From a virus: DNA of 41,013 nt. A program made the translations under genes and the position numbers. Positions within the stretch are counted from its first letter, which is position 1, and each line of letters begins with the position of its first letter. A model generated the notes under the pieces. It worked only from the letters and a program-made list of their open reading frames with translations. It did no database searches and was not told where the DNA came from. The stretch is from IMG/VR virus record IMGVR_UViG_3300028803_000008, positions 1 to 41,013 of that record, one strand, 5' to 3'. This document shows, piece by piece, positions 1-41,013 of the stretch.

Positions 1-42
1 CCGTCACTTCCGTCACGTGTACGTGGGTGGTAAGGTATCGAC

Positions 43-252
43 GTGGAAGATGGAAAAAGGACAAAAGGATGTGGGAGCGGTGGTAGGAGGAACTATTGGC
101 TTCTGCTAGTGGTGCTGATTGCGTTGGCGGTGGCGGCCACGCTGATAGGCGCATGCGATCGTCCAGTCGCCAGGCCGCTGACATGTGCCACGTTCGCGCC
201 TTCGCTGGTCGGCACCCCGACTGTGGATCCTTGCGCGCCGAGGTCGTCATGA
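43..252 (+). CDS. small putative lipoprotein
   Basis: 69-aa product with a basic N-terminus (residues 1-17), a hydrophobic segment at about 19-37 and a possible lipobox ending in IGAC at Cys38, so it may be lipid-anchored or a single-pass membrane protein. GTG start; the stop overlaps the next gene's start as ATGA (249-252), which implies translational coupling and is the best evidence that it is real. No family recognised. A plain transmembrane anchor is the alternative to lipidation. Confidence 0.6.
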   Translation: MEDGKRTKGCGSGGRRNYWLLLVVLIALAVAATLIGACDRPVARPLTCATFAPSLVGTPTVDPCAPRSS

Positions 253-659
253 CGTCCAAGCTGATAGTGACACGTGGGTTGCCGGCGTCGGGTAAGACGA
301 CGTGGGCGTTGTCGCAGGCGGGTTGCTGGCATTTCTCCAGGGATCTGCTGCGCGCCGCCTATGTGGGGACGTGGGATTACGGCAGCGAGGAGCTGGAGAC
401 GCCGCTGACGGCCATTCAGTATGCGTGTGTGGGGATCACGTTGGAGCAGGGCTTCGACGTGATCGTGGATGACTGCAATCTGCACCCGGCGTATGCGGAG
501 GGACTTGCCACTGTGGCGGCGATGGCCGGTGCCGATTTCGAGGTGAAAGATTTCACCGACGTGCCGTTGGAGGTGTGCCTCGAACGTGATGCTGCCCGCG
601 TCCGCCCGGTCGGCCGTGACGTGATCATGGCGATGCACGCCAAATATCTGGCCGACTGA
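249..659 (+). CDS. polynucleotide 5'-kinase (P-loop, T4 Pnk-like kinase domain)
   Basis: 136-aa P-loop kinase. The Walker A motif GLPASGKTTWA lies near residues 9-19, followed by HFSRDLLR (compare the RDDLR substrate motif of T4 Pnk) and VDDCNLHP (Walker B-like strand plus N-x-x-P). Size and motif order match the stand-alone kinase domain; there is no 3'-phosphatase domain. Family members phosphorylate 5'-OH ends of RNA or DNA using ATP. I start at the internal ATG overlapping the upstream stop (ATGA) rather than the longer frame, because homology-like sequence begins there. In a phage with a large tRNA array a role in repairing cleaved tRNA is plausible, but no RNA ligase is visible in this window, so that role is inference. 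Confidence 0.88.
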   Translation: MTSKLIVTRGLPASGKTTWALSQAGCWHFSRDLLRAAYVGTWDYGSEELETPLTAIQYACVGITLEQGFDVIVDDCNLHPAYAEGLATVAAMAGADFEVKDFTDVPLEVCLERDAARVRPVGRDVIMAMHAKYLAD

Positions 660-749
660 ATGCGTTACCTGCTTGCCTCATTGTGGGATGTGCTGCTGAT
701 TTCGGCCATCGCCGTAGTTTTCATCTGGCTTGGGAGGAAACATCAGTGA
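660..749 (+). CDS. 29-aa single-pass membrane peptide
   Basis: ATG directly follows the kinase stop (TGA-ATG), and the ORF ends in a GTGA overlap with the next gene (746-749). The product has one hydrophobic helix (about residues 3-23, WDVLLISAIAVVFIWLG) and a basic tail GRKHQ. The exact packing into a chain of overlapping small membrane genes is the support; no family recognised. Confidence 0.6.
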   Translation: MRYLLASLWDVLLISAIAVVFIWLGRKHQ

Positions 750-958
750 AAGAGAGAGAGGCCGCCATTGTCCGCATAGCCGTCGCTGTGACATGGGCGG
801 TGGCATATGCGGCTTTGCTGATGGTCGTGTGCGTCGTCACCTTAGGCGATGATGCGAGATGGTGGCGTTTGCTGATCATCGCCGTGGGTTGCGCGATCAG
901 CGGCGTGGCTCTGTGGAGAATCCTTGTCAGCGCCGCGTGGAAGGGCAGTGGCGAATGA
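746..958 (+). CDS. small membrane protein, two TM segments
   Basis: 70 aa; GTG start preceded by the good Shine-Dalgarno GGGAGGAAA. Two hydrophobic segments (about residues 8-30 and 41-61) separated by GDDARWW. Coupled at both ends by GTGA/ATGA overlaps. Function unknown; an inner-membrane location is inferred from composition. Confidence 0.75.
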   Translation: MKEREAAIVRIAVAVTWAVAYAALLMVVCVVTLGDDARWWRLLIIAVGCAISGVALWRILVSAAWKGSGE

Positions 959-1086
959 GGGGCGTCTACATCGTCGGATGTCTAGCCGGCGTCGGGCTGG
1001 CAACGTGGCTTGCGATCATCATCATCAACGGTGTCCGCAACCGCATCAAGATAGTCAACGAGAGGAAGAGGAGATCAATCAAGTGA
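955..1086 (+). CDS. 43-aa membrane peptide
   Basis: Starts in an ATGA overlap with the gene before and ends in a GTGA overlap with the lipoprotein gene after. One hydrophobic segment (about residues 4-25) followed by a strongly basic tail (RNRIKIVNERKRR), giving a positive-inside topology. No family recognised. Confidence 0.65.
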   Translation: MRGVYIVGCLAGVGLATWLAIIIINGVRNRIKIVNERKRRSIK

Positions 1087-2066
1087 AGAAACTGATGGCC
1101 GTTGCGCTGGCGGGGACGTTGCTGCTGGGGGCGTGTTCCACGATCGCCGACCCTGACCATGTGGGTTTGTACTACTACGAGGGTTCCAGCGACGGCTACA
1201 AGTTCGGCGAATGCATCAGCCCTGGACTGACAGGCAAGGCCGAGACGAACAACTCGGTGGTGTTCCTGCCCACGAATCTGCGCACGTGGACGATCGATGG
1301 CGTCCCGGATCCGGCGCATCCGGGCGCATGGGTTGCGGCGCCTGGCGCCGATTCGGGTGAGGAAATCGTCGTGTCGGCCAAGCCGGAGGTCAACCAGCCT
1401 TCTGGGGTGCAGGTGCGTGTCGCGACGAAAACCTCGTTCAACTTGAACACGTTCTGCGACAAGGACGGGGGGATGGTTCGCGAGTTTTGGGAGAAGATCG
1501 GACGCCGCTACAAGGCGGACACCGACCAGGGGTGGAAGGACATGCTCAACGCGGAGCTGGTCCCCACGCAGAAGACGATCATCCGTGATGTGATCCGCGG
1601 CTACAACGCTGATGCGTTCATCGCGAATCTGGACGGTGTCCAGGCTGCTGCGCAGCAGGCCATCGCCGAGCGCCTGGCGGTCGAGTTTAATCGGATCACT
1701 GGTGGCAATTTCTTCTGCGGCCCCAGCTTCAAACGGGCGGATCCGAAATGTCCGCCGCTGGAACTGTTGATCATCGGTGCCGAGTACGCCGACGCCGGGA
1801 TCCAGGCTGCCCGTAACGAGAAGGTGAAAGCTGTGGAGCTGGCCGCGGCGAAGCTGGCCACCGCGCAGGGTGAGGCTGCGGCGTTGGTGGCTGAGGCTGA
1901 GGGCAAACGCAATGCCGCTGCGGCGCTGGCGGGCCTGTACAACAGCCTCGGCTGGGTGCAGCTGCAGATGCAGATTTTGCAGCTTGAGGCCGTGAAGGCG
2001 TGTGCCAGCAACGCGAACTGTCACATGATGATCGGCGGCACCGGCCAGATCTTCTCCATCAAGTAA
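1083..2066 (+). CDS. SPFH/band-7-like lipoprotein
   Basis: 327 aa. N-terminal signal with a textbook lipobox (LLLGAC, Cys about residue 18) predicts a lipid-anchored, surface-exposed protein. After a central beta-rich domain comes a long Ala/Glu-rich helical region (about residues 230-290, with repeats of the AEAEGKRNAAAALA type), as in prohibitin/SPFH proteins, which oligomerise at membranes. GTG start overlaps the previous stop (GTGA). Some actinophages carry SPFH proteins; their role is unresolved. With the surrounding membrane peptides, an action at the host envelope is likely. Confidence 0.78.
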   Translation: MKKLMAVALAGTLLLGACSTIADPDHVGLYYYEGSSDGYKFGECISPGLTGKAETNNSVVFLPTNLRTWTIDGVPDPAHPGAWVAAPGADSGEEIVVSAKPEVNQPSGVQVRVATKTSFNLNTFCDKDGGMVREFWEKIGRRYKADTDQGWKDMLNAELVPTQKTIIRDVIRGYNADAFIANLDGVQAAAQQAIAERLAVEFNRITGGNFFCGPSFKRADPKCPPLELLIIGAEYADAGIQAARNEKVKAVELAAAKLATAQGEAAALVAEAEGKRNAAAALAGLYNSLGWVQLQMQILQLEAVKACASNANCHMMIGGTGQIFSIK

Positions 2067-2161
2067 TGGAGACGCTATCTGACTGGCTGATCATGGGCGG
2101 TCTGATGGGTCTGGCGGTCACTGTCGTCGGGTTCCTGTGGATCTTCCGGCACCGCCTGTAA
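2066..2161 (+). CDS. 31-aa membrane peptide
   Basis: Starts in a TAATG overlap with the SPFH gene. One glycine-rich hydrophobic helix (MGGLMGLAVTVVGFLWIF) and a basic C-terminus (RHRL). A terminator follows five bases after the stop, so this closes the operon. Too short for family assignment. Confidence 0.6.
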   Translation: METLSDWLIMGGLMGLAVTVVGFLWIFRHRL

Positions 2162-2346
2162 CGTTCCCCCTGCGCCACTTCCCCGGCGCAGGGGTTTCGT
2201 GTGGAGAGGATCGACCGATAAGCCGCCCCCGTTACTTCACCGCTGCGGCGGCCACCTTCGCCGCGGTCTACTGCATCATGGGCAGTGCGCTCGCAGCCCT
2301 GCTGCTCACGACCATCACATGCATGATCTTGAGGCGCGACCTGTGA
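2137..2346 (+). CDS. possible small membrane protein, start unclear
   Basis: Open frame of 69 codons from a GTG inside the previous gene. Only the C-terminal half looks protein-like: a hydrophobic stretch (AAAATFAAVYCIMGSALAALLLTTITCMIL) with a basic RRDL end. No ATG/GTG/TTG fits the Shine-Dalgarno-like GTGGAGAGG at 2200-2208, so either the long start is used across the terminator or translation begins at the ATG at 2278 (22 aa). Low certainty. Confidence 0.35.
   Translation: MDLPAPPVTFPLRHFPGAGVSCGEDRPISRPRYFTAAAATFAAVYCIMGSALAALLLTTITCMILRRDL
2167..2194 (+). terminator. intrinsic terminator of the leftmost operon
   Basis: Perfect 10-bp stem CCCCTGCGCC/GGCGCAGGGG with an 8-nt loop, followed by TTTCGT. 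Sits just after the 31-aa membrane peptide gene. Confidence 0.7.
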
Positions 2347-2371
2347 CCGGCCATCGGTCTCACTGCCCACT

Positions 2372-2386
2372 CCCCCTGGGCGGGGG
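2372..2386 (+). terminator. weak GC hairpin, possible terminator
   Basis: CCCCC-TGGGC-GGGGG hairpin followed by CTTCGCTGTTT, between convergent plus and minus transcription units. Confidence 0.4.
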
Positions 2387-2480
2387 CTTCGCTGTTTCGG
2401 CAGCGCGCATATAGAACGTCCCCACCTGCATGTACGGATAGGCCATTCCCAGGTGGTGTGGACCAGCTGCGGCTCTGTCA

Positions 2481-2648
2481 CTATCGCTTGGCTTGCTTCC
2501 AGCGCCATTTGAACGGTAGTGGCTTGGCGGCGCGTTCCCGGCGCAGCTCAGCGCAGTGGCGTTGGTGGCTGCCGGTGGGGCCGTCGCGGTGGTCGCCGTC
2601 GAGACATTTCTGGCACCAGGGGCTGAAGATCTCAGGGTTTAGGGGCAC
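2481..2648 (-). CDS. small Cys/His zinc-binding-type protein
   Basis: 55-aa product. WCQKCLDGDHRDG followed by SHQRHC gives C-x2-C...H...H-x3-C, a likely single zinc site; the C-terminus is basic (KPLPFKWRWKQAKR). GTG start chosen because GGAGGAGAA lies just upstream; a GTG immediately after the primase stop (TGAGTG) is the alternative. Last gene of the replication operon. Function unknown. Confidence 0.6.
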   Translation of the reverse strand: MPLNPEIFSPWCQKCLDGDHRDGPTGSHQRHCAELRRERAAKPLPFKWRWKQAKR

Positions 2649-2663
2649 TTCTCCTCCGTGCAC

Positions 2664-5255
2664 TCACTGTCTCATGGCCATGGTGCCCAGCATCCCGTAG
2701 CTACCTGTCCCCACCCCAAGCCACACAGTGCCCGTGTTAGTGCGTTTACGTTCGAACCCTAGCGATTCCATGCGCTGGCAGAATCGGCGCTCTCCAAGCC
2801 ATCTGATGCCGTTCCCGTTGCACCACGTTTGGTACATGGTGTGCAGGTTGCGCGAGGGCATCTGCTGCTGGGGCTCTTGCACGATGGTGTGGTCTTCGGT
2901 GGCGGCGTCCATGAACTGGGCAACCGAGTCCACATCGCGGCGGTACGTGGCGACTGCCTCGGTAATCTGCGGCAGGTCATCCAGGCCATGCTCCTGATAT
3001 AGGCGCACACCTTCCAGCAGCCAGTTGAGGACACCGGAGGCTTCCTCGGCGAAGATTTTCTCGCCGATCTTCTTCACCTCGGCACCTTGGCCTTTCACCA
3101 CCACCGGGAAGTTGATCGGTTTCACCCGAGCCCACATGGCTGCATCGTCGGAGTTGAGCCGCGGCAGGAAGTTGGTCACCATCCACAACGAAAACTCGAC
3201 GTCCCATGAGCTGTTTTCCTGGTAGAGGCCGCGCGACTTTGCCGTGTCCCCACCGGTCAGCCTCTTGATCAACGCCTCGTTCAGCCGCTCATCCTCGTCG
3301 AGTTCGGCAACAGCGACGAACCGTTTGCCGCGCAGGTCGTTGAGGTCGTTGGTGATCGACGCCTTCTTCGAATGCTCATTGAACGTGGTCGCGTTGGCTG
3401 TCTCCGCGAAGTCACCGAACATGCGCTCAAGGACTTTCACCACCTGCGACTTACCGGTGCCCGGCTTGCCGTGTAGCAGGAACAGGGCGCGTTCCTGCGC
3501 ATCGCCTAGCAGGGTGTGGCCCGCGGCGCGTTGCAGGTAGCTGCGGATTTCCGCATCTGGAAGCAACGTTTCCAGAAGACCTGTCCACTGTGGGCAGGCA
3601 GCATCCTTGTCGTAGTCGACGTAGAGGCGTTTGGTCAGCAGCAGCTTCGGGTCGTGGACGGGGGAGAAGCTGTGGGTGTCCAGATCGAGGACCCCATTGC
3701 CCACGGCGATGATATGCCGGTGCCGGTCGAACTCGTTGCGCACCACGGCGATACGGGGGTCAGTCCTTGCCCATCTGGCCAGGTTGGGGCTAGACGATCG
3801 GCCCATTGAACGTATCCATTTGGCCAGTTCGGTGTTCTCGTCGGCGCGGGCACGTTTGCCTGTCTCCATGAGCATGTGCACCACGCCCTGTTCGTGGGCG
3901 CCTTTGTGATCTTCTTCCCAGGTGACGCCGTTGAACAGGAACCACTTCTTCAGCTGACCGCAGTACTTGAACGTGTCCTCAAAGATCTGCCCGTACACCT
4001 GGCCACCCGCAGCGTATGACTGCTCCACGAACTCAAGTGCGTCGGCGGGTATGAATGGCTTGGCCCATTGGTGCAGCCAGTTCGGGTCCCGGACCGCTAC
4101 GGCCGTTTGAACCGGGCCAGCAGCTGCGGCGTCGATGGCCTGGTCCGCCCAGTTGCTCTGTGCCAGTCCCGTGGCCGGGATAGGTTTCGCCACAGCCATG
4201 GGGGTGGTGCCACGTTTGCCGTATCCCAAGGCTCCCAGCGCTCTGGCTGCTGCAGCATAGTCACCGCCCCACTCTAGAAGGGCGTAGGCGGAGAATTTGT
4301 TGTAAGGGGTTTCCGGCTCGAATTGGGTGGCGGAGGAAAAAACGTACAGCCGGTCTCCGTCTGCGGCGCGGCCGGTGGTGGCGGAGTGGCCGTCTTTCTT
4401 GTTTTTGCCGGGGCGCACCCAGTAGGTGGTGTTGCCCTGAGTGTGGCTGACGCTCCAGCCGTGCGGGCCGAGGATTTCGATCCATTGGGTGCGGTTGTTG
4501 TAGTCGTCGCCCGGCCGGTCCGATAGCAGTGTGGACAGTGCTGGGCGAGGCTGCGGTGCCAGCGTGGCTGGCATCTGGTCGAGGGCGGCGTGGATGGCCT
4601 CGTGCAGCTTGCAGCGTTCGTCCCAGCCGATAGTGGGGATTACCCCCAGTTGCCCGGCTGCGACGCTCCAGCTGTCCCCTGTGGCGTGCACGGTGCCACA
4701 GGATGGGGCGACGACCAGGTAGCCGCCTTCGCCGCGGGTTTCGGACAGGACCTTGATCTTGTTTACTTTTTCGAGGGGCAGCCCGGTCGCCTCCATGTCT
4801 TCGGCGATCTCTTCCTGTGTGACCGGCCGCCGTGCGACTTTGGTGTTGCCTGGCACTTCGTGGTCGGCGATGCGGTACAGGAAGTGCAGGCCGCCGCTGG
4901 GGGTCCATTCGGCGTACCCGTCGTACATAAGCGATTGAAGGAGGTGGCCGACGTCGCGCTTCTCGCATTCATTCATGATTTTGGTGATGTCGTCACCGGA
5001 CGCGGCGCGGCCTTCCAGCTCAAGCATCTCCAGGCCGCCCGAGATGGCGCCACAGACGATGCCGATGCCCGCGGCTGGATTGTTGATCCACCATTTGGTG
5101 ACAAGTTCGCGGCTCATGCGCTTGGTCATGTTCGATTTCCAGTCGAACACCGGCTTTTTGGTGCCGTCCGCACGGATGGGGATGATGCTGCAGCCTGCGT
5201 CGTGCCAGATCAGGGCCGCGTCAGCGATGATCTTCGAATCCCCGATTGCGCTCAT
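2664..5255 (-). CDS. bifunctional DNA primase/SF3 (D5-like) helicase
   Basis: 863 aa. N-terminal prim-pol-like region (about 1-330; GCSIIPIRADGTKKP near 20-35, TPSGGLHFLY near 118-127), a linker, then a D5_N-like region and a superfamily-3 helicase core. The Walker A motif HGKPGTGKSQ is near residue 605, followed by the AELDEDE acidic strand and MVTNFLPR as sensor-type sequence. Length and order match phage and plasmid P4/D5-type primase-helicases that prime and unwind at the replication fork. ATG start; the upstream GGGTGGCAAC is a weak Shine-Dalgarno. Confidence 0.92.
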   Translation of the reverse strand: MSAIGDSKIIADAALIWHDAGCSIIPIRADGTKKPVFDWKSNMTKRMSRELVTKWWINNPAAGIGIVCGAISGGLEMLELEGRAASGDDITKIMNECEKRDVGHLLQSLMYDGYAEWTPSGGLHFLYRIADHEVPGNTKVARRPVTQEEIAEDMEATGLPLEKVNKIKVLSETRGEGGYLVVAPSCGTVHATGDSWSVAAGQLGVIPTIGWDERCKLHEAIHAALDQMPATLAPQPRPALSTLLSDRPGDDYNNRTQWIEILGPHGWSVSHTQGNTTYWVRPGKNKKDGHSATTGRAADGDRLYVFSSATQFEPETPYNKFSAYALLEWGGDYAAAARALGALGYGKRGTTPMAVAKPIPATGLAQSNWADQAIDAAAAGPVQTAVAVRDPNWLHQWAKPFIPADALEFVEQSYAAGGQVYGQIFEDTFKYCGQLKKWFLFNGVTWEEDHKGAHEQGVVHMLMETGKRARADENTELAKWIRSMGRSSSPNLARWARTDPRIAVVRNEFDRHRHIIAVGNGVLDLDTHSFSPVHDPKLLLTKRLYVDYDKDAACPQWTGLLETLLPDAEIRSYLQRAAGHTLLGDAQERALFLLHGKPGTGKSQVVKVLERMFGDFAETANATTFNEHSKKASITNDLNDLRGKRFVAVAELDEDERLNEALIKRLTGGDTAKSRGLYQENSSWDVEFSLWMVTNFLPRLNSDDAAMWARVKPINFPVVVKGQGAEVKKIGEKIFAEEASGVLNWLLEGVRLYQEHGLDDLPQITEAVATYRRDVDSVAQFMDAATEDHTIVQEPQQQMPSRNLHTMYQTWCNGNGIRWLGERRFCQRMESLGFERKRTNTGTVWLGVGTGSYGMLGTMAMRQ

Positions 5256-5256
5256 G

Positions 5257-5286
5257 TTGCCACCCGCTGTCTTCCTCTGCTATCGT
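5257..5286 (+). promoter_or_regulatory. SigA-like promoter, plus strand, over the primase start
   Basis: TTGCCA (5257-5262), 18-bp spacer, TATCGT (5281-5286). It points rightward from within the primase start region and is 8 bases upstream of an ATG (5295). A strong terminator on the same strand at 5547 supports a short plus-strand transcript. Confidence 0.45.
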
Positions 5287-5294
5287 AAGCAGGT

Positions 5295-5381
5295 ATGCCC
5301 ATGACCACCGGCAATTCAGCCGATGGTTGTTTCAAAGGTCGGATCACGGCAACGCCTCTCATCGGAGCCACGATCCATTGA
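5295..5381 (+). CDS. possible 28-aa leaderless ORF
   Basis: ATG lies 8 bases after the TATCGT -10 box, as in leaderless mRNAs. Product starts MPMTTGNSADGCFKGRI; no family. It may instead be a fortuitous frame in a noncoding RNA. Confidence 0.25.
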   Translation: MPMTTGNSADGCFKGRITATPLIGATIH

Positions 5382-5546
5382 TCAAGCCCTTTGCCCAGTT
5401 GGCGCCGGGAGGACTTGGTCTGAAAGCAGCCTAACCGAAGATCGTGCTGTAGCCCAGTGCGGGATCCGTGTTAAGGTGAAAAGTAGAGCCGGATAGGTCC
5501 TCAGGTTGTGCTGTCTTCCTCGGTTGATCTGTTCTTCTCTCCTCTC
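5382..5546. other. gene-free divergent region
   Basis: No convincing ORF on either strand. It would be the body of the short plus-strand transcript between the promoter at 5257 and the terminator at 5547. I see no tRNA-like or repeat structure in it. Confidence 0.5.
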
Positions 5547-5584
5547 GGCCGCCGGGCTTCTCTCCCGGCGGCCCTTAACTTTTC
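5547..5584 (+). terminator. intrinsic terminator, plus strand
   Basis: 10-bp stem GGCCGCCGGG/CCCGGCGGCC, 7-nt loop, then CTTAACTTTTC. The T-rich tail is on the plus strand only, so it ends a rightward transcript although both neighbouring genes are on the minus strand. Confidence 0.7.
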
Positions 5585-5847
5585 TAGCGGCTGTTCAGCC
5601 GCTCCACCAGCTCCCCCAGCGGCCGGCGGTCCAGCGCCTCCACACCCTTCAACGTGATCGCCACCTCCGGCACAGGTTCATCGCCTATGTAGATGTAGCC
5701 GTCGCGGTGCAACAAATCCACCTGCTGCGTGACGTCCTTAGACAGATGCGTCGAATGCCATTTGCCGCTGGTGACGTCGAACCAGACACCATCATCAACT
5801 ATGTCGTGCAGGACAAGGCACTGCGCCAAACTCGGTTTTGGATTCAT
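5584..5847 (-). CDS. hypothetical protein, winged-helix-like
   Basis: 87 aa. Pattern LVLHDIVDDGVWFDV...KDVTQQVDLLHRDGYIYIGDE...ITLKGVEAL resembles a small winged-helix domain (helix, helix, hairpin wing) as in MarR-like or replication-associated proteins. ATG start with upstream GGGGAAAGG. No catalytic motif; family not recognised. Confidence 0.7.
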   Translation of the reverse strand: MNPKPSLAQCLVLHDIVDDGVWFDVTSGKWHSTHLSKDVTQQVDLLHRDGYIYIGDEPVPEVAITLKGVEALDRRPLGELVERLNSR

Positions 5848-5947
5848 TCCAGAAACCTTTCCCCTATGAATCGGGTGTAGGCCGGGGGTATCGCCTCGGT
5901 CAACTCTTCACGTGCTGATGTCCAGCCGATGCCCATGGCATGCTGCA

Positions 5948-6592
5948 CTAGAACGGCGGTTCCTGGTCGTAGCCGGCGTTGGCTTTCGCCATGGCGCGCA
6001 TCTGGTCGAGGGTGTTCTGCGCCGGGCCTTTACCAGGTTCATGTTGCACATACACCGAGTCCGCTCCTGGCCGCGGTGGTGGGGTGTATCCGGGAGGTCC
6101 CGGCATCACCTCAGGTGCCGCTTCGGCGAACTGGCCGGCGACAGGCACCAGGAACTCGGGGTGCGCGATCAGGAACGCCTGCCCGCGCTGCACGCAGCCT
6201 GCATCGGCGGACAGGTCCTGCCACATCAGCGGCGGTTTTCCCTTGGTGGGGACACCTTTGTAGATGGTGCCGATGAGTGTCTGGCTCAGGTAGCGTTTGA
6301 AGCAGCCTTTCAAATATCCCTGCAAGATGACCTGGTCGCGGAACTGGGTGTCGGCGGCGAATCCTGGCAGCGCCTCCCCGTCCTCGTTCTCCGCGGCGTG
6401 GATCGGGTCCAGGATCACCGCGTCGACGAACACGGCGTCGGTGCCTTCAGGTGCGTGGGTGGTGATGAAGTCCCGGTCCTGGTACTTCAACGGTCGCACG
6501 ATCAGCAGCTTGCCTTTGCAGCGTGACACCGGCAGGTAGATGCGGTCCCCGGTGTCTTGCTTGTCGGTGACTGTCGTGAATGGACTAGTCAT
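5948..6592 (-). CDS. SSB-like single-stranded DNA-binding protein
   Basis: 214 aa. The N-terminal 130 residues are beta-rich and basic/aromatic (VSRCKGKLLIVRPLKYQDRD). A Pro/Gly-rich linker (about 165-200) ends in the tip DQEPPF, very close to the acidic-PPF tip by which bacterial SSBs recruit repair proteins (actinobacterial SSB typically ends DEPPF). The lack of a recognisable SSB core means the call rests on architecture and tail. AGGGAG lies 9 bases before the ATG. It sits in the replication/recombination operon, which fits. Confidence 0.65.
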   Translation of the reverse strand: MTSPFTTVTDKQDTGDRIYLPVSRCKGKLLIVRPLKYQDRDFITTHAPEGTDAVFVDAVILDPIHAAENEDGEALPGFAADTQFRDQVILQGYLKGCFKRYLSQTLIGTIYKGVPTKGKPPLMWQDLSADAGCVQRGQAFLIAHPEFLVPVAGQFAEAAPEVMPGPPGYTPPPRPGADSVYVQHEPGKGPAQNTLDQMRAMAKANAGYDQEPPF

Positions 6593-6645
6593 GATTCTGT
6601 CTCCCTGTTCAAGATTCGATTCGAGTTTCCTAGCAGCCTAGGATG

Positions 6646-6861
6646 CTATGGCGCCAGTTTGCTTTGATCTTCCGGAACGTCGATCCCGTTCGCCTGCAAC
6701 GTTTTGATCAACACCATCTGAAATCGGATCATGTCCGTACGCTGCTGATTGACGATCTTATGCGTCGGCATAATCACTTTTACCGCCAGTAACAGGCCAC
6801 CCACAGCGGTGACCATTGTGGCGCCTGCGGTGACAAGGCCGGCGATGGTGCCAGAGTCCAT
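6646..6861 (-). CDS. small membrane protein
   Basis: 71 aa, AAGGAGCAGGA before ATG. One hydrophobic helix (about residues 7-30, glycine-rich GLVTAGATMVTAVGGLLLAV) followed by a charged, probably helical cytoplasmic part. It resembles small phage membrane proteins; it could be holin-like, but no lysis genes are nearby. Confidence 0.75.
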   Translation of the reverse strand: MDSGTIAGLVTAGATMVTAVGGLLLAVKVIMPTHKIVNQQRTDMIRFQMVLIKTLQANGIDVPEDQSKLAP

Positions 6862-6870
6862 TCCTGCTCC

Positions 6871-7062
6871 TTACGGTTTACGAAAGGCGATTACCTGCAT
6901 CGGGAACGCGGGCACCCCGGAGACTGAACTCCACGAATAGATGTGAATCCCGTTGCCCTCGAATATGGGCTTCACCTGTTCGTAGGCTTCCTGCTGGGTC
7001 TGCTTGTGCTCGTTGAACCATAAGGTGAGGTGAATGCTGTCGCCTGGCTGCAACACAATCAT
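6871..7062 (-). CDS. hypothetical protein
   Basis: 63 aa, strong Shine-Dalgarno AGGAGG 8 bases before ATG. Contains LTLWFNEHKQTQQEAYEQVKPIFEGNGIHIYSW, a helix between beta strands, possibly a small alpha/beta fold. Family not recognised. Confidence 0.75.
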   Translation of the reverse strand: MIVLQPGDSIHLTLWFNEHKQTQQEAYEQVKPIFEGNGIHIYSWSSVSGVPAFPMQVIAFRKP

Positions 7063-7073
7063 TCGCCGGCCTC

Positions 7074-7319
7074 CTAGGATATTGCGAATTCGGGGCCGAT
7101 GAATATTCTCTCGGTGGCGATTCCTATTGCGCCGAAAGCCTTTTGCGTACAGCTTTCGCAGAGGTGGAACGATGATTCATCCGTCCGGATTCGCAAATGT
7201 GCATCATCGGCCCCTTCCTTGACAAGCACCTTTAGCATGCCGCTTGCGAATAAGTGGGGGGACCCGATAAGTGCACCGGCCCCTTCGCAGTCTCCATCAC
7301 ATACTGTGATTGTGCTCAT
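7074..7319 (-). CDS. small zinc-ribbon-like protein
   Basis: 81 aa. The start is set at the ATG overlapping the nuclease stop (ATGA, 7316-7319) rather than the longer frame. CDGDC near the N-terminus and CESC in the C-terminal half make a plausible two-half zinc site. Translationally coupled to the nuclease; function unknown. Confidence 0.7.
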   Translation of the reverse strand: MSTITVCDGDCEGAGALIGSPHLFASGMLKVLVKEGADDAHLRIRTDESSFHLCESCTQKAFGAIGIATERIFIGPEFAIS

Positions 7320-8155
7320 TTCCCTGGACATCCTTTCTCGTCTGCCACTTTCTTTTCCCTGCGGTGCCACGGGCACCAGCTGCATAGTCGTGTCGGTGTG
7401 GCCGGGATCTGCTGCCAGGTAACAGGATCAGACAAATCCGCCTGCATCAATGTTTTACCTATTGAATAGATCCTGGAGATCGCATTTTGAGCAACCCCAA
7501 TATCGAAGGGAACAGTCCATACAAAGCAGTCCTTGAGCCAGCCCTGCCGCCCCATAGCGACGATGCCTACGCGCTCCACCTCGCGGCCGGCATTCACATG
7601 TCCCAGCCCGTACAGCATCACCTGAATCTGGTACTGCTGCGGAACCCCGTCATCGCGCATCTTTCGAAGGTTATCCGGTGACGGGAACTTCCAATCCAAG
7701 ACAAGCTTGCGCCGCGAGTCATAAAGATCAGTGTGCCCCTTGACGATAGGGCTAGGCAGAACCTCCATCTCAGTAACCCAATGGCTAAGATTGTGCGCCT
7801 CCTGGAACAGCCGCACGGCCTCCTCCATCCACGAGTGGACAGCCGTACCGACCACAGCAGGCCAGGGATCGTTGGAATAGCCCCCAGGATCCACCCCAGC
7901 GATGCGGTACGCGAGGCGTCGGTCACACTGATGCCCCACCTCAGAGCACCCGAGCGCCACCTGCTTCGAACGCGACCTGTTGGCATCAGCCCACCTCACC
8001 ACCTCGATGACATCCTCGCGAATGGACAGGTCATATTCCGACATGCCGCGCATGCCCGGGATCGGCGTGAACTCGGGGATGCATCCAATGTGGTAATGGA
8101 AGCCGGGCTCCACCACCTCCATAGGCTTGTGGCATGCCTCGCACAGCTCAGGCAT
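7316..8155 (-). CDS. Cas4/RecB-like PD-(D/E)XK exonuclease with Fe-S cysteines
   Basis: 279 aa. An N-terminal zinc-ribbon-like segment (CEACHKPM...HYHIGC, 5-25) precedes the nuclease. Catalytic signature: GHTDLYD (about 140), LVLDWKF (about 151) and QYQIQVMLYGLG (about 172), matching GxxD / D-x-K / QxxxY of RecB-family nucleases. Cysteines in CSEVGHQC (about 70-77) and CSWCPW...GCPG (about 256-277) are placed like the [4Fe-4S] ligands of AddB/Cas4 proteins. A likely DNA end-processing exonuclease for phage recombination. Overlaps its neighbours on both sides. Confidence 0.87.
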   Translation of the reverse strand: MPELCEACHKPMEVVEPGFHYHIGCIPEFTPIPGMRGMSEYDLSIREDVIEVVRWADANRSRSKQVALGCSEVGHQCDRRLAYRIAGVDPGGYSNDPWPAVVGTAVHSWMEEAVRLFQEAHNLSHWVTEMEVLPSPIVKGHTDLYDSRRKLVLDWKFPSPDNLRKMRDDGVPQQYQIQVMLYGLGHVNAGREVERVGIVAMGRQGWLKDCFVWTVPFDIGVAQNAISRIYSIGKTLMQADLSDPVTWQQIPATPTRLCSWCPWHRREKKVADEKGCPGK

Positions 8156-8387
8156 CGCGGATATCCTGCATCTGCACCCAGCCCCTGTCCGGTGGCGGCC
8201 TCATCTCGTACTCAGTTTCAGACGGGGCGCACCGGCCCTTAGCCGCGCGCAACTGCAGGAACTGCTCCACCTTTTCCGAACGCACATAGTCCTCAGGAAG
8301 CTCACGGCCTTCCAGCTTCGCCGACGCAGCCGTCTGTCCCTTCGCCCACTCCCGAATCAGATCGGGCGGCAGGTTCAGCGGTTTCAC
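8148..8387 (-). CDS. hypothetical protein upstream of nuclease
   Basis: 79 aa, GTG start in a GTGA overlap with the preceding gene; its end overlaps the nuclease start by 8 bases. Charged, helical (IREWAKGQTAASAKLEGRELPEDYVRSEKVEQFLQLRAAKG), no motif recognised. The coupling suggests a nuclease partner, which is inference. Confidence 0.75.
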   Translation of the reverse strand: MKPLNLPPDLIREWAKGQTAASAKLEGRELPEDYVRSEKVEQFLQLRAAKGRCAPSETEYEMRPPPDRGWVQMQDIRDA

Positions 8388-8737
8388 TGCGCGTCCACAA
8401 GCCGGTCCATCGCCAGCAGCGCCTCAGCCTCCGCCTTGGCCCGCTTACCCAAACCAATCGCCGGCATCACCCGTTGACGCTGCAGCAGATGGTTGCGCAG
8501 CACCTCCAAAGCCTGCTCAGCGTCCTTCTCGTCCAGAGCCCACCACAGGTTGTGCAGCCTGGCCAGCCGTGACTCCTGAGCCTTGTCAACCGGCTTGAAC
8601 AGCTCATCGGGCACATGCGCCACCTGCACCTGCGCATCGCAACGCGCCTGTGCCGCGCTGCCACACGCCGACCGGTAGCCACCCCACAAGCTGCGCACCG
8701 CACCTGTTTCCGTGTAAACGACTCGGTAGATCTTCAC
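8384..8737 (-). CDS. hypothetical protein, first gene of replication operon
   Basis: 117 aa. GTG start chosen because GGGGGAG sits 4 bases upstream; the ORF can be extended 10 codons but without a Shine-Dalgarno. N-terminal beta strands (VKIYRVVYTETGAVRS) then long helices rich in Ala/Arg. Its promoter at 8767-8789 is a PafBC/RecA-NDp-type element, so the operon may respond to DNA damage. Confidence 0.72.
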   Translation of the reverse strand: MKIYRVVYTETGAVRSLWGGYRSACGSAAQARCDAQVQVAHVPDELFKPVDKAQESRLARLHNLWWALDEKDAEQALEVLRNHLLQRQRVMPAIGLGKRAKAEAEALLAMDRLVDAQ

Positions 8738-8766
8738 GTGCTCCCCCTCTGTTGGTCTTGGAGCCA

Positions 8767-8789
8767 ACGTTACGCCGGGGGTCTGACAA
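8767..8789 (-). promoter_or_regulatory. PafBC (RecA-NDp)-type damage promoter
   Basis: Minus strand TTGTCAGAC-N8-TAACGT: the N8 spacing and TAnnnT fit the mycobacterial TTGTCRGTG-N8-TAnnnT consensus, with two mismatches in the last two -35 positions. It lies 30 bases upstream of the GTG at 8737. A near-identical element precedes the vWA gene (18493-18515). Confidence 0.6.
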
Positions 8790-8805
8790 GTTTCCTAGGA
8801 CGCTG

Positions 8806-8850
8806 CTTTAGGTCCACTTTCCTGAGCCTAAAGTCACTTAGCGTCCACTT
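8806..8850. promoter_or_regulatory. inverted and direct repeats, possible operator
   Basis: CTTTAGG (8806-8812) and CCTAAAG (8827-8833) form a perfect inverted repeat; GTCCACTT occurs twice (8812-8819, 8843-8850), 31 bases apart. It lies between the minus-strand promoter and the plus-strand tRNA-Met, so it could control both directions. Confidence 0.4.
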
Positions 8851-8885
8851 CTGCGGACCTTAACTCTGCGTGCTACAGTTGGGGC

Positions 8886-8959
8886 CGCGGGGTAGAGTAG
8901 AGGTCACTCGCCGGGCTCATAATCCGGTCACGCGGGTTCGAATCCCGTCTCCGCCACCA
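8886..8959 (+). tRNA. tRNA-Met (CAT), initiator-like
   Basis: Cloverleaf: CGCGGGG/CTCCGCC, D-arm GAGT/ACTC, anticodon loop CTCATAA, T-arm GCGGG/CCCGT, encoded CCA. C1:C72 is unpaired, a hallmark of bacterial initiators; the anticodon stem has G29-C41, G30-C40 but G31-U39. It is the only plus-strand tRNA in the window and has a terminator 30 bases downstream, so it is its own transcription unit. Confidence 0.85.
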
Positions 8960-8988
8960 ACTTGATCACCCATCTCCCAATGGGCACC

Positions 8989-9023
8989 AAGAAACCCCAG
9001 CAACCTAGTTGCTGGGGTTTCTT
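8989..9023. terminator. strong bidirectional terminator
   Basis: Perfect 16-bp stem AAGAAACCCCAGCAAC/GTTGCTGGGGTTTCTT with 3-nt loop CTA; T-rich on both strands. It separates the plus-strand tRNA from the minus-strand genes to the right. Confidence 0.88.
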
Positions 9024-9129
9024 GTTGCAAGCCTCGCGTCGCCGTGCGGTGCCATGCCAAAACGCGCCGCGCCACACCCAACCATGCCCTGCCACGCCTT
9101 ACCGAACCTGGCCTGACCCAGCCCCGCGT

Positions 9130-9179
9130 GGACGCCTGGGCCTCGAACCCAGGTGGCTGCCAGCCGCCCAACCATCGCT
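9130..9179 (-). repeat. structured core element, copy A
   Basis: Closing stem GGGCG/CGTCC encloses hairpin GGCT-GGC-AGCC and a T-arm-like hairpin CCTGGG-TTCGAGG-CCCAGG. Copies B (9269-9308) and C (10059-10098) have the same layout with compensatory changes in the closing stem. Confidence 0.65.
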
Positions 9180-9268
9180 CCAAGCCAAAGCCACGCCTGG
9201 CCCAGACAGGCCTAGTCCCGCCTCGCCCGGACAGGCCAGACCATGCCCCGCCGCATCCGGCCAAGCGT

Positions 9269-9308
9269 GGATGTCCAGGCCTCGAACCTGAGTGGCTGCC
9301 AGCCATCC
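9269..9308 (-). repeat. structured core element, copy B
   Basis: Closing stem GGATG/CATCC, hairpin GGCT-GGC-AGCC, T-arm-like CAGG-TTCGAGG-CCTG. Preceded by GGCATGGAAGCAATGGAGG, nearly the same as in copy C. Confidence 0.65.
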
Positions 9309-9411
9309 TCCATTGCTTCCATGCCTATGCCGAGCGGTGCCCCACCAGGCCATGCCATGACTCGCCTTGTCCGGCCATGCCACACCAAAACAAGCCGCGC
9401 CACGCCGCGTT

Positions 9412-9963
9412 CTACTCAGCTTGCAGCTGCAGCTTCTCCTCAATCCGCGCCAAACGTTCCTTCAACTCGTCACGTTCAGCATCGCTGCGCTGCGTTGTCT
9501 CCACCAGCGACGCGATCACCTCAGTGTGTTCCTGCTGCCGGCGTTCGAAGCGACGGTTGAAGTCCATCAGCTGCGCGAAACCCTGTGCCACCACCTCAAA
9601 AGCTCGGCGTGCTTCAGGGTCCAGTTTGGACATGTTGACGTTGACAACTTTCGACTGCCCACGCACCAAAGCTTTCGACGACCGCTTCTGCTGCCGCCGC
9701 GCCAAATCCAGGTGCTCTTTCGGCGCAGCGATGCGGTAGCCGCGGTTCGGAACCACAGTGATGGCGCGTTTGTCCACCTCTTCATGCTCCTTCGCCGCAC
9801 GACGCACCGCGGACACGATAGCCCCACGATCCGCCTCTGGATCCAAGCCTAGAGCCTCACCCATCTCCTTATAGGACAAGATCCCATCATCGTTGGTGAG
9901 CTTCAACAGCTCGTAGATCGTCTTCCAGCGCGCCTTCGCGCCCACCGGATCAAAGTTGCCCAC
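9412..9963 (-). CDS. winged-helix DNA-binding protein with C-terminal coiled coil
   Basis: 183 aa. Residues 10-90 look like a winged helix-turn-helix (IYELLKLTNDDGILSYKEMGEALGLD...GAIVSAVRRAAKEHEE...ITVVPNRGYRIA); residues 115-183 are a charged coiled coil (RRFERRQQEHTEVIASL...ERDELKERLARIEEKLQ). GTG at 9963 chosen because GGGAGG is 6 bases before it; the ATG at 9969 abuts that Shine-Dalgarno. Flanked on both sides by the GGYNN arrays, which are natural candidate binding sites. Role could be genome organisation, partition or regulation. Confidence 0.7.
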   Translation of the reverse strand: MGNFDPVGAKARWKTIYELLKLTNDDGILSYKEMGEALGLDPEADRGAIVSAVRRAAKEHEEVDKRAITVVPNRGYRIAAPKEHLDLARRQQKRSSKALVRGQSKVVNVNMSKLDPEARRAFEVVAQGFAQLMDFNRRFERRQQEHTEVIASLVETTQRSDAERDELKERLARIEEKLQLQAE

Positions 9964-9969
9964 GTTCAT

Positions 9970-10186
9970 CCTCCCTTGTGGAACCCAAGCCTATGCCACG
10001 CGATGCCCCACCAAGCCTCGCCATGCCAAACCTAGCCAAGCCAGGCCATACCTTGCGCGGGTGCCAGGGGCTCGAACCCCGGTGCATGCCATCCACCCTC
10101 CATTGCTTCCAAGCCGCGCCTGGCCTCACCATGACTGGCCAAACCTCACCATGCCTCGCCTAGCCCGGCCACCGCCTTGCCACGTT
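9970..10186 (-). repeat. second 5-nt-periodic GGYNN array
   Basis: Same pentanucleotide phasing as 9024-9411 on the minus strand (GGCTA, GGCGA, GGCAT, GGTGA, GGTTT, GGCCA and others), interrupted by core copy C. It lies between the gene ending at 10187 and the Shine-Dalgarno of the gene at 9963, so it would be in an mRNA leader if transcribed. Confidence 0.7.
10059..10098 (-). repeat. structured core element, copy C
   Basis: Closing stem GGGTG/CACCC with T-arm-like CCGGGG-TTCGAGC-CCCTGG; the small hairpin is GGAT-GGC-ATGC with a G-G mismatch. An outer GCGCGG/CCGCGC pairing also exists. Confidence 0.6.
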
Positions 10187-10759
10187 TCAGGCTTTGGCCA
10201 CGGTCGCGGTGAAACGGCCGTAGCGGGGGCGCCAGTCGCCCATGCCAATGCGGTCCCCACCGGTTTCTGCAATGTGTTGCAGTTCAACGAAGTCGATGAT
10301 GTCGGTGTCGATGACACCTTCAGCCTCGGTGGACCAGGTGCGGAAGATGGGTCGGCAGCGCATCACCCGCTGCGTGGTCACCTTAGCCGATGCCAGGTGA
10401 CGGAAGGTGTCGTCTTTCCACAGGCCTTCAACGGTGCGGGGGCCGGGGTACACGAGGGGGTTGATGTCGGTGGCGATGAACACGCCTTCCTTCACCTTCG
10501 GCCCCCGCTTCGTCTTCTTTGCCGCGTCGTAGAGGCAGCGCCAGATGTTGTCTGCTGGCAGGTAGGGGCCGGCGTCGGTGTCGAAGTAGAGGGATCCGGC
10601 ATGTTCCAGCCGGGCGATCTCCTCATGATCCTCATCGGTTTTGGTGCGTTTCCCGGTGACCTTCTTCATTGCCTTGGCCGCCGGATCGAGCGGGTTGGCC
10701 AGCCGCGAATTGTGCATGAGCAGAGGCGCAGTGCCTTGCAGGGTAATAGTGAACTTCAC
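10187..10759 (-). CDS. hypothetical protein
   Basis: 190 aa; GTG start with GAGGAGAGAA upstream. Begins VKFTITLQGTAPLLMHNSRLANPLDP and ends with GMGDWRPRYGRF, a glycine/aromatic motif near the C-terminus. The layout (beta start, PLLMHN loop, late glycine-rich motif) faintly recalls RAMP/Cas7-like folds, but I would not assign it. Last gene of the operon from the promoter at 11980-12008. Confidence 0.75.
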   Translation of the reverse strand: MKFTITLQGTAPLLMHNSRLANPLDPAAKAMKKVTGKRTKTDEDHEEIARLEHAGSLYFDTDAGPYLPADNIWRCLYDAAKKTKRGPKVKEGVFIATDINPLVYPGPRTVEGLWKDDTFRHLASAKVTTQRVMRCRPIFRTWSTEAEGVIDTDIIDFVELQHIAETGGDRIGMGDWRPRYGRFTATVAKA

Positions 10760-10767
10760 TTCTCTCC

Positions 10768-10944
10768 TCAGTAGATGAACGGGATGATCGGCTCCTTCGC
10801 CAACCCGTTGAACTTGCCCATCCTCGCGTCGTCCAGAAACTGTTCCCACTCGTCGGCGGGGATTTGGATGGTGGTGCCAGTGGTGTCGCAGGTGATGCGC
10901 ACCCGAAGGCCGGTTTCGGTGGAGTAGTCAGATACGTGGATCAT
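10768..10944 (-). CDS. hypothetical protein
   Basis: 58 aa starting at the ATG that overlaps the upstream stop (ATGA 10941-10944). Beta-rich (ETGLRVRITCDTTGTTIQIP) followed by an acidic helix (ADEWEQFLDDARMGKF), reminiscent of DUF397-type small proteins. Function unknown. Confidence 0.7.
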   Translation of the reverse strand: MIHVSDYSTETGLRVRITCDTTGTTIQIPADEWEQFLDDARMGKFNGLAKEPIIPFIY

Positions 10945-11147
10945 GTCAGGCTTTGCCCTATCGCGTTGGCCAGCGCCGCCACCGACATGAACATCAGCAG
11001 CATCCACGCGGGGCAGCTTTTCTTCGGCGGCTTGCCCCCACCGCCCTTGGACGGCTTTTTGTCACTGGACCAGCCGGTTTTCTTGTACCCCTTCGCGTTG
11101 TACCCGCGGTTCTTGCCCGGGCTACCGTCGCCCTCCCATCCGAACAT
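10941..11147 (-). CDS. small membrane protein with Gly/Lys-rich N-terminus
   Basis: 68 aa. N-terminal 43 residues are Gly/Lys-rich (KKPSKGGGGKPPKK), then one hydrophobic helix (CPAWMLLMFMSVAALANAIG). AAAGGTAG upstream of ATG. Confidence 0.7.
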   Translation of the reverse strand: MFGWEGDGSPGKNRGYNAKGYKKTGWSSDKKPSKGGGGKPPKKSCPAWMLLMFMSVAALANAIGQSLT

Positions 11148-11153
11148 GAGCTT

Positions 11154-11489
11154 CTACCTTTCTGGTCGCGCAGCGATGGTGCCGGTGCTGAGGGTTGTGG
11201 GCGGCTGGCAGCATCCGTCGCAGGTGTGAACCCACAGTCTCGCGGTGACGATGCTAGCGGCATTGCCGTTACAGCGACGGTGATGGTTCAAGTCGTCAGG
11301 GTCGGGGTGGCCCAGGCCATGTGGGCATATGCGCCACATCTGCTTGGACTCCTCATCCCAGGAGTGTGGCCAGTCGGCCATGTGATGCGGGGATGGGTTG
11401 TGGATGCAGCAGGGCCGCCCGGCGCACTGCTCAACGGTGTGCACGTTGAGCAGTACGGTACCGTCTTTCATGATGACTTTGTCTTTCAT
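11154..11489 (-). CDS. Cys/His-rich hypothetical protein
   Basis: 111 aa; ATG overlaps the upstream stop (ATGA). CAGRPCCIHNPSPHHMADWPHSW, ICPHGLGHPDPDD and HTCDGCCQP provide at least six Cys and many His, so a structural zinc site is likely. No family name recalled. Confidence 0.72.
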   Translation of the reverse strand: MKDKVIMKDGTVLLNVHTVEQCAGRPCCIHNPSPHHMADWPHSWDEESKQMWRICPHGLGHPDPDDLNHHRRCNGNAASIVTARLWVHTCDGCCQPPTTLSTGTIAARPER

Positions 11490-11659
11490 CGGGGGATCCT
11501 CGCAACGATGCCGATGCCGCCTGCGGCTGCGATTGATGTCAGTGCGGCGGCGACGGTGACGGTTGTGTGGCTTCCGGGCAGCAGGGCCAGGTTGATGGCC
11601 CCGCCGGTCCAGAAGATGTTGGCCGTGATGTTTGCGGCAAGGACCCGCCCCGGGTTCAT
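11486..11659 (-). CDS. small membrane protein
   Basis: 57 aa; two hydrophobic segments (LAANITANIFWTGGAINLALL and TVTVAAALTSIAAAGGIGIVA). AGGATC is the only ribosome-site candidate; the start overlaps the upstream stop (TGATGA). Confidence 0.65.
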   Translation of the reverse strand: MNPGRVLAANITANIFWTGGAINLALLPGSHTTVTVAAALTSIAAAGGIGIVARIPR

Positions 11660-11772
11660 CAGCAGGATCCTTTGTGGTCTAGGAGAATGAGTACCAGGGC
11701 TACGGTCCAGCAGATGTTGCCAAAGAGGCCGAGCCAAAAGAACCTTGCCATTTGTGGATTGCGGGGGCTCAT
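11659..11772 (-). CDS. 37-aa membrane peptide
   Basis: ATG overlaps the HicA-like stop (ATGA); the stop overlaps the next start. One hydrophobic helix (FFWLGLFGNICWTVALVLILL). Supported mainly by the overlap chain. Confidence 0.62.
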   Translation of the reverse strand: MSPRNPQMARFFWLGLFGNICWTVALVLILLDHKGSC

Positions 11773-11972
11773 ACGGGGATCCCTTCGCGGCGCAGTTGGG
11801 CCAGGACGTTGCGCATGGTGCGGTGGTCGCTGGCGGTGGAGGGGATTGAGTTGATGAGCCGTTTGCCTTGGTAAACCTTGTAGTGGGCGTTGCTGCGTCC
11901 ACCTTGGACGATGGTGCAGCCGGCTTGTTCGAGTTGCTTGCGGAGCTTCCTCCATGTCCCTTTATCACTCAT
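11769..11972 (-). CDS. HicA-like dsRBD-fold protein
   Basis: 67 aa. KLRKQLEQAGCTIVQGGRSNAHYKVYQGKRLINSIPSTASD...LAQLRREGI follows the HicA/YcfA layout (alpha, beta hairpin, G-x-H-y-K with catalytic-type His in NAHYKV, then a terminal helix). HicA proteins are ribosome-independent mRNA interferases paired with HicB; no HicB is seen here, so it may be an orphan or a non-toxic relative. There is no Shine-Dalgarno: the ATG lies 7 bases after a -10 box, so the mRNA is probably leaderless. Confidence 0.72.
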   Translation of the reverse strand: MSDKGTWRKLRKQLEQAGCTIVQGGRSNAHYKVYQGKRLINSIPSTASDHRTMRNVLAQLRREGIPV

Positions 11973-11979
11973 GCAAGTT

Positions 11980-12008
11980 ATCATAGAGGGGCTACACAGA
12001 TATAACAA
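11980..12008 (-). promoter_or_regulatory. consensus SigA promoter, leaderless start
   Basis: Minus strand TTGTTA (12003-12008), exactly 17 bp, TATGAT (11980-11985), then AACTTGC and ATG. The transcript should begin at or next to the ATG. The last seven bases before ATG match those before the terminase gene (CACTTGC-ATG). Confidence 0.78.
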
Positions 12009-12244
12009 GGGGCATCTTGCAGGGCGTATGAACCAAGACGGATTCGGTCCCAACAAGATGCCCCCCGTAGAGGCGCAGGAACAGCTCACCGCTGGAACAA
12101 CGGGTCACAGCTGCCCTTAGCGGGGTCGAGAACCTTTTGCCTTAACGCCCCAGCTTGAACGGGAGGTGCCGGAAAGTTGCCGAACATTGCGGATGGGCGA
12201 CAACCCCATGTGGCAGATCGAGATTCTGCTGTGCACCTCCCGAG
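12009..12244. other. gene-free, strongly structured region
   Basis: No ORF supported. Two perfect closing stems: GGGGCATCTTG/CAAGATGCCCC (12009-12064, 34-nt loop) directly behind the -35 box, and CGGGAGGTGC/GCACCTCCCG (about 12159-12243). The second encloses three small hairpins, including ATGGG-CGACAAC-CCCAT and GCAGA-TCGAGAT-TCTGC, giving a cloverleaf-like shape without tRNA consensus loops. Likely structured RNA or operator; function unknown. Confidence 0.45.
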
Positions 12245-12312
12245 AGAACCTGGAGGGACTCGAACCCTCGCAAGCGGCTTTGCAGGCCGCTTCAACGCCT
12301 AGTCGCAGGTTC
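12245..12312 (-). tRNA. tRNA-Cys (GCA)
   Basis: GAACCTG/CAGGTTC, anticodon loop CTGCAAA in stem GCGGC/GCCGC, T-arm GAGGG-TTCGAGT-CCCTC, discriminator U. The D-arm is compressed (CGAC-TAGGC-GTTG directly after the acceptor), so only 68 nt long. Confidence 0.85.
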
Positions 12313-12320
12313 GGAAACCT

Positions 12321-12713
12321 TTACGGCCGCTGAGGATCCATCTCATCGGCAAACTTTTCCAGCCACGCACACGCCTCATCCGCGGTCAACAGCACCCGAT
12401 CATTCCACAGCGTAGCCATCGTGCCGTCGATCCCCTCGCATTCGCGGATGATGTGTCGCGCATGAGCGTTACCCTCCACCGGATAGCGCTGCTCCATCCA
12501 CCGCCCGAAGCGCATATTGAACTCATGCTGCAGATACGACACCTGCGTCGGCCCCATCGGCGCGGTGGCCCTGCGCATGGCACCGAGCAAACACACGTTG
12601 CCGTCCTTGTTCTCCAGCTGCCTGATCGTGTGCCCACGGTCCCGGATCACCTGCACCGCCTTGCGGGCGTGCCGCCCCAGATCCATATCCAGCGTCGGCT
12701 TCACTTTGGCCAT
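12321..12713 (-). CDS. hypothetical protein, CLLGA-motif family (DUF6197-like)
   Basis: 130 aa; AGGAGG 7 bases before ATG. HARKAVQVIRDRGHTIRQLENKDGNVCLLGAMRRAT followed by an acidic helix-rich half. The GxVCLLGA/CVAG motif is shared with small actinobacterial and phage proteins of unknown function; the gene at 13075-13482 carries a related motif. The DUF number is a guess. Confidence 0.68.
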   Translation of the reverse strand: MAKVKPTLDMDLGRHARKAVQVIRDRGHTIRQLENKDGNVCLLGAMRRATAPMGPTQVSYLQHEFNMRFGRWMEQRYPVEGNAHARHIIRECEGIDGTMATLWNDRVLLTADEACAWLEKFADEMDPQRP

Positions 12714-12730
12714 GGAATGCCTCCTGTCGC

Positions 12731-13074
12731 TTAGATGGCGGCTGGGACGCCTGCCGCGAGCCCCTTGCGAGGCGGGGGGCACGAGACGCTCCAAGCCCGT
12801 GATCTTTGCGCCTCGCCACAGCCGTCCCAGCCACCCTATATGTCCTGCAGGGAATCAACCAGGGCGCTGCAGGACCCCCCGCCGTCACTTTCGTCGACGT
12901 GACGATGATGACCGGCTCATAACCCGGCCCGAGGGGAAGTGTGTTTCAGGTGGCGGGGGCGCGTTGACACCGGGGAGGATCAGGGCCGCGCCCCCGCCTA
13001 GAGACACCGGAGCTGCAAGCCAGGGGGGTGGATGAGCGCCCCGCCCGCAGCATCAGACGATGCCCCCGTCTACT
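12731..13074. other. gene-free hairpin-rich region
   Basis: No supported ORF. Successive perfect stems: GGCTGGGACG/CGTCCCAGCC (12740-12832) with nested GCGAGGCG/CGCCTCGC (12767-12816); GTCCTGCAG/CTGCAGGAC (12842-12875); CGTCAC/GTGACG (12883-12904); and GGCGGGGGCGCG/CGCGCCCCCGCC (12952-12998). Such density in 260 bases suggests one or more structured RNAs between two coding genes. Confidence 0.5.
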
Positions 13075-13482
13075 TTACTGCCGAGGCCCCTGGATCGACT
13101 GCCAGTCGATGCGTTCCCCGTTGGCCAGCGCTTTCAGCGCCGACTTCGCCTGCTCATTGCTCGCCCCGTAGAACAGGCGGGCAGCGTCGTCGTGATCCAA
13201 GCCGAGCGCCTTACGGCCGACCGTCCACGCTGACTGCGACATGACGAAGCCTTCAGTAAACCATGACGCCCACCCGGCGACACACATCGTGGTGCCGCAC
13301 TCCACCCCATACGATTCCCACATGCCGCGATCCGTGACCCATGCGTTCTGGTCGTGATGCTCCGGGTATGTCGCCACCTGGTCGTAGATCAGCTGCGCCA
13401 GCTGCTGCGCCGTCCCCACGAAACTGCCGGGGCGGGCCACTGCGGCGAAGTCATGTTCCTTGTCCATGCCGAAAATGCTCAC
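13075..13482 (-). CDS. hypothetical protein with CVAGWA motif
   Basis: 135 aa. GTG start with GGGAGG 5 bases upstream. CGTTMCVAGWASWFTEG, then GRKALGLDHDDAARLFYGAS and ALKALANGERIDW, an arrangement common in small proteins of actinophages and their hosts; function unknown. Related in motif to the gene at 12321-12713. The start immediately follows the stop of an 8-codon leader (TGA-GTG). Confidence 0.75.
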   Translation of the reverse strand: MSIFGMDKEHDFAAVARPGSFVGTAQQLAQLIYDQVATYPEHHDQNAWVTDRGMWESYGVECGTTMCVAGWASWFTEGFVMSQSAWTVGRKALGLDHDDAARLFYGASNEQAKSALKALANGERIDWQSIQGPRQ

Positions 13483-13509
13483 TCACGCCTCCCAATGTAG
13501 ATTGTTCAC
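13483..13509 (-). CDS. 8-codon leader ORF starting at a tRNA end
   Basis: GTG AAC ... TGA (product VNNLHWEA) begins one C after the discriminator of tRNA-Ser(GCT) and ends directly before the GTG of the next gene. The Shine-Dalgarno of that gene lies inside it. May be a leader peptide or chance. Confidence 0.3.
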   Translation of the reverse strand: MNNLHWEA

Positions 13510-13510
13510 G

Positions 13511-13595
13511 CGGAAGAGAAAGGGATCGAACCTTCGTGCGGTTACCCGCAGCCACGGCTTAGCAAGCCGCCCCATTCCCACTCTGGCACTCTTCC
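13511..13595 (-). tRNA. tRNA-Ser (GCT)
   Basis: GGAAGAG/CTCTTCC, anticodon loop TTGCTAA, long variable arm (GGCTGCGGGTAACCGC), T-arm GAAGG-TTCGATC-CCTTT, discriminator G. Class II as expected for serine. Position 74 is C, with no full CCA. Confidence 0.92.
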
Positions 13596-13601
13596 ACACC
13601 G

Positions 13602-13883
13602 TCAGCTCGTGGCTGAGAAGTATCTTTCCCGGCACGGTCCGCAAGACCAGCTGCTGCGGCATCTACAAGCCCCGCACCCCGCGCTGGTCCACACCTCGAT
13701 GCAATCGGGGCAGTCGTCGTCGAAAATTTCGGTATACAAGATGACATCGGAGCTGGCGTCATAAACACCGCACAGGCTCAGCCGTGGGCGGCATCCACAT
13801 ACCAGATGGCATTGTTCGTCGCCGTCTAGCAGCTCATCAAGAGAAGTCGTCGGCAGACTATGGTCCAACGTGCCATTTGCCAC
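13602..13883 (-). CDS. Cys-rich zinc-binding-type protein
   Basis: 93 aa, GTG start overlapping the GGQ-protein gene by 26 bases. CHLVCGC...CGVYD...DDDCPDC...GCGACRCRSSWSCGPC gives several CxxC/CxC pairs, so it probably binds zinc. Ends six bases before tRNA-Ser(GCT). No family name. Confidence 0.68.
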   Translation of the reverse strand: MANGTLDHSLPTTSLDELLDGDEQCHLVCGCRPRLSLCGVYDASSDVILYTEIFDDDCPDCIEVWTSAGCGACRCRSSWSCGPCRERYFSATS

Positions 13884-14217
13884 CTTCGAACACCTCCATC
13901 TTCAACGCAGCCGGGTTCTCCACCTCGCGTGCGGCCCATGCAGCCGAGCGCGCCTCAATCTGCTTGTACTCATGCGACTGGCGCGCCACCCAGGCCGAAA
14001 AAAGCTTGGATTCAGCCATGCGCCGGAACGCCAGCTTCTTATTCTGCAACTGCGAACGCTCATCTGTGGCCTGCCCTCTCGCGCCCGAGGCTCGGTGGGT
14101 GACACGCACACCAGTGTCGCGTTTGTTCACGTTCTGGCCCCCGTTGCCCCCGCACCGGAACGTGTCCACATCACAGTCGGCCAGTGTCACCGAAAACAAC
14201 AGCTCACGCTGCGCCAT
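13858..14217 (-). CDS. RF-1 domain (GGQ) peptidyl-tRNA hydrolase, ArfB-like
   Basis: 119 aa. FRCGGNGGQNVNKRDTGVRVTH carries the universal GGQ of class-I release factors, followed by RSQLQNKKLAFRRM as in RF domain 3. There is no codon-recognition domain (no PxT/SPF region), and the C-terminus is a basic helical tail, as in ArfB/ICT1-type ribosome-rescue hydrolases. Expected role: releasing nascent peptides from stalled ribosomes. ATG overlaps the stop of a 7-codon upstream ORF (TGATG). It sits in the tRNA island, where mRNA ends at tRNA processing sites could strand ribosomes. Confidence 0.85.
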   Translation of the reverse strand: MAQRELLFSVTLADCDVDTFRCGGNGGQNVNKRDTGVRVTHRASGARGQATDERSQLQNKKLAFRRMAESKLFSAWVARQSHEYKQIEARSAAWAAREVENPAALKMEVFEGGKWHVGP

Positions 14218-14240
14218 CAGCAGCCCCCGTCCTCACCCAT
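14217..14240 (-). promoter_or_regulatory. 7-codon upstream ORF ending UGA over the GGQ gene start
   Basis: ATGGGTGAGGACGGGGGC-TGC-TGA sits 9 bases behind the best local Shine-Dalgarno (AGGAGGT). Its UGA overlaps the ATG of the release-factor-like gene (TGATG), so that gene may be reached by termination-reinitiation. Confidence 0.35.
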
Positions 14241-14253
14241 TATCGTGCACCTC

Positions 14254-14604
14254 CTACTCCACTGTTTCGGCGATACGCGCAGACCACTCCCCGAAGAAGC
14301 AGATTTCATGATATTCGTTGCTGTTGCGCAGCTTCTGCTGATCTTTGGCCGACGCCAGGTTCATGAACCGTTCGTAAATGTCGCAGCACACCAGCTCGGC
14401 GCGGATCTTCGCCGCGACACGTGCTCGAACGGAGCGATCCCTGCCACCCAGCCAGTAGTGGATGGTGGGCTGGGACACGCCGAGGGCGTCTGCCGCCTCA
14501 CGCTGCGTCTTGCCTTCGCTGACCATCTTCGCCGCTTTGAGGATCTTTTCGCGGCGTTGCGCCTCGGTGTGCCAGTTGGCGGTGCCATTGTTGCGGTGGG
14601 CCAC
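14254..14604 (-). CDS. helix-turn-helix protein
   Basis: 116 aa; GTG start with GGAAGGAGCACCT. The HTH is EKILKAAKMVSEGKTQREAADALGVSQPTIHYWLGG (about residues 19-53), of the resolvase/terminase-small-subunit type. The C-terminal half is helical with a Cys pair (VCCDIYERF). It could regulate the tRNA region or act as a small terminase, but the terminase large gene is 14 kb away on the other strand. Confidence 0.78.
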   Translation of the reverse strand: MAHRNNGTANWHTEAQRREKILKAAKMVSEGKTQREAADALGVSQPTIHYWLGGRDRSVRARVAAKIRAELVCCDIYERFMNLASAKDQQKLRNSNEYHEICFFGEWSARIAETVE

Positions 14605-14622
14605 AGGTGCTCCTTCCCGAAG

Positions 14623-14697
14623 GGTGTGTGACGGGGTTCGAACCCGCGATTGACTAGCACCACAAGCTAGCGCCTAATGCCTTCCGGCTTCACACAC
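14623..14697 (-). tRNA. tRNA-His (GTG)
   Basis: GTGTGTG/CACACAC, anticodon loop TTGTGGT in CTAGC/GCTAG, T-arm GCGGG-TTCGAAC-CCCGT. Discriminator C as in histidine tRNAs, but the encoded -1 base is T rather than G. Confidence 0.9.
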
Positions 14698-14699
14698 AG

Positions 14700-14772
14700 C
14701 TGCCAGCCCAGGATTCGAACCTGGATTTTCCGCTTTGCGAGCAGACGGTTTCCCACGTTGAACTAGCTGGCA
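14700..14772 (-). tRNA. tRNA, anticodon uncertain (GCA by position, C33)
   Basis: Good acceptor TGCCAGC/GCTGGCA, T-arm CCAGG-TTCGAAT-CCTGG and anticodon stem TCTGC/GCGGA. The 7-nt loop is TCGCAAA, putting GCA at 34-36 with C instead of U at 33. Identity therefore unclear (Cys by triplet). Two bases separate it from tRNA-His. The stop of the upstream ORF is its U8-A9-G10. Confidence 0.7.
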
Positions 14773-14951
14773 TTGGCTCCTGCCGGTGGCGGCCCAGGAG
14801 CATATTCGATGAAGGTACCGCCCTCGTGGACCAACCCGATCCGGGCTCCGTCGAATCGGAACCCTAGCTGGTCGAACGTTTTCGGTAACGTCAGGTTCAT
14901 CTGCGAATCGGGGGGCACGTATATGGTGACCCACATCCATTCATCGTCCAC
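14763..14951 (-). CDS. hypothetical protein bounded by two tRNAs
   Basis: 62 aa. GTG start one C after the discriminator of tRNA-Ser(CGA); stop TAG equals U8-A9-G10 of the next tRNA (14763-14765), so the gene fills the tRNA-tRNA gap exactly. Product is beta-rich (WVTIYVPPDSQMNLTLPKTFDQLGFRFDG...VHEGGTFIEYAPGPPPAG). No Shine-Dalgarno; leaderless translation after tRNA processing is the simplest reading. Internal ATGs at 14936 and 14900 are alternatives. Confidence 0.62.
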   Translation of the reverse strand: MDDEWMWVTIYVPPDSQMNLTLPKTFDQLGFRFDGARIGLVHEGGTFIEYAPGPPPAGANAS

Positions 14952-14952
14952 G

Positions 14953-15039
14953 CAGAGGATAGAAGAATCGAACTCCCACCGGGTTTGAGCCGATGGCACG
15001 GTTTTCGAAACCGCTTGCCCGCCATGGGCGCTATCCTCC
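14953..15039 (-). tRNA. tRNA-Ser (CGA)
   Basis: GGAGGAT/ATCCTCT (G1-U72), anticodon loop TTCGAAA in GCGGT/ACCGT, long variable arm, T-arm GGGAG-TTCGATT-CTTCT, discriminator G, then C-GTG of the next ORF. Confidence 0.9.
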
Positions 15040-15046
15040 GTGTTGC

Positions 15047-15208
15047 TTATCCGAGACGCCCGTCACGGATCTTGGTTCCTTTCTCGATCATGCGGCCGAT
15101 GCTGCGCCACCGCCGATCAATCTCCCGAGTATAAGCATCATCGCCATGTTTGTTCAAGAACCACCGCGTCAACTCTTCATCAGACATCGGCTTCCAACCC
15201 TGCTCCAT
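15047..15208 (-). CDS. 53-aa hypothetical protein
   Basis: ATG with GGTAGGTG upstream; ends TAA 8 bases before tRNA-Ser(CGA). Charged, helical: SDEELTRWFLNKHGDDAYTREIDRRWRSIGRMIEKG. Unlike several neighbours it has its own ribosome site. No family recognised. Confidence 0.68.
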   Translation of the reverse strand: MEQGWKPMSDEELTRWFLNKHGDDAYTREIDRRWRSIGRMIEKGTKIRDGRLG

Positions 15209-15232
15209 GTACACCTACCAGTTTTCGTGAAG

Positions 15233-15304
15233 CTCGCCGCCCAAGATTCGAACTCAGTACTGCACGTCCAGAGCGTGCCGTGTTGCCGATTACACCAACA
15301 GCGA
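15233..15304 (-). tRNA. tRNA-Gln (CTG)
   Basis: TCGCTGT/GCGGCGA, D-arm GTG-TAATCGGCAA-CAC, anticodon loop CTCTGGA in GCACG/CGTGC, T-arm CTGAG-TTCGAAT-CTTGG, discriminator G. Confidence 0.9.
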
Positions 15305-15323
15305 AAGTGTCACATTTCCAACG

Positions 15324-15396
15324 CTCCTGCGGCTGGTGTCGAACCAGCTACCCCTCGGGTAACAACCGAGTGCTCTAGCCGTTGAGCTACGCAGGA
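15324..15396 (-). tRNA. tRNA-Asn (GTT)
   Basis: TCCTGCG/CGCAGGA, anticodon loop TTGTTAC in CTCGG/CCGAG, T-arm GCTGG-TTCGACA-CCAGC, discriminator G, C74. Confidence 0.93.
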
Positions 15397-15401
15397 ATGG
15401 T

Positions 15402-15435
15402 GGCGGCTGCCGCGGTGAGCGCCGCAGCAGCCGCC
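15402..15435 (-). repeat. inter-tRNA hairpin
   Basis: Perfect 9-bp stem GGCGGCTGC/GCAGCCGCC with a 16-nt loop, filling the space between tRNA-Trp and tRNA-Asn. Confidence 0.6.
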
Positions 15436-15458
15436 TGGTGGCCGTCTCAAGGACACCG

Positions 15459-15530
15459 CCCCGGTGACAGGACTCGAACCTGCGCGGACTCCCTTTGGAG
15501 AGGAGCGCTCTGCCGCTGAGCTACACCGGA
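15459..15530 (-). tRNA. tRNA-Trp (CCA)
   Basis: TCCGGTG/CACCGGG, anticodon loop CTCCAAA in CTCCT/GGGAG, T-arm GCAGG-TTCGAGT-CCTGT, discriminator G. Its U8-A9-G10 is the stop codon of the upstream gene. Confidence 0.93.
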
Positions 15531-15844
15531 TCGTTCAGTGACACGTCGAAGTAGCGGCGGTCGTGTCCCCGCACATACAGCATATCCCTTGTCGCCCAAC
15601 GAGTGTAGCTGTATCTGGTTTGGACAAGGAACTCTTTGCCGCGGATCAGCATGATGTGGCCGATCTCGCGAAACGTGGCACACCACATCTCGTGCCGGCG
15701 AAAGTCGTGCACCCACTGATGCCTGACCACCGCCACTTCCATGCCCAGGGTGATCCTGGGCAGCCTCAGGGCGTCACTACGAGGCTTACGATGTTCCCGG
15801 CTCGGATATGTTTGGCGCGTAATGCTTTTCACACTGATAGTCAT
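15521..15844 (-). CDS. hypothetical protein ending in tRNA-Trp
   Basis: 107 aa. The stop TAG is U8-A9-G10 of tRNA-Trp. ITLGMEVAVVRHQWVHDFRRHEMWCATFREIGHIMLIRGKEFLVQTRYSYTRWATRDMLYVRG looks like a small beta-barrel-type domain. ATG at 15844 has GGGGGTGG upstream; a GTG at 15877 would add 11 residues. Family not recognised. Confidence 0.65.
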   Translation of the reverse strand: MTISVKSITRQTYPSREHRKPRSDALRLPRITLGMEVAVVRHQWVHDFRRHEMWCATFREIGHIMLIRGKEFLVQTRYSYTRWATRDMLYVRGHDRRYFDVSLNDPV

Positions 15845-15913
15845 ACTCGATCCACCCCCAACGCCAACGCCAGCCACAAAACCGGCACCACGGCTGCACC
15901 CTGCGGAACCAGC

Positions 15914-16204
15914 TCACTTCAACAGCTCCTCAGCGCTCATCTTGCGCCCCACATGCCAGCCCTTACACCAAAAGCAAGGGTAAGGCTCTACCTCATGACG
16001 GGCTTTGCCCGAACGGTTCAACGATGCTGCCGCTTTGGCCGCACTCTCTTCGGTGCCATGGTTCACTTTCGTGCCGCATGTTGCCAGCCGTCCGCACGCC
16101 TCCCCTGCGGCCAGGTGAAGCTGGACCATCTTTCTCTTCCACTTCAGCTCCCGTCCCGGTGGCTGCTTACGGATCGTCGTGATGCTTATGGCACCGGTAG
16201 TCAT
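15914..16204 (-). CDS. small zinc-motif protein
   Basis: 96 aa. Basic N-terminal half; the C-terminal half has YPCFWCKGWHVGRK (C-x2-C...H), typical of small phage zinc-ribbon proteins. Start overlaps the upstream ORF by 38 bases; AGGGCGG precedes the ATG. Confidence 0.68.
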   Translation of the reverse strand: MTTGAISITTIRKQPPGRELKWKRKMVQLHLAAGEACGRLATCGTKVNHGTEESAAKAAASLNRSGKARHEVEPYPCFWCKGWHVGRKMSAEELLK

Positions 16205-16301
16205 AGGTCGCCGCCCTGCGCTTCGCACAAGCCCTGCAGCAGCAAGCATTCAGCCGCTGCCACCACCACGCCTGAGACCCAGGCTTCAATTTGTTCTTCA
16301 C
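16167..16301 (-). CDS. 44-aa Cys/His protein starting at a tRNA end
   Basis: GTG one C after the discriminator of tRNA-Met (16303). Product contains WWWQRLNACCCRACAKRR and YRCHKHHDD, a likely zinc-binding knot. No Shine-Dalgarno can exist outside the tRNA, so it is either leaderless after tRNA 3' processing or translated from the uncut transcript. Confidence 0.6.
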   Translation of the reverse strand: MKNKLKPGSQAWWWQRLNACCCRACAKRRAATYDYRCHKHHDDP

Positions 16302-16302
16302 G

Positions 16303-16376
16303 TGTGCCCGGCGGGACTTGAACCCGCGACCGGCCGATTATGAGTCGGCAGCTCTGACCAGCTGAGCTACAGGCAC
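16303..16376 (-). tRNA. tRNA-Met (CAT), elongator type
   Basis: GTGCCTG/CGGGCAC fully paired, anticodon loop CTCATAA in GCCGA/TCGGC, T-arm GCGGG-TTCAAGT-CCCGC, discriminator A, then C-GTG. A CAT anticodon could also be the lysidine-modified Ile2 tRNA; sequence alone does not decide. Confidence 0.88.
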
Positions 16377-16496
16377 CTTGTCGCGCATCCGCTCATGCTT
16401 CGTCTTGCGCCTGCGATGCGCCTTAGTCCTGGTACAGCACCCGTAGCGGCAGGTGTTGCGTCGCTCGGCTCGCAGGCGTGAACCTAGCATCTTCAT
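16338..16496 (-). CDS. 52-aa basic Cys protein between tRNAs
   Basis: ATG one C after the discriminator of the CAA tRNA (16498). Product is Arg/Lys-rich with RRNTCRYGCCTRTKAHRRRKTKHERMRDK; the frame runs into tRNA-Met and stops at TAA in its anticodon loop. The C-terminal 13 residues are encoded by the tRNA and may be absent if the RNA is cut first. Small RR-x-C-x2-GCC proteins occur in other actinophages, as far as I recall. Confidence 0.55.
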   Translation of the reverse strand: MKMLGSRLRAERRNTCRYGCCTRTKAHRRRKTKHERMRDKVPVAQLVRAADS

Positions 16497-16497
16497 G

Positions 16498-16571
16498 TAC
16501 CCCCAGCCGGATTCGAACCGGCAACCTCCGACTTTTGAAGACGGCGTGTCTACCAATTGCACCATGGAGGC
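16498..16571 (-). tRNA. tRNA-Leu-like (CAA), short variable loop
   Basis: GCCTCCA/TGGGGGT (G1-U72), D-arm GTG/CAC, anticodon loop TTCAAAA in CCGTC/GTCGG (U30-U40 mismatch), 5-nt variable loop AGGTT, T-arm GCCGG-TTCGAAT-CCGGC, discriminator A. The triplet reads UUG, but bacterial tRNA-Leu normally has a long variable arm. Confidence 0.78.
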
Positions 16572-16961
16572 TTATCGTTGCTCCAACTGCCATTTCCTAC
16601 TGCACTGCTTGCCACAAAATGGGCCAGCCTTACCTTGCTTCCTGTTGTGGCGTACCCTCCTGGCTGGCTTTGACACTTCCACGCCACAGATGGGACACGT
16701 GAACACATGCATCTCCGGAGGCGGCATCGTGCGCCTGTTCTCCGAGCTGGGTATTGCTCTTAGGTTAGAGATGTCGTCGTTCTGTGGGTTGCCGTCGATA
16801 TGATCCGCATCTTCGTCGGGGCGCAGCTCTCTTCCTAGATGCAGTCCCAGTATGTGTCGGGCGTAGGATCTTGTCTTCTTGCTACCATCGTCGTAGTGAA
16901 TGATCACGAAGCGACGTGGAGGCTGGCAGGAATCGGTCCAGTAGGGTCCATAAACCTTCAT
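16572..16961 (-). CDS. HNH endonuclease
   Basis: 129 aa. LRPDEDADHIDGNPQNDDISNLRAI is the HNH core (D-H-x-D/N-x-N...N-L), preceded by a small beta domain and followed by a treble-clef-like CPICG...FCGKQCS. Typical free-standing phage HNH homing-type enzyme. No Shine-Dalgarno; TAAACT lies 6 bases before ATG, so a leaderless start is possible. Stop TAA abuts G1 of the CAA tRNA. Confidence 0.88.
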   Translation of the reverse strand: MKVYGPYWTDSCQPPRRFVIIHYDDGSKKTRSYARHILGLHLGRELRPDEDADHIDGNPQNDDISNLRAIPSSENRRTMPPPEMHVFTCPICGVEVSKPARRVRHNRKQGKAGPFCGKQCSRKWQLEQR

Positions 16962-16999
16962 GTACTTAGTTTACACAGTAGTGCCTCTGCCAAGTTTGG

Positions 17000-17070
17000 T
17001 ACCCAGGGAGGGATTCGAACCCCCATCTTCTGATCCTAAGTCAGACGCCCTGCCCTTAGACGACCCAGGC
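17000..17070 (-). tRNA. tRNA-Leu-like (TAG), short variable loop
   Basis: GCCTGGG/CCTGGGT (G1-U72), anticodon loop CTTAGGA in TCTGA/TCAGA, 5-nt variable loop AGATG, T-arm GGGGG-TTCGAAT-CCCTC, discriminator A. Uniquely among the minus-strand tRNAs it is followed by CCA (16997-16999). Confidence 0.82.
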
Positions 17071-17162
17071 ATTAGCGGGGATCCCAAGCTGTAGACAAGA
17101 GATCCCCTGTTCCGCGATGACCGCATCAGTCAACAGCTGCAAGCGCCACCGGGGAAGCTTTA

Positions 17163-17423
17163 CTACCGCATCAAAATCTGAATCATTTCCATCTTGTTCA
17201 ACCGCCGCAGACGCGCCCTAGCCATCCACGCACACGTGGCGATGATAGCCAGCTCCAGATGAATCCGCTTGAACCGGCGCAGATCCGTGACCAGCTTCTC
17301 CTCCGAAAGCAGACCACGCTTCCAGGTGTCCGTCAGGACGAGGGTGGCCACTGCGTTAGCGGCGATCCCGTCGCACATGCCACCGATGATGCGCTGCCAC
17401 GCCTGCAGCAGATCCTGGTCCAC
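17163..17423 (-). CDS. hypothetical helical protein downstream of vWA gene
   Basis: 86 aa, GTG start two bases after the vWA stop. All-helical composition with a hydrophobic middle and basic C-terminus (MARARLRRLNKMEMIQILMR). Same transcription unit as the vWA protein, so a functional partner by context only. Confidence 0.7.
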   Translation of the reverse strand: MDQDLLQAWQRIIGGMCDGIAANAVATLVLTDTWKRGLLSEEKLVTDLRRFKRIHLELAIIATCAWMARARLRRLNKMEMIQILMR

Positions 17424-17424
17424 G

Positions 17425-18456
17425 TTACTCGATCACCAGCAGATCAAAGTTTGGGATCAAGTTACGGTTCGTCGAAGTCGACTGCACAAACACGTCATAC
17501 TCGTTGTTGATACCCGGCTTGATCGACACCTCGTGATCCGGCAGACCCAACAACGTCCGGACCGCAGGGCCGCCGAACACCTTGCCGGAGATCTTGTGCC
17601 GCACCACCACGTTCTTCTGCGGCCCCACCTTTTCCCGCTTGACCAACGGGAAGTAGTACTTGCCCTGCCGGAACGTGCGGTTGTGATGCTTGGTGATGAA
17701 CGTGGTGATGTCCATCGCCGCTTTCACCGGCAGGATCTCGATGCCGGAAACGATCTCCTTCAGTGCAGCGACTGTCTTGTGGTTCACCACGGCCGGCGAC
17801 ATGTCGAACAGGCCGGTGGTGCCTTTCAGGCCGCTGGCACGGGCTGTCATGTAGTTGGCCGTCGAGTCGCGGATGACACGGCCAGCCTCACGTACACCCG
17901 CCTCCGATGAGGCATCCCACACAGCCACGTTGCCAGGTGCGAACCCGAACCGGGTGGCTTTGAACTTGGCTGCCTGGTTCGGGACGAACGCGGCGACGGT
18001 CCAGTTCTCCCCGAGCCCTTTGAGCCGTGCCGCGAGGATGCCTGCGTTGTTGAGGCTGACGTTCTCCTCACCATCAGTCATGATATAGATCAGGAACGAG
18101 TGATTGCCGTACAACGTCGCCGTCTTGTCCAGGTCATCACACGTCGCCAACGCCGCGTCGATCAACGCCGTGTTGCCCTCAGCCTTGTAGCGGCTGGCCA
18201 CCGAATCCAAACGCAGCACATCCTTGTCGAAGATGATGTTGCGGATGTTGTTCGTGTCAGCGAACGTGTACACGCTGATGCGGGTTTCCTGGTTCAGCTG
18301 CGTCGATAGTTCCGCCAGGTCCTTGATCTGCTGGTCGGTGACGCGGACCACTTCCTGGGCCAGATGCTGCATCGACGACGACGCGTCGATGACCACGGCG
18401 ACATGGTTGATGGGTTCCTGCTGTGACGCGTCGATGACGCTCACGTTCTTTGGCAT
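17425..18456 (-). CDS. von Willebrand factor A (vWA) domain protein
   Basis: 343 aa. The vWA domain occupies about residues 15-215: VAVVIDASSSMQ is the MIDAS D-x-S-x-S, with a conserved T in EGNTALIDA and YIMTDGEEN as the third metal-site segment. The C-terminal 120 residues (HHNRTFRQGKYYFPLVKREKVGPQ...GKVFGGPAVRTLLG) are unassigned. vWA proteins act as Mg-dependent adhesion or assembly scaffolds and often accompany Ro60/TROVE in RNA-repair loci. Shine-Dalgarno AGAGGTG; own PafBC-type promoter and an upstream terminator isolate it from the tRNA operon. Confidence 0.86.
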   Translation of the reverse strand: MPKNVSVIDASQQEPINHVAVVIDASSSMQHLAQEVVRVTDQQIKDLAELSTQLNQETRISVYTFADTNNIRNIIFDKDVLRLDSVASRYKAEGNTALIDAALATCDDLDKTATLYGNHSFLIYIMTDGEENVSLNNAGILAARLKGLGENWTVAAFVPNQAAKFKATRFGFAPGNVAVWDASSEAGVREAGRVIRDSTANYMTARASGLKGTTGLFDMSPAVVNHKTVAALKEIVSGIEILPVKAAMDITTFITKHHNRTFRQGKYYFPLVKREKVGPQKNVVVRHKISGKVFGGPAVRTLLGLPDHEVSIKPGINNEYDVFVQSTSTNRNLIPNFDLLVIE

Positions 18457-18492
18457 TGGTACACCTCTTCGCTACGGGTTTCAGAGATCCCC

Positions 18493-18515
18493 AACGTAGC
18501 GCGGGGGTGTGACAA
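18493..18515 (-). promoter_or_regulatory. PafBC (RecA-NDp)-type damage promoter
   Basis: Minus strand TTGTCACAC-N8-TACGTT, same spacing and near-same sequence (TTGTCA-ACCCCCG...TA-CGTTGG) as the element at 8767-8789. It lies 36 bases before the vWA ATG. Confidence 0.6.
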
Positions 18516-18566
18516 AAAGTTGGGGCAAGGCTACTCGCCGCCCAAGCAAAGTCGCTGCCTTGCCCC
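18513..18566 (-). terminator. intrinsic terminator between tRNA-Gly and vWA gene
   Basis: 10-bp stem GGGGCAAGGC/GCCTTGCCCC (18522-18566), 25-nt loop, then AACTTTTTG on the minus strand. Ends the upstream tRNA transcript just before the vWA promoter. Confidence 0.75.
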
Positions 18567-18569
18567 TAG

Positions 18570-18640
18570 AACATCGGGCGGGAATCGAACCCGCGGCGCC
18601 TACGTGGAAGGAAGGCGTGTTGCCCCTACACCACCGATGC
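18570..18640 (-). tRNA. tRNA-Gly (TCC)
   Basis: GCATCGG/CCGATGT, anticodon loop CTTCCAC in CCTTC/GTAGG (U30-U40 mismatch), T-arm GCGGG-TTCGATT-CCCGC, discriminator U as usual for glycine. Confidence 0.85.
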
Positions 18641-18651
18641 CAGAAAAAAGG

Positions 18652-18825
18652 TTAACGACGAAACTCGCCGTCAATGATCGCCTTCACGAAATCGTCCCAC
18701 TCCGCACCCGATAGTTTCAGCATGTCATCAGGCTCAAACGTGGAACGCAGATAGACATGGTCACCGTTGAATGCGACCTGGACGCAGCCATTCGTCTCGC
18801 AAAAGCTGCTGACCTTCCAGTTCAT
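18652..18825 (-). CDS. DUF397-like protein
   Basis: 57 aa: W-K-V-S-S-F-C-E...GCVQVAFNGDHVYLRST...LSGAEWDDFVKAIIDGEF. This is the DUF397 pattern (W..SS...GxCVxVA...V.VRDS...W..F...G.F) of actinobacterial small proteins usually paired with XRE regulators. ATG overlaps the stop of a paralogue (ATGA). Regulatory role inferred from family. Confidence 0.8.
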   Translation of the reverse strand: MNWKVSSFCETNGCVQVAFNGDHVYLRSTFEPDDMLKLSGAEWDDFVKAIIDGEFRR

Positions 18826-19043
18826 ACCCGGAACTCCCCCGCTCGAACGCCCGCCTCAAAGGCCACCATCTCCTGCGGCGTGAACGACACCACCGCCACG
18901 CCGTCAAGCATGAAATCCATGCCTCCGTCGCTGCGGCGAACCGGTGTGGCACCTGTGTTGCCGGCACCCCGGTAGCCGACATCTACTGCCAGGCAGCCGT
19001 TGGACTCGCACTTGGATGAAATCTTCCAGTTTCCAGTTTTCAC
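18822..19043 (-). CDS. DUF397-like protein, starts at a tRNA end
   Basis: 73 aa: NWKISSKCESNGCLAVDVGYRG...VVSFTPQEMVAFEAGVRAGEF, a paralogue of the next gene. GTG start one C after the discriminator of tRNA-Gly(GCC), with no room for a Shine-Dalgarno outside the tRNA. Confidence 0.75.
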   Translation of the reverse strand: MKTGNWKISSKCESNGCLAVDVGYRGAGNTGATPVRRSDGGMDFMLDGVAVVSFTPQEMVAFEAGVRAGEFRV

Positions 19044-19044
19044 G

Positions 19045-19115
19045 AGCGTCACGCCGGGTTCGAACCGACGACGCCACCTTGGCAAGGTGGGGTGTTACCA
19101 CTACACCAGTGACGC
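19045..19115 (-). tRNA. tRNA-Gly (GCC)
   Basis: GCGTCAC/GTGACGC, anticodon loop TTGCCAA in CCACC/GGTGG, T-arm GTCGG-TTCGAAC-CCGGC, discriminator U, then C-GTG of a DUF397 gene. Confidence 0.93.
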
Positions 19116-19205
19116 GTGAGAGGCAGCTACCTGTTCGGTGAAAGGGTATCAGGACGCCCCTGTCCGCGGCTCTCCATACACGGCTCCATGTTCACTGCCC
19201 CTACG

Positions 19206-19277
19206 CGGCCACGACGGGACTCGAACCCGCATCCTCCACCCTGACAAGGTGGCGCTCAGCCTTTGAGCTACGTAACC
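19206..19277 (-). tRNA. tRNA-Asp (GTC)
   Basis: GGTTACG/CGTGGCC, anticodon loop TTGTCAG in CCACC/GGTGG, T-arm GCGGG-TTCGAGT-CCCGT, discriminator G. A 22-codon ORF (VNMEPCMESRG...) could follow it but is unsupported. Confidence 0.9.
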
Positions 19278-19449
19278 TTGAACTCCCGATACCTCTAGAG
19301 CTGAGGCTACCGTAAGCACCGCCAGGTTGGAGCTGGTGATGGTGTCGGCTCACATACTGCACCTCGGGAGCACAGTGCAGGGCATCCTCACGAGCTACCC
19401 CTAGGTCGCGAGCCGTTGTGTGGGGACTCGCTGCGAGGATCCAACGCCG

Positions 19450-19523
19450 CGCCGCTAGGAAGATTCGAACTCCCGAAAGCCTGCTTAGAAGGCAGGTGCC
19501 TTGATCCCCTCGGCCATAGCGGC
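19450..19523 (-). tRNA. tRNA-Arg (TCT)
   Basis: GCCGCTA/TAGCGGC, anticodon loop CTTCTAA in CCTGC/GCAGG, T-arm GGGAG-TTCGAAT-CTTCC, discriminator G. The 172-base gap to tRNA-Asp has several small hairpins (for example CTGCAC/GTGCAG) and no convincing ORF. Confidence 0.9.
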
Positions 19524-19591
19524 TAACGCACTTCTATAATGCTTCAACTGTCTAGAGGTTTTACGTCTGTGGCAATTGCAGCAACGGACAT

Positions 19592-19765
19592 CTAGGCCAC
19601 GGCGGGATGAAACAACTCGATATGCCCCACCCCGAAATGCTCAGCTTCACGTTGAGCACCCCACGGCCCAGGCCGGTCACATGCCTTGCAGTAAAACCTC
19701 CACCGCGGCACCACCCTCTGCCGGAAACCGTAGACGATGACACCACGCGTCCTCTGTATTTCCAC
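19592..19765 (-). CDS. 57-aa zinc-finger-like protein starting at a tRNA end
   Basis: GTG one C after the discriminator of tRNA-Ile. RWRFYCKACDRPGPWGAQREAEHFGVGHIELFHP has C-x2-C and H...H spaced like a C2H2 knuckle, common in small actinophage proteins. No Shine-Dalgarno outside the tRNA. Confidence 0.68.
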   Translation of the reverse strand: MEIQRTRGVIVYGFRQRVVPRWRFYCKACDRPGPWGAQREAEHFGVGHIELFHPAVA

Positions 19766-19766
19766 G

Positions 19767-19840
19767 TACCCGTCCCAGGGGTTGAACCTGGTACCCCCTC
19801 GTTATCAGCGAGGTGCTCTGACCGGTGAGCTAGAACGGGC
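19767..19840 (-). tRNA. tRNA-Ile (GAT)
   Basis: GCCCGTT/GACGGGT, anticodon loop CTGATAA in CCTCG/CGAGG, T-arm CCAGG-TTCAACC-CCTGG, discriminator A, then C-GTG. Confidence 0.92.
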
Positions 19841-19914
19841 TTTGAAAACCTCGGGTCTAGGTTCGGCTTCTATGCCCAACTCGCACTGGGAGCTACCCAG
19901 CGCCGCCAATTCCA

Positions 19915-19930
19915 CACAGTGGCCACTGTG
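19915..19930. repeat. 16-bp perfect palindrome
   Basis: CACAGTGGCCACTGTG between tRNA-Ile and tRNA-Glu(TTC). Possible protein-binding site; it overlaps a doubtful 16-codon ORF (MPTYSQWPLCG) that has a G-rich ribosome-site-like leader. Confidence 0.4.
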
Positions 19931-19977
19931 AGTATGTTGGCATCAGGTTCCCCCCTCCCCCTTCTCCCGAGGCTCCG

Positions 19978-20052
19978 TAGACCCTGCCGGACTTGAACCG
20001 GCGTTCTCCTGAGTGAAAATCAGGTGAGCTTTTCCAACAGCTCCAAGGGTCC
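19978..20052 (-). tRNA. tRNA-Glu (TTC)
   Basis: GGACCCT/AGGGTCT, anticodon loop TTTTCAC in CCTGA/TCAGG, T-arm GCCGG-TTCAAGT-CCGGC, discriminator A. Confidence 0.92.
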
Positions 20053-20155
20053 TTGACGCCAGGTCGATAGTTTCCCACAGCCACCAGTGATCAGCTCTGG
20101 TGCGGGTATATGCCTAGCGGTTGTACCAGCCTTTCCTAGGTGACCGGCCTTGACG

Positions 20156-20230
20156 TAGGCGTTACCGGGCTTGAACCGGTGTTCTCCTGACTGAGAATCA
20201 GGTGAGCTTTGCCGACAGCTCCAAACGCCC
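20156..20230 (-). tRNA. tRNA-Glu (CTC)
   Basis: GGGCGTT/AACGCCT, anticodon loop TTCTCAG in CCTGA/TCAGG, T-arm ACCGG-TTCAAGC-CCGGT, discriminator A. Its D- and anticodon arms match the TTC isoacceptor closely, suggesting duplication. Confidence 0.9.
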
Positions 20231-20389
20231 CTAGCCACACGTTGCTAGGGACAGCACGTGGCCTGCTGTTCGTAGCATCGTGTTCGGGCACGATGCCCCT
20301 GTTATCCCCCTACAGCGAAAGCTTTTGTGAAGTGCCGGCCACCGACGCCTCGGCCAAAGGGCATCAACGCGGTTAGTCGTGGCCGGCAC
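20231..20389 (-). CDS. 52-aa basic protein bounded by two tRNAs
   Basis: GTG two bases after the discriminator of tRNA-Val; stop TAG directly abuts G1 of tRNA-Glu(CTC). WPRRRWPALHKSFRCRGITGASCPNTMLRTAGHVLSLATC has three Cys. The 5' part can fold into GTGCCGGCCA/TGGCCGGCAC (20332-20389), which would sequester the start codon. Confidence 0.5.
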   Translation of the reverse strand: MPATTNRVDALWPRRRWPALHKSFRCRGITGASCPNTMLRTAGHVLSLATCG

Positions 20390-20391
20390 AG

Positions 20392-20463
20392 TACCCCCTG
20401 AGAGAATCGAACTCCCCACATGCTCCTTGTAAAAGAGCCGTTCTTCCACTGAACTAAAGGGGC
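20392..20463 (-). tRNA. tRNA-Val (TAC)
   Basis: GCCCCTT/AGGGGGT, anticodon loop TTTACAA in GCTCT/GGAGC, T-arm GGGAG-TTCGATT-CTCTC, discriminator A. Confidence 0.92.
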
Positions 20464-20468
20464 GTGGG

Positions 20469-20530
20469 GCAGATGGATGCTACGGGACACTGGGATCGGC
20501 GGAAACCATGGGCGCATGGCATCCATCTGC
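20469..20530 (-). repeat. inter-tRNA hairpin
   Basis: Perfect 12-bp stem GCAGATGGATGC/GCATCCATCTGC with a 38-nt loop, starting one base after the tRNA-Phe discriminator and ending five bases before tRNA-Val. Confidence 0.65.
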
Positions 20531-20531
20531 G

Positions 20532-20603
20532 TGGCAACCACAGGAGTCGAACCTGTTCCCCCGCCTCTTCAGAGCGGTGCTCTACCACTTGAGCTAGGAA
20601 GCC
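20532..20603 (-). tRNA. tRNA-Phe (GAA), imperfect acceptor
   Basis: Anticodon loop CTGAAGA in CCGCT/GGCGG, T-arm ACAGG-TTCGACT-CCTGT, discriminator A. Acceptor GGCTTCC/GGTTGCC has two adjacent U-U mismatches (4:69, 5:68), so function may be reduced. Confidence 0.82.
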
Positions 20604-20607
20604 TGGA

Positions 20608-20638
20608 CCCTGCCTCGGGCTAAAGAAACGGGGCAGGG
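20608..20638 (-). repeat. inter-tRNA hairpin
   Basis: Stem CCCTGCC/GGCAGGG with a 17-nt loop between tRNA-Thr and tRNA-Phe. Confidence 0.5.
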
Positions 20639-20686
20639 GCTTTGTGCAACCAGTGTGCTATGCGAGTACCACAACCGGTCCTTACG

Positions 20687-20761
20687 AGCCACGAGGAGGA
20701 TTCGAACCCCCGGCCAGCCGCTTACAAGGCGGCCGCTCTGACCAGACTGAGCTACCGTGGC
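20687..20761 (-). tRNA. tRNA-Thr (TGT)
   Basis: GCCACGG/TCGTGGC, anticodon loop CTTGTAA in GCCGC/GCGGC, T-arm GGGGG-TTCGAAT-CCTCC, discriminator U. Confidence 0.92.
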
Positions 20762-20771
20762 AAACTAAATT

Positions 20772-20839
20772 GAGGTGGTGGCGGAGCGCCTGCCGAACGA
20801 CCCCTCAGAACATCTGGCGCACTGCGACGCCACCACCTC
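20772..20839 (-). repeat. inter-tRNA hairpin
   Basis: Perfect 12-bp stem GAGGTGGTGGCG/CGCCACCACCTC with a 44-nt loop that contains a further GCGCC/GGCGC pairing; fills the tRNA-Lys to tRNA-Thr spacer. Confidence 0.65.
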
Positions 20840-20842
20840 GCG

Positions 20843-20914
20843 TCCCGCTCAAAGGAATCGAACCTTCTCAATCCAGAGTAAGAGTCTGGAGCCCGGCCAT
20901 CAGGCGCAAGCGGG
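20843..20914 (-). tRNA. tRNA-Lys (CTT)
   Basis: CCCGCTT/GAGCGGG, anticodon loop CTCTTAC in CCAGA/TCTGG, T-arm GAAGG-TTCGATT-CCTTT, discriminator A. Confidence 0.9.
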
Positions 20915-21076
20915 TTGTCTCTTTTTGTGGTACGCCTTATTTCGCATGTAAGCCTGCTTCAGCGGTCCACACAGATCGCATCGGCAGTTCCTTTTGCCAG
21001 TCGCGCCGCAGTCAACACATCTGCCACCAAGAAACTCAACGGCCTTGGTCCGTTGCATTTGATGGCGTGCCGCCAT
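20900..21076 (-). CDS. 58-aa zinc-ribbon protein overlapping tRNA-Lys
   Basis: RTKAVEFLGGRCVDCGATGKRNCRCDLCGPLKQAYMRNKAYHKK has CVDCG plus CRCDLC, a clear four-Cys zinc ribbon of the kind seen at the N-termini of HNH-like phage proteins, here without a nuclease core. Its stop TGA lies in the D-loop of tRNA-Lys(CTT), a 15-base overlap. Confidence 0.68.
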   Translation of the reverse strand: MAARHQMQRTKAVEFLGGRCVDCGATGKRNCRCDLCGPLKQAYMRNKAYHKKRQPACA

Positions 21077-21139
21077 CTAGAGGCGCATGTCCTTCATGGA
21101 CTAAGTCTAGAACGTGCTCTTCCTCTGAGCTACGAAGGC
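21077..21139 (-). pseudogene. tRNA 5'-half remnant (acceptor strand and D-arm)
   Basis: GCCTTCG-TA-GCTC-AGAGGAA-GAGC-A is a perfect acceptor strand plus D-arm, but no anticodon arm or T-arm of tRNA type follows. A TGAAGGA segment 36 bases on could pair with the acceptor. Decayed tRNA is likeliest; a T-armless RNA cannot be excluded. Confidence 0.5.
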
Positions 21140-21143
21140 AAAA

Positions 21144-21668
21144 CTACTGCTGTTCCTTAAGCCGCGCCCGGATCGCACGCTGCGATTCGTTGCGTGTCTC
21201 GCGCCGCCGCAGCACACACGGCTCACACTTGCATCCGGCCACCCCAGTCCGGCCGCCACCGTGATCGTTGGAGGTAACCCGCTTTATCTTGATCGGCTTC
21301 GGTTCCTGGAATTGCCGCAGCGCCTTGTCTGCCAGTAGCGCCTTGAAACCTTTACGTCTGGCATATGTCATCAAGGAGGCCAGCCCCTCCGTCGAGTATC
21401 CCCACAGCTTCGCAATTTGAATCGGCGTCTTGCCGGCCTTAATCAACTTGTTGTAGGCCTCCACGCGCTGTTTCATCTTGGCGGGGGTGGCTGGCTCACG
21501 ACTGATGCCATACTTGTCGAACGTGTTTTCGGCCTCGACAAGATATAGGCACGTTTCGCAAACAGTGTAGGAGCGTTGTCTGCCTTTACGTTTCCTGCAG
21601 ACCTTGCACATGCGGTCTGGCTTGCCCTTCTTGCCAGTCGTCGATCTTCTGTCCGGAATGTTGTCCAC
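21144..21668 (-). CDS. zinc-ribbon/HTH protein starting at a tRNA end
   Basis: 174 aa, the longest ORF that begins one C after a tRNA discriminator (tRNA-Arg CCG). N-terminal zinc ribbon CKVCRKRKG...CETC (about 21-40), a helix-turn-helix-like middle (GKTPIQIAKLWGYSTEGLASLMTYARRKGF) and a C-terminal GVAGCKCEPCVLRRRETRNE like the CRC-x2-C modules of the gene at 21889. A DNA- or RNA-binding protein is likely. Stop lies 5 bases before the tRNA remnant. Confidence 0.78.
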   Translation of the reverse strand: MDNIPDRRSTTGKKGKPDRMCKVCRKRKGRQRSYTVCETCLYLVEAENTFDKYGISREPATPAKMKQRVEAYNKLIKAGKTPIQIAKLWGYSTEGLASLMTYARRKGFKALLADKALRQFQEPKPIKIKRVTSNDHGGGRTGVAGCKCEPCVLRRRETRNESQRAIRARLKEQQ

Positions 21669-21669
21669 G

Positions 21670-21743
21670 TATCCCTGGCAGGATTCGAACCTGCGACATC
21701 CGCCTCCGGAAGACGGCGCTCTGATCCGCTGAGCTACAAGGAC
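21670..21743 (-). tRNA. tRNA-Arg (CCG)
   Basis: GTCCTTG/CAGGGAT, anticodon loop TTCCGGA in CCGTC/GGCGG, T-arm GCAGG-TTCGAAT-CCTGC, discriminator A, then C-GTG of the next gene. Confidence 0.92.
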
Positions 21744-21752
21744 TTGATTCTC

Positions 21753-21820
21753 GCAAGGGATCAGGAACCCGGGTTCCGACGCTATACGAGTTGACTAGGC
21801 TCGCGCAGTAGATCCCTTGC
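21753..21820 (-). repeat. inter-tRNA hairpin
   Basis: Perfect 10-bp stem GCAAGGGATC/GATCCCTTGC with a 48-nt loop between tRNA-Lys(TTT) and tRNA-Arg(CCG). Confidence 0.65.
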
Positions 21821-21826
21821 CAGTTG

Positions 21827-21898
21827 TACCCCCGCCAGGAATCGAACCTGAGACATTCCGATTAAAAGTCGGAAGTTCTGCCACTGAACTACGAGGGC
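21827..21898 (-). tRNA. tRNA-Lys (TTT)
   Basis: GCCCTCG/CGGGGGT, anticodon loop CTTTTAA in TCCGA/TCGGA, T-arm CTCAGG-TTCGATT-CCTGG, discriminator A. Its U8-A9-G10 is the stop of the upstream gene. Confidence 0.92.
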
Positions 21899-22404
21899 GT
21901 GACCTTCTTCTTCGACGGGGTCGCTTTAGCATGCGCATCTTTGCACGGTCGGCACCGGCAGCCCCAGTTTCTGTATGTCCCGTCCTTGCCGTGCGGCGCC
22001 AGCGTCGGGTCGGCCAGCAACCTCGCCACCCTGTCAGCCCGCGACGCCCGCGCCTGTGCACGACCAACTTTGAGACATTCGTCGCAGCGGCAATTCCACC
22101 CGTTGTAGGCCGCCGATGTGCCGTGCTGGATCATGTTCGGGTCGGTTTCCAGTTTGGCCAGGTTGGCTTTCCTTGCGTCCCGCGCCAGCTTCACGTGCGC
22201 CTGTCTGCAGGGCTGGCAGCGACATCCCCAGTTGACGTAGGTGGAATCTTCGCCGTGCGGGGCCAGCGTCGGGTCGGCCAGCAGCCGCTGGGTTCGTCTG
22301 TGGCGCTCCCACCTGACCTCACGCAGCTTCGCGTCGCGGCAAATGTCGCATCGGCATTTGTGAAACTTGTAGCGGGCTATACCGTGGGTGACACCGTCTT
22401 GCAC
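21889..22404 (-). CDS. four-repeat CRC-x2-C zinc protein filling a tRNA-tRNA gap
   Basis: 171 aa. Four repeats of HG-x(4)-Y-x-x-W/H-x-CRC-x2-C (starting near residues 7, 46, 92 and 138): HGIARYKFHKCRCDIC, HGEDSTYVNWGCRCQPC, HGTSAAYNGWNCRCDEC, HGKDGTYRNWGCRCRPC, each a probable zinc knuckle, with basic linkers containing LLADPTLAPHG. GTG start one C after the tRNA-Tyr discriminator; stop TAG is U8-A9-G10 of tRNA-Lys(TTT). Nucleic-acid binding is likely; function unknown. Confidence 0.82.
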   Translation of the reverse strand: MQDGVTHGIARYKFHKCRCDICRDAKLREVRWERHRRTQRLLADPTLAPHGEDSTYVNWGCRCQPCRQAHVKLARDARKANLAKLETDPNMIQHGTSAAYNGWNCRCDECLKVGRAQARASRADRVARLLADPTLAPHGKDGTYRNWGCRCRPCKDAHAKATPSKKKVTPS

Positions 22405-22405
22405 G

Positions 22406-22487
22406 TGGCTGTGACAGGGATCGAACCTGCCATGCAATTATGCGCCTGATTTACAGTCAGGTGCCCCACCGTTGAGGCGTCACAGCC
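22406..22487 (-). tRNA. tRNA-Tyr (GTA)
   Basis: GGCTGTG/CACAGCC, anticodon loop CTGTAAA in CCTGA/TCAGG, long variable arm, T-arm GCAGG-TTCGATC-CCTGT, discriminator A, then C-GTG. Class II as expected. Confidence 0.92.
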
Positions 22488-22560
22488 GAAGCTTTTGGTC
22501 CGGCGGCAGCCAGTCGCCTGGTGTGTGGATGAGCTGCCACCGGATTTTCCTCACCCCCAT
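22480..22560 (-). CDS. possible 26-aa peptide
   Basis: ATG GGG GTG ... TGA; product MGVRKIRWQLIHTPGDWLPPDQ and so on. Stop falls in the tRNA-Tyr acceptor. Protein-like composition but no ribosome site. Confidence 0.35.
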   Translation of the reverse strand: MGVRKIRWQLIHTPGDWLPPDQKLRL

Positions 22561-22569
22561 GGCAAGGAG

Positions 22570-22640
22570 TCCCCCTGACAGGAGTCGAACCTGCATCCAT
22601 CGCTCCGTAGGCGATTGCTCATCCTTTGAGCTACAGGGGA
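22570..22640 (-). tRNA. tRNA-Arg (ACG)
   Basis: TCCCCTG/CAGGGGG, anticodon loop CTACGGA in ATCGC/GCGAT, T-arm GCAGG-TTCGACT-CCTGT, discriminator A. Confidence 0.9.
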
Positions 22641-22726
22641 AAGGTTGGGAGAAGGGCCAGCAGCAGGTATCTCTCCCGCCGCAGCCTGGCCCTCTCTTCA
22701 CGCGATGCGCTTATCCCTGAACACAT
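22631..22726 (-). CDS. possible 31-aa peptide ending in tRNA-Arg
   Basis: ATG at 22726; helical SREERARLRRERYLLLALLPTF; stop TAG is U8-A9-G10 of tRNA-Arg(ACG). The same stretch forms hairpin AGGGCCAG/CTGGCCCT, so RNA structure is the rival explanation. A 12-codon frame begins at the tRNA-Ala end (C-GTG, 22736). Confidence 0.35.
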   Translation of the reverse strand: MCSGISASREERARLRRERYLLLALLPTFPL

Positions 22727-22737
22727 CAGGGTCCACG

Positions 22738-22806
22738 TGGAATACAAGAGGATCGAACTCTTCAGGGCTGGTTTGCAAGACCGGCCTGTGCACCAGCACG
22801 TACCCC
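22738..22806 (-). tRNA. tRNA-Ala (TGC), short D-arm
   Basis: GGGGTAC/GTATTCC, anticodon loop CTTGCAA in CCGGT/ACCAG (one C-A mismatch), T-arm AAGAG-TTCGATC-CTCTT, discriminator A. D-arm reduced to GTGC-TGGT-GCAC directly after the acceptor; 69 nt. Confidence 0.82.
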
Positions 22807-22817
22807 AAGATGGCTGG

Positions 22818-22876
22818 CGGCAGGTGCAGGGAAGTCATCGAACCTTCCATTGGCTGGCTAGCCCGCTTCGCCTGCC
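22818..22876 (-). pseudogene. degenerate tRNA-like sequence
   Basis: GGCAGG/CCTGCC ends, a T-arm-like GGAAG-GTTCGATGA-CTTCC with an enlarged loop, and GGCTAGCC in the middle, but no proper anticodon or D-arm. Decayed tRNA, or a small tRNA-like RNA. Confidence 0.45.
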
Positions 22877-22891
22877 ACCGACGCGTGAACG

Positions 22892-22990
22892 TTAGCTCAT
22901 GCGGCTGGTAGTGCTACCGCCGGAAGGCGGCGGAGGGGGAGGCGGGGGGCAGCCGGTTCCGCTGTTACCGCCACGGGTTACACGCTTCAT
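22892..22990 (-). CDS. 32-aa proline-run peptide
   Basis: Excellent Shine-Dalgarno (GGAGGAACAAC before ATG). MKRVTRGGNSGTGC then eight prolines then SGGSTTSRMS. The 3' part of the gene also folds as CCGCC-TTCC-GGCGG. Short poly-proline peptides stall ribosomes without EF-P, so a sensing role is possible. Confidence 0.62.
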   Translation of the reverse strand: MKRVTRGGNSGTGCPPPPPPPPSGGSTTSRMS

Positions 22991-23033
22991 GTTGTTCCTC
23001 CGTTTATGGGGGATAAGGACGTCCAGTGTTGCG

Positions 23034-23108
23034 TCGGGATAGCACGATTCGAACGTGCAATCGCCTGCTCCCAAAGCAGGTGCCTTCACCAAGTTTGGCC
23101 ATATCCCG
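23034..23108 (-). tRNA. tRNA-Pro (TGG)
   Basis: CGGGATA/TATCCCG, anticodon loop TTTGGGA in CCTGC/GCAGG, T-arm GCACG-TTCGAAT-CGTGC, discriminator A. Confidence 0.93.
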
Positions 23109-23154
23109 TTGGTGCCGGGGACAGACTACCCTGCCTGCCCCCGGCGGTAAGATT

Positions 23155-23226
23155 CTTTGACAGCAGGATTCGAACCTGCAATCTTCGGTTCCTGCGACCG
23201 ACGCCCTGCCATTGGGCTATGTCAAT
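23155..23226 (-). tRNA. tRNA-Leu-like (CAG), degenerate
   Basis: D-arm GCCC/GGGC, anticodon stem TCGGT/ACCGA with loop CGCAGGA (CAG at 34-36 but G33), T-arm GCAGG-TTCGAAT-CCTGC. Acceptor ATTGACA/TGTCAAA has A1-A72 unpaired; no C74. Short variable loop. Possibly non-functional. Confidence 0.65.
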
Positions 23227-23241
23227 GCTGCACGGCACATT

Positions 23242-23390
23242 CCGGCGAACGTTTAAAGCAGCTGATCAGTCTGATGCGTTGCCGCGCTACCATTACGCCA
23301 CGCTGCTACGAGTTTGGAAGCAGCGCCCAGATTCGAACTGGGACCTGCGATCGCGTTGTCTGCTGCTGGTTGATCCGGCTTGTCCGCTGG
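23242..23390 (-). ncRNA. Y RNA-like RNA 2 (reversed tRNA halves, closed acceptor)
   Basis: T-arm CCCAG-TTCGAAT-CTGGG leads into CGCTGCT, an 11-nt loop, and AGCAGCG (7-bp closed acceptor), then a tRNA-type D-arm TGGCGTAATGGTAGCGC. The outer strands pair as CCAGCGGAC/GTTCGCCGG (one A-C mismatch) and AGCAGC/GCTGCT, making the long stem that in bacterial Y RNAs carries Ro60. CAACG occurs on both strands of the stem region, as in RNA 1. Ends are approximate. It lies just downstream of the DUF7873-like gene. Confidence 0.72.
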
Positions 23391-23471
23391 TGAGTCTTCA
23401 GCTTGGAGCGAGAATCTGACAGCGTGGACCGCTTGAGTCTGAGTCTCATCTTCAATCTGAACTTGTGCTCA

Positions 23472-23487
23472 CCCCGCAAAAGCGGGG
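23472..23487 (-). terminator. hairpin after DUF7873-like gene
   Basis: CCCCGC-TTTT-GCGGGG, four bases past the stop; weak T-tail (GTGAGCAC), so it may stabilise rather than terminate. Confidence 0.45.
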
Positions 23488-23491
23488 AGTC

Positions 23492-24223
23492 TCAGGCCTG
23501 GAACAGATGGTCCAGGACAGGGTTGACGTCGAAGGGCTGCACGTCCACGGCGTTGGCGCGTTCCCGCGCGTCTTTGACGGCGTCGCGTAGCCGCTCCAGA
23601 CGTTCCTGGTACACCTTGATGTCGACGGCACGCATGGCGCCGGACAGGCCGCGGGTGTGCCATGTCCCCACGTTGACGTCTTCGAAGTACACCTCGACCT
23701 GTTCCGGGTGCTTGTCGGTGGCCTTGGCTTTGACGTGGTTGCGGGGGATTTTCTTGGCCCGGGTGGTGACACGTTCCTGAGTGGTCCAATGGCCGTTGGC
23801 GTCGTCGCGGGTCCACACGAACTCGGGGTTCAGGGTGGGCAACGATCCGAACACGGTGCGCATGTCGGCGAGCTGCTTTTCCAGCCACAGCAGGGTGGCC
23901 ACCGGCACGTCGGCCAGGATCACCTTGCCGTCGATAACGATGCTGGCTGCGGCGATCATGTTGGTGCGGTCGATGTCGCCGACGACCTTGTACATGGGTG
24001 CCAGTTGGCCTTTGAGTTCCTGCAGCAGCGCCGCCGCGTCGAGTTGCACACGGACGCCTTCGCCGGGCAGCTGTTCACCTTCGTCGTCTTTGGGGCGGTA
24101 TGTTTTGATCAGGCCGCTGAAGGGTTCAGATTTCTGCATCCGGTGGTAGAAGCCGGTGAGCGCCTGCTGTGCGCGCTGTTTGGTGCCTTGTCCTACCGCC
24201 AGGATCTGGTGGAGCTTGGTCAT
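23492..24223 (-). CDS. DUF7873-like protein, Ro60-associated
   Basis: 243 aa; GAGGAGAGAA before ATG. MTKLHQILAVGQGTKQRAQQALTGFYHRMQKSEPFSGLIKTYRPKDDEGEQLP is the diagnostic N-terminus (KxxQILAxxxGxK...KTYxPKDExGExxP), followed by VPVATLLWLEKQLADMRT and a C-terminal helix pair. Homologues of unknown function occur in bacteria and phages, often with RNA-repair or TROVE genes as I recall. Here it lies between the two Y RNA-like loci, downstream of Ro60. The DUF number is from memory. Confidence 0.75.
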   Translation of the reverse strand: MTKLHQILAVGQGTKQRAQQALTGFYHRMQKSEPFSGLIKTYRPKDDEGEQLPGEGVRVQLDAAALLQELKGQLAPMYKVVGDIDRTNMIAAASIVIDGKVILADVPVATLLWLEKQLADMRTVFGSLPTLNPEFVWTRDDANGHWTTQERVTTRAKKIPRNHVKAKATDKHPEQVEVYFEDVNVGTWHTRGLSGAMRAVDIKVYQERLERLRDAVKDARERANAVDVQPFDVNPVLDHLFQA

Positions 24224-24282
24224 TTCTCTCCTCTATTACTGTTTTCAGCTTGATGCCACCTTGGACGCCTTGCCTTGGTGGA

Positions 24283-24374
24283 GCCCTCAGATTCGCAGGT
24301 TGGCTTCGGAAGATTGCCGAGGCAATCGCTCACAATGCGATTTGAAGTATCCGCAGCCGGTCACACCTGAGGGC
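24283..24374 (-). ncRNA. tRNA-sized structured RNA of unknown type
   Basis: Outer stem GCCCTCAG/CTGAGGGC encloses AATCGC-ATTGTGA-GCGATT and TTGC-CTCG-GCAA, a class-II-tRNA-like outline followed by U73-C74-like bases. There is no T-loop consensus, so not a standard tRNA. It lies between Y RNA 1 and the DUF7873-like gene; a separate CCACC/GGTGG hairpin follows. Confidence 0.45.
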
Positions 24375-24391
24375 GTTCTTGACGTTTATTG

Positions 24392-24535
24392 AGCCTGCCA
24401 GATTCGTTGACGCCGACGGAGATTTTAAGCGCTCTACCGCTGAGCTACACCCCCATGGTGGGGGCGGCAGGATTCGAACCCACGACCTCTTGCTCCAAAT
24501 GCGAAGTAACCGTTGGCTATTACACCTGGCAGACT
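24392..24535 (-). ncRNA. Y RNA-like RNA 1 (reversed tRNA halves, closed acceptor)
   Basis: About 144 nt. Terminal 12-bp stem AGTCTGCCAGGT/ATCTGGCAGGCT; then hairpin GTAA...TTAC; then the tRNA 3' half (AGGTC, T-arm GTGGG-TTCGAAT-CCTGC, CGCCCCC) joined by ACCAT to the tRNA 5' half (GGGGGTG, TA, D-arm GCTC-AGCGGTA-GAGC). The 7-bp acceptor is closed by a 5-nt loop and CTT/AAG plus CTCC/GGAG continue where the anticodon stem would be. That is the fold of bacterial Y RNAs (YrlA), which tether Ro60 to partners. Just downstream of the Ro60 gene. Confidence 0.85.
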
Positions 24536-24639
24536 TTTCAATGTTAAAGGAACAGTACGCGCCTGAGGGTTCCAGGCCGCCCCGCGTTACCAGGGCCGCC
24601 GTGAGGGGTTTCCACGTCGCTTGAACAAGTACAAGGATG

Positions 24640-24873
24640 TCAGTTCTGGGGTCGGGTGTCAAGTCGTTTCCGGCGAAACTTCGGACCTTTTTCACACCGG
24701 CCGCAGGAACACAGCCGCCCCATAATCAGATCATGCCGCCGCGGTGCGTGGCTACGCACTTCTTTGCCCTTCCACGACACGCACGCCTGGGACGGCGAAG
24801 CGCCGCATGACCTGCATGCGACGCCTCTCCACAGCTTGTCGTCATAAAACCTGTCAGTAAAAAGGTAGTCCAT
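24640..24873 (-). CDS. zinc-binding-motif protein after Ro60
   Basis: 77 aa; ATG overlaps the Ro60 stop (TGATG). ACRSCGASPSQACVSWKGKEVRSHAPRRHDL is the C-x2-C-GA-x-P-x5-C...H-x-x-R zinc domain found in many actinobacterial and phage proteins, followed by a second CSCGRC near the C-terminus and a basic tail. Coupled to Ro60, so an RNP partner is possible. Confidence 0.78.
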   Translation of the reverse strand: MDYLFTDRFYDDKLWRGVACRSCGASPSQACVSWKGKEVRSHAPRRHDLIMGRLCSCGRCEKGPKFRRKRLDTRPQN

Positions 24874-26504
24874 CAGAACGGCCAGCTGCCGCTGCGCCGG
24901 GAGTCCAGACTGCCCAGCAGCGTGAACGCCGCATCGGACAGGCCACCGAGGCTGATCCGGTTGATGTTGGACATGTTCTGCGCCGCCTCGTAGCCGGCCA
25001 GGTTGAACGTGATCATCTGCTTGTCGGCCGGAACGCTCGGGAACGGATCGAATGAGCCGCTATCGGTCAACTGCTCATCGGTGAGGATGATCACCCGGTC
25101 GTGACCCTGATAGTGCTTGGCCACCGCCTGCGCCGTGTAGGTGCCCCCGCCCATGAAGTAGCCGCCGTTGCGGAACTCGTCAAGCGCCTTGAGCAGCGAC
25201 GCACCTTTGCGCATCGGGAAGATCATGGTGCCGGTGGAGAATGCCGCGACCTGCACCTGCTGGCAGCGCTGCGCCAAAGCCAGGCCGAAGATCGCTGCCG
25301 CGTCCCAATATTTCAGGTCCGAATGCGATGGCATGTCCGCGTTCATGGAACCCGACGTGTCGATCATGATCAGTGTGGACCCCGGCAGCTGCGGCACCGA
25401 CTGCAGAGACAGCTGCAATGCCGTCTCCAAAGGCTGCGCCCACCGGCTGCTGGGCACCGTCCGGTAGGCGGACAGGAACCGCATCGGCAGCTGCCGCGAC
25501 GCCATCACCTCGGCAGGATCGGTCAGCTTGGCGATGATCGAGGCGATGATCGCGTCATCCTTGACGCCCACCTCATCGAAGTTGCGCAGGTTACGCAGCA
25601 GCGCCATATATCCCATCTCGGGGATCAGCGCCTCCCACAGGCTGCGCGCAGAGACTTTAGCACCTGCCAAAGACTTAGCAGCCTCCCACGTCATACCGGC
25701 CTGGCGCAGCCGTGCCGTGTTCAACAGCAGTTCCCGGTGCACGCTAGCCTGGGTGCGCAGCTGCAGGTTGGCGCGCAGCATCGCCTGCGATTCGGGGATC
25801 TCGATCACCTCACGCTCGCCCGAGGCTTCGACCTGAGTTGCGCTTCTCCACCGACGCTTGGACTTGGTCACCAGGTACTTGAACAGGTCCACGCCGTCGC
25901 GCATCTCCGGAACGGGTCCAGTGAATTCGATGATGCCGCCGAAGCTCCACGCCTTGCTGTTGGTGTCGTACTTGATGACGTTGCGCTGAGTGAACAGGCG
26001 GCCGGCGGCATCGGCGATGCCACGTTTGATCGGCCGTGGCACGTTGCGGCCGTAGTTGGCGATGTAGTAGGCCAGCATTTCGCCGGGTTCGTCGGCGCGG
26101 ACCAGGACACTGGAGATCAGGTTGCGGTTGCGCTGGTCCAGCGGGTGGCCTTTTCCGGTGATGGCCAGCCGGGCGCGTACTGCTTCGACAGCGAGGATCG
26201 TGGCTGCGGTGCGCATGTTGGCGTTGTTGCGCAGCCACGGCACGAACCGGCACACCCAGCCGAAGTCGACTTTGACGGCTTCTCTGATCAGCTCCAGGTA
26301 GCGTTCGTCGCGGACTTTGCCCTTCTCGTAGAAGGTGTCCTGGCCGACGAAGTTGGAGCATGCCAGCAAGAACAGTTCGGACAGGGCGTCGCGCTTGTAG
26401 CCGGGTGCACCTTCACCGGTGCGCAGGGTGGGCACGGTGCCGCGGGTGATGATGGGTCCAGCCTTGATGGGCGGCTTTGATGAGGGGACGTTGAAGCGTG
26501 CCAC
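24873..26504 (-). CDS. rsr: Ro60/Rsr (TROVE-domain) RNA-binding protein
   Basis: 543 aa, the usual Ro60 length. HEAT-repeat TROVE ring in residues 1-360 (FLLACSNFVGQDTFYEKGKVRDERY, YLELIREA, GRNVPRPIKRGIAD, YMALLRNLRNF), then a vWA-like domain with intact MIDAS DTSGSM (about 378), the GGGTYTAQAV loop and ILTDEQ. Ro60 binds misfolded ncRNA ends in its central cavity and Y RNAs on its outer surface; with PNPase it forms an RNA-degradation machine in Deinococcus. GTG start with TAGGAGCC. Homologues are known in some mycobacteriophages. Y RNA-like loci follow on the same strand. Confidence 0.93.
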   Translation of the reverse strand: MARFNVPSSKPPIKAGPIITRGTVPTLRTGEGAPGYKRDALSELFLLACSNFVGQDTFYEKGKVRDERYLELIREAVKVDFGWVCRFVPWLRNNANMRTAATILAVEAVRARLAITGKGHPLDQRNRNLISSVLVRADEPGEMLAYYIANYGRNVPRPIKRGIADAAGRLFTQRNVIKYDTNSKAWSFGGIIEFTGPVPEMRDGVDLFKYLVTKSKRRWRSATQVEASGEREVIEIPESQAMLRANLQLRTQASVHRELLLNTARLRQAGMTWEAAKSLAGAKVSARSLWEALIPEMGYMALLRNLRNFDEVGVKDDAIIASIIAKLTDPAEVMASRQLPMRFLSAYRTVPSSRWAQPLETALQLSLQSVPQLPGSTLIMIDTSGSMNADMPSHSDLKYWDAAAIFGLALAQRCQQVQVAAFSTGTMIFPMRKGASLLKALDEFRNGGYFMGGGTYTAQAVAKHYQGHDRVIILTDEQLTDSGSFDPFPSVPADKQMITFNLAGYEAAQNMSNINRISLGGLSDAAFTLLGSLDSRRSGSWPF

Positions 26505-26579
26505 TTGTGGCTCCTATCCGATTCGTGGGATACACCGGAAAGTACGAGTGTGGCACACCGGGGGCGATAGCGCAATCAG

Positions 26580-26926
26580 TTATCGCTCGATCTGGAAGAG
26601 ATGATTGACATCGCCGCCATAGTCCAGACCAGCCTTGCGCAACGCCGGCGTCAGCGTCTGCTGGTTCTCCTCGGGAACAATGATGCCCTTGCGCTCGTTG
26701 GCGAACCGCGTCAGCTCCCGGTCCTGGCGCTCCCGGTCCCAGCCGCGCACATTCAACGCAGTACGCAGCGCCTGCAACGTCACCCACGGATTGCTTTGAT
26801 TCGTTTTAATATTCTCGCATCGTCGTAGGCGTCGCGAATATCCAGATCGGCGACAGCATTCGCATCCACCACTGGCACCTGCACCAGCGCCGCCGAGCTA
26901 CGCCCGGACCCGCCACGGCCACCCAT
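26580..26926 (-). pseudogene. MGGRGG-family paralogue, split by a -1 frameshift
   Basis: First frame (26926-26780, 48 aa: MGGRGGSGRSS...DAYDDARILK) and second frame (26783-26580: ...NPWVTLQALRTALNVRGWDRERQDRELTRFANERKG) align end-to-end with the two intact paralogues at 26929 and 27276. They join if the ribosome slips -1 at TTAAAAC (26803-26809). Either a programmed shift, a recent frameshift, or two coupled ORFs (the second has GTG at 26783 overlapping the TGA). Confidence 0.65.
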
Positions 26927-26928
26927 CG

Positions 26929-27273
26929 TCACCCCACAAAGTTCATCCAGTCCTTACGCTCATTTCCTTGGACGAAGAAGTTTTCCTTCTGCCGCGGCTT
27001 CATAGTCTTCCGGTTCGACTGCGGCACAAAGTTCACTTTGGATGACAGCTCCCGGAACACGTCATCTTGCTTCTCCCGGCTCCAGCCCAAGGCGTCAAGA
27101 CGTTCACGCATGTCCGGTATGAGGATCCAGCCAGCAGAGTCATCCGGGTATGAGGCCAGAATCTCGTTGTAGATGGATCTGACTGTCTGCTCGTTCGAAA
27201 CCTCAGATGCCGCCGCACGTGCCGCTGTTGGCGCTTGTGGGCCTGGGTTCGGGGATCCGCCTCTGCCACCCAT
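26929..27273 (-). CDS. MGGRGG-family hypothetical protein
   Basis: 114 aa; GAGGGAT before ATG. Flexible Gly/Pro/Ala N-terminus after MGGRGGS, then a folded part (IYNEILASYPDDSAGWILIPDMRERLDALGWSREKQDDVFRELSS...FVPQSNRKTM) resembling a small winged helix. Paralogous to its neighbours on both sides; such proteins often sit next to DUF4417 genes in phages. Confidence 0.75.
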   Translation of the reverse strand: MGGRGGSPNPGPQAPTAARAAASEVSNEQTVRSIYNEILASYPDDSAGWILIPDMRERLDALGWSREKQDDVFRELSSKVNFVPQSNRKTMKPRQKENFFVQGNERKDWMNFVG

Positions 27274-27275
27274 GA

Positions 27276-27614
27276 CTATCCCTCGATCCGGATGGCATGG
27301 TTTTCTTGCCCACCGAATCGGAGCGCGGCTGCATGGTCCCGCGGACCCAGGGCGTTGCGATTGTCCCAGGGGATGATCTGTACTCCCGGCTTCACGGCTA
27401 TTGAGCGCATGGCCTCATCCTGCTGCATCCGACTCAGGCCGGACAGTGCCTGCCGCAGATCGGCCAGAGGGATCCATTCGCCTTCCCGTTGCGACAGCGC
27501 TGCGTACGCCTGACGAATCTGGGCCTCAGGGCTAGTGGTAGCTTCTGCGCGTGCAGCAGCCTGGGCTACCGCTGTAGCCAGGTTGGTGCGCGGTGCACCG
27601 CCTCTGCCGCCCAT
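27276..27614 (-). CDS. MGGRGG-family hypothetical protein
   Basis: 112 aa; ATG overlaps the DUF4417 stop (TAATG). MGGRGGAPRTN, Ala-rich linker, then IRQAYAALSQREGEWIPLADLRQALSGLSRMQQDEAMRSIAV...IIPWDNRNAL. Same architecture as the gene at 26929; probably a tandem triplication. Confidence 0.76.
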   Translation of the reverse strand: MGGRGGAPRTNLATAVAQAAARAEATTSPEAQIRQAYAALSQREGEWIPLADLRQALSGLSRMQQDEAMRSIAVKPGVQIIPWDNRNALGPRDHAAALRFGGQENHAIRIEG

Positions 27615-28294
27615 TACTCGTCCCAACGTGTCTTGAAATACTGGAAGTCCGCGTGGAACAGCTTATCCTCGCCGAGGCTGCGGCCATAGACAAGAACGCG
27701 CCGAGGCCTGGTCCGTTCCAGCATCTCCTCCACGCCGTTTAGATAACCTTCCTCAGCATCGTGGCCGCGGATCCCCACCGATGACAGCGCCACAACGCCG
27801 CGCTCAGGAACCCCGGCGAAACAGAAGTCGTAGCTCTGCGGTGTGGACCAGGACAGCGTCGGTATTACCTGGACTCCGTTGCTGTGCATCCACGCCCCGC
27901 ACCAACGCGACCGGTACACCTGCCACAGCTGCATGGCCAGCGGCATCTCCCGCCACAGGGAGAAGTCGGGGGTCAGCGAAACCCCCACACGCATCAGCCT
28001 GGACAGGCTGCGCCGCGGCTGGGTCCACACCGTTTCGAAGCGGTAGTCGTCGAGGAAAAAATGCACCGCGTCTCCGGGCTGCGGGTGTTCGACCTTGTGC
28101 CGGTCGTTGTAAGCGATCAGTCGCGTGGGCACGATGCTGCTTGTAGGCAGGTCGGGGATGCCCCATTGGTTGCTGCTGGCATACAGGGTGTGGGTGTTGT
28201 TGCGGTCGAAGTTGCCTGGCAGGGATGTCCAGTTGTGGCTGGAGCGGGTGACGTTGAGCTGCGCAGCGAGTTCCACACCAAAATGATAGAGCAC
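27614..28294 (-). CDS. DUF4417 family protein
   Basis: 226 aa. VHFFLDDYRFETVWTQP, LTPDFSLWREMPLAMQLWQVYRSRWCGAWMHSNGVQVIPTLSW and FCFAGVPERGVVALSSVGI match the DUF4417 pattern (DDYRFExxW; TPDFS; RxRWxGxxxxxxGxxVIPTxSW). Widespread in phages and plasmids, function unknown. GTG start, no Shine-Dalgarno; the intergenic space to the divergent terminase gene is only 36 bases. Confidence 0.85.
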   Translation of the reverse strand: MLYHFGVELAAQLNVTRSSHNWTSLPGNFDRNNTHTLYASSNQWGIPDLPTSSIVPTRLIAYNDRHKVEHPQPGDAVHFFLDDYRFETVWTQPRRSLSRLMRVGVSLTPDFSLWREMPLAMQLWQVYRSRWCGAWMHSNGVQVIPTLSWSTPQSYDFCFAGVPERGVVALSSVGIRGHDAEEGYLNGVEEMLERTRPRRVLVYGRSLGEDKLFHADFQYFKTRWDE

Positions 28295-28323
28295 TTGGAT
28301 AGGCCAACATAGTCATCTAAGAT
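28295..28323 (+). promoter_or_regulatory. leaderless SigA-like promoter of the structural operon
   Basis: TTGGAT (28295-28300), 17 bp, TAAGAT (28318-28323), then CACTTGC and the terminase ATG. Same spacing and nearly the same seven bases as the HicA-like promoter (AACTTGC). Confidence 0.72.
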
Positions 28324-28330
28324 CACTTGC

Positions 28331-29791
28331 ATGGGTAAGTCGCTGAAGAGGTTGCTGGCCGAGATGCCAGAGACATCCCAGCACGCCCTGGTCGACACGC
28401 TCGACATTCAAACCTTGCAGCAGATGGCGCGCAACGAGTGGTGGTTCGTCCAGCGCCCCGAACAGGTACCGCCACCTGGTGATTGGACGGTGCACCTGTA
28501 CTTGGCTGGCCGTGGCTGCGGCAAGACACGTTCCGGCGCGGAGTGGCTGGTGCAGCGAAGCATCGACTATCCGTACGACAGCTCGGGGTTCCCCGCGGAA
28601 CGTCTCGTGGTGGCCTACAACCTTTCCGATACCCGCATCGTGTGCATCGAAGGTGCTTCAGGTGTGTTGCGTGTGCTGCTGCGGCGAGGGTTTCAGGAAG
28701 TCAAAGACCACTACCGCGGGGACATGACCAACAAGTTTCATTACACCAAATCTCCGAAGCCGCACATCACGCTGATGGAGACCGGGGCGAAAATCCACTT
28801 CACCGGCGCCGATCCCGACGCCCCCCGAGGATTCAACCTGGCCGATGCGTGGCTGGATGAGCCGGTCAAATGGGAAGACCCGATGGCCGTGTGGAAGGAA
28901 GGTATTTTTCCGGCGCTGCGAGCCGACCTGCCCGGCGACAAACCCCGCGCCTTCGTCACCACCACACCCAAGCCGATACCGCTGCTGCAGTACTGGCTGG
29001 GTCAGGACGACGGCACCGTGTCCATGGCCCGCGGTTCCACTTTCGACAATGCCGACAACTTGTCGGAGGCGTTCCTGGTCGAAGCCAAAAAGATGTACGA
29101 AGGCACGGCTCTGGGTCGCCAGGAACTATACGGGGAGATGCTCGACAGCCTCGAAGGGATGCTGTTCGGGTACATGGCCATCCATGGCAACCGCGTCACC
29201 ATCGGCCCAGAAAGGGTGGCACACCGCACCGTAGGCGTGGACCCTGGCCTGACTGGCGCCGACGACGGCGATGAGATGGGTGTCGTGGTGGTGTGCCGCG
29301 ATGCCGAGGATCACATGTTCGTGGTGGCCGATGAAACCACCAGGGCTGCCGGGCGTGATGCCGCCCTGCACGCGTGGCGGGTGTTCGAACGTTACGGCTG
29401 CGACACGCTCGTATACGAGTCGAACCTGGGCAAGGCCTGGATGCATGAGGTGTTCGTCGATGCGTTCAAGGAGTTGCAGCGCGGCGGGGTGTTCTCGATG
29501 GACGTCATGGAGCCGCCGCTGGTCCCCGCCTTCTCCAACATCGGCAAGAAGCTTCGGGCCGAGCCGGTGGCGATGCGCTACAGCCAGGGCCGGGTGCATC
29601 ACATCGGCACGTTCGAGAAGCTGGAAGCCCAGATGCTCTCCTTCGATCCGATCACCTCGAAGGTGTCACCGGACCGTTTGGATGCGCTCGTCCACGCCTG
29701 CCGCCATCTGATCGATGGGGAGAAACGCCGGTCGAAGATTCTGTCGCCGGCCAACTATCCGCTGCCGTCTTTGGGGATGAACGCCTGGTAG
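28331..29791 (+). CDS. terL: terminase large subunit
   Basis: 486 aa. ATPase: Walker A LAGRGCGKTRSGAEW (about 60-74), Walker B ADAWLDEP (about 172-179), TTTPKP coupling motif. RNase H-like nuclease: VGVDPGLTGADDGDE (about 302), VYESNLG (about 357) and the late acidic pair in SPDRLDALVHA (about 456). Cuts and pumps phage DNA into proheads. ATG is probably the mRNA 5' end (leaderless). No small terminase is recognised next to it. Confidence 0.95.
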   Translation: MGKSLKRLLAEMPETSQHALVDTLDIQTLQQMARNEWWFVQRPEQVPPPGDWTVHLYLAGRGCGKTRSGAEWLVQRSIDYPYDSSGFPAERLVVAYNLSDTRIVCIEGASGVLRVLLRRGFQEVKDHYRGDMTNKFHYTKSPKPHITLMETGAKIHFTGADPDAPRGFNLADAWLDEPVKWEDPMAVWKEGIFPALRADLPGDKPRAFVTTTPKPIPLLQYWLGQDDGTVSMARGSTFDNADNLSEAFLVEAKKMYEGTALGRQELYGEMLDSLEGMLFGYMAIHGNRVTIGPERVAHRTVGVDPGLTGADDGDEMGVVVVCRDAEDHMFVVADETTRAAGRDAALHAWRVFERYGCDTLVYESNLGKAWMHEVFVDAFKELQRGGVFSMDVMEPPLVPAFSNIGKKLRAEPVAMRYSQGRVHHIGTFEKLEAQMLSFDPITSKVSPDRLDALVHACRHLIDGEKRRSKILSPANYPLPSLGMNAW

Positions 29792-29817
29792 GATCCTGCG
29801 CCCCAAGATGCTAACTT
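29789..29817 (+). promoter_or_regulatory. possible leaderless promoter
   Basis: TAGGAT (overlapping the terminase stop), 17 bp, TAACTT, then 7 bases to GTG 29825. Geometry equals the two stronger leaderless promoters; the -35 is poor. Confidence 0.4.
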
Positions 29818-29824
29818 AGTCAAT

Positions 29825-30151
29825 GTGATCTACCTACTCGTCTTTGCCGCCACCTGCCTCGCCTCGGCGCGGCTGACGCGGGCGTTCAACATCGACGAGG
29901 TTTTCGCCCCGCTGCGCAGCTGGATCGTCAACCGGTACGGGGTGGCGTCCAAGCCTGGCAAGATCGTGCGCTGCTACTGGTGCGCCGGTTTCTGGGTCTC
30001 ACTACTGTGCACAACATATGCACAAGTTGCCATATGTGCAGCTGGGTGGCTGCCGTGGCAGACCGTGGCTTTGCTGCCCATCACCGGCCCCGCCGTGGCC
30101 TACGCATCCGGCTGGCTTCTAGACAAGGAGGAAGCAGCCAATGGCGTTTAG
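29825..30151 (+). CDS. DUF1360 membrane protein
   Basis: 108 aa. Hydrophobic N-terminal helix, RCYWCAGFWVSLLCTTYA (the C-x2-C-GFWVS signature) and a second hydrophobic segment (TVALLPITGPAVAYASGWLL). DUF1360 proteins are common between terminase and portal in actinophages; membrane location, role unknown. GTG start without Shine-Dalgarno. Confidence 0.82.
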   Translation: MIYLLVFAATCLASARLTRAFNIDEVFAPLRSWIVNRYGVASKPGKIVRCYWCAGFWVSLLCTTYAQVAICAAGWLPWQTVALLPITGPAVAYASGWLLDKEEAANGV

Positions 30152-31982
30152 CCGCAAAACGAAAGCTGAGCCTGTGACGCAGGCCCCTGTGGCTATCGTC
30201 GGGTCCGCGGTGCGGATGGGGCTGTCGGAAGAGGCGTGGCGCGGATACCGGTTCACCGACGAAGCGTGGCAGCGCCAGGCCTGGGATTTTTATGACACCA
30301 ACCCTCAGCTGCACAATGCTGTTGACTACATCGGTGCCGCCTCGTCGATGATTCGCATCTTCGTGGCCGACGTCGACGAGAACGGTGTGCGCCAAGGCGA
30401 AGTCGACGACGATGACGAGATCGGCGCTTTGGCCGAAACACTGTTCGGCGGTCCGGCGAACAAGGCAGAAATGTTGCGCGCCATCGGTGAATCGCTGACG
30501 GTGGCCGGTGAATGTTTCATCATCGGCAAGGCGAAACGCGGCGGCATGTCCGACCAGTGGTGGGTGGCCGCGCCTGGCGAGGTGCGCAAAAACGGTGACA
30601 TCGTGTACGTCAACATGGGCCGGGCGCAGCGTGAGGAAATTAGCCCAGGCACAGACATTGTCATCCGCACCTGGACCCCGCATCCGCGGCGGGCATATTT
30701 GGCCGACTCCCCGGTGCGCGCCTTGTTGGGGCTGCTGTTCGAGATGGAACAGATGAGCATGTTCATCCGAGCCCAGATGAACTCACGCATCGCCAACGCC
30801 ACCATTCTGCCGGTGCCTTCCACACTGTCCGTGCCCAAAGGCGACAACGAAGCTGTTGCCACGGGCGACATCTATCAGCAGCTGTTCGAAGTCATCACCT
30901 CCAACCTGGAAGGCAAAGGCACCGCCGCGCAGGTGGCACCGATCCTGTGGCAGATGCCTTTGGCCGAGCTGCAGGCGATGGCGGGTGTCGTACCGATCCG
31001 GTTCGACTCGCCGCTGTCCGATCAGGCCATCGAGCTGCGCCGCGAGCAGCAGCAGAAGCTGGCCATCGGCATGAATGTGCCGGTGGAAATTCAGCTGGGC
31101 GGGCAGGAAATGAACCACTGGTCCATTTGGTGGGCTGGTGAAGAGTTCATTGTCAAAACGATTATGCCGCTGTTCAACCGGATCGTCGACGCGCTGACTG
31201 TGGCCTATCTGATCCCGGCGTTGCGCAAGCTCGGCAAGGACCCGAACAGATACACCTATTGGTATGACACTGCGCCGCTGGCCAACAGTGCCAACAAGCT
31301 CGCCGACGCCCTGAACCTGTACAACGCCAACCCCCCTATCGTTTCGGCGGACACTGTGCGGCGTGAAGGCGGCTACAACGACTCTGATGCACCGTCCAAG
31401 AAGGAAATCGCGGAGCGTTTCATCAAAGAAGTCATCCTCAGGGATCCCACCTTGTTCGCCGTCACTCCGATCCGCGAGGAAATCGGCATCGACATCGACA
31501 CGGCGGTGCCAGGACTCACCGATGTGGGTCCTGCGCCACCGCCGGTGCCAGGGCGCGTGCCTACAGCTCCGCAGGCGGGGCAGCAGCCGGATCAGCCTGC
31601 GGTGACTGACGGCGCGGACTCTCAGCTGATAGCGTCCGCAACAGCTCCTCCCCCGACAGCGGTATCCATTGCAGCCAATGGTCTTGTCGTGCGTGCCCTA
31701 GAGCTTGCTGGTAAGCGTCTGCTGACGCCGACGCATCGCGGGGTATTTGGAACCACACCGCCCCATCTTCTGCACACCAAAATCCTGGTGGGCTCATCAG
31801 CTCACGCAGAAACTCTGCTTGCTGGAGCATGGGATCAATGGGACTACTACTTCGCCGGGGTTCAGGCACCGCGTAAGCAGTTGCAGCCCGTTCTGCACTC
31901 CTACGCAAAAGGCCTGCTAACCAACAGGATTGAGCACAGTCCCACTCTGCTGGCTGCGATGCTTTCGGAGGCATCTCGGTGA
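30141..31982 (+). CDS. portal protein
   Basis: 613 aa; AAGGAGGAAGCAGCC before ATG, overlapping DUF1360 by 11 bases. WDFYDTNPQLHNAVDYIGAASSMIRIFVADVDENG, GECFIIGK, the SMFIRAQMNSRIANATILPVP segment and LRREQQQKLAIGMNVPVEIQLGG...HWSIWWAGEEFIVKTIMPLFNRI follow the portal layout. A C-terminal extension (about 460-613) after a Pro-rich linker may contact the MuF-like protein, whose gene overlaps by four bases. Confidence 0.92.
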   Translation: MAFSRKTKAEPVTQAPVAIVGSAVRMGLSEEAWRGYRFTDEAWQRQAWDFYDTNPQLHNAVDYIGAASSMIRIFVADVDENGVRQGEVDDDDEIGALAETLFGGPANKAEMLRAIGESLTVAGECFIIGKAKRGGMSDQWWVAAPGEVRKNGDIVYVNMGRAQREEISPGTDIVIRTWTPHPRRAYLADSPVRALLGLLFEMEQMSMFIRAQMNSRIANATILPVPSTLSVPKGDNEAVATGDIYQQLFEVITSNLEGKGTAAQVAPILWQMPLAELQAMAGVVPIRFDSPLSDQAIELRREQQQKLAIGMNVPVEIQLGGQEMNHWSIWWAGEEFIVKTIMPLFNRIVDALTVAYLIPALRKLGKDPNRYTYWYDTAPLANSANKLADALNLYNANPPIVSADTVRREGGYNDSDAPSKKEIAERFIKEVILRDPTLFAVTPIREEIGIDIDTAVPGLTDVGPAPPPVPGRVPTAPQAGQQPDQPAVTDGADSQLIASATAPPPTAVSIAANGLVVRALELAGKRLLTPTHRGVFGTTPPHLLHTKILVGSSAHAETLLAGAWDQWDYYFAGVQAPRKQLQPVLHSYAKGLLTNRIEHSPTLLAAMLSEASR

Positions 31983-32782
31983 CGCAGCCCAACATGTCGC
32001 AGATTCCCGAAGAGCCGGCACCTTCTGGTGCGTTGGCTCTGGCGGCGTTTGAGGCATCCATTGCGGCGCTAGTGCTGTCCATGTACACCGCCTGGCTCGG
32101 CGCTGTTGCAGCCGCTGTTCTGGCTGCTTTCCACCGATTCGGCGCAGTACCCGACCCCACAGCTATCTGGTCTACGGTGCCCGACTGGAACCGTCAGGTG
32201 GAGCGGCTGATTACCGGCCTGGAGCAAATTGCACGAGCTGGGTGGATCGAAGCGGGGCGTCAGCTCGGGGTGGAAATTCCATTCGATCCAACCGATTCCA
32301 TCCTTCAAGACCAACTCGCACGGACGCGCAACCTGATGGTCCGCACACCAGACGAGGTCTACCGGCGCATCATCGATGAACTTGGTGCTGCTGTCGCAAA
32401 TGGGGAAACCGTAGATCAGCAGGCGGCACGGGTTCGTCATGTCCTCGACGTTACAGGAACGCAGAACTGGCCCGCCCGCGCCCGGACCGTGGCGGTCACT
32501 GAGGTGCACCGCGCCTACAACATGGGCGGCACCGCAGCCGCTTTGCGCATCCAGCAGCGTGAAGCCGGCCCGCGGCTGCTGAAGACGTGGCTGTCCAAAC
32601 ACGACTCTGCTGTGCGCGTCGCGCATCGCCTGGCCAATGGCCAGGTCCAGTTCGTGTCGCAGCCGTTCGTCGTGTCCGGTGAGGCGCTAATGGCACCAGG
32701 CGATCCGAACGGCAGCCCATGGAACGTGATCAACTGCCGCTGCAAGCAGCGCTTCTCCAGGGGGACGCCAAGTGGCCGTTAA
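31979..32782 (+). CDS. MuF-like minor head protein
   Basis: 267 aa, GTG start overlapping the portal stop. C-terminal Phage_Mu_F-type region: ARTVAVTEVHRAYNMGGTAAALR...KTWLSKHDSAVRVAHRLANGQ...GSPWNVINCRCKQRF (conserved T-E-x-x-R, H/D, and C-R-C end). MuF proteins are head-morphogenesis components packaged with DNA. Confidence 0.9.
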   Translation: MTQPNMSQIPEEPAPSGALALAAFEASIAALVLSMYTAWLGAVAAAVLAAFHRFGAVPDPTAIWSTVPDWNRQVERLITGLEQIARAGWIEAGRQLGVEIPFDPTDSILQDQLARTRNLMVRTPDEVYRRIIDELGAAVANGETVDQQAARVRHVLDVTGTQNWPARARTVAVTEVHRAYNMGGTAAALRIQQREAGPRLLKTWLSKHDSAVRVAHRLANGQVQFVSQPFVVSGEALMAPGDPNGSPWNVINCRCKQRFSRGTPSGR

Positions 32783-34277
32783 CGCCAGCTTCTGGCGCAA
32801 GTTCGTCATCGCCGACCGGGACCAAGGGTTCAACGCCGACGAGGCCATCAAACGCATCCAGCAGGCCTCCGCGGGCAGCGTAGAAACATTCAACATGGCG
32901 TTCCTGTGGCGTTCCGATTCAGGGCCGCCCAACAACAAGAACAGCTACCGGCTGCCCATCGCTGACGTCGTCAACGGCCGCTACACCCTGATCCCCCACG
33001 CCGTGTTCACCGCAGCTGCCATTCTGCAAGGCGCACATGGCGGCCTGGAAGGCGTCGTCGGCGAGGACGAGAAAAGCAAGCTGCGCGCTGTCGTGTCGCA
33101 GATCTACACCAAACTGCGCGACATTTACGGCGATCCACGTGTCGTGCCGCCATGGGAACGTCAGGACACCAACCCGCAGGACCGGCCGAATCGGCAAATC
33201 TCCACCACCGCATCAATTCTCAACACTGCCGTGGCTGCGCTGCCGAAGGGTCCGCACGATTCGTGGAACGCCAAACAGGTCAGCGACCGGGTGTGGGCAT
33301 GGGCCGATGGTGACTACCGCCAGTATCGCAAGGCGTTCATGGTGTGGGACCGGCGGCAGCCCGAATCACGGTACTCATACAAATATCCGATCGCCGACGT
33401 CATCGACGGGCAACTGCACATCGCGCCGCAGGGCGTCACCGTCACCGCGGCCATGTACGCCAACGATGCGCAAAACATTGACGTGCCGCAGGGCATGCTG
33501 CCCGAGTTTGTGGAACTGCTGGAAACGTTGCAAGTTGAGGAAAGTGAGGATGCCATGACAGCCGCTGCGCCGCTGCGCCCACCGGCGCACTGGTTCGACG
33601 ATCCGAAACTGCCAGGGCCTGCACCTTTGAGCGTCACCGCTGACGGTCAGGTGTCAGGGCATTTGGCGTTGTGGAATGTGTGCCACTTCGGCATGCAGGA
33701 CGTGTGCCGGATGGCGCCGAGAAGCAACACCGGATACCAGTACTTCGCCACGGGCTCGGTCCTGACCGCTGATGGGACGCAGCGTCGGGTGGGGCGTATC
33801 ACGGTGGGGACAGGGCATGCGAATCTGCGTCTGGGCTACATACCGGCCGCGGACCACTATGACAACACAGGCACCGGCGTGGCTATTGTCGCGGCAGGTG
33901 AAGACATCCACGGCATATGGGTTGCCGGTGCGACGGTATCCGAAGTGCCTGAGGCAAAGGTAGCCGAGCTGCGACGGTCCCCACTGTCGGGCGACTGGCG
34001 GCCCACCCCGAAAGGTTTGGAGCTGGTGGCCGCGTTGGCGGTGAACACGCCCGGTTTCCCTGTCGTGGGATTGAACGCTTCAGGTGAGGTGCAGTCACTG
34101 GTGGCGGCAGGCATGGTCCTGTCGCAGGAGGAGATCGACGCACTGCAGGGTCCGCAGACGCAGGCCCCCGATCAGGCGACGCTGGATCGTCTGGCACGTT
34201 TCCACGACAAAGCAGATAGGCTGACTAGGTTGGCGCGTTCGCGTCGGCTCGACGACATTCTGAAAAGGGGCGCCTGA
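32772..34277 (+). CDS. capsid maturation protease (fusion-length)
   Basis: 501 aa, GTG start overlapping the MuF gene by 11 bases. The C-terminal domain (about 285-450) is protease-like: SGHLALWNVCHFGMQDVC, TGHANLRLGYIPAADHYDNTGTGVAIVAAGEDIHGIWVAG and RRSPLSGDWRPTPKGLELVAALAVNTPGFPV, the usual form in actinophages. The first 270 residues hold two copies of a F-x-x-x-F-L/V-W-R/D...S-Y-x-L/Y-PIAD module (about 42-58 and 193-210), possibly a duplicated domain. No separate scaffold gene is seen. Confidence 0.82.
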   Translation: MAVNASFWRKFVIADRDQGFNADEAIKRIQQASAGSVETFNMAFLWRSDSGPPNNKNSYRLPIADVVNGRYTLIPHAVFTAAAILQGAHGGLEGVVGEDEKSKLRAVVSQIYTKLRDIYGDPRVVPPWERQDTNPQDRPNRQISTTASILNTAVAALPKGPHDSWNAKQVSDRVWAWADGDYRQYRKAFMVWDRRQPESRYSYKYPIADVIDGQLHIAPQGVTVTAAMYANDAQNIDVPQGMLPEFVELLETLQVEESEDAMTAAAPLRPPAHWFDDPKLPGPAPLSVTADGQVSGHLALWNVCHFGMQDVCRMAPRSNTGYQYFATGSVLTADGTQRRVGRITVGTGHANLRLGYIPAADHYDNTGTGVAIVAAGEDIHGIWVAGATVSEVPEAKVAELRRSPLSGDWRPTPKGLELVAALAVNTPGFPVVGLNASGEVQSLVAAGMVLSQEEIDALQGPQTQAPDQATLDRLARFHDKADRLTRLARSRRLDDILKRGA

Positions 34278-34462
34278 TGGGATGTAGCGCATGCAACAAG
34301 CGTGCGTCGGCTGCTGCCACGTATCCGCGTGAGGTGACGCTGGCTGATGGCAGCGCAGTCACGGTGACGTCGCCGGCCGATGAACGTGCACAGCGCACAT
34401 TGGCGCAGGAGCGGATGCGTTCGCGTGCCGCGGAACGTGGATATAGTGTGACGCGACGGTGA
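34277..34462 (+). CDS. small CxxC protein
   Basis: 61 aa, TGATG overlap with the protease. MGCSACNKRASAAA, a beta segment, then a charged helix (DERAQRTLAQERMRSRAAERGY). Similar small Cys proteins follow proteases in related phages; function unknown. Confidence 0.75.
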   Translation: MGCSACNKRASAAATYPREVTLADGSAVTVTSPADERAQRTLAQERMRSRAAERGYSVTRR

Positions 34463-34479
34463 CGTCTGCGTAAGGGGTA

Positions 34480-34510
34480 GGGGGCCAGGTTCTGCGGGGA
34501 CCTGGCCCCC
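34480..34510 (+). terminator. intrinsic terminator
   Basis: Perfect 11-bp stem GGGGGCCAGGT/ACCTGGCCCCC with a 9-nt loop; separates terminase-protease genes from the capsid unit. Confidence 0.75.
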
Positions 34511-34517
34511 GTGGCAT

Positions 34518-34661
34518 TTACACGATCAACGCGCATACCAGAGCGGCAATGAGCAGCGGAGTGTGGACGATGCCGGTGAAAAGCTGCTGCAGGGGTCGGG
34601 TGTCTTCGAGCCGCCCCTGATGGTATTGAGCCCAGGTCAGCTTGGTGCGTGAAGGGCGCAT
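34518..34661 (-). CDS. 47-aa membrane protein
   Basis: ATG with AAGGAGGCGACCG upstream. MRPSRTKLTWAQYHQGRLEDTRPLQ is basic/polar, followed by one hydrophobic helix (GIVHTPLLIAALVCALIV). Minus-strand gene inside the structural region, downstream of the XRE regulator on the same strand. Confidence 0.68.
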   Translation of the reverse strand: MRPSRTKLTWAQYHQGRLEDTRPLQQLFTGIVHTPLLIAALVCALIV

Positions 34662-34672
34662 CGGTCGCCTCC

Positions 34673-34912
34673 TTATCCTTTGAAGCTCAGCTCCACGGTG
34701 TATCCCAGTCCGCGGAGCATGGCCACGGCCATCTTGTGGGGCAGATGCCGGTAGATGCCACGCTCGGCCCTCGACCAGTCGCTTTGGCTGATCCCTGCCC
34801 GCCGCGCCGCGTCGCTTTGGCTGAGTCCCAGGTCGACGCGCAGCTGCAGGATGAGCTGCGCAAAGTCTGTGTCAACTTCCAATATCACACCCCGAACATA
34901 CCACGCGTGCAT
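34673..34912 (-). CDS. XRE-family HTH regulator
   Basis: 79 aa. HTH LRVDLGLSQSDAARRAGISQSDWSRAERG (about 26-54) is a canonical Cro/C1-type domain, followed by HKMAVAMLRGLGYTVELSF. It is divergent from the capsid gene and could control the 34.9-kb promoter. The GTG at 34888, 6 bases after TATGTT, is an alternative leaderless start. Confidence 0.82.
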   Translation of the reverse strand: MHAWYVRGVILEVDTDFAQLILQLRVDLGLSQSDAARRAGISQSDWSRAERGIYRHLPHKMAVAMLRGLGYTVELSFKG

Positions 34913-34927
34913 ATCCTGCGCACCTTG

Positions 34928-34956
34928 TGGACGAAGTAAACCGCATCGTCTATGAT
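34928..34956 (+). promoter_or_regulatory. probable capsid promoter
   Basis: TATGAT -10 (34951-34956) with a weak GTGGAC 18 bp upstream. The leader of about 65 bases carries a perfect 7-bp hairpin CCGACAC/GTGTCGG (34991-35016) abutting the Shine-Dalgarno GGAAGG, which could modulate capsid translation. Confidence 0.5.
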
Positions 34957-35028
34957 GACCATGCTTAGACGGTGATGCGCTGTGAGCCTGCCGACACGAA
35001 ATCAATCCAGTGTCGGAAGGAACACCCA

Positions 35029-36831
35029 ATGCCATTCACCCCGCCCGCCCGTGAAGCCTTCAAAGACTTCAGCGTTGCCGGGCTCACCGACATGGCCAAC
35101 GTCGCGTCGACTGAACTGTCCGCGCTCACGGCATCTGTCACCCAGGAAACCGTCACCGAAGAGCAGCTCTCACGCATGGAGGAACTGCAGAGTTTCGTCG
35201 CCTCGGTAGGCGAAGAACTGCAGGAGCGCCACACCCGCAGCGAGCGCCTCACCGCAGCATCAGCAGTGCCCGCGCTTCCCGTCTTCCAGGCCCCGGCAGC
35301 AGCTGAGCCTGCAGCCGCCGAAGAGCCCGTAGTGGCCGCAGCAGACGCCACGCCAGAACCAGTGCGCGACGTGGCAGCCAGCACCCCGGCAGGTACCGGT
35401 GAAGTGGTGGAAGCCACCGTCACCGCATCCACCGCCGTGGACTCGGCACCGCGGCGTTCGGTCAGCATCGCCGACGTGGCACCGTTCTCGCCGCCGGCTG
35501 AGGTCCGCACCGGAGACGACGCATACACGATCGTTGCCGCGGCAGACATCGCCGGGTTCCCAATGGGATCCGAGATGACATGGAAGTCCATCGGCAAGGC
35601 GTTCGAAGAGCGTGCACGTTCACACCCTGGCATCGCCAAAACTGGTGTGCGCACACGACACCAGGCGTCCCTGGCGACGATTCGCCGCGAGTTCCCTGAA
35701 GGCCAGACAGTCATGGAGGGCGACAGCCACGAAGGCGCGTTCGCCAAACTGAAGGCCACCTCAGACTCGTCGGGACGCGAAGGTGCACTTGTTGCCGCCA
35801 ACGGCTGGTGCGCACCGTCCATCCCGGACTACAGCATCTGCTCGCCGATCACCACAGACGGACTGCTGTCGCTGCCTGAGATGGTGCTTCGCCGCGGCGG
35901 CCTGCTGCACAACCAGGGTCTGGACTTCGCCGACTTCTTCGGCAACGACTTCGTCCTGCCGATCCCCGGCTTCAACATCCTCACCGAGGCTCAGGTGATT
36001 TCGGACACCGCCAAGACGTGTGTCGAAATCCCGTGCCCCGAGTTCGTCGACGACCGGCTGGATGTGGCAGCGCTGTGTTTGACCAGCTCGCTGCTGCAAA
36101 ACCGCGGCTACCCCGAGTTCGTGTCGGAGTTCGTGCAGGGCGCGATCGCAGCAATGGCCCACCTGGTCAACCGTGAAGTGGTCAACGCCATCGAAACGGG
36201 CTCTACGGCAATCAACCTGTCCACAGTGGACCCGTGGGCGACTGACGGTTCGGTGTGGTCGCAGCTGATGGCCGCGATTGACATGGTGGCCAAGAACATC
36301 CGCTACATGTACCGCACGTCGCGTACGCAGACGGTGCAGATGGTGTTCCCGTACTGGGTCCAGTCGGCGCTTCGTTCGGACTGGCTGCGCCGCAACGCGA
36401 CGCACACCGAGGAACTTACCGACCAGATGATCAACGAGGCGCTGGCACGTCGTTACGTGACAGTGCAGTGGATCTACGACTACCAGGACGCGTTCGATCC
36501 GGCCAACGGTGCCGGCGCTATCGACGTGAACCACCAGTTCGGTAACTCTGCCGGTCCTATCGCGGCGGCCCTGTTCAACAACCCGACTTCCGTAACCTTC
36601 CTGGCGTTCCTGCCAGGCACATGGGTGCTGGGCCGTCAGGACGTCATCCGCCTCGACACCGTCTACGACTCGACGAACCTGCAGCAGAACCTGGTGACGC
36701 AGCTGTTCATGGAGGACGGCTTCAAGCCGATGCGTATGTGCCAGTTCAGCTACGCGTACACCATCAACATCTGTGCAAACGGTTCGACTGGCGTACAGCG
36801 TGCTGTGACTTGCTCGGATGTGACTCCGTAA
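35029..36831 (+). CDS. major capsid protein with N-terminal scaffold-like domain
   Basis: 600 aa; ATG set by GGAAGG. Residues 1-75 are helical/charged (TEEQLSRMEELQSFVASVGEELQERH), 85-135 Ala/Pro/Glu-rich linker, then an HK97-like capsid core (LPEMVLRRGGLLHNQGLDFADFF, VPIPGF-type loop LPIPGFNILTEAQ, VNREVVNAIETGS, MVFPYWVQSALRSDWLRRNATH, VTFLAFLPGTWVLGRQDVIRLDTVYDS). The N-terminus probably acts as a delta-type scaffold removed by the protease at 32772. Six Cys in the core are notable. Confidence 0.88.
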   Translation: MPFTPPAREAFKDFSVAGLTDMANVASTELSALTASVTQETVTEEQLSRMEELQSFVASVGEELQERHTRSERLTAASAVPALPVFQAPAAAEPAAAEEPVVAAADATPEPVRDVAASTPAGTGEVVEATVTASTAVDSAPRRSVSIADVAPFSPPAEVRTGDDAYTIVAAADIAGFPMGSEMTWKSIGKAFEERARSHPGIAKTGVRTRHQASLATIRREFPEGQTVMEGDSHEGAFAKLKATSDSSGREGALVAANGWCAPSIPDYSICSPITTDGLLSLPEMVLRRGGLLHNQGLDFADFFGNDFVLPIPGFNILTEAQVISDTAKTCVEIPCPEFVDDRLDVAALCLTSSLLQNRGYPEFVSEFVQGAIAAMAHLVNREVVNAIETGSTAINLSTVDPWATDGSVWSQLMAAIDMVAKNIRYMYRTSRTQTVQMVFPYWVQSALRSDWLRRNATHTEELTDQMINEALARRYVTVQWIYDYQDAFDPANGAGAIDVNHQFGNSAGPIAAALFNNPTSVTFLAFLPGTWVLGRQDVIRLDTVYDSTNLQQNLVTQLFMEDGFKPMRMCQFSYAYTINICANGSTGVQRAVTCSDVTP

Positions 36832-36842
36832 GTGACGCAACA

Positions 36843-36866
36843 GGGGGCAGCTATTCGGCTGCCCCC
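36843..36866 (+). terminator. intrinsic terminator after capsid gene
   Basis: Perfect 9-bp stem GGGGGCAGC/GCTGCCCCC with 6-nt loop; likely sets a capsid-high expression ratio by partial readthrough. Confidence 0.72.
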
Positions 36867-36893
36867 TCGCCAAGTCGCTGAAGGAGGTGACAC

Positions 36894-37754
36894 ATGGTAG
36901 CGACAATCCCGGCAGTACCGGTAGCCAAACCCACAGCGTCCCTACCACTTCGGTACGGGCTGTTCCAGGCTGCCATCGGTCCGCTGGATCTGCCGGTACA
37001 CGGCCGTAACGGCGGGGTGCACTACGAGCTTGGGCTGTGCGGTGAAGGTTTCGGCTACGAAGTCGAATGCATCGCCGACCAGAACAGCAAAGCAGCGGCG
37101 TGGACAGAGAACGGGCTCACCTCCGTGACAGGCCTGCCATTCATCGTGTTCGCCACGATGCAATGCGGCTCGCTGGGTTACACCTTCGAAGAGGAACGCG
37201 CCTTCGTCCTGGAACGCCTCAAAGGCGTCGAGCAGGCCGTGGTGGAGGAACTGTTCTCCACCTCGACGCTGGGGCAAGGTCCAGGCCTGGTCACCGCTGA
37301 CGGCATCACCACCGTCACCGGCGCCGGCGACACCGTAGGCGATGTGCTGTCCGAACTGGAGCGGGCACGTTACTGCGGCTTCACCGGCAACCTCACCCAG
37401 TACGGACCTCCCGGCATTTTGCATGTGGCCATCCCGGTGTTCAACGAACTCAAAGTGGAACACCTCATCGAGTTCGACGGGACGCGTTGGCGCACGCCGA
37501 TCGGCACAGTCGTGTCGACGGGCTGCTATGCCAACAACGACCCTGCCGGTGCCGCGCCGGCCGATGGCGTCTTCTGGATGTACCTGACCGGACAGACGAC
37601 CGTATGGCGCACGCCGGATTCGCAGGTGCAGATCGCGCCGGTGGAAGGTTCCCTGGACCGGGCCACCAACCAGTTCATGATGCTCGCCGAACGCGAGTAC
37701 GTAGTCGCGTTCGAGTGCGGCGGCTTCGCCAAGTCGGTGATCCTGTGGACGTAG
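36894..37754 (+). CDS. putative structural protein (capsid-associated)
   Basis: 286 aa; strong AAGGAGGTG. RYGLFQAAIGPLDLPVHGRNGGVHYELGLCGEGFGYEVEC, FVLERLKGVEQAVVEELFSTSTLGQGPGLVT, then GPPGILHVAIPVFNEL and YVVAFECGGFAKSVILW. The helix-plus-E-loop-like arrangement resembles a reduced HK97/encapsulin fold, so it may be a second shell protein. Family not named. Confidence 0.72.
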   Translation: MVATIPAVPVAKPTASLPLRYGLFQAAIGPLDLPVHGRNGGVHYELGLCGEGFGYEVECIADQNSKAAAWTENGLTSVTGLPFIVFATMQCGSLGYTFEEERAFVLERLKGVEQAVVEELFSTSTLGQGPGLVTADGITTVTGAGDTVGDVLSELERARYCGFTGNLTQYGPPGILHVAIPVFNELKVEHLIEFDGTRWRTPIGTVVSTGCYANNDPAGAAPADGVFWMYLTGQTTVWRTPDSQVQIAPVEGSLDRATNQFMMLAEREYVVAFECGGFAKSVILWT

Positions 37755-38029
37755 TGATCATCACCCCCGAAAAGGGGCGGGTCAAAGAGATCGGCCAGCG
37801 GCTTCTTGCCATGGCTGATAGCCCGTACCAGGTGCAGTGGGTGACGTGGCCGAAGGCCGGATTCTCGATTCCGCTGGAGCTGTTCGCCAAATTCGACGTC
37901 GACGACATCGCGGAAACGCTATGGCAGATGCCGATGGGGCAGCTGGAAAAACTGGCCGAGCCGGAACCGAAACGGCGGCGTCGCCGCAGCAAGGAAAGCA
38001 CGGACAGCAACACTTCTGAGGAGGAGTAA
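37754..38029 (+). CDS. small protein with basic/acidic tail
   Basis: 91 aa from a GTG overlapping the previous TAG (GTG 37745 is an alternative). ITPEKGRVKEIGQRLLAMADSPYQVQWVTWPKAGFSIPLELFAKF, then PKRRRRRSKESTDSNTSEEE. The pattern is common in the head-tail region of phages; precise role unknown. Confidence 0.7.
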   Translation: MIITPEKGRVKEIGQRLLAMADSPYQVQWVTWPKAGFSIPLELFAKFDVDDIAETLWQMPMGQLEKLAEPEPKRRRRRSKESTDSNTSEEE

Positions 38030-38979
38030 TGGTTGCACAGTGCCATAGCGTTGTCCGTGCCCCGGCGGCACGTGTCACACGGCTAGGGCCATGTGGTGAA
38101 ATTCTGGCAGAAGCCTGCGCCTACGCCACCACGGAGTCCTTTGTGGACATCACATTGGCGAAGGTGAACCAGGACCGTCAGGACGCGCTGCAGCTCAACG
38201 CCAACGGCGACATTTGCGTCGACAAGCCGAAGGCTCCGATCCTGCGCTGGTATGAGGCGACGATCACCTTCTGCCAGGTCGATCCGGAACTGTTCAACAT
38301 CGTGTCCGCCGAACCACTCATCCTGGACGACTCCCTTGTCCCGGAAGCTGTCGGCTGGTGCACCCTGCCAGATTCGGCGGCAGCATCCAACTTCGCCCTC
38401 GACTTTTGGACCGGCACAGAAGATGAAGGCTGCGACGACGACGACACCATCTACGGCTACGGCATCCTGCCGCGCCTGACCCAAGGTGTCATCGGCGACG
38501 TCAGCATCACCAACGGTGTCATCAACTTCACCGTCACCGCCATCACCCGCCCCGGCAACCAGTGGGGCGTCGGCCCGTACAACGTCATCATCAACGAAAC
38601 CGGTGTCAACGCAGGTTTGCCAGGGCCGCTGCTGCTGCCCATCAACCCTGCCGCGCACAAATGTTTCCAGTGGACGAAACTGCCGCCGCCGCAAGGTTTC
38701 TGCGGCTGCCAGTCGCTGGACCCCGAAGACCTGCTCTTCGACGTGGCCCCGCTTCTAGGCGCTGCAGCCGTGCCACGTGTGGCAACGTTCCCGTTGGACC
38801 CCAACGGTGACCCGCTGCTGCCAGGTGTCATCGACTGGGGCGACCTGACCGCGGACACTTTGGTCACCTCCGGCACCACCAGCAACCACAGCTACGTCGC
38901 CGGCTCCTACACGGCCACCTATCGGTGGACCGGCGGGTCCGGTCCCACATACACGTCGGCCGTCATCACCGTTAGCTAA
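38029..38979 (+). CDS. structural protein with C-terminal PKD-like domain (possible major tail protein)
   Basis: 316 aa; GAGGAG before ATG. Central beta-rich domain (LRWYEATITFCQVDPELFNIVSAEPLIL...SNFALDFWTGTEDEGCDDDDTIYGYGILPRL...SITNGVINFTVTAITRPGNQWGVGPYNV) resembles a tail-tube/head-connector barrel. The last about 75 residues (PGVIDWGDLTADTLV...HSYVAGSYTATYRW) form a PKD-like Ig domain (xWGDG...H-x-Y...Y-T-x-x-x-W). Confidence 0.68.
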   Translation: MVAQCHSVVRAPAARVTRLGPCGEILAEACAYATTESFVDITLAKVNQDRQDALQLNANGDICVDKPKAPILRWYEATITFCQVDPELFNIVSAEPLILDDSLVPEAVGWCTLPDSAAASNFALDFWTGTEDEGCDDDDTIYGYGILPRLTQGVIGDVSITNGVINFTVTAITRPGNQWGVGPYNVIINETGVNAGLPGPLLLPINPAAHKCFQWTKLPPPQGFCGCQSLDPEDLLFDVAPLLGAAAVPRVATFPLDPNGDPLLPGVIDWGDLTADTLVTSGTTSNHSYVAGSYTATYRWTGGSGPTYTSAVITVS

Positions 38980-38990
38980 GGAGGCCTGCC

Positions 38991-39539
38991 ATGGCAGGCG
39001 GTTCACTAACCATCACCGTCCCCACCTATGCGACCTTGCAGACGGTGGCTCAGCGCGTCGTGTGCTGGGCCGGTGGTGTTGCAGGCATCAACAACGTTCG
39101 TCAGATCCAAATCAAATCCACATCCCCGGCGATCGTCATCCCAGAGGCACTGTTTTCAATCGGTGCTCTGGTGCTGGAGCCAGGTGGCGCGGATCTGCTG
39201 GCTGGCTATGTGCCAGGCACCCACATCACGTTCGCGGCGAACAACGGCACAGCCGCATATCAAAACCCGAACACATGCGCTGCTTCGGCGGCGCAGCCGA
39301 CCATCACCACAATCGCGATGAATGTGGGCGGCAACCCGCTGGCGATCACCTTGAACTACACCAACACTGCCGCCGGCACTGTGGACATCACCTGGGGCGA
39401 CGGCACGTCGACGTTGGGCGCAGCGGAGTCCGGCGCGGCAGCGCACACGTTCCCGTACCGCCCGGCAACGTTCACCGTGCGTGTGGCTGATGCTTCAGTG
39501 CCTGCCACATTCGTGGAGACGCAGGTTTTCGTACCGTAA
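38991..39539 (+). CDS. PKD-domain structural protein
   Basis: 182 aa; AAGGAGGCCTGCC before ATG. N-terminal small domain, linker, and a C-terminal PKD-like module with canonical VDITWGDGTS...AAHTFPYRPATFTVRV. PKD/Ig domains on phage virions often decorate heads or tails and bind surfaces weakly. Second such domain in a row, suggesting shared function with the gene upstream. Confidence 0.72.
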   Translation: MAGGSLTITVPTYATLQTVAQRVVCWAGGVAGINNVRQIQIKSTSPAIVIPEALFSIGALVLEPGGADLLAGYVPGTHITFAANNGTAAYQNPNTCAASAAQPTITTIAMNVGGNPLAITLNYTNTAAGTVDITWGDGTSTLGAAESGAAAHTFPYRPATFTVRVADASVPATFVETQVFVP

Positions 39540-39545
39540 AAGGTT

Positions 39546-39577
39546 GAGCGGCCAAGCATCCTATTGCTTGGCCGCTC
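39546..39577 (+). terminator. intrinsic terminator
   Basis: Perfect 13-bp stem GAGCGGCCAAGCA/TGCTTGGCCGCTC with 6-nt loop, followed by CTTCATC. Confidence 0.82.
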
Positions 39578-39601
39578 CTTCATCTCCACAGGGAGGGAAC
39601 T

Positions 39602-40171
39602 ATGGTTGCTGATCCTGTCAACGTTGTCGACACTCTACTTGGCGTGCAATACGACGGCACCAATTCGGCTGACATCATCGCTCTGGACGTGTTTGATTTC
39701 AACAACTCTTCCGAGGCTGCCGGGGTGTGGACTTTTCAGTCGCCGCCGGAGTCGACGGTGTTCGTGGTGCACACCGGGGAGTGGATCTTGTTCGCGCAGA
39801 ACCAGGTCTTGTCGCGGGTTTCGGATGCAGACTTCAACAACAACTACAGCTGCAATGTGCTGTGCTCCGACGTGGAGCCTCTCGTGTCGGCGGTCGAGTC
39901 GCTGGCCGCCGGCGTGGTCCGGGCGATGGGTGTGGCTGCGGTACCGTCGCTGATCCTCAACGCCACGGCCAACGTTGACGTCACGTTGCAGCCCGCTATG
40001 GCCGACAGCGGCTATGACGCGTATGCGTCTTTGTTCGCCGGCGTCTCATTGTCGAACCTGCAGATCAACTCTGTTACCGTAGTAGACCAGAACACGGTGA
40101 CTGTGGCCGTACAAAACGTTGGCCTGGTGACCTTGGCCGGTGCCTCGGTCATGGTGCACGCCGTAGCGTAG
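39602..40171 (+). CDS. putative structural protein
   Basis: 189 aa; AGGGAGGGAACT before ATG. Beta-rich (LLGVQYDGTNSADIIAL, VWTFQSPPESTVFVVHTGEWILF) with a C-terminal NATANVDVTLQPAM...NTVTVAVQNVGLVTLAGASVMVHA repeat-like barrel half. Probably a head- or tail-decoration protein; family not recognised. Confidence 0.68.
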   Translation: MVADPVNVVDTLLGVQYDGTNSADIIALDVFDFNNSSEAAGVWTFQSPPESTVFVVHTGEWILFAQNQVLSRVSDADFNNNYSCNVLCSDVEPLVSAVESLAAGVVRAMGVAAVPSLILNATANVDVTLQPAMADSGYDAYASLFAGVSLSNLQINSVTVVDQNTVTVAVQNVGLVTLAGASVMVHAVA

Positions 40172-40183
40172 GAGGGGACCATT

Positions 40184-40978
40184 GTGGCAACGGTGGTGGG
40201 GCCTTGCGACTGGACCATCCCCGACCCGCTGTGCTGCGCAGAGGAATGGGCGCTAGTCGACCCTGCCGTGCAGGCGGCAGCCCGCGAATATGCGGCGATG
40301 ATCATATGGGCGGCCACGGGACGCCAGTTCGGCCTATGTGAAATCACCGTGCGTCCATGCGGCATGAAACGCTGCCCTGACGGCGGTGGCGAATTCTGGG
40401 GCTACGACTGGTCCGGCGGCACATGGGTGCCCTACATTTTCAACGGGCAGTGGTTCAACTGTGGCTGCGGCATAGGCTGCTGCTGCGATCCGCGGTGCCA
40501 GGTACGCCTGATGGGTCCCGTGGAGGAAATTACGGAGGTGCTCATCGGTGGGATCGTGGTGGATCCTGCTACCTACCGTGTGGACGATGGCCATTGGCTG
40601 GTGCGCACGGCTGGTGAGTGCTGGCCACAGTGCGCTGATATGGACACTGATGATGGTGACAATGTTTTCGAGGTCACCTATTTGCGTGGCACCCCGGTTC
40701 CCGCCGCTTTGCTGGTGGGCGCGGCGACGCTGGCATGTGAGTGGGCTAAGGCGTGCGTGGGTTCGGATACGTGCCGCCTGTCGAATCGGGTGACATCGCT
40801 TATCCGGCAGGGGATCACTATCAACATGATGGATCCGCAGGTTCTGCTGGACTCGGGTCTGACTGGCCTGTGGGAGGTGGACGCGCTGATCCGGGCGTTG
40901 AACCCTAACGGCCTGCCGCAGCGGCTGCGCATCTACGCTCCGGAGTTGAACGTGCCCAGAACGAGAACGTGGCCGTAA
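40184..40978 (+). CDS. head-to-tail adaptor
   Basis: 264 aa; GTG with AGGAGGGGACC. WALVDPAVQAAAREYAAMIIWAATGRQFGLCEITVRPCG at the start and VFEVTYLRGTPVPAALLVGAATLACEWAKACVGSDTCRLSNRVTSLIRQGITINMM later match the helical core of Gp6/HK97-type connectors. Unusually Cys-rich (NCGCGIGCCCDPRC near 93-106), which suggests a metal site or disulfides. Confidence 0.82.
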   Translation: MATVVGPCDWTIPDPLCCAEEWALVDPAVQAAAREYAAMIIWAATGRQFGLCEITVRPCGMKRCPDGGGEFWGYDWSGGTWVPYIFNGQWFNCGCGIGCCCDPRCQVRLMGPVEEITEVLIGGIVVDPATYRVDDGHWLVRTAGECWPQCADMDTDDGDNVFEVTYLRGTPVPAALLVGAATLACEWAKACVGSDTCRLSNRVTSLIRQGITINMMDPQVLLDSGLTGLWEVDALIRALNPNGLPQRLRIYAPELNVPRTRTWP

Positions 40979-41013
40979 TGGCTGACACCACCATTCTTCC
41001 CATGGCGGATAAG
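40978..41013 (+). CDS. partial CDS running off the window
   Basis: ATG overlaps the adaptor stop (TAATG); 12 codons visible (MADTTILPMADK). Probably the next head-tail or tail gene; cut by the window end. Confidence 0.6.
   Translation, partial: MADTTILPMADK

Follow-up and report, generated by a model that had tools for sequence, protein, structure and literature searches.

Open reading frames (ORFs) in a viral tRNA array begin with ATG or GTG immediately after nucleotide C74 of the preceding tRNA gene, and the excess of these junction starts is far beyond chance. The arrangement suggests that the start codons are fitted to the N73–C74 ends of the tRNAs and that tRNA 3′ processing probably generates leaderless mRNAs.

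The window analysed here is a stretch of 41,013 nucleotides (IMGVR_UViG_3300028803_000008, positions 1 to 41,013, one strand). It carries 29 tRNA genes identified by ARAGORN and one more identified by Rfam, with 28 on the minus strand. Megablast of the region against phage records returned no near DNA match. Distant terminase matches came mostly from phages of Gordonia, Vibrio, Microbacterium and Arthrobacter, and the window contains DUF397 genes; the virus probably infects actinobacteria, which we presume to be its hosts. Relatives were reached through the terminase and an 82-aa gene, giving a clade of five arrays (the window and four related arrays) with 97 tRNAs in total. Searches of viral_contigs with the 174-aa and 343-aa proteins, and of phages with the 174-aa protein, yielded no relatives.

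Open reading frames start one base past the tRNA discriminator

A sequence-only reading of the window had proposed seven substantial ORFs that open with discriminator-C-RTG, and all seven were found:

14952..15039, minus strand: tRNA-Ser(CGA), N73 at 14953 and C74 at 14952
14763..14951, minus strand: 62-aa ORF, GTG abutting C74 of tRNA-Ser(CGA); stop codon UAG at nucleotides 8–10 of tRNA-Cys
16302..16376, minus strand: tRNA-Met(CAU)
16167..16301, minus strand: 44-aa Cys-rich ORF, GTG abutting C74 of tRNA-Met(CAU); no other in-frame start upstream
16497..16571, minus strand: tRNA-Leu(CAA)
16338..16496, minus strand: 52-aa ORF, ATG abutting C74 of tRNA-Leu(CAA); ends within tRNA-Met
19044..19115, minus strand: tRNA-Gly(GCC)
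18822..19043, minus strand: 73-aa DUF397-like gene (weak Pfam match), GTG abutting C74 of tRNA-Gly(GCC)
19766..19840, minus strand: tRNA-Ile(GAU)
19592..19765, minus strand: 57-aa ORF, GTG abutting C74 of tRNA-Ile(GAU)
21669..21743, minus strand: tRNA-Arg(CCG), N73 at 21670 and C74 at 21669
21144..21668, minus strand: 174-aa Cys-rich gene, GTG abutting C74 of tRNA-Arg(CCG)
22405..22487, minus strand: tRNA-Tyr(GUA)
21889..22404, minus strand: 171-aa CxC..CxxC repeat protein (PHROG 14857), GTG abutting C74 of tRNA-Tyr(GUA); stop codon UAG at nucleotides 8–10 of tRNA-Lys(UUU)

The proposed order of bases was borne out by Infernal, which puts N73 a single base ahead of the tRNA ends called by ARAGORN (21670 for tRNA-Arg), so that each junction reads N73, C74, RTG. 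The weakest of the seven cases is the ORF at tRNA-Leu(CAA), which overlaps tRNA-Met by 39 nt and for which no homologue was found. At the tRNA-Ile junction of relative G002 lies an ORF equal in size to the 57-aa ORF of the window, a possible weak homologue. The stop codons of the ORFs starting at 14951 and 22404 lie within the next tRNA (U8-A9-G10), a feature missing from the earlier reading.

Two very short junction ORFs had also been proposed. Both are present, encoding 8 and 12 aa, and were left out of our gene counts:

13483..13509, minus strand: 8-codon ORF after tRNA-Ser(GCU), containing the Shine–Dalgarno (SD) sequence (GGGAGG) of a 135-aa gene at 13482
22698..22736, minus strand: 12-codon ORF after tRNA-Ala, on a short hairpin present in the window and G002; probably not a gene

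A start codon also exists at 20389, two bases past tRNA-Val as proposed, but its reading as a gene was rejected as improbable because the GTG lies within an inverted repeat of 11 bp and the ORF is not conserved in relatives, where it measures 15 and 8 aa. An 81-aa ORF at tRNA-Asp-GUC of G002 runs through the next tRNA and is probably spurious.

We compared the number of junction starts with a chance expectation, taken in the window as the mean over offsets 5–100 and evaluated by Poisson statistics. N73–C74 is followed by ATG or GTG in 9/28 minus-strand tRNAs of the window against 1.11 expected (P ~3e-6), and seven ORFs of at least 40 aa begin at +1 against 0.47 expected (P ~7e-7). Across the five-array clade, RTG occupies +1 in 18/97 tRNAs (3.47 expected, P ~3e-8) and opens 14 ORFs of at least 40 aa (1.48 expected, P ~7e-10), these P values being approximate because the arrays are related. 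The peak is confined to a single base: ORFs of at least 40 aa start at +1 of 14/97 tRNAs in the window clade, 13/61 in isolated Streptomyces BE phages and 26/126 in five other virus lineages, and each other offset from −20 to +20 holds 0–5.

An enrichment of this kind could arise if C-GTG were selectively neutral in tRNA 3′ trailers, or served as a processing signal, and the ORFs were spurious. G does follow C74 in 59/97 tRNAs of the five-array clade, and the junction ORFs include very short ones and ones that lie on hairpins. However, the +1 signal is at background in 12 actinobacterial genomes. C74 is encoded at 118/123 (96%) of the host tRNA ends sampled and is followed by RTG in only 4/118 (3.4%), and the viral excess is limited to RTG codons that open ORFs. 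Codon-position bias, homology and SD-bearing homologues further mark real genes. We find this explanation barely credible, and for the longer ORFs it is largely refuted.

Junction start codons are conserved and lack a Shine–Dalgarno sequence

Conservation of the junctions in related phages had been put forward as a check; when it was run, start codons were kept, with swaps between ATG and GTG. Most testable pairs of junction genes show purifying selection at the protein level, and seven ORFs from the window and its relatives have no alternative start upstream. In both G002 and G009, whose proteins share 67% amino acid identity, with 22/18/45 differences by codon position, the 82-aa gene opens at the junction. 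Its start falls on the identical residue in about 20 phages that have no tRNA next to the gene, and 17/21 homologues from these tRNA-free phages carry an SD sequence with a ΔG of −7 or lower. These comparisons indicate that the junction RTG codons are the true N termini.

Mechanical selection of displaced ORFs took in spurious ones, and we used orthologue comparison for the SD analysis instead. The gene linked to tRNA-Leu(CAA) begins at +1 with ATG or GTG and without SD in 11/12 sampled BE phages; in phage Wofford, which has an insertion there (ctttgaaggaggaat), its start lies at +15. For the 174-aa gene linked to tRNA-Arg(CCG), a homologue follows the same tRNA in 4/4 relatives. The start is at +1 in G003 as in the window, at +4 with no clear SD in G007 and G009, and in G002 at +18, preceded by GGGAAGGGAGG. 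Two orthologue sets follow an either/or pattern: a junction start without SD, or a displaced start with a strong SD. An SD-led gene of the window array offers a contrast to the junction genes:

14254..14604, minus strand: HTH gene, starting 18 nt past N73 of tRNA-His, with a strong SD (GGGAAGGAG)

No SD is selected within the tRNA ends: SD energies at junction starts equal those at tRNA ends that lack one (P=0.39). Some junctions carry an SD-like stretch by chance, as for the 82-aa gene of G002 (−8.0), because acceptor ends are G-rich.

These data bear on whether genuine junction starts might be translated from an unprocessed tRNA–mRNA, aided by an SD-like G-rich acceptor strand, by S1 or by a lack of structure in the 5′ coding region, with the packing reflecting genome compaction. 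Tight gene packing is common in phages and some acceptor ends (GGGGG) pair weakly with the anti-SD, yet compaction would scatter starts over several offsets, and +1 alone is enriched. SD strength no greater than at gene-free tRNA ends, and the appearance of a strong SD once the start moves off the junction, also speak against it. A folded acceptor stem against the start codon is an expected obstacle to 30S loading. We consider translation from the unprocessed transcript unlikely.

Junction starts of ORFs of at least 40 aa comprise 22 ATG, 31 GTG, 1 TTG and no CTG. In mycobacteria, RTG and no other codon has been established by experiment to work in leaderless initiation (PMC4633059), and ATG/GTG usage at the junctions fits this rule. 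Leaderless messages could also arise from promoters within tRNA genes that start transcription at the RTG, as primary leaderless transcripts are frequent in actinobacteria (PMC4633059, PMC3848588). We found no TANNNT −10 box at −14 to −5 of the junction ORFs (0/58), and internal promoters do not account for starts that follow tRNA ends in different tRNAs and lineages, making this origin very improbable.

A proposed model for leaderless mRNAs from tRNA 3′ processing

We propose that the phage array would be transcribed as long RNAs, in which a host tRNA 3′ endonuclease would cut after C74 (N73-C|RUG). The host nucleotidyltransferase would then finish the CCA end of the tRNA, and the RNA downstream of the cut, with AUG or GUG at its 5′ end, would be translated as a leaderless message without SD. 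Cleavage between C74 and C75 has been reported for Propionibacterium acnes (PMC3848588) and Streptomyces coelicolor (PMC4681348), and with a cut after C74 at the junction the downstream RNA would begin exactly with the RTG. The tRNA 3′ trimming of the earlier reading is kept as the putative source of the message, and its predicted 5′ end shifts from N73+1 to N73+2. The C74|C75 cut was observed on CCA-encoding tRNAs, with CCA-less ones cut ‘within a few nucleotides’ (PMC3848588, PMC4681348); cleavage at N73|C74 instead would give a message with a one-base leader.

At the other end of the genes, the stop codon lies inside the next tRNA (nucleotides 8–10) in 8/58 junction ORFs, where RNase P cleavage would yield a non-stop mRNA; many others terminate well short of that tRNA. 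Such stops raise the idea of a switch, with the gene silent while the tRNA is attached and turned on by 3′ processing. Excision of the downstream tRNA would remove the stop, setting tRNA output against protein output. BE phage Bmoc carries a tmRNA, and the window array itself encodes a rescue factor:

13858..14217, minus strand: RF-1/GGQ-domain protein of ribosome-rescue type, inside the tRNA array (PF00472, E=4.8e-18)

Most junction genes, however, carry a stop of their own ahead of the next tRNA, and we judge the switch quite improbable.

Distribution across phages and hosts

The same one-base peak recurs in the isolated Streptomyces BE phages and the five other virus lineages. Several of the latter were picked by their C-GTG pattern, which biases their rates upward; the window clade was picked by terminase and is free of this bias. 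Phages T5, S-PM2, Myrna and GMA2, as well as L030/G010, have no junction genes. Because Myrna is a mycobacteriophage and GMA2 a Gordonia phage, the trait is no general rule for actinophage arrays. The sampled stretches of KVP40, phiCbK, Beagle and DSL-LC01 carried few tRNAs. A pattern scan of all viruses with CGTC as control gave ORFs of at least 50 aa in 53/122 versus 22/80 cases (P=0.026), a modest contrast that probably reflects the lack of the trait in most virus lineages. We think it likely, if less firmly than the model above, that actinobacterial phages use host processing after C74 as a general leaderless-mRNA device, coupling tRNA maturation to protein synthesis from the array. Such use would be a bacterial version of tRNA punctuation, with each tRNA array serving as a row of start sites.

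Discussion

A literature search that covered few subscription papers found no description of this arrangement, in line with the earlier impression that it is undescribed for a phage. The junctions are already visible in public annotations: in SEA-PHAGES records, BE phages of the Stanwilliamsviridae such as Bmoc and NootNoot have CDS starts assigned, without comment, to tRNA end + 1, and an orthologous ORF in Paradiddles is unannotated. These arrays share their junctions with the window. The BE-phage genome announcements consulted treat tRNA number only, and no phage record is close in DNA to the window region.

The likeness to mitochondrial tRNA punctuation, also drawn by the sequence-only reading, holds where protein genes directly abut tRNAs, such that excision would set mRNA 5′ ends with little or no leader. 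It breaks down at the 3′ end of several genes, where the stop lies in the downstream tRNA; mitochondrial stops are completed by polyadenylation. In the phage, moreover, only part of the genes is involved, inside a tRNA array that also holds SD-led genes, and C74 is encoded and would stay with the tRNA. With the leaderless mRNAs of Mycobacterium, Streptomyces and P. acnes, the junction genes share ATG or GTG at a presumed 5′ end, no SD and almost no TTG. Those known messages begin by transcription at the RTG, whereas the phage 5′ ends, which have no −10 box, would come from tRNA 3′ processing. The predicted cut falls on the same bond as the C74|C75 cleavage of P. acnes and S. coelicolor, which has been reported solely as a maturation step of CCA-encoding tRNAs and not connected with mRNA production (PMC3848588, PMC4681348).

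If the model is true, tRNA punctuation would be a systematic strategy found beyond organelles, and phage tRNA arrays would gain a second role in making start sites. Leaderless mRNAs would arise through processing at a defined site that can be read from the genome, providing a functional readout for the poorly understood actinobacterial C74|C75 cleavage and an annotation rule for small, often missed genes such as that of Paradiddles. The trait is open to testing in cultured Streptomyces phages.

Start codons directly after tRNA ends

ARAGORN predicts 29 tRNAs in this 41-kb virus record, of which 28 are minus-strand genes, at 13510-23227, with small genes interspersed. Almost every window tRNA encodes C74 but not CCA; ARAGORN counts C74 in the 3′ end, and Infernal sets N73 one base earlier. 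ATG or GTG (RTG) stands directly past C74 (offset +1) in nine of the 28 minus-strand tRNAs (eight GTG, one ATG; per-offset background 1.1), bearing out, bases included, the nine exact C-RTG junctions proposed in the sequence-only reading. Seven +1 RTG codons open ORFs of at least 40 amino acids, against a background of 0.47. Features of the array and its surroundings, all on the minus strand, are as follows.

12245-12312: additional tRNA (Rfam, 37.8 bits), missed by ARAGORN
13483-13509: eight-codon ORF past tRNA-Ser, a possible leader peptide, containing the Shine–Dalgarno (SD) sequence of the next gene, with its TGA immediately 5′ of that gene's GTG
13858-14217: RF-1-domain GGQ protein of ribosome-rescue or release-factor type (PF00472, E=4.8e-18), inside the array
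14763-14765 and 21889-21891: UAG stops at nucleotides 8-10 of the next tRNA
18652-19043: two adjacent DUF397-type genes (a host-like actinomycete family) flanked by tRNA-Gly genes, with a junction start in the first
20330-20390: inverted repeat GTGCCGGCCAC...GTGGCCGGCAC immediately past tRNA-Val
22698-22736: short hairpin immediately past tRNA-Ala, also at L029:12003-12030 in the related virus G002, its stem altered in sequence yet apparently kept
24873-26504: Ro60/TROVE protein with a vWA domain, adjoining the array, with homologues in viruses G002, G003 and G004

Distribution of the junction

Contigs gathered by terminase, without selection for the junction, provided syntenic arrays from G002 (L002/L029), G003 (L003), G007 (L009) and G009 (L012). 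Over the 97 tRNAs of this clade, 14 ORFs of at least 40 amino acids start at +1 and zero to five at each of the other offsets between -20 and +20, so that junction starts do recur in related phages, the check that the earlier reading had proposed. The genes are attached to different tRNAs in different relatives, and their start codon varies between ATG and GTG.

A +1 peak likewise appears in the isolated Streptomyces BE phages (13/61 tRNAs) and in another five lineages (26/126; 37-61% GC), the latter found partly through the C-GTG pattern itself. On L351 (virus G015, 37% GC), long ORFs occupy +1 of four of eight tRNAs, one being a 328-aa gene. The peak is weak in A3Wally and Phendrix and absent from T5, S-PM2, Myrna, GMA2 and virus G010; T5 encodes CCA in 22 of 23 tRNAs. 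Host tRNA ends from 12 actinobacterial genomes carry C-RTG at background (4/118). The arrangement therefore belongs to particular tRNA-array phages and is no general feature of tRNA trailers. Public BE-phage annotations already contain it; our literature search found no description, the BE-phage papers it covered treating tRNA number only.

Junction starts are real genes' starts

Sequence comparisons indicate that the junction starts are real. In G002, an 82-aa gene (GTG) stands behind tRNA-Leu(CAA); in G009 its counterpart (ATG) stands behind tRNA-Leu(UAG). The two proteins share 67% identity, and codon-position differences of 22/18/45 bear the mark of protein-level selection. About 20 further phage contigs carry this family, mostly with no tRNA nearby; these homologues start at the identical residue (MAIDxKYGRV), and 17 of 21 reach an SD pairing energy of -7 kcal/mol or better. 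Between the BE phages Bmoc and NootNoot, third-position excess is clear in three of five orthologous junction genes (14/15/38, 8/8/25 and 26/21/42) and weaker in the Gln(UUG) gene (20/16/27); the Leu(GAG) gene, like the window-clade Arg(CCG) and Ile pairs, is too divergent for this test, and homology of the Arg(CCG)-linked gene across the clade is clear. Seven window-clade junction ORFs (Met, Ile and Arg in the window; Ala, Ile and Asp in G002; Arg in G003) have no alternative upstream in-frame start.

Two sets of orthologues show either a junction start or an SD. The Leu(CAA)-linked gene, compared in 12 BE phages (ten plus Bmoc and NootNoot), starts at +1 without an SD in 11; in Wofford, ctttgaaggaggaat separates N73 from the start, which is shifted to +15 behind a perfect SD. 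For the Arg(CCG)-linked gene, the start is GTG at +1 in the window and ATG at +1 in G003; in G002 it lies at +18 after GGGAAGGGAGG, and in G007 and G009, as an intermediate, at +4 without a clear SD. SD pairing is no more pronounced at tRNA 3′ ends that precede junction genes than at gene-less tRNA ends (P=0.39).

Stops inside the next tRNA

Because U8-A9-G10 of a tRNA often reads UAG, any ORF that runs into a tRNA in this frame terminates at that point. This applies to eight of the 58 junction ORFs, located in the window and on L003, L341, L347, L348 and L349, and including the window 171-aa gene and the G003 160-aa gene; in other junction ORFs the end lies only a few bases from the next tRNA. 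Excision of the downstream tRNA would remove a stop at nucleotides 8-10. Relatives of the GGQ protein occur on L035, where the copy has an in-frame stop, L039, L040 and L258; L035 and L039 are contigs of the junction-bearing viruses G012 and G014. Bmoc has a tmRNA. A link between junction-gene stops and non-stop rescue is a guess.

A probable route to leaderless messages

In P. acnes and S. coelicolor, tRNA 3′ cleavage falls between the first and second C of CCA (PMC3848588, PMC4681348). C74 is present in 118 of the 123 tRNA ends sampled from the 12 actinobacterial genomes, and complete CCA in just 22. A tRNA and its downstream junction gene would probably be co-transcribed; if N73-C-RUG were then cleaved behind C74, RUG would become the 5′ terminus, and this RNA would initiate translation leaderless. 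At +1, ORFs of at least 40 amino acids use ATG (22), GTG (31) and TTG (1), and CTG is unused. A leaderless message could instead arise from transcription starting at the RTG itself, which is unlikely because none of 58 junctions has a -10 box in place. The sequences themselves show the junction arrangement; we read it as a probable case, in phages, of tRNA punctuation joined to leaderless translation.
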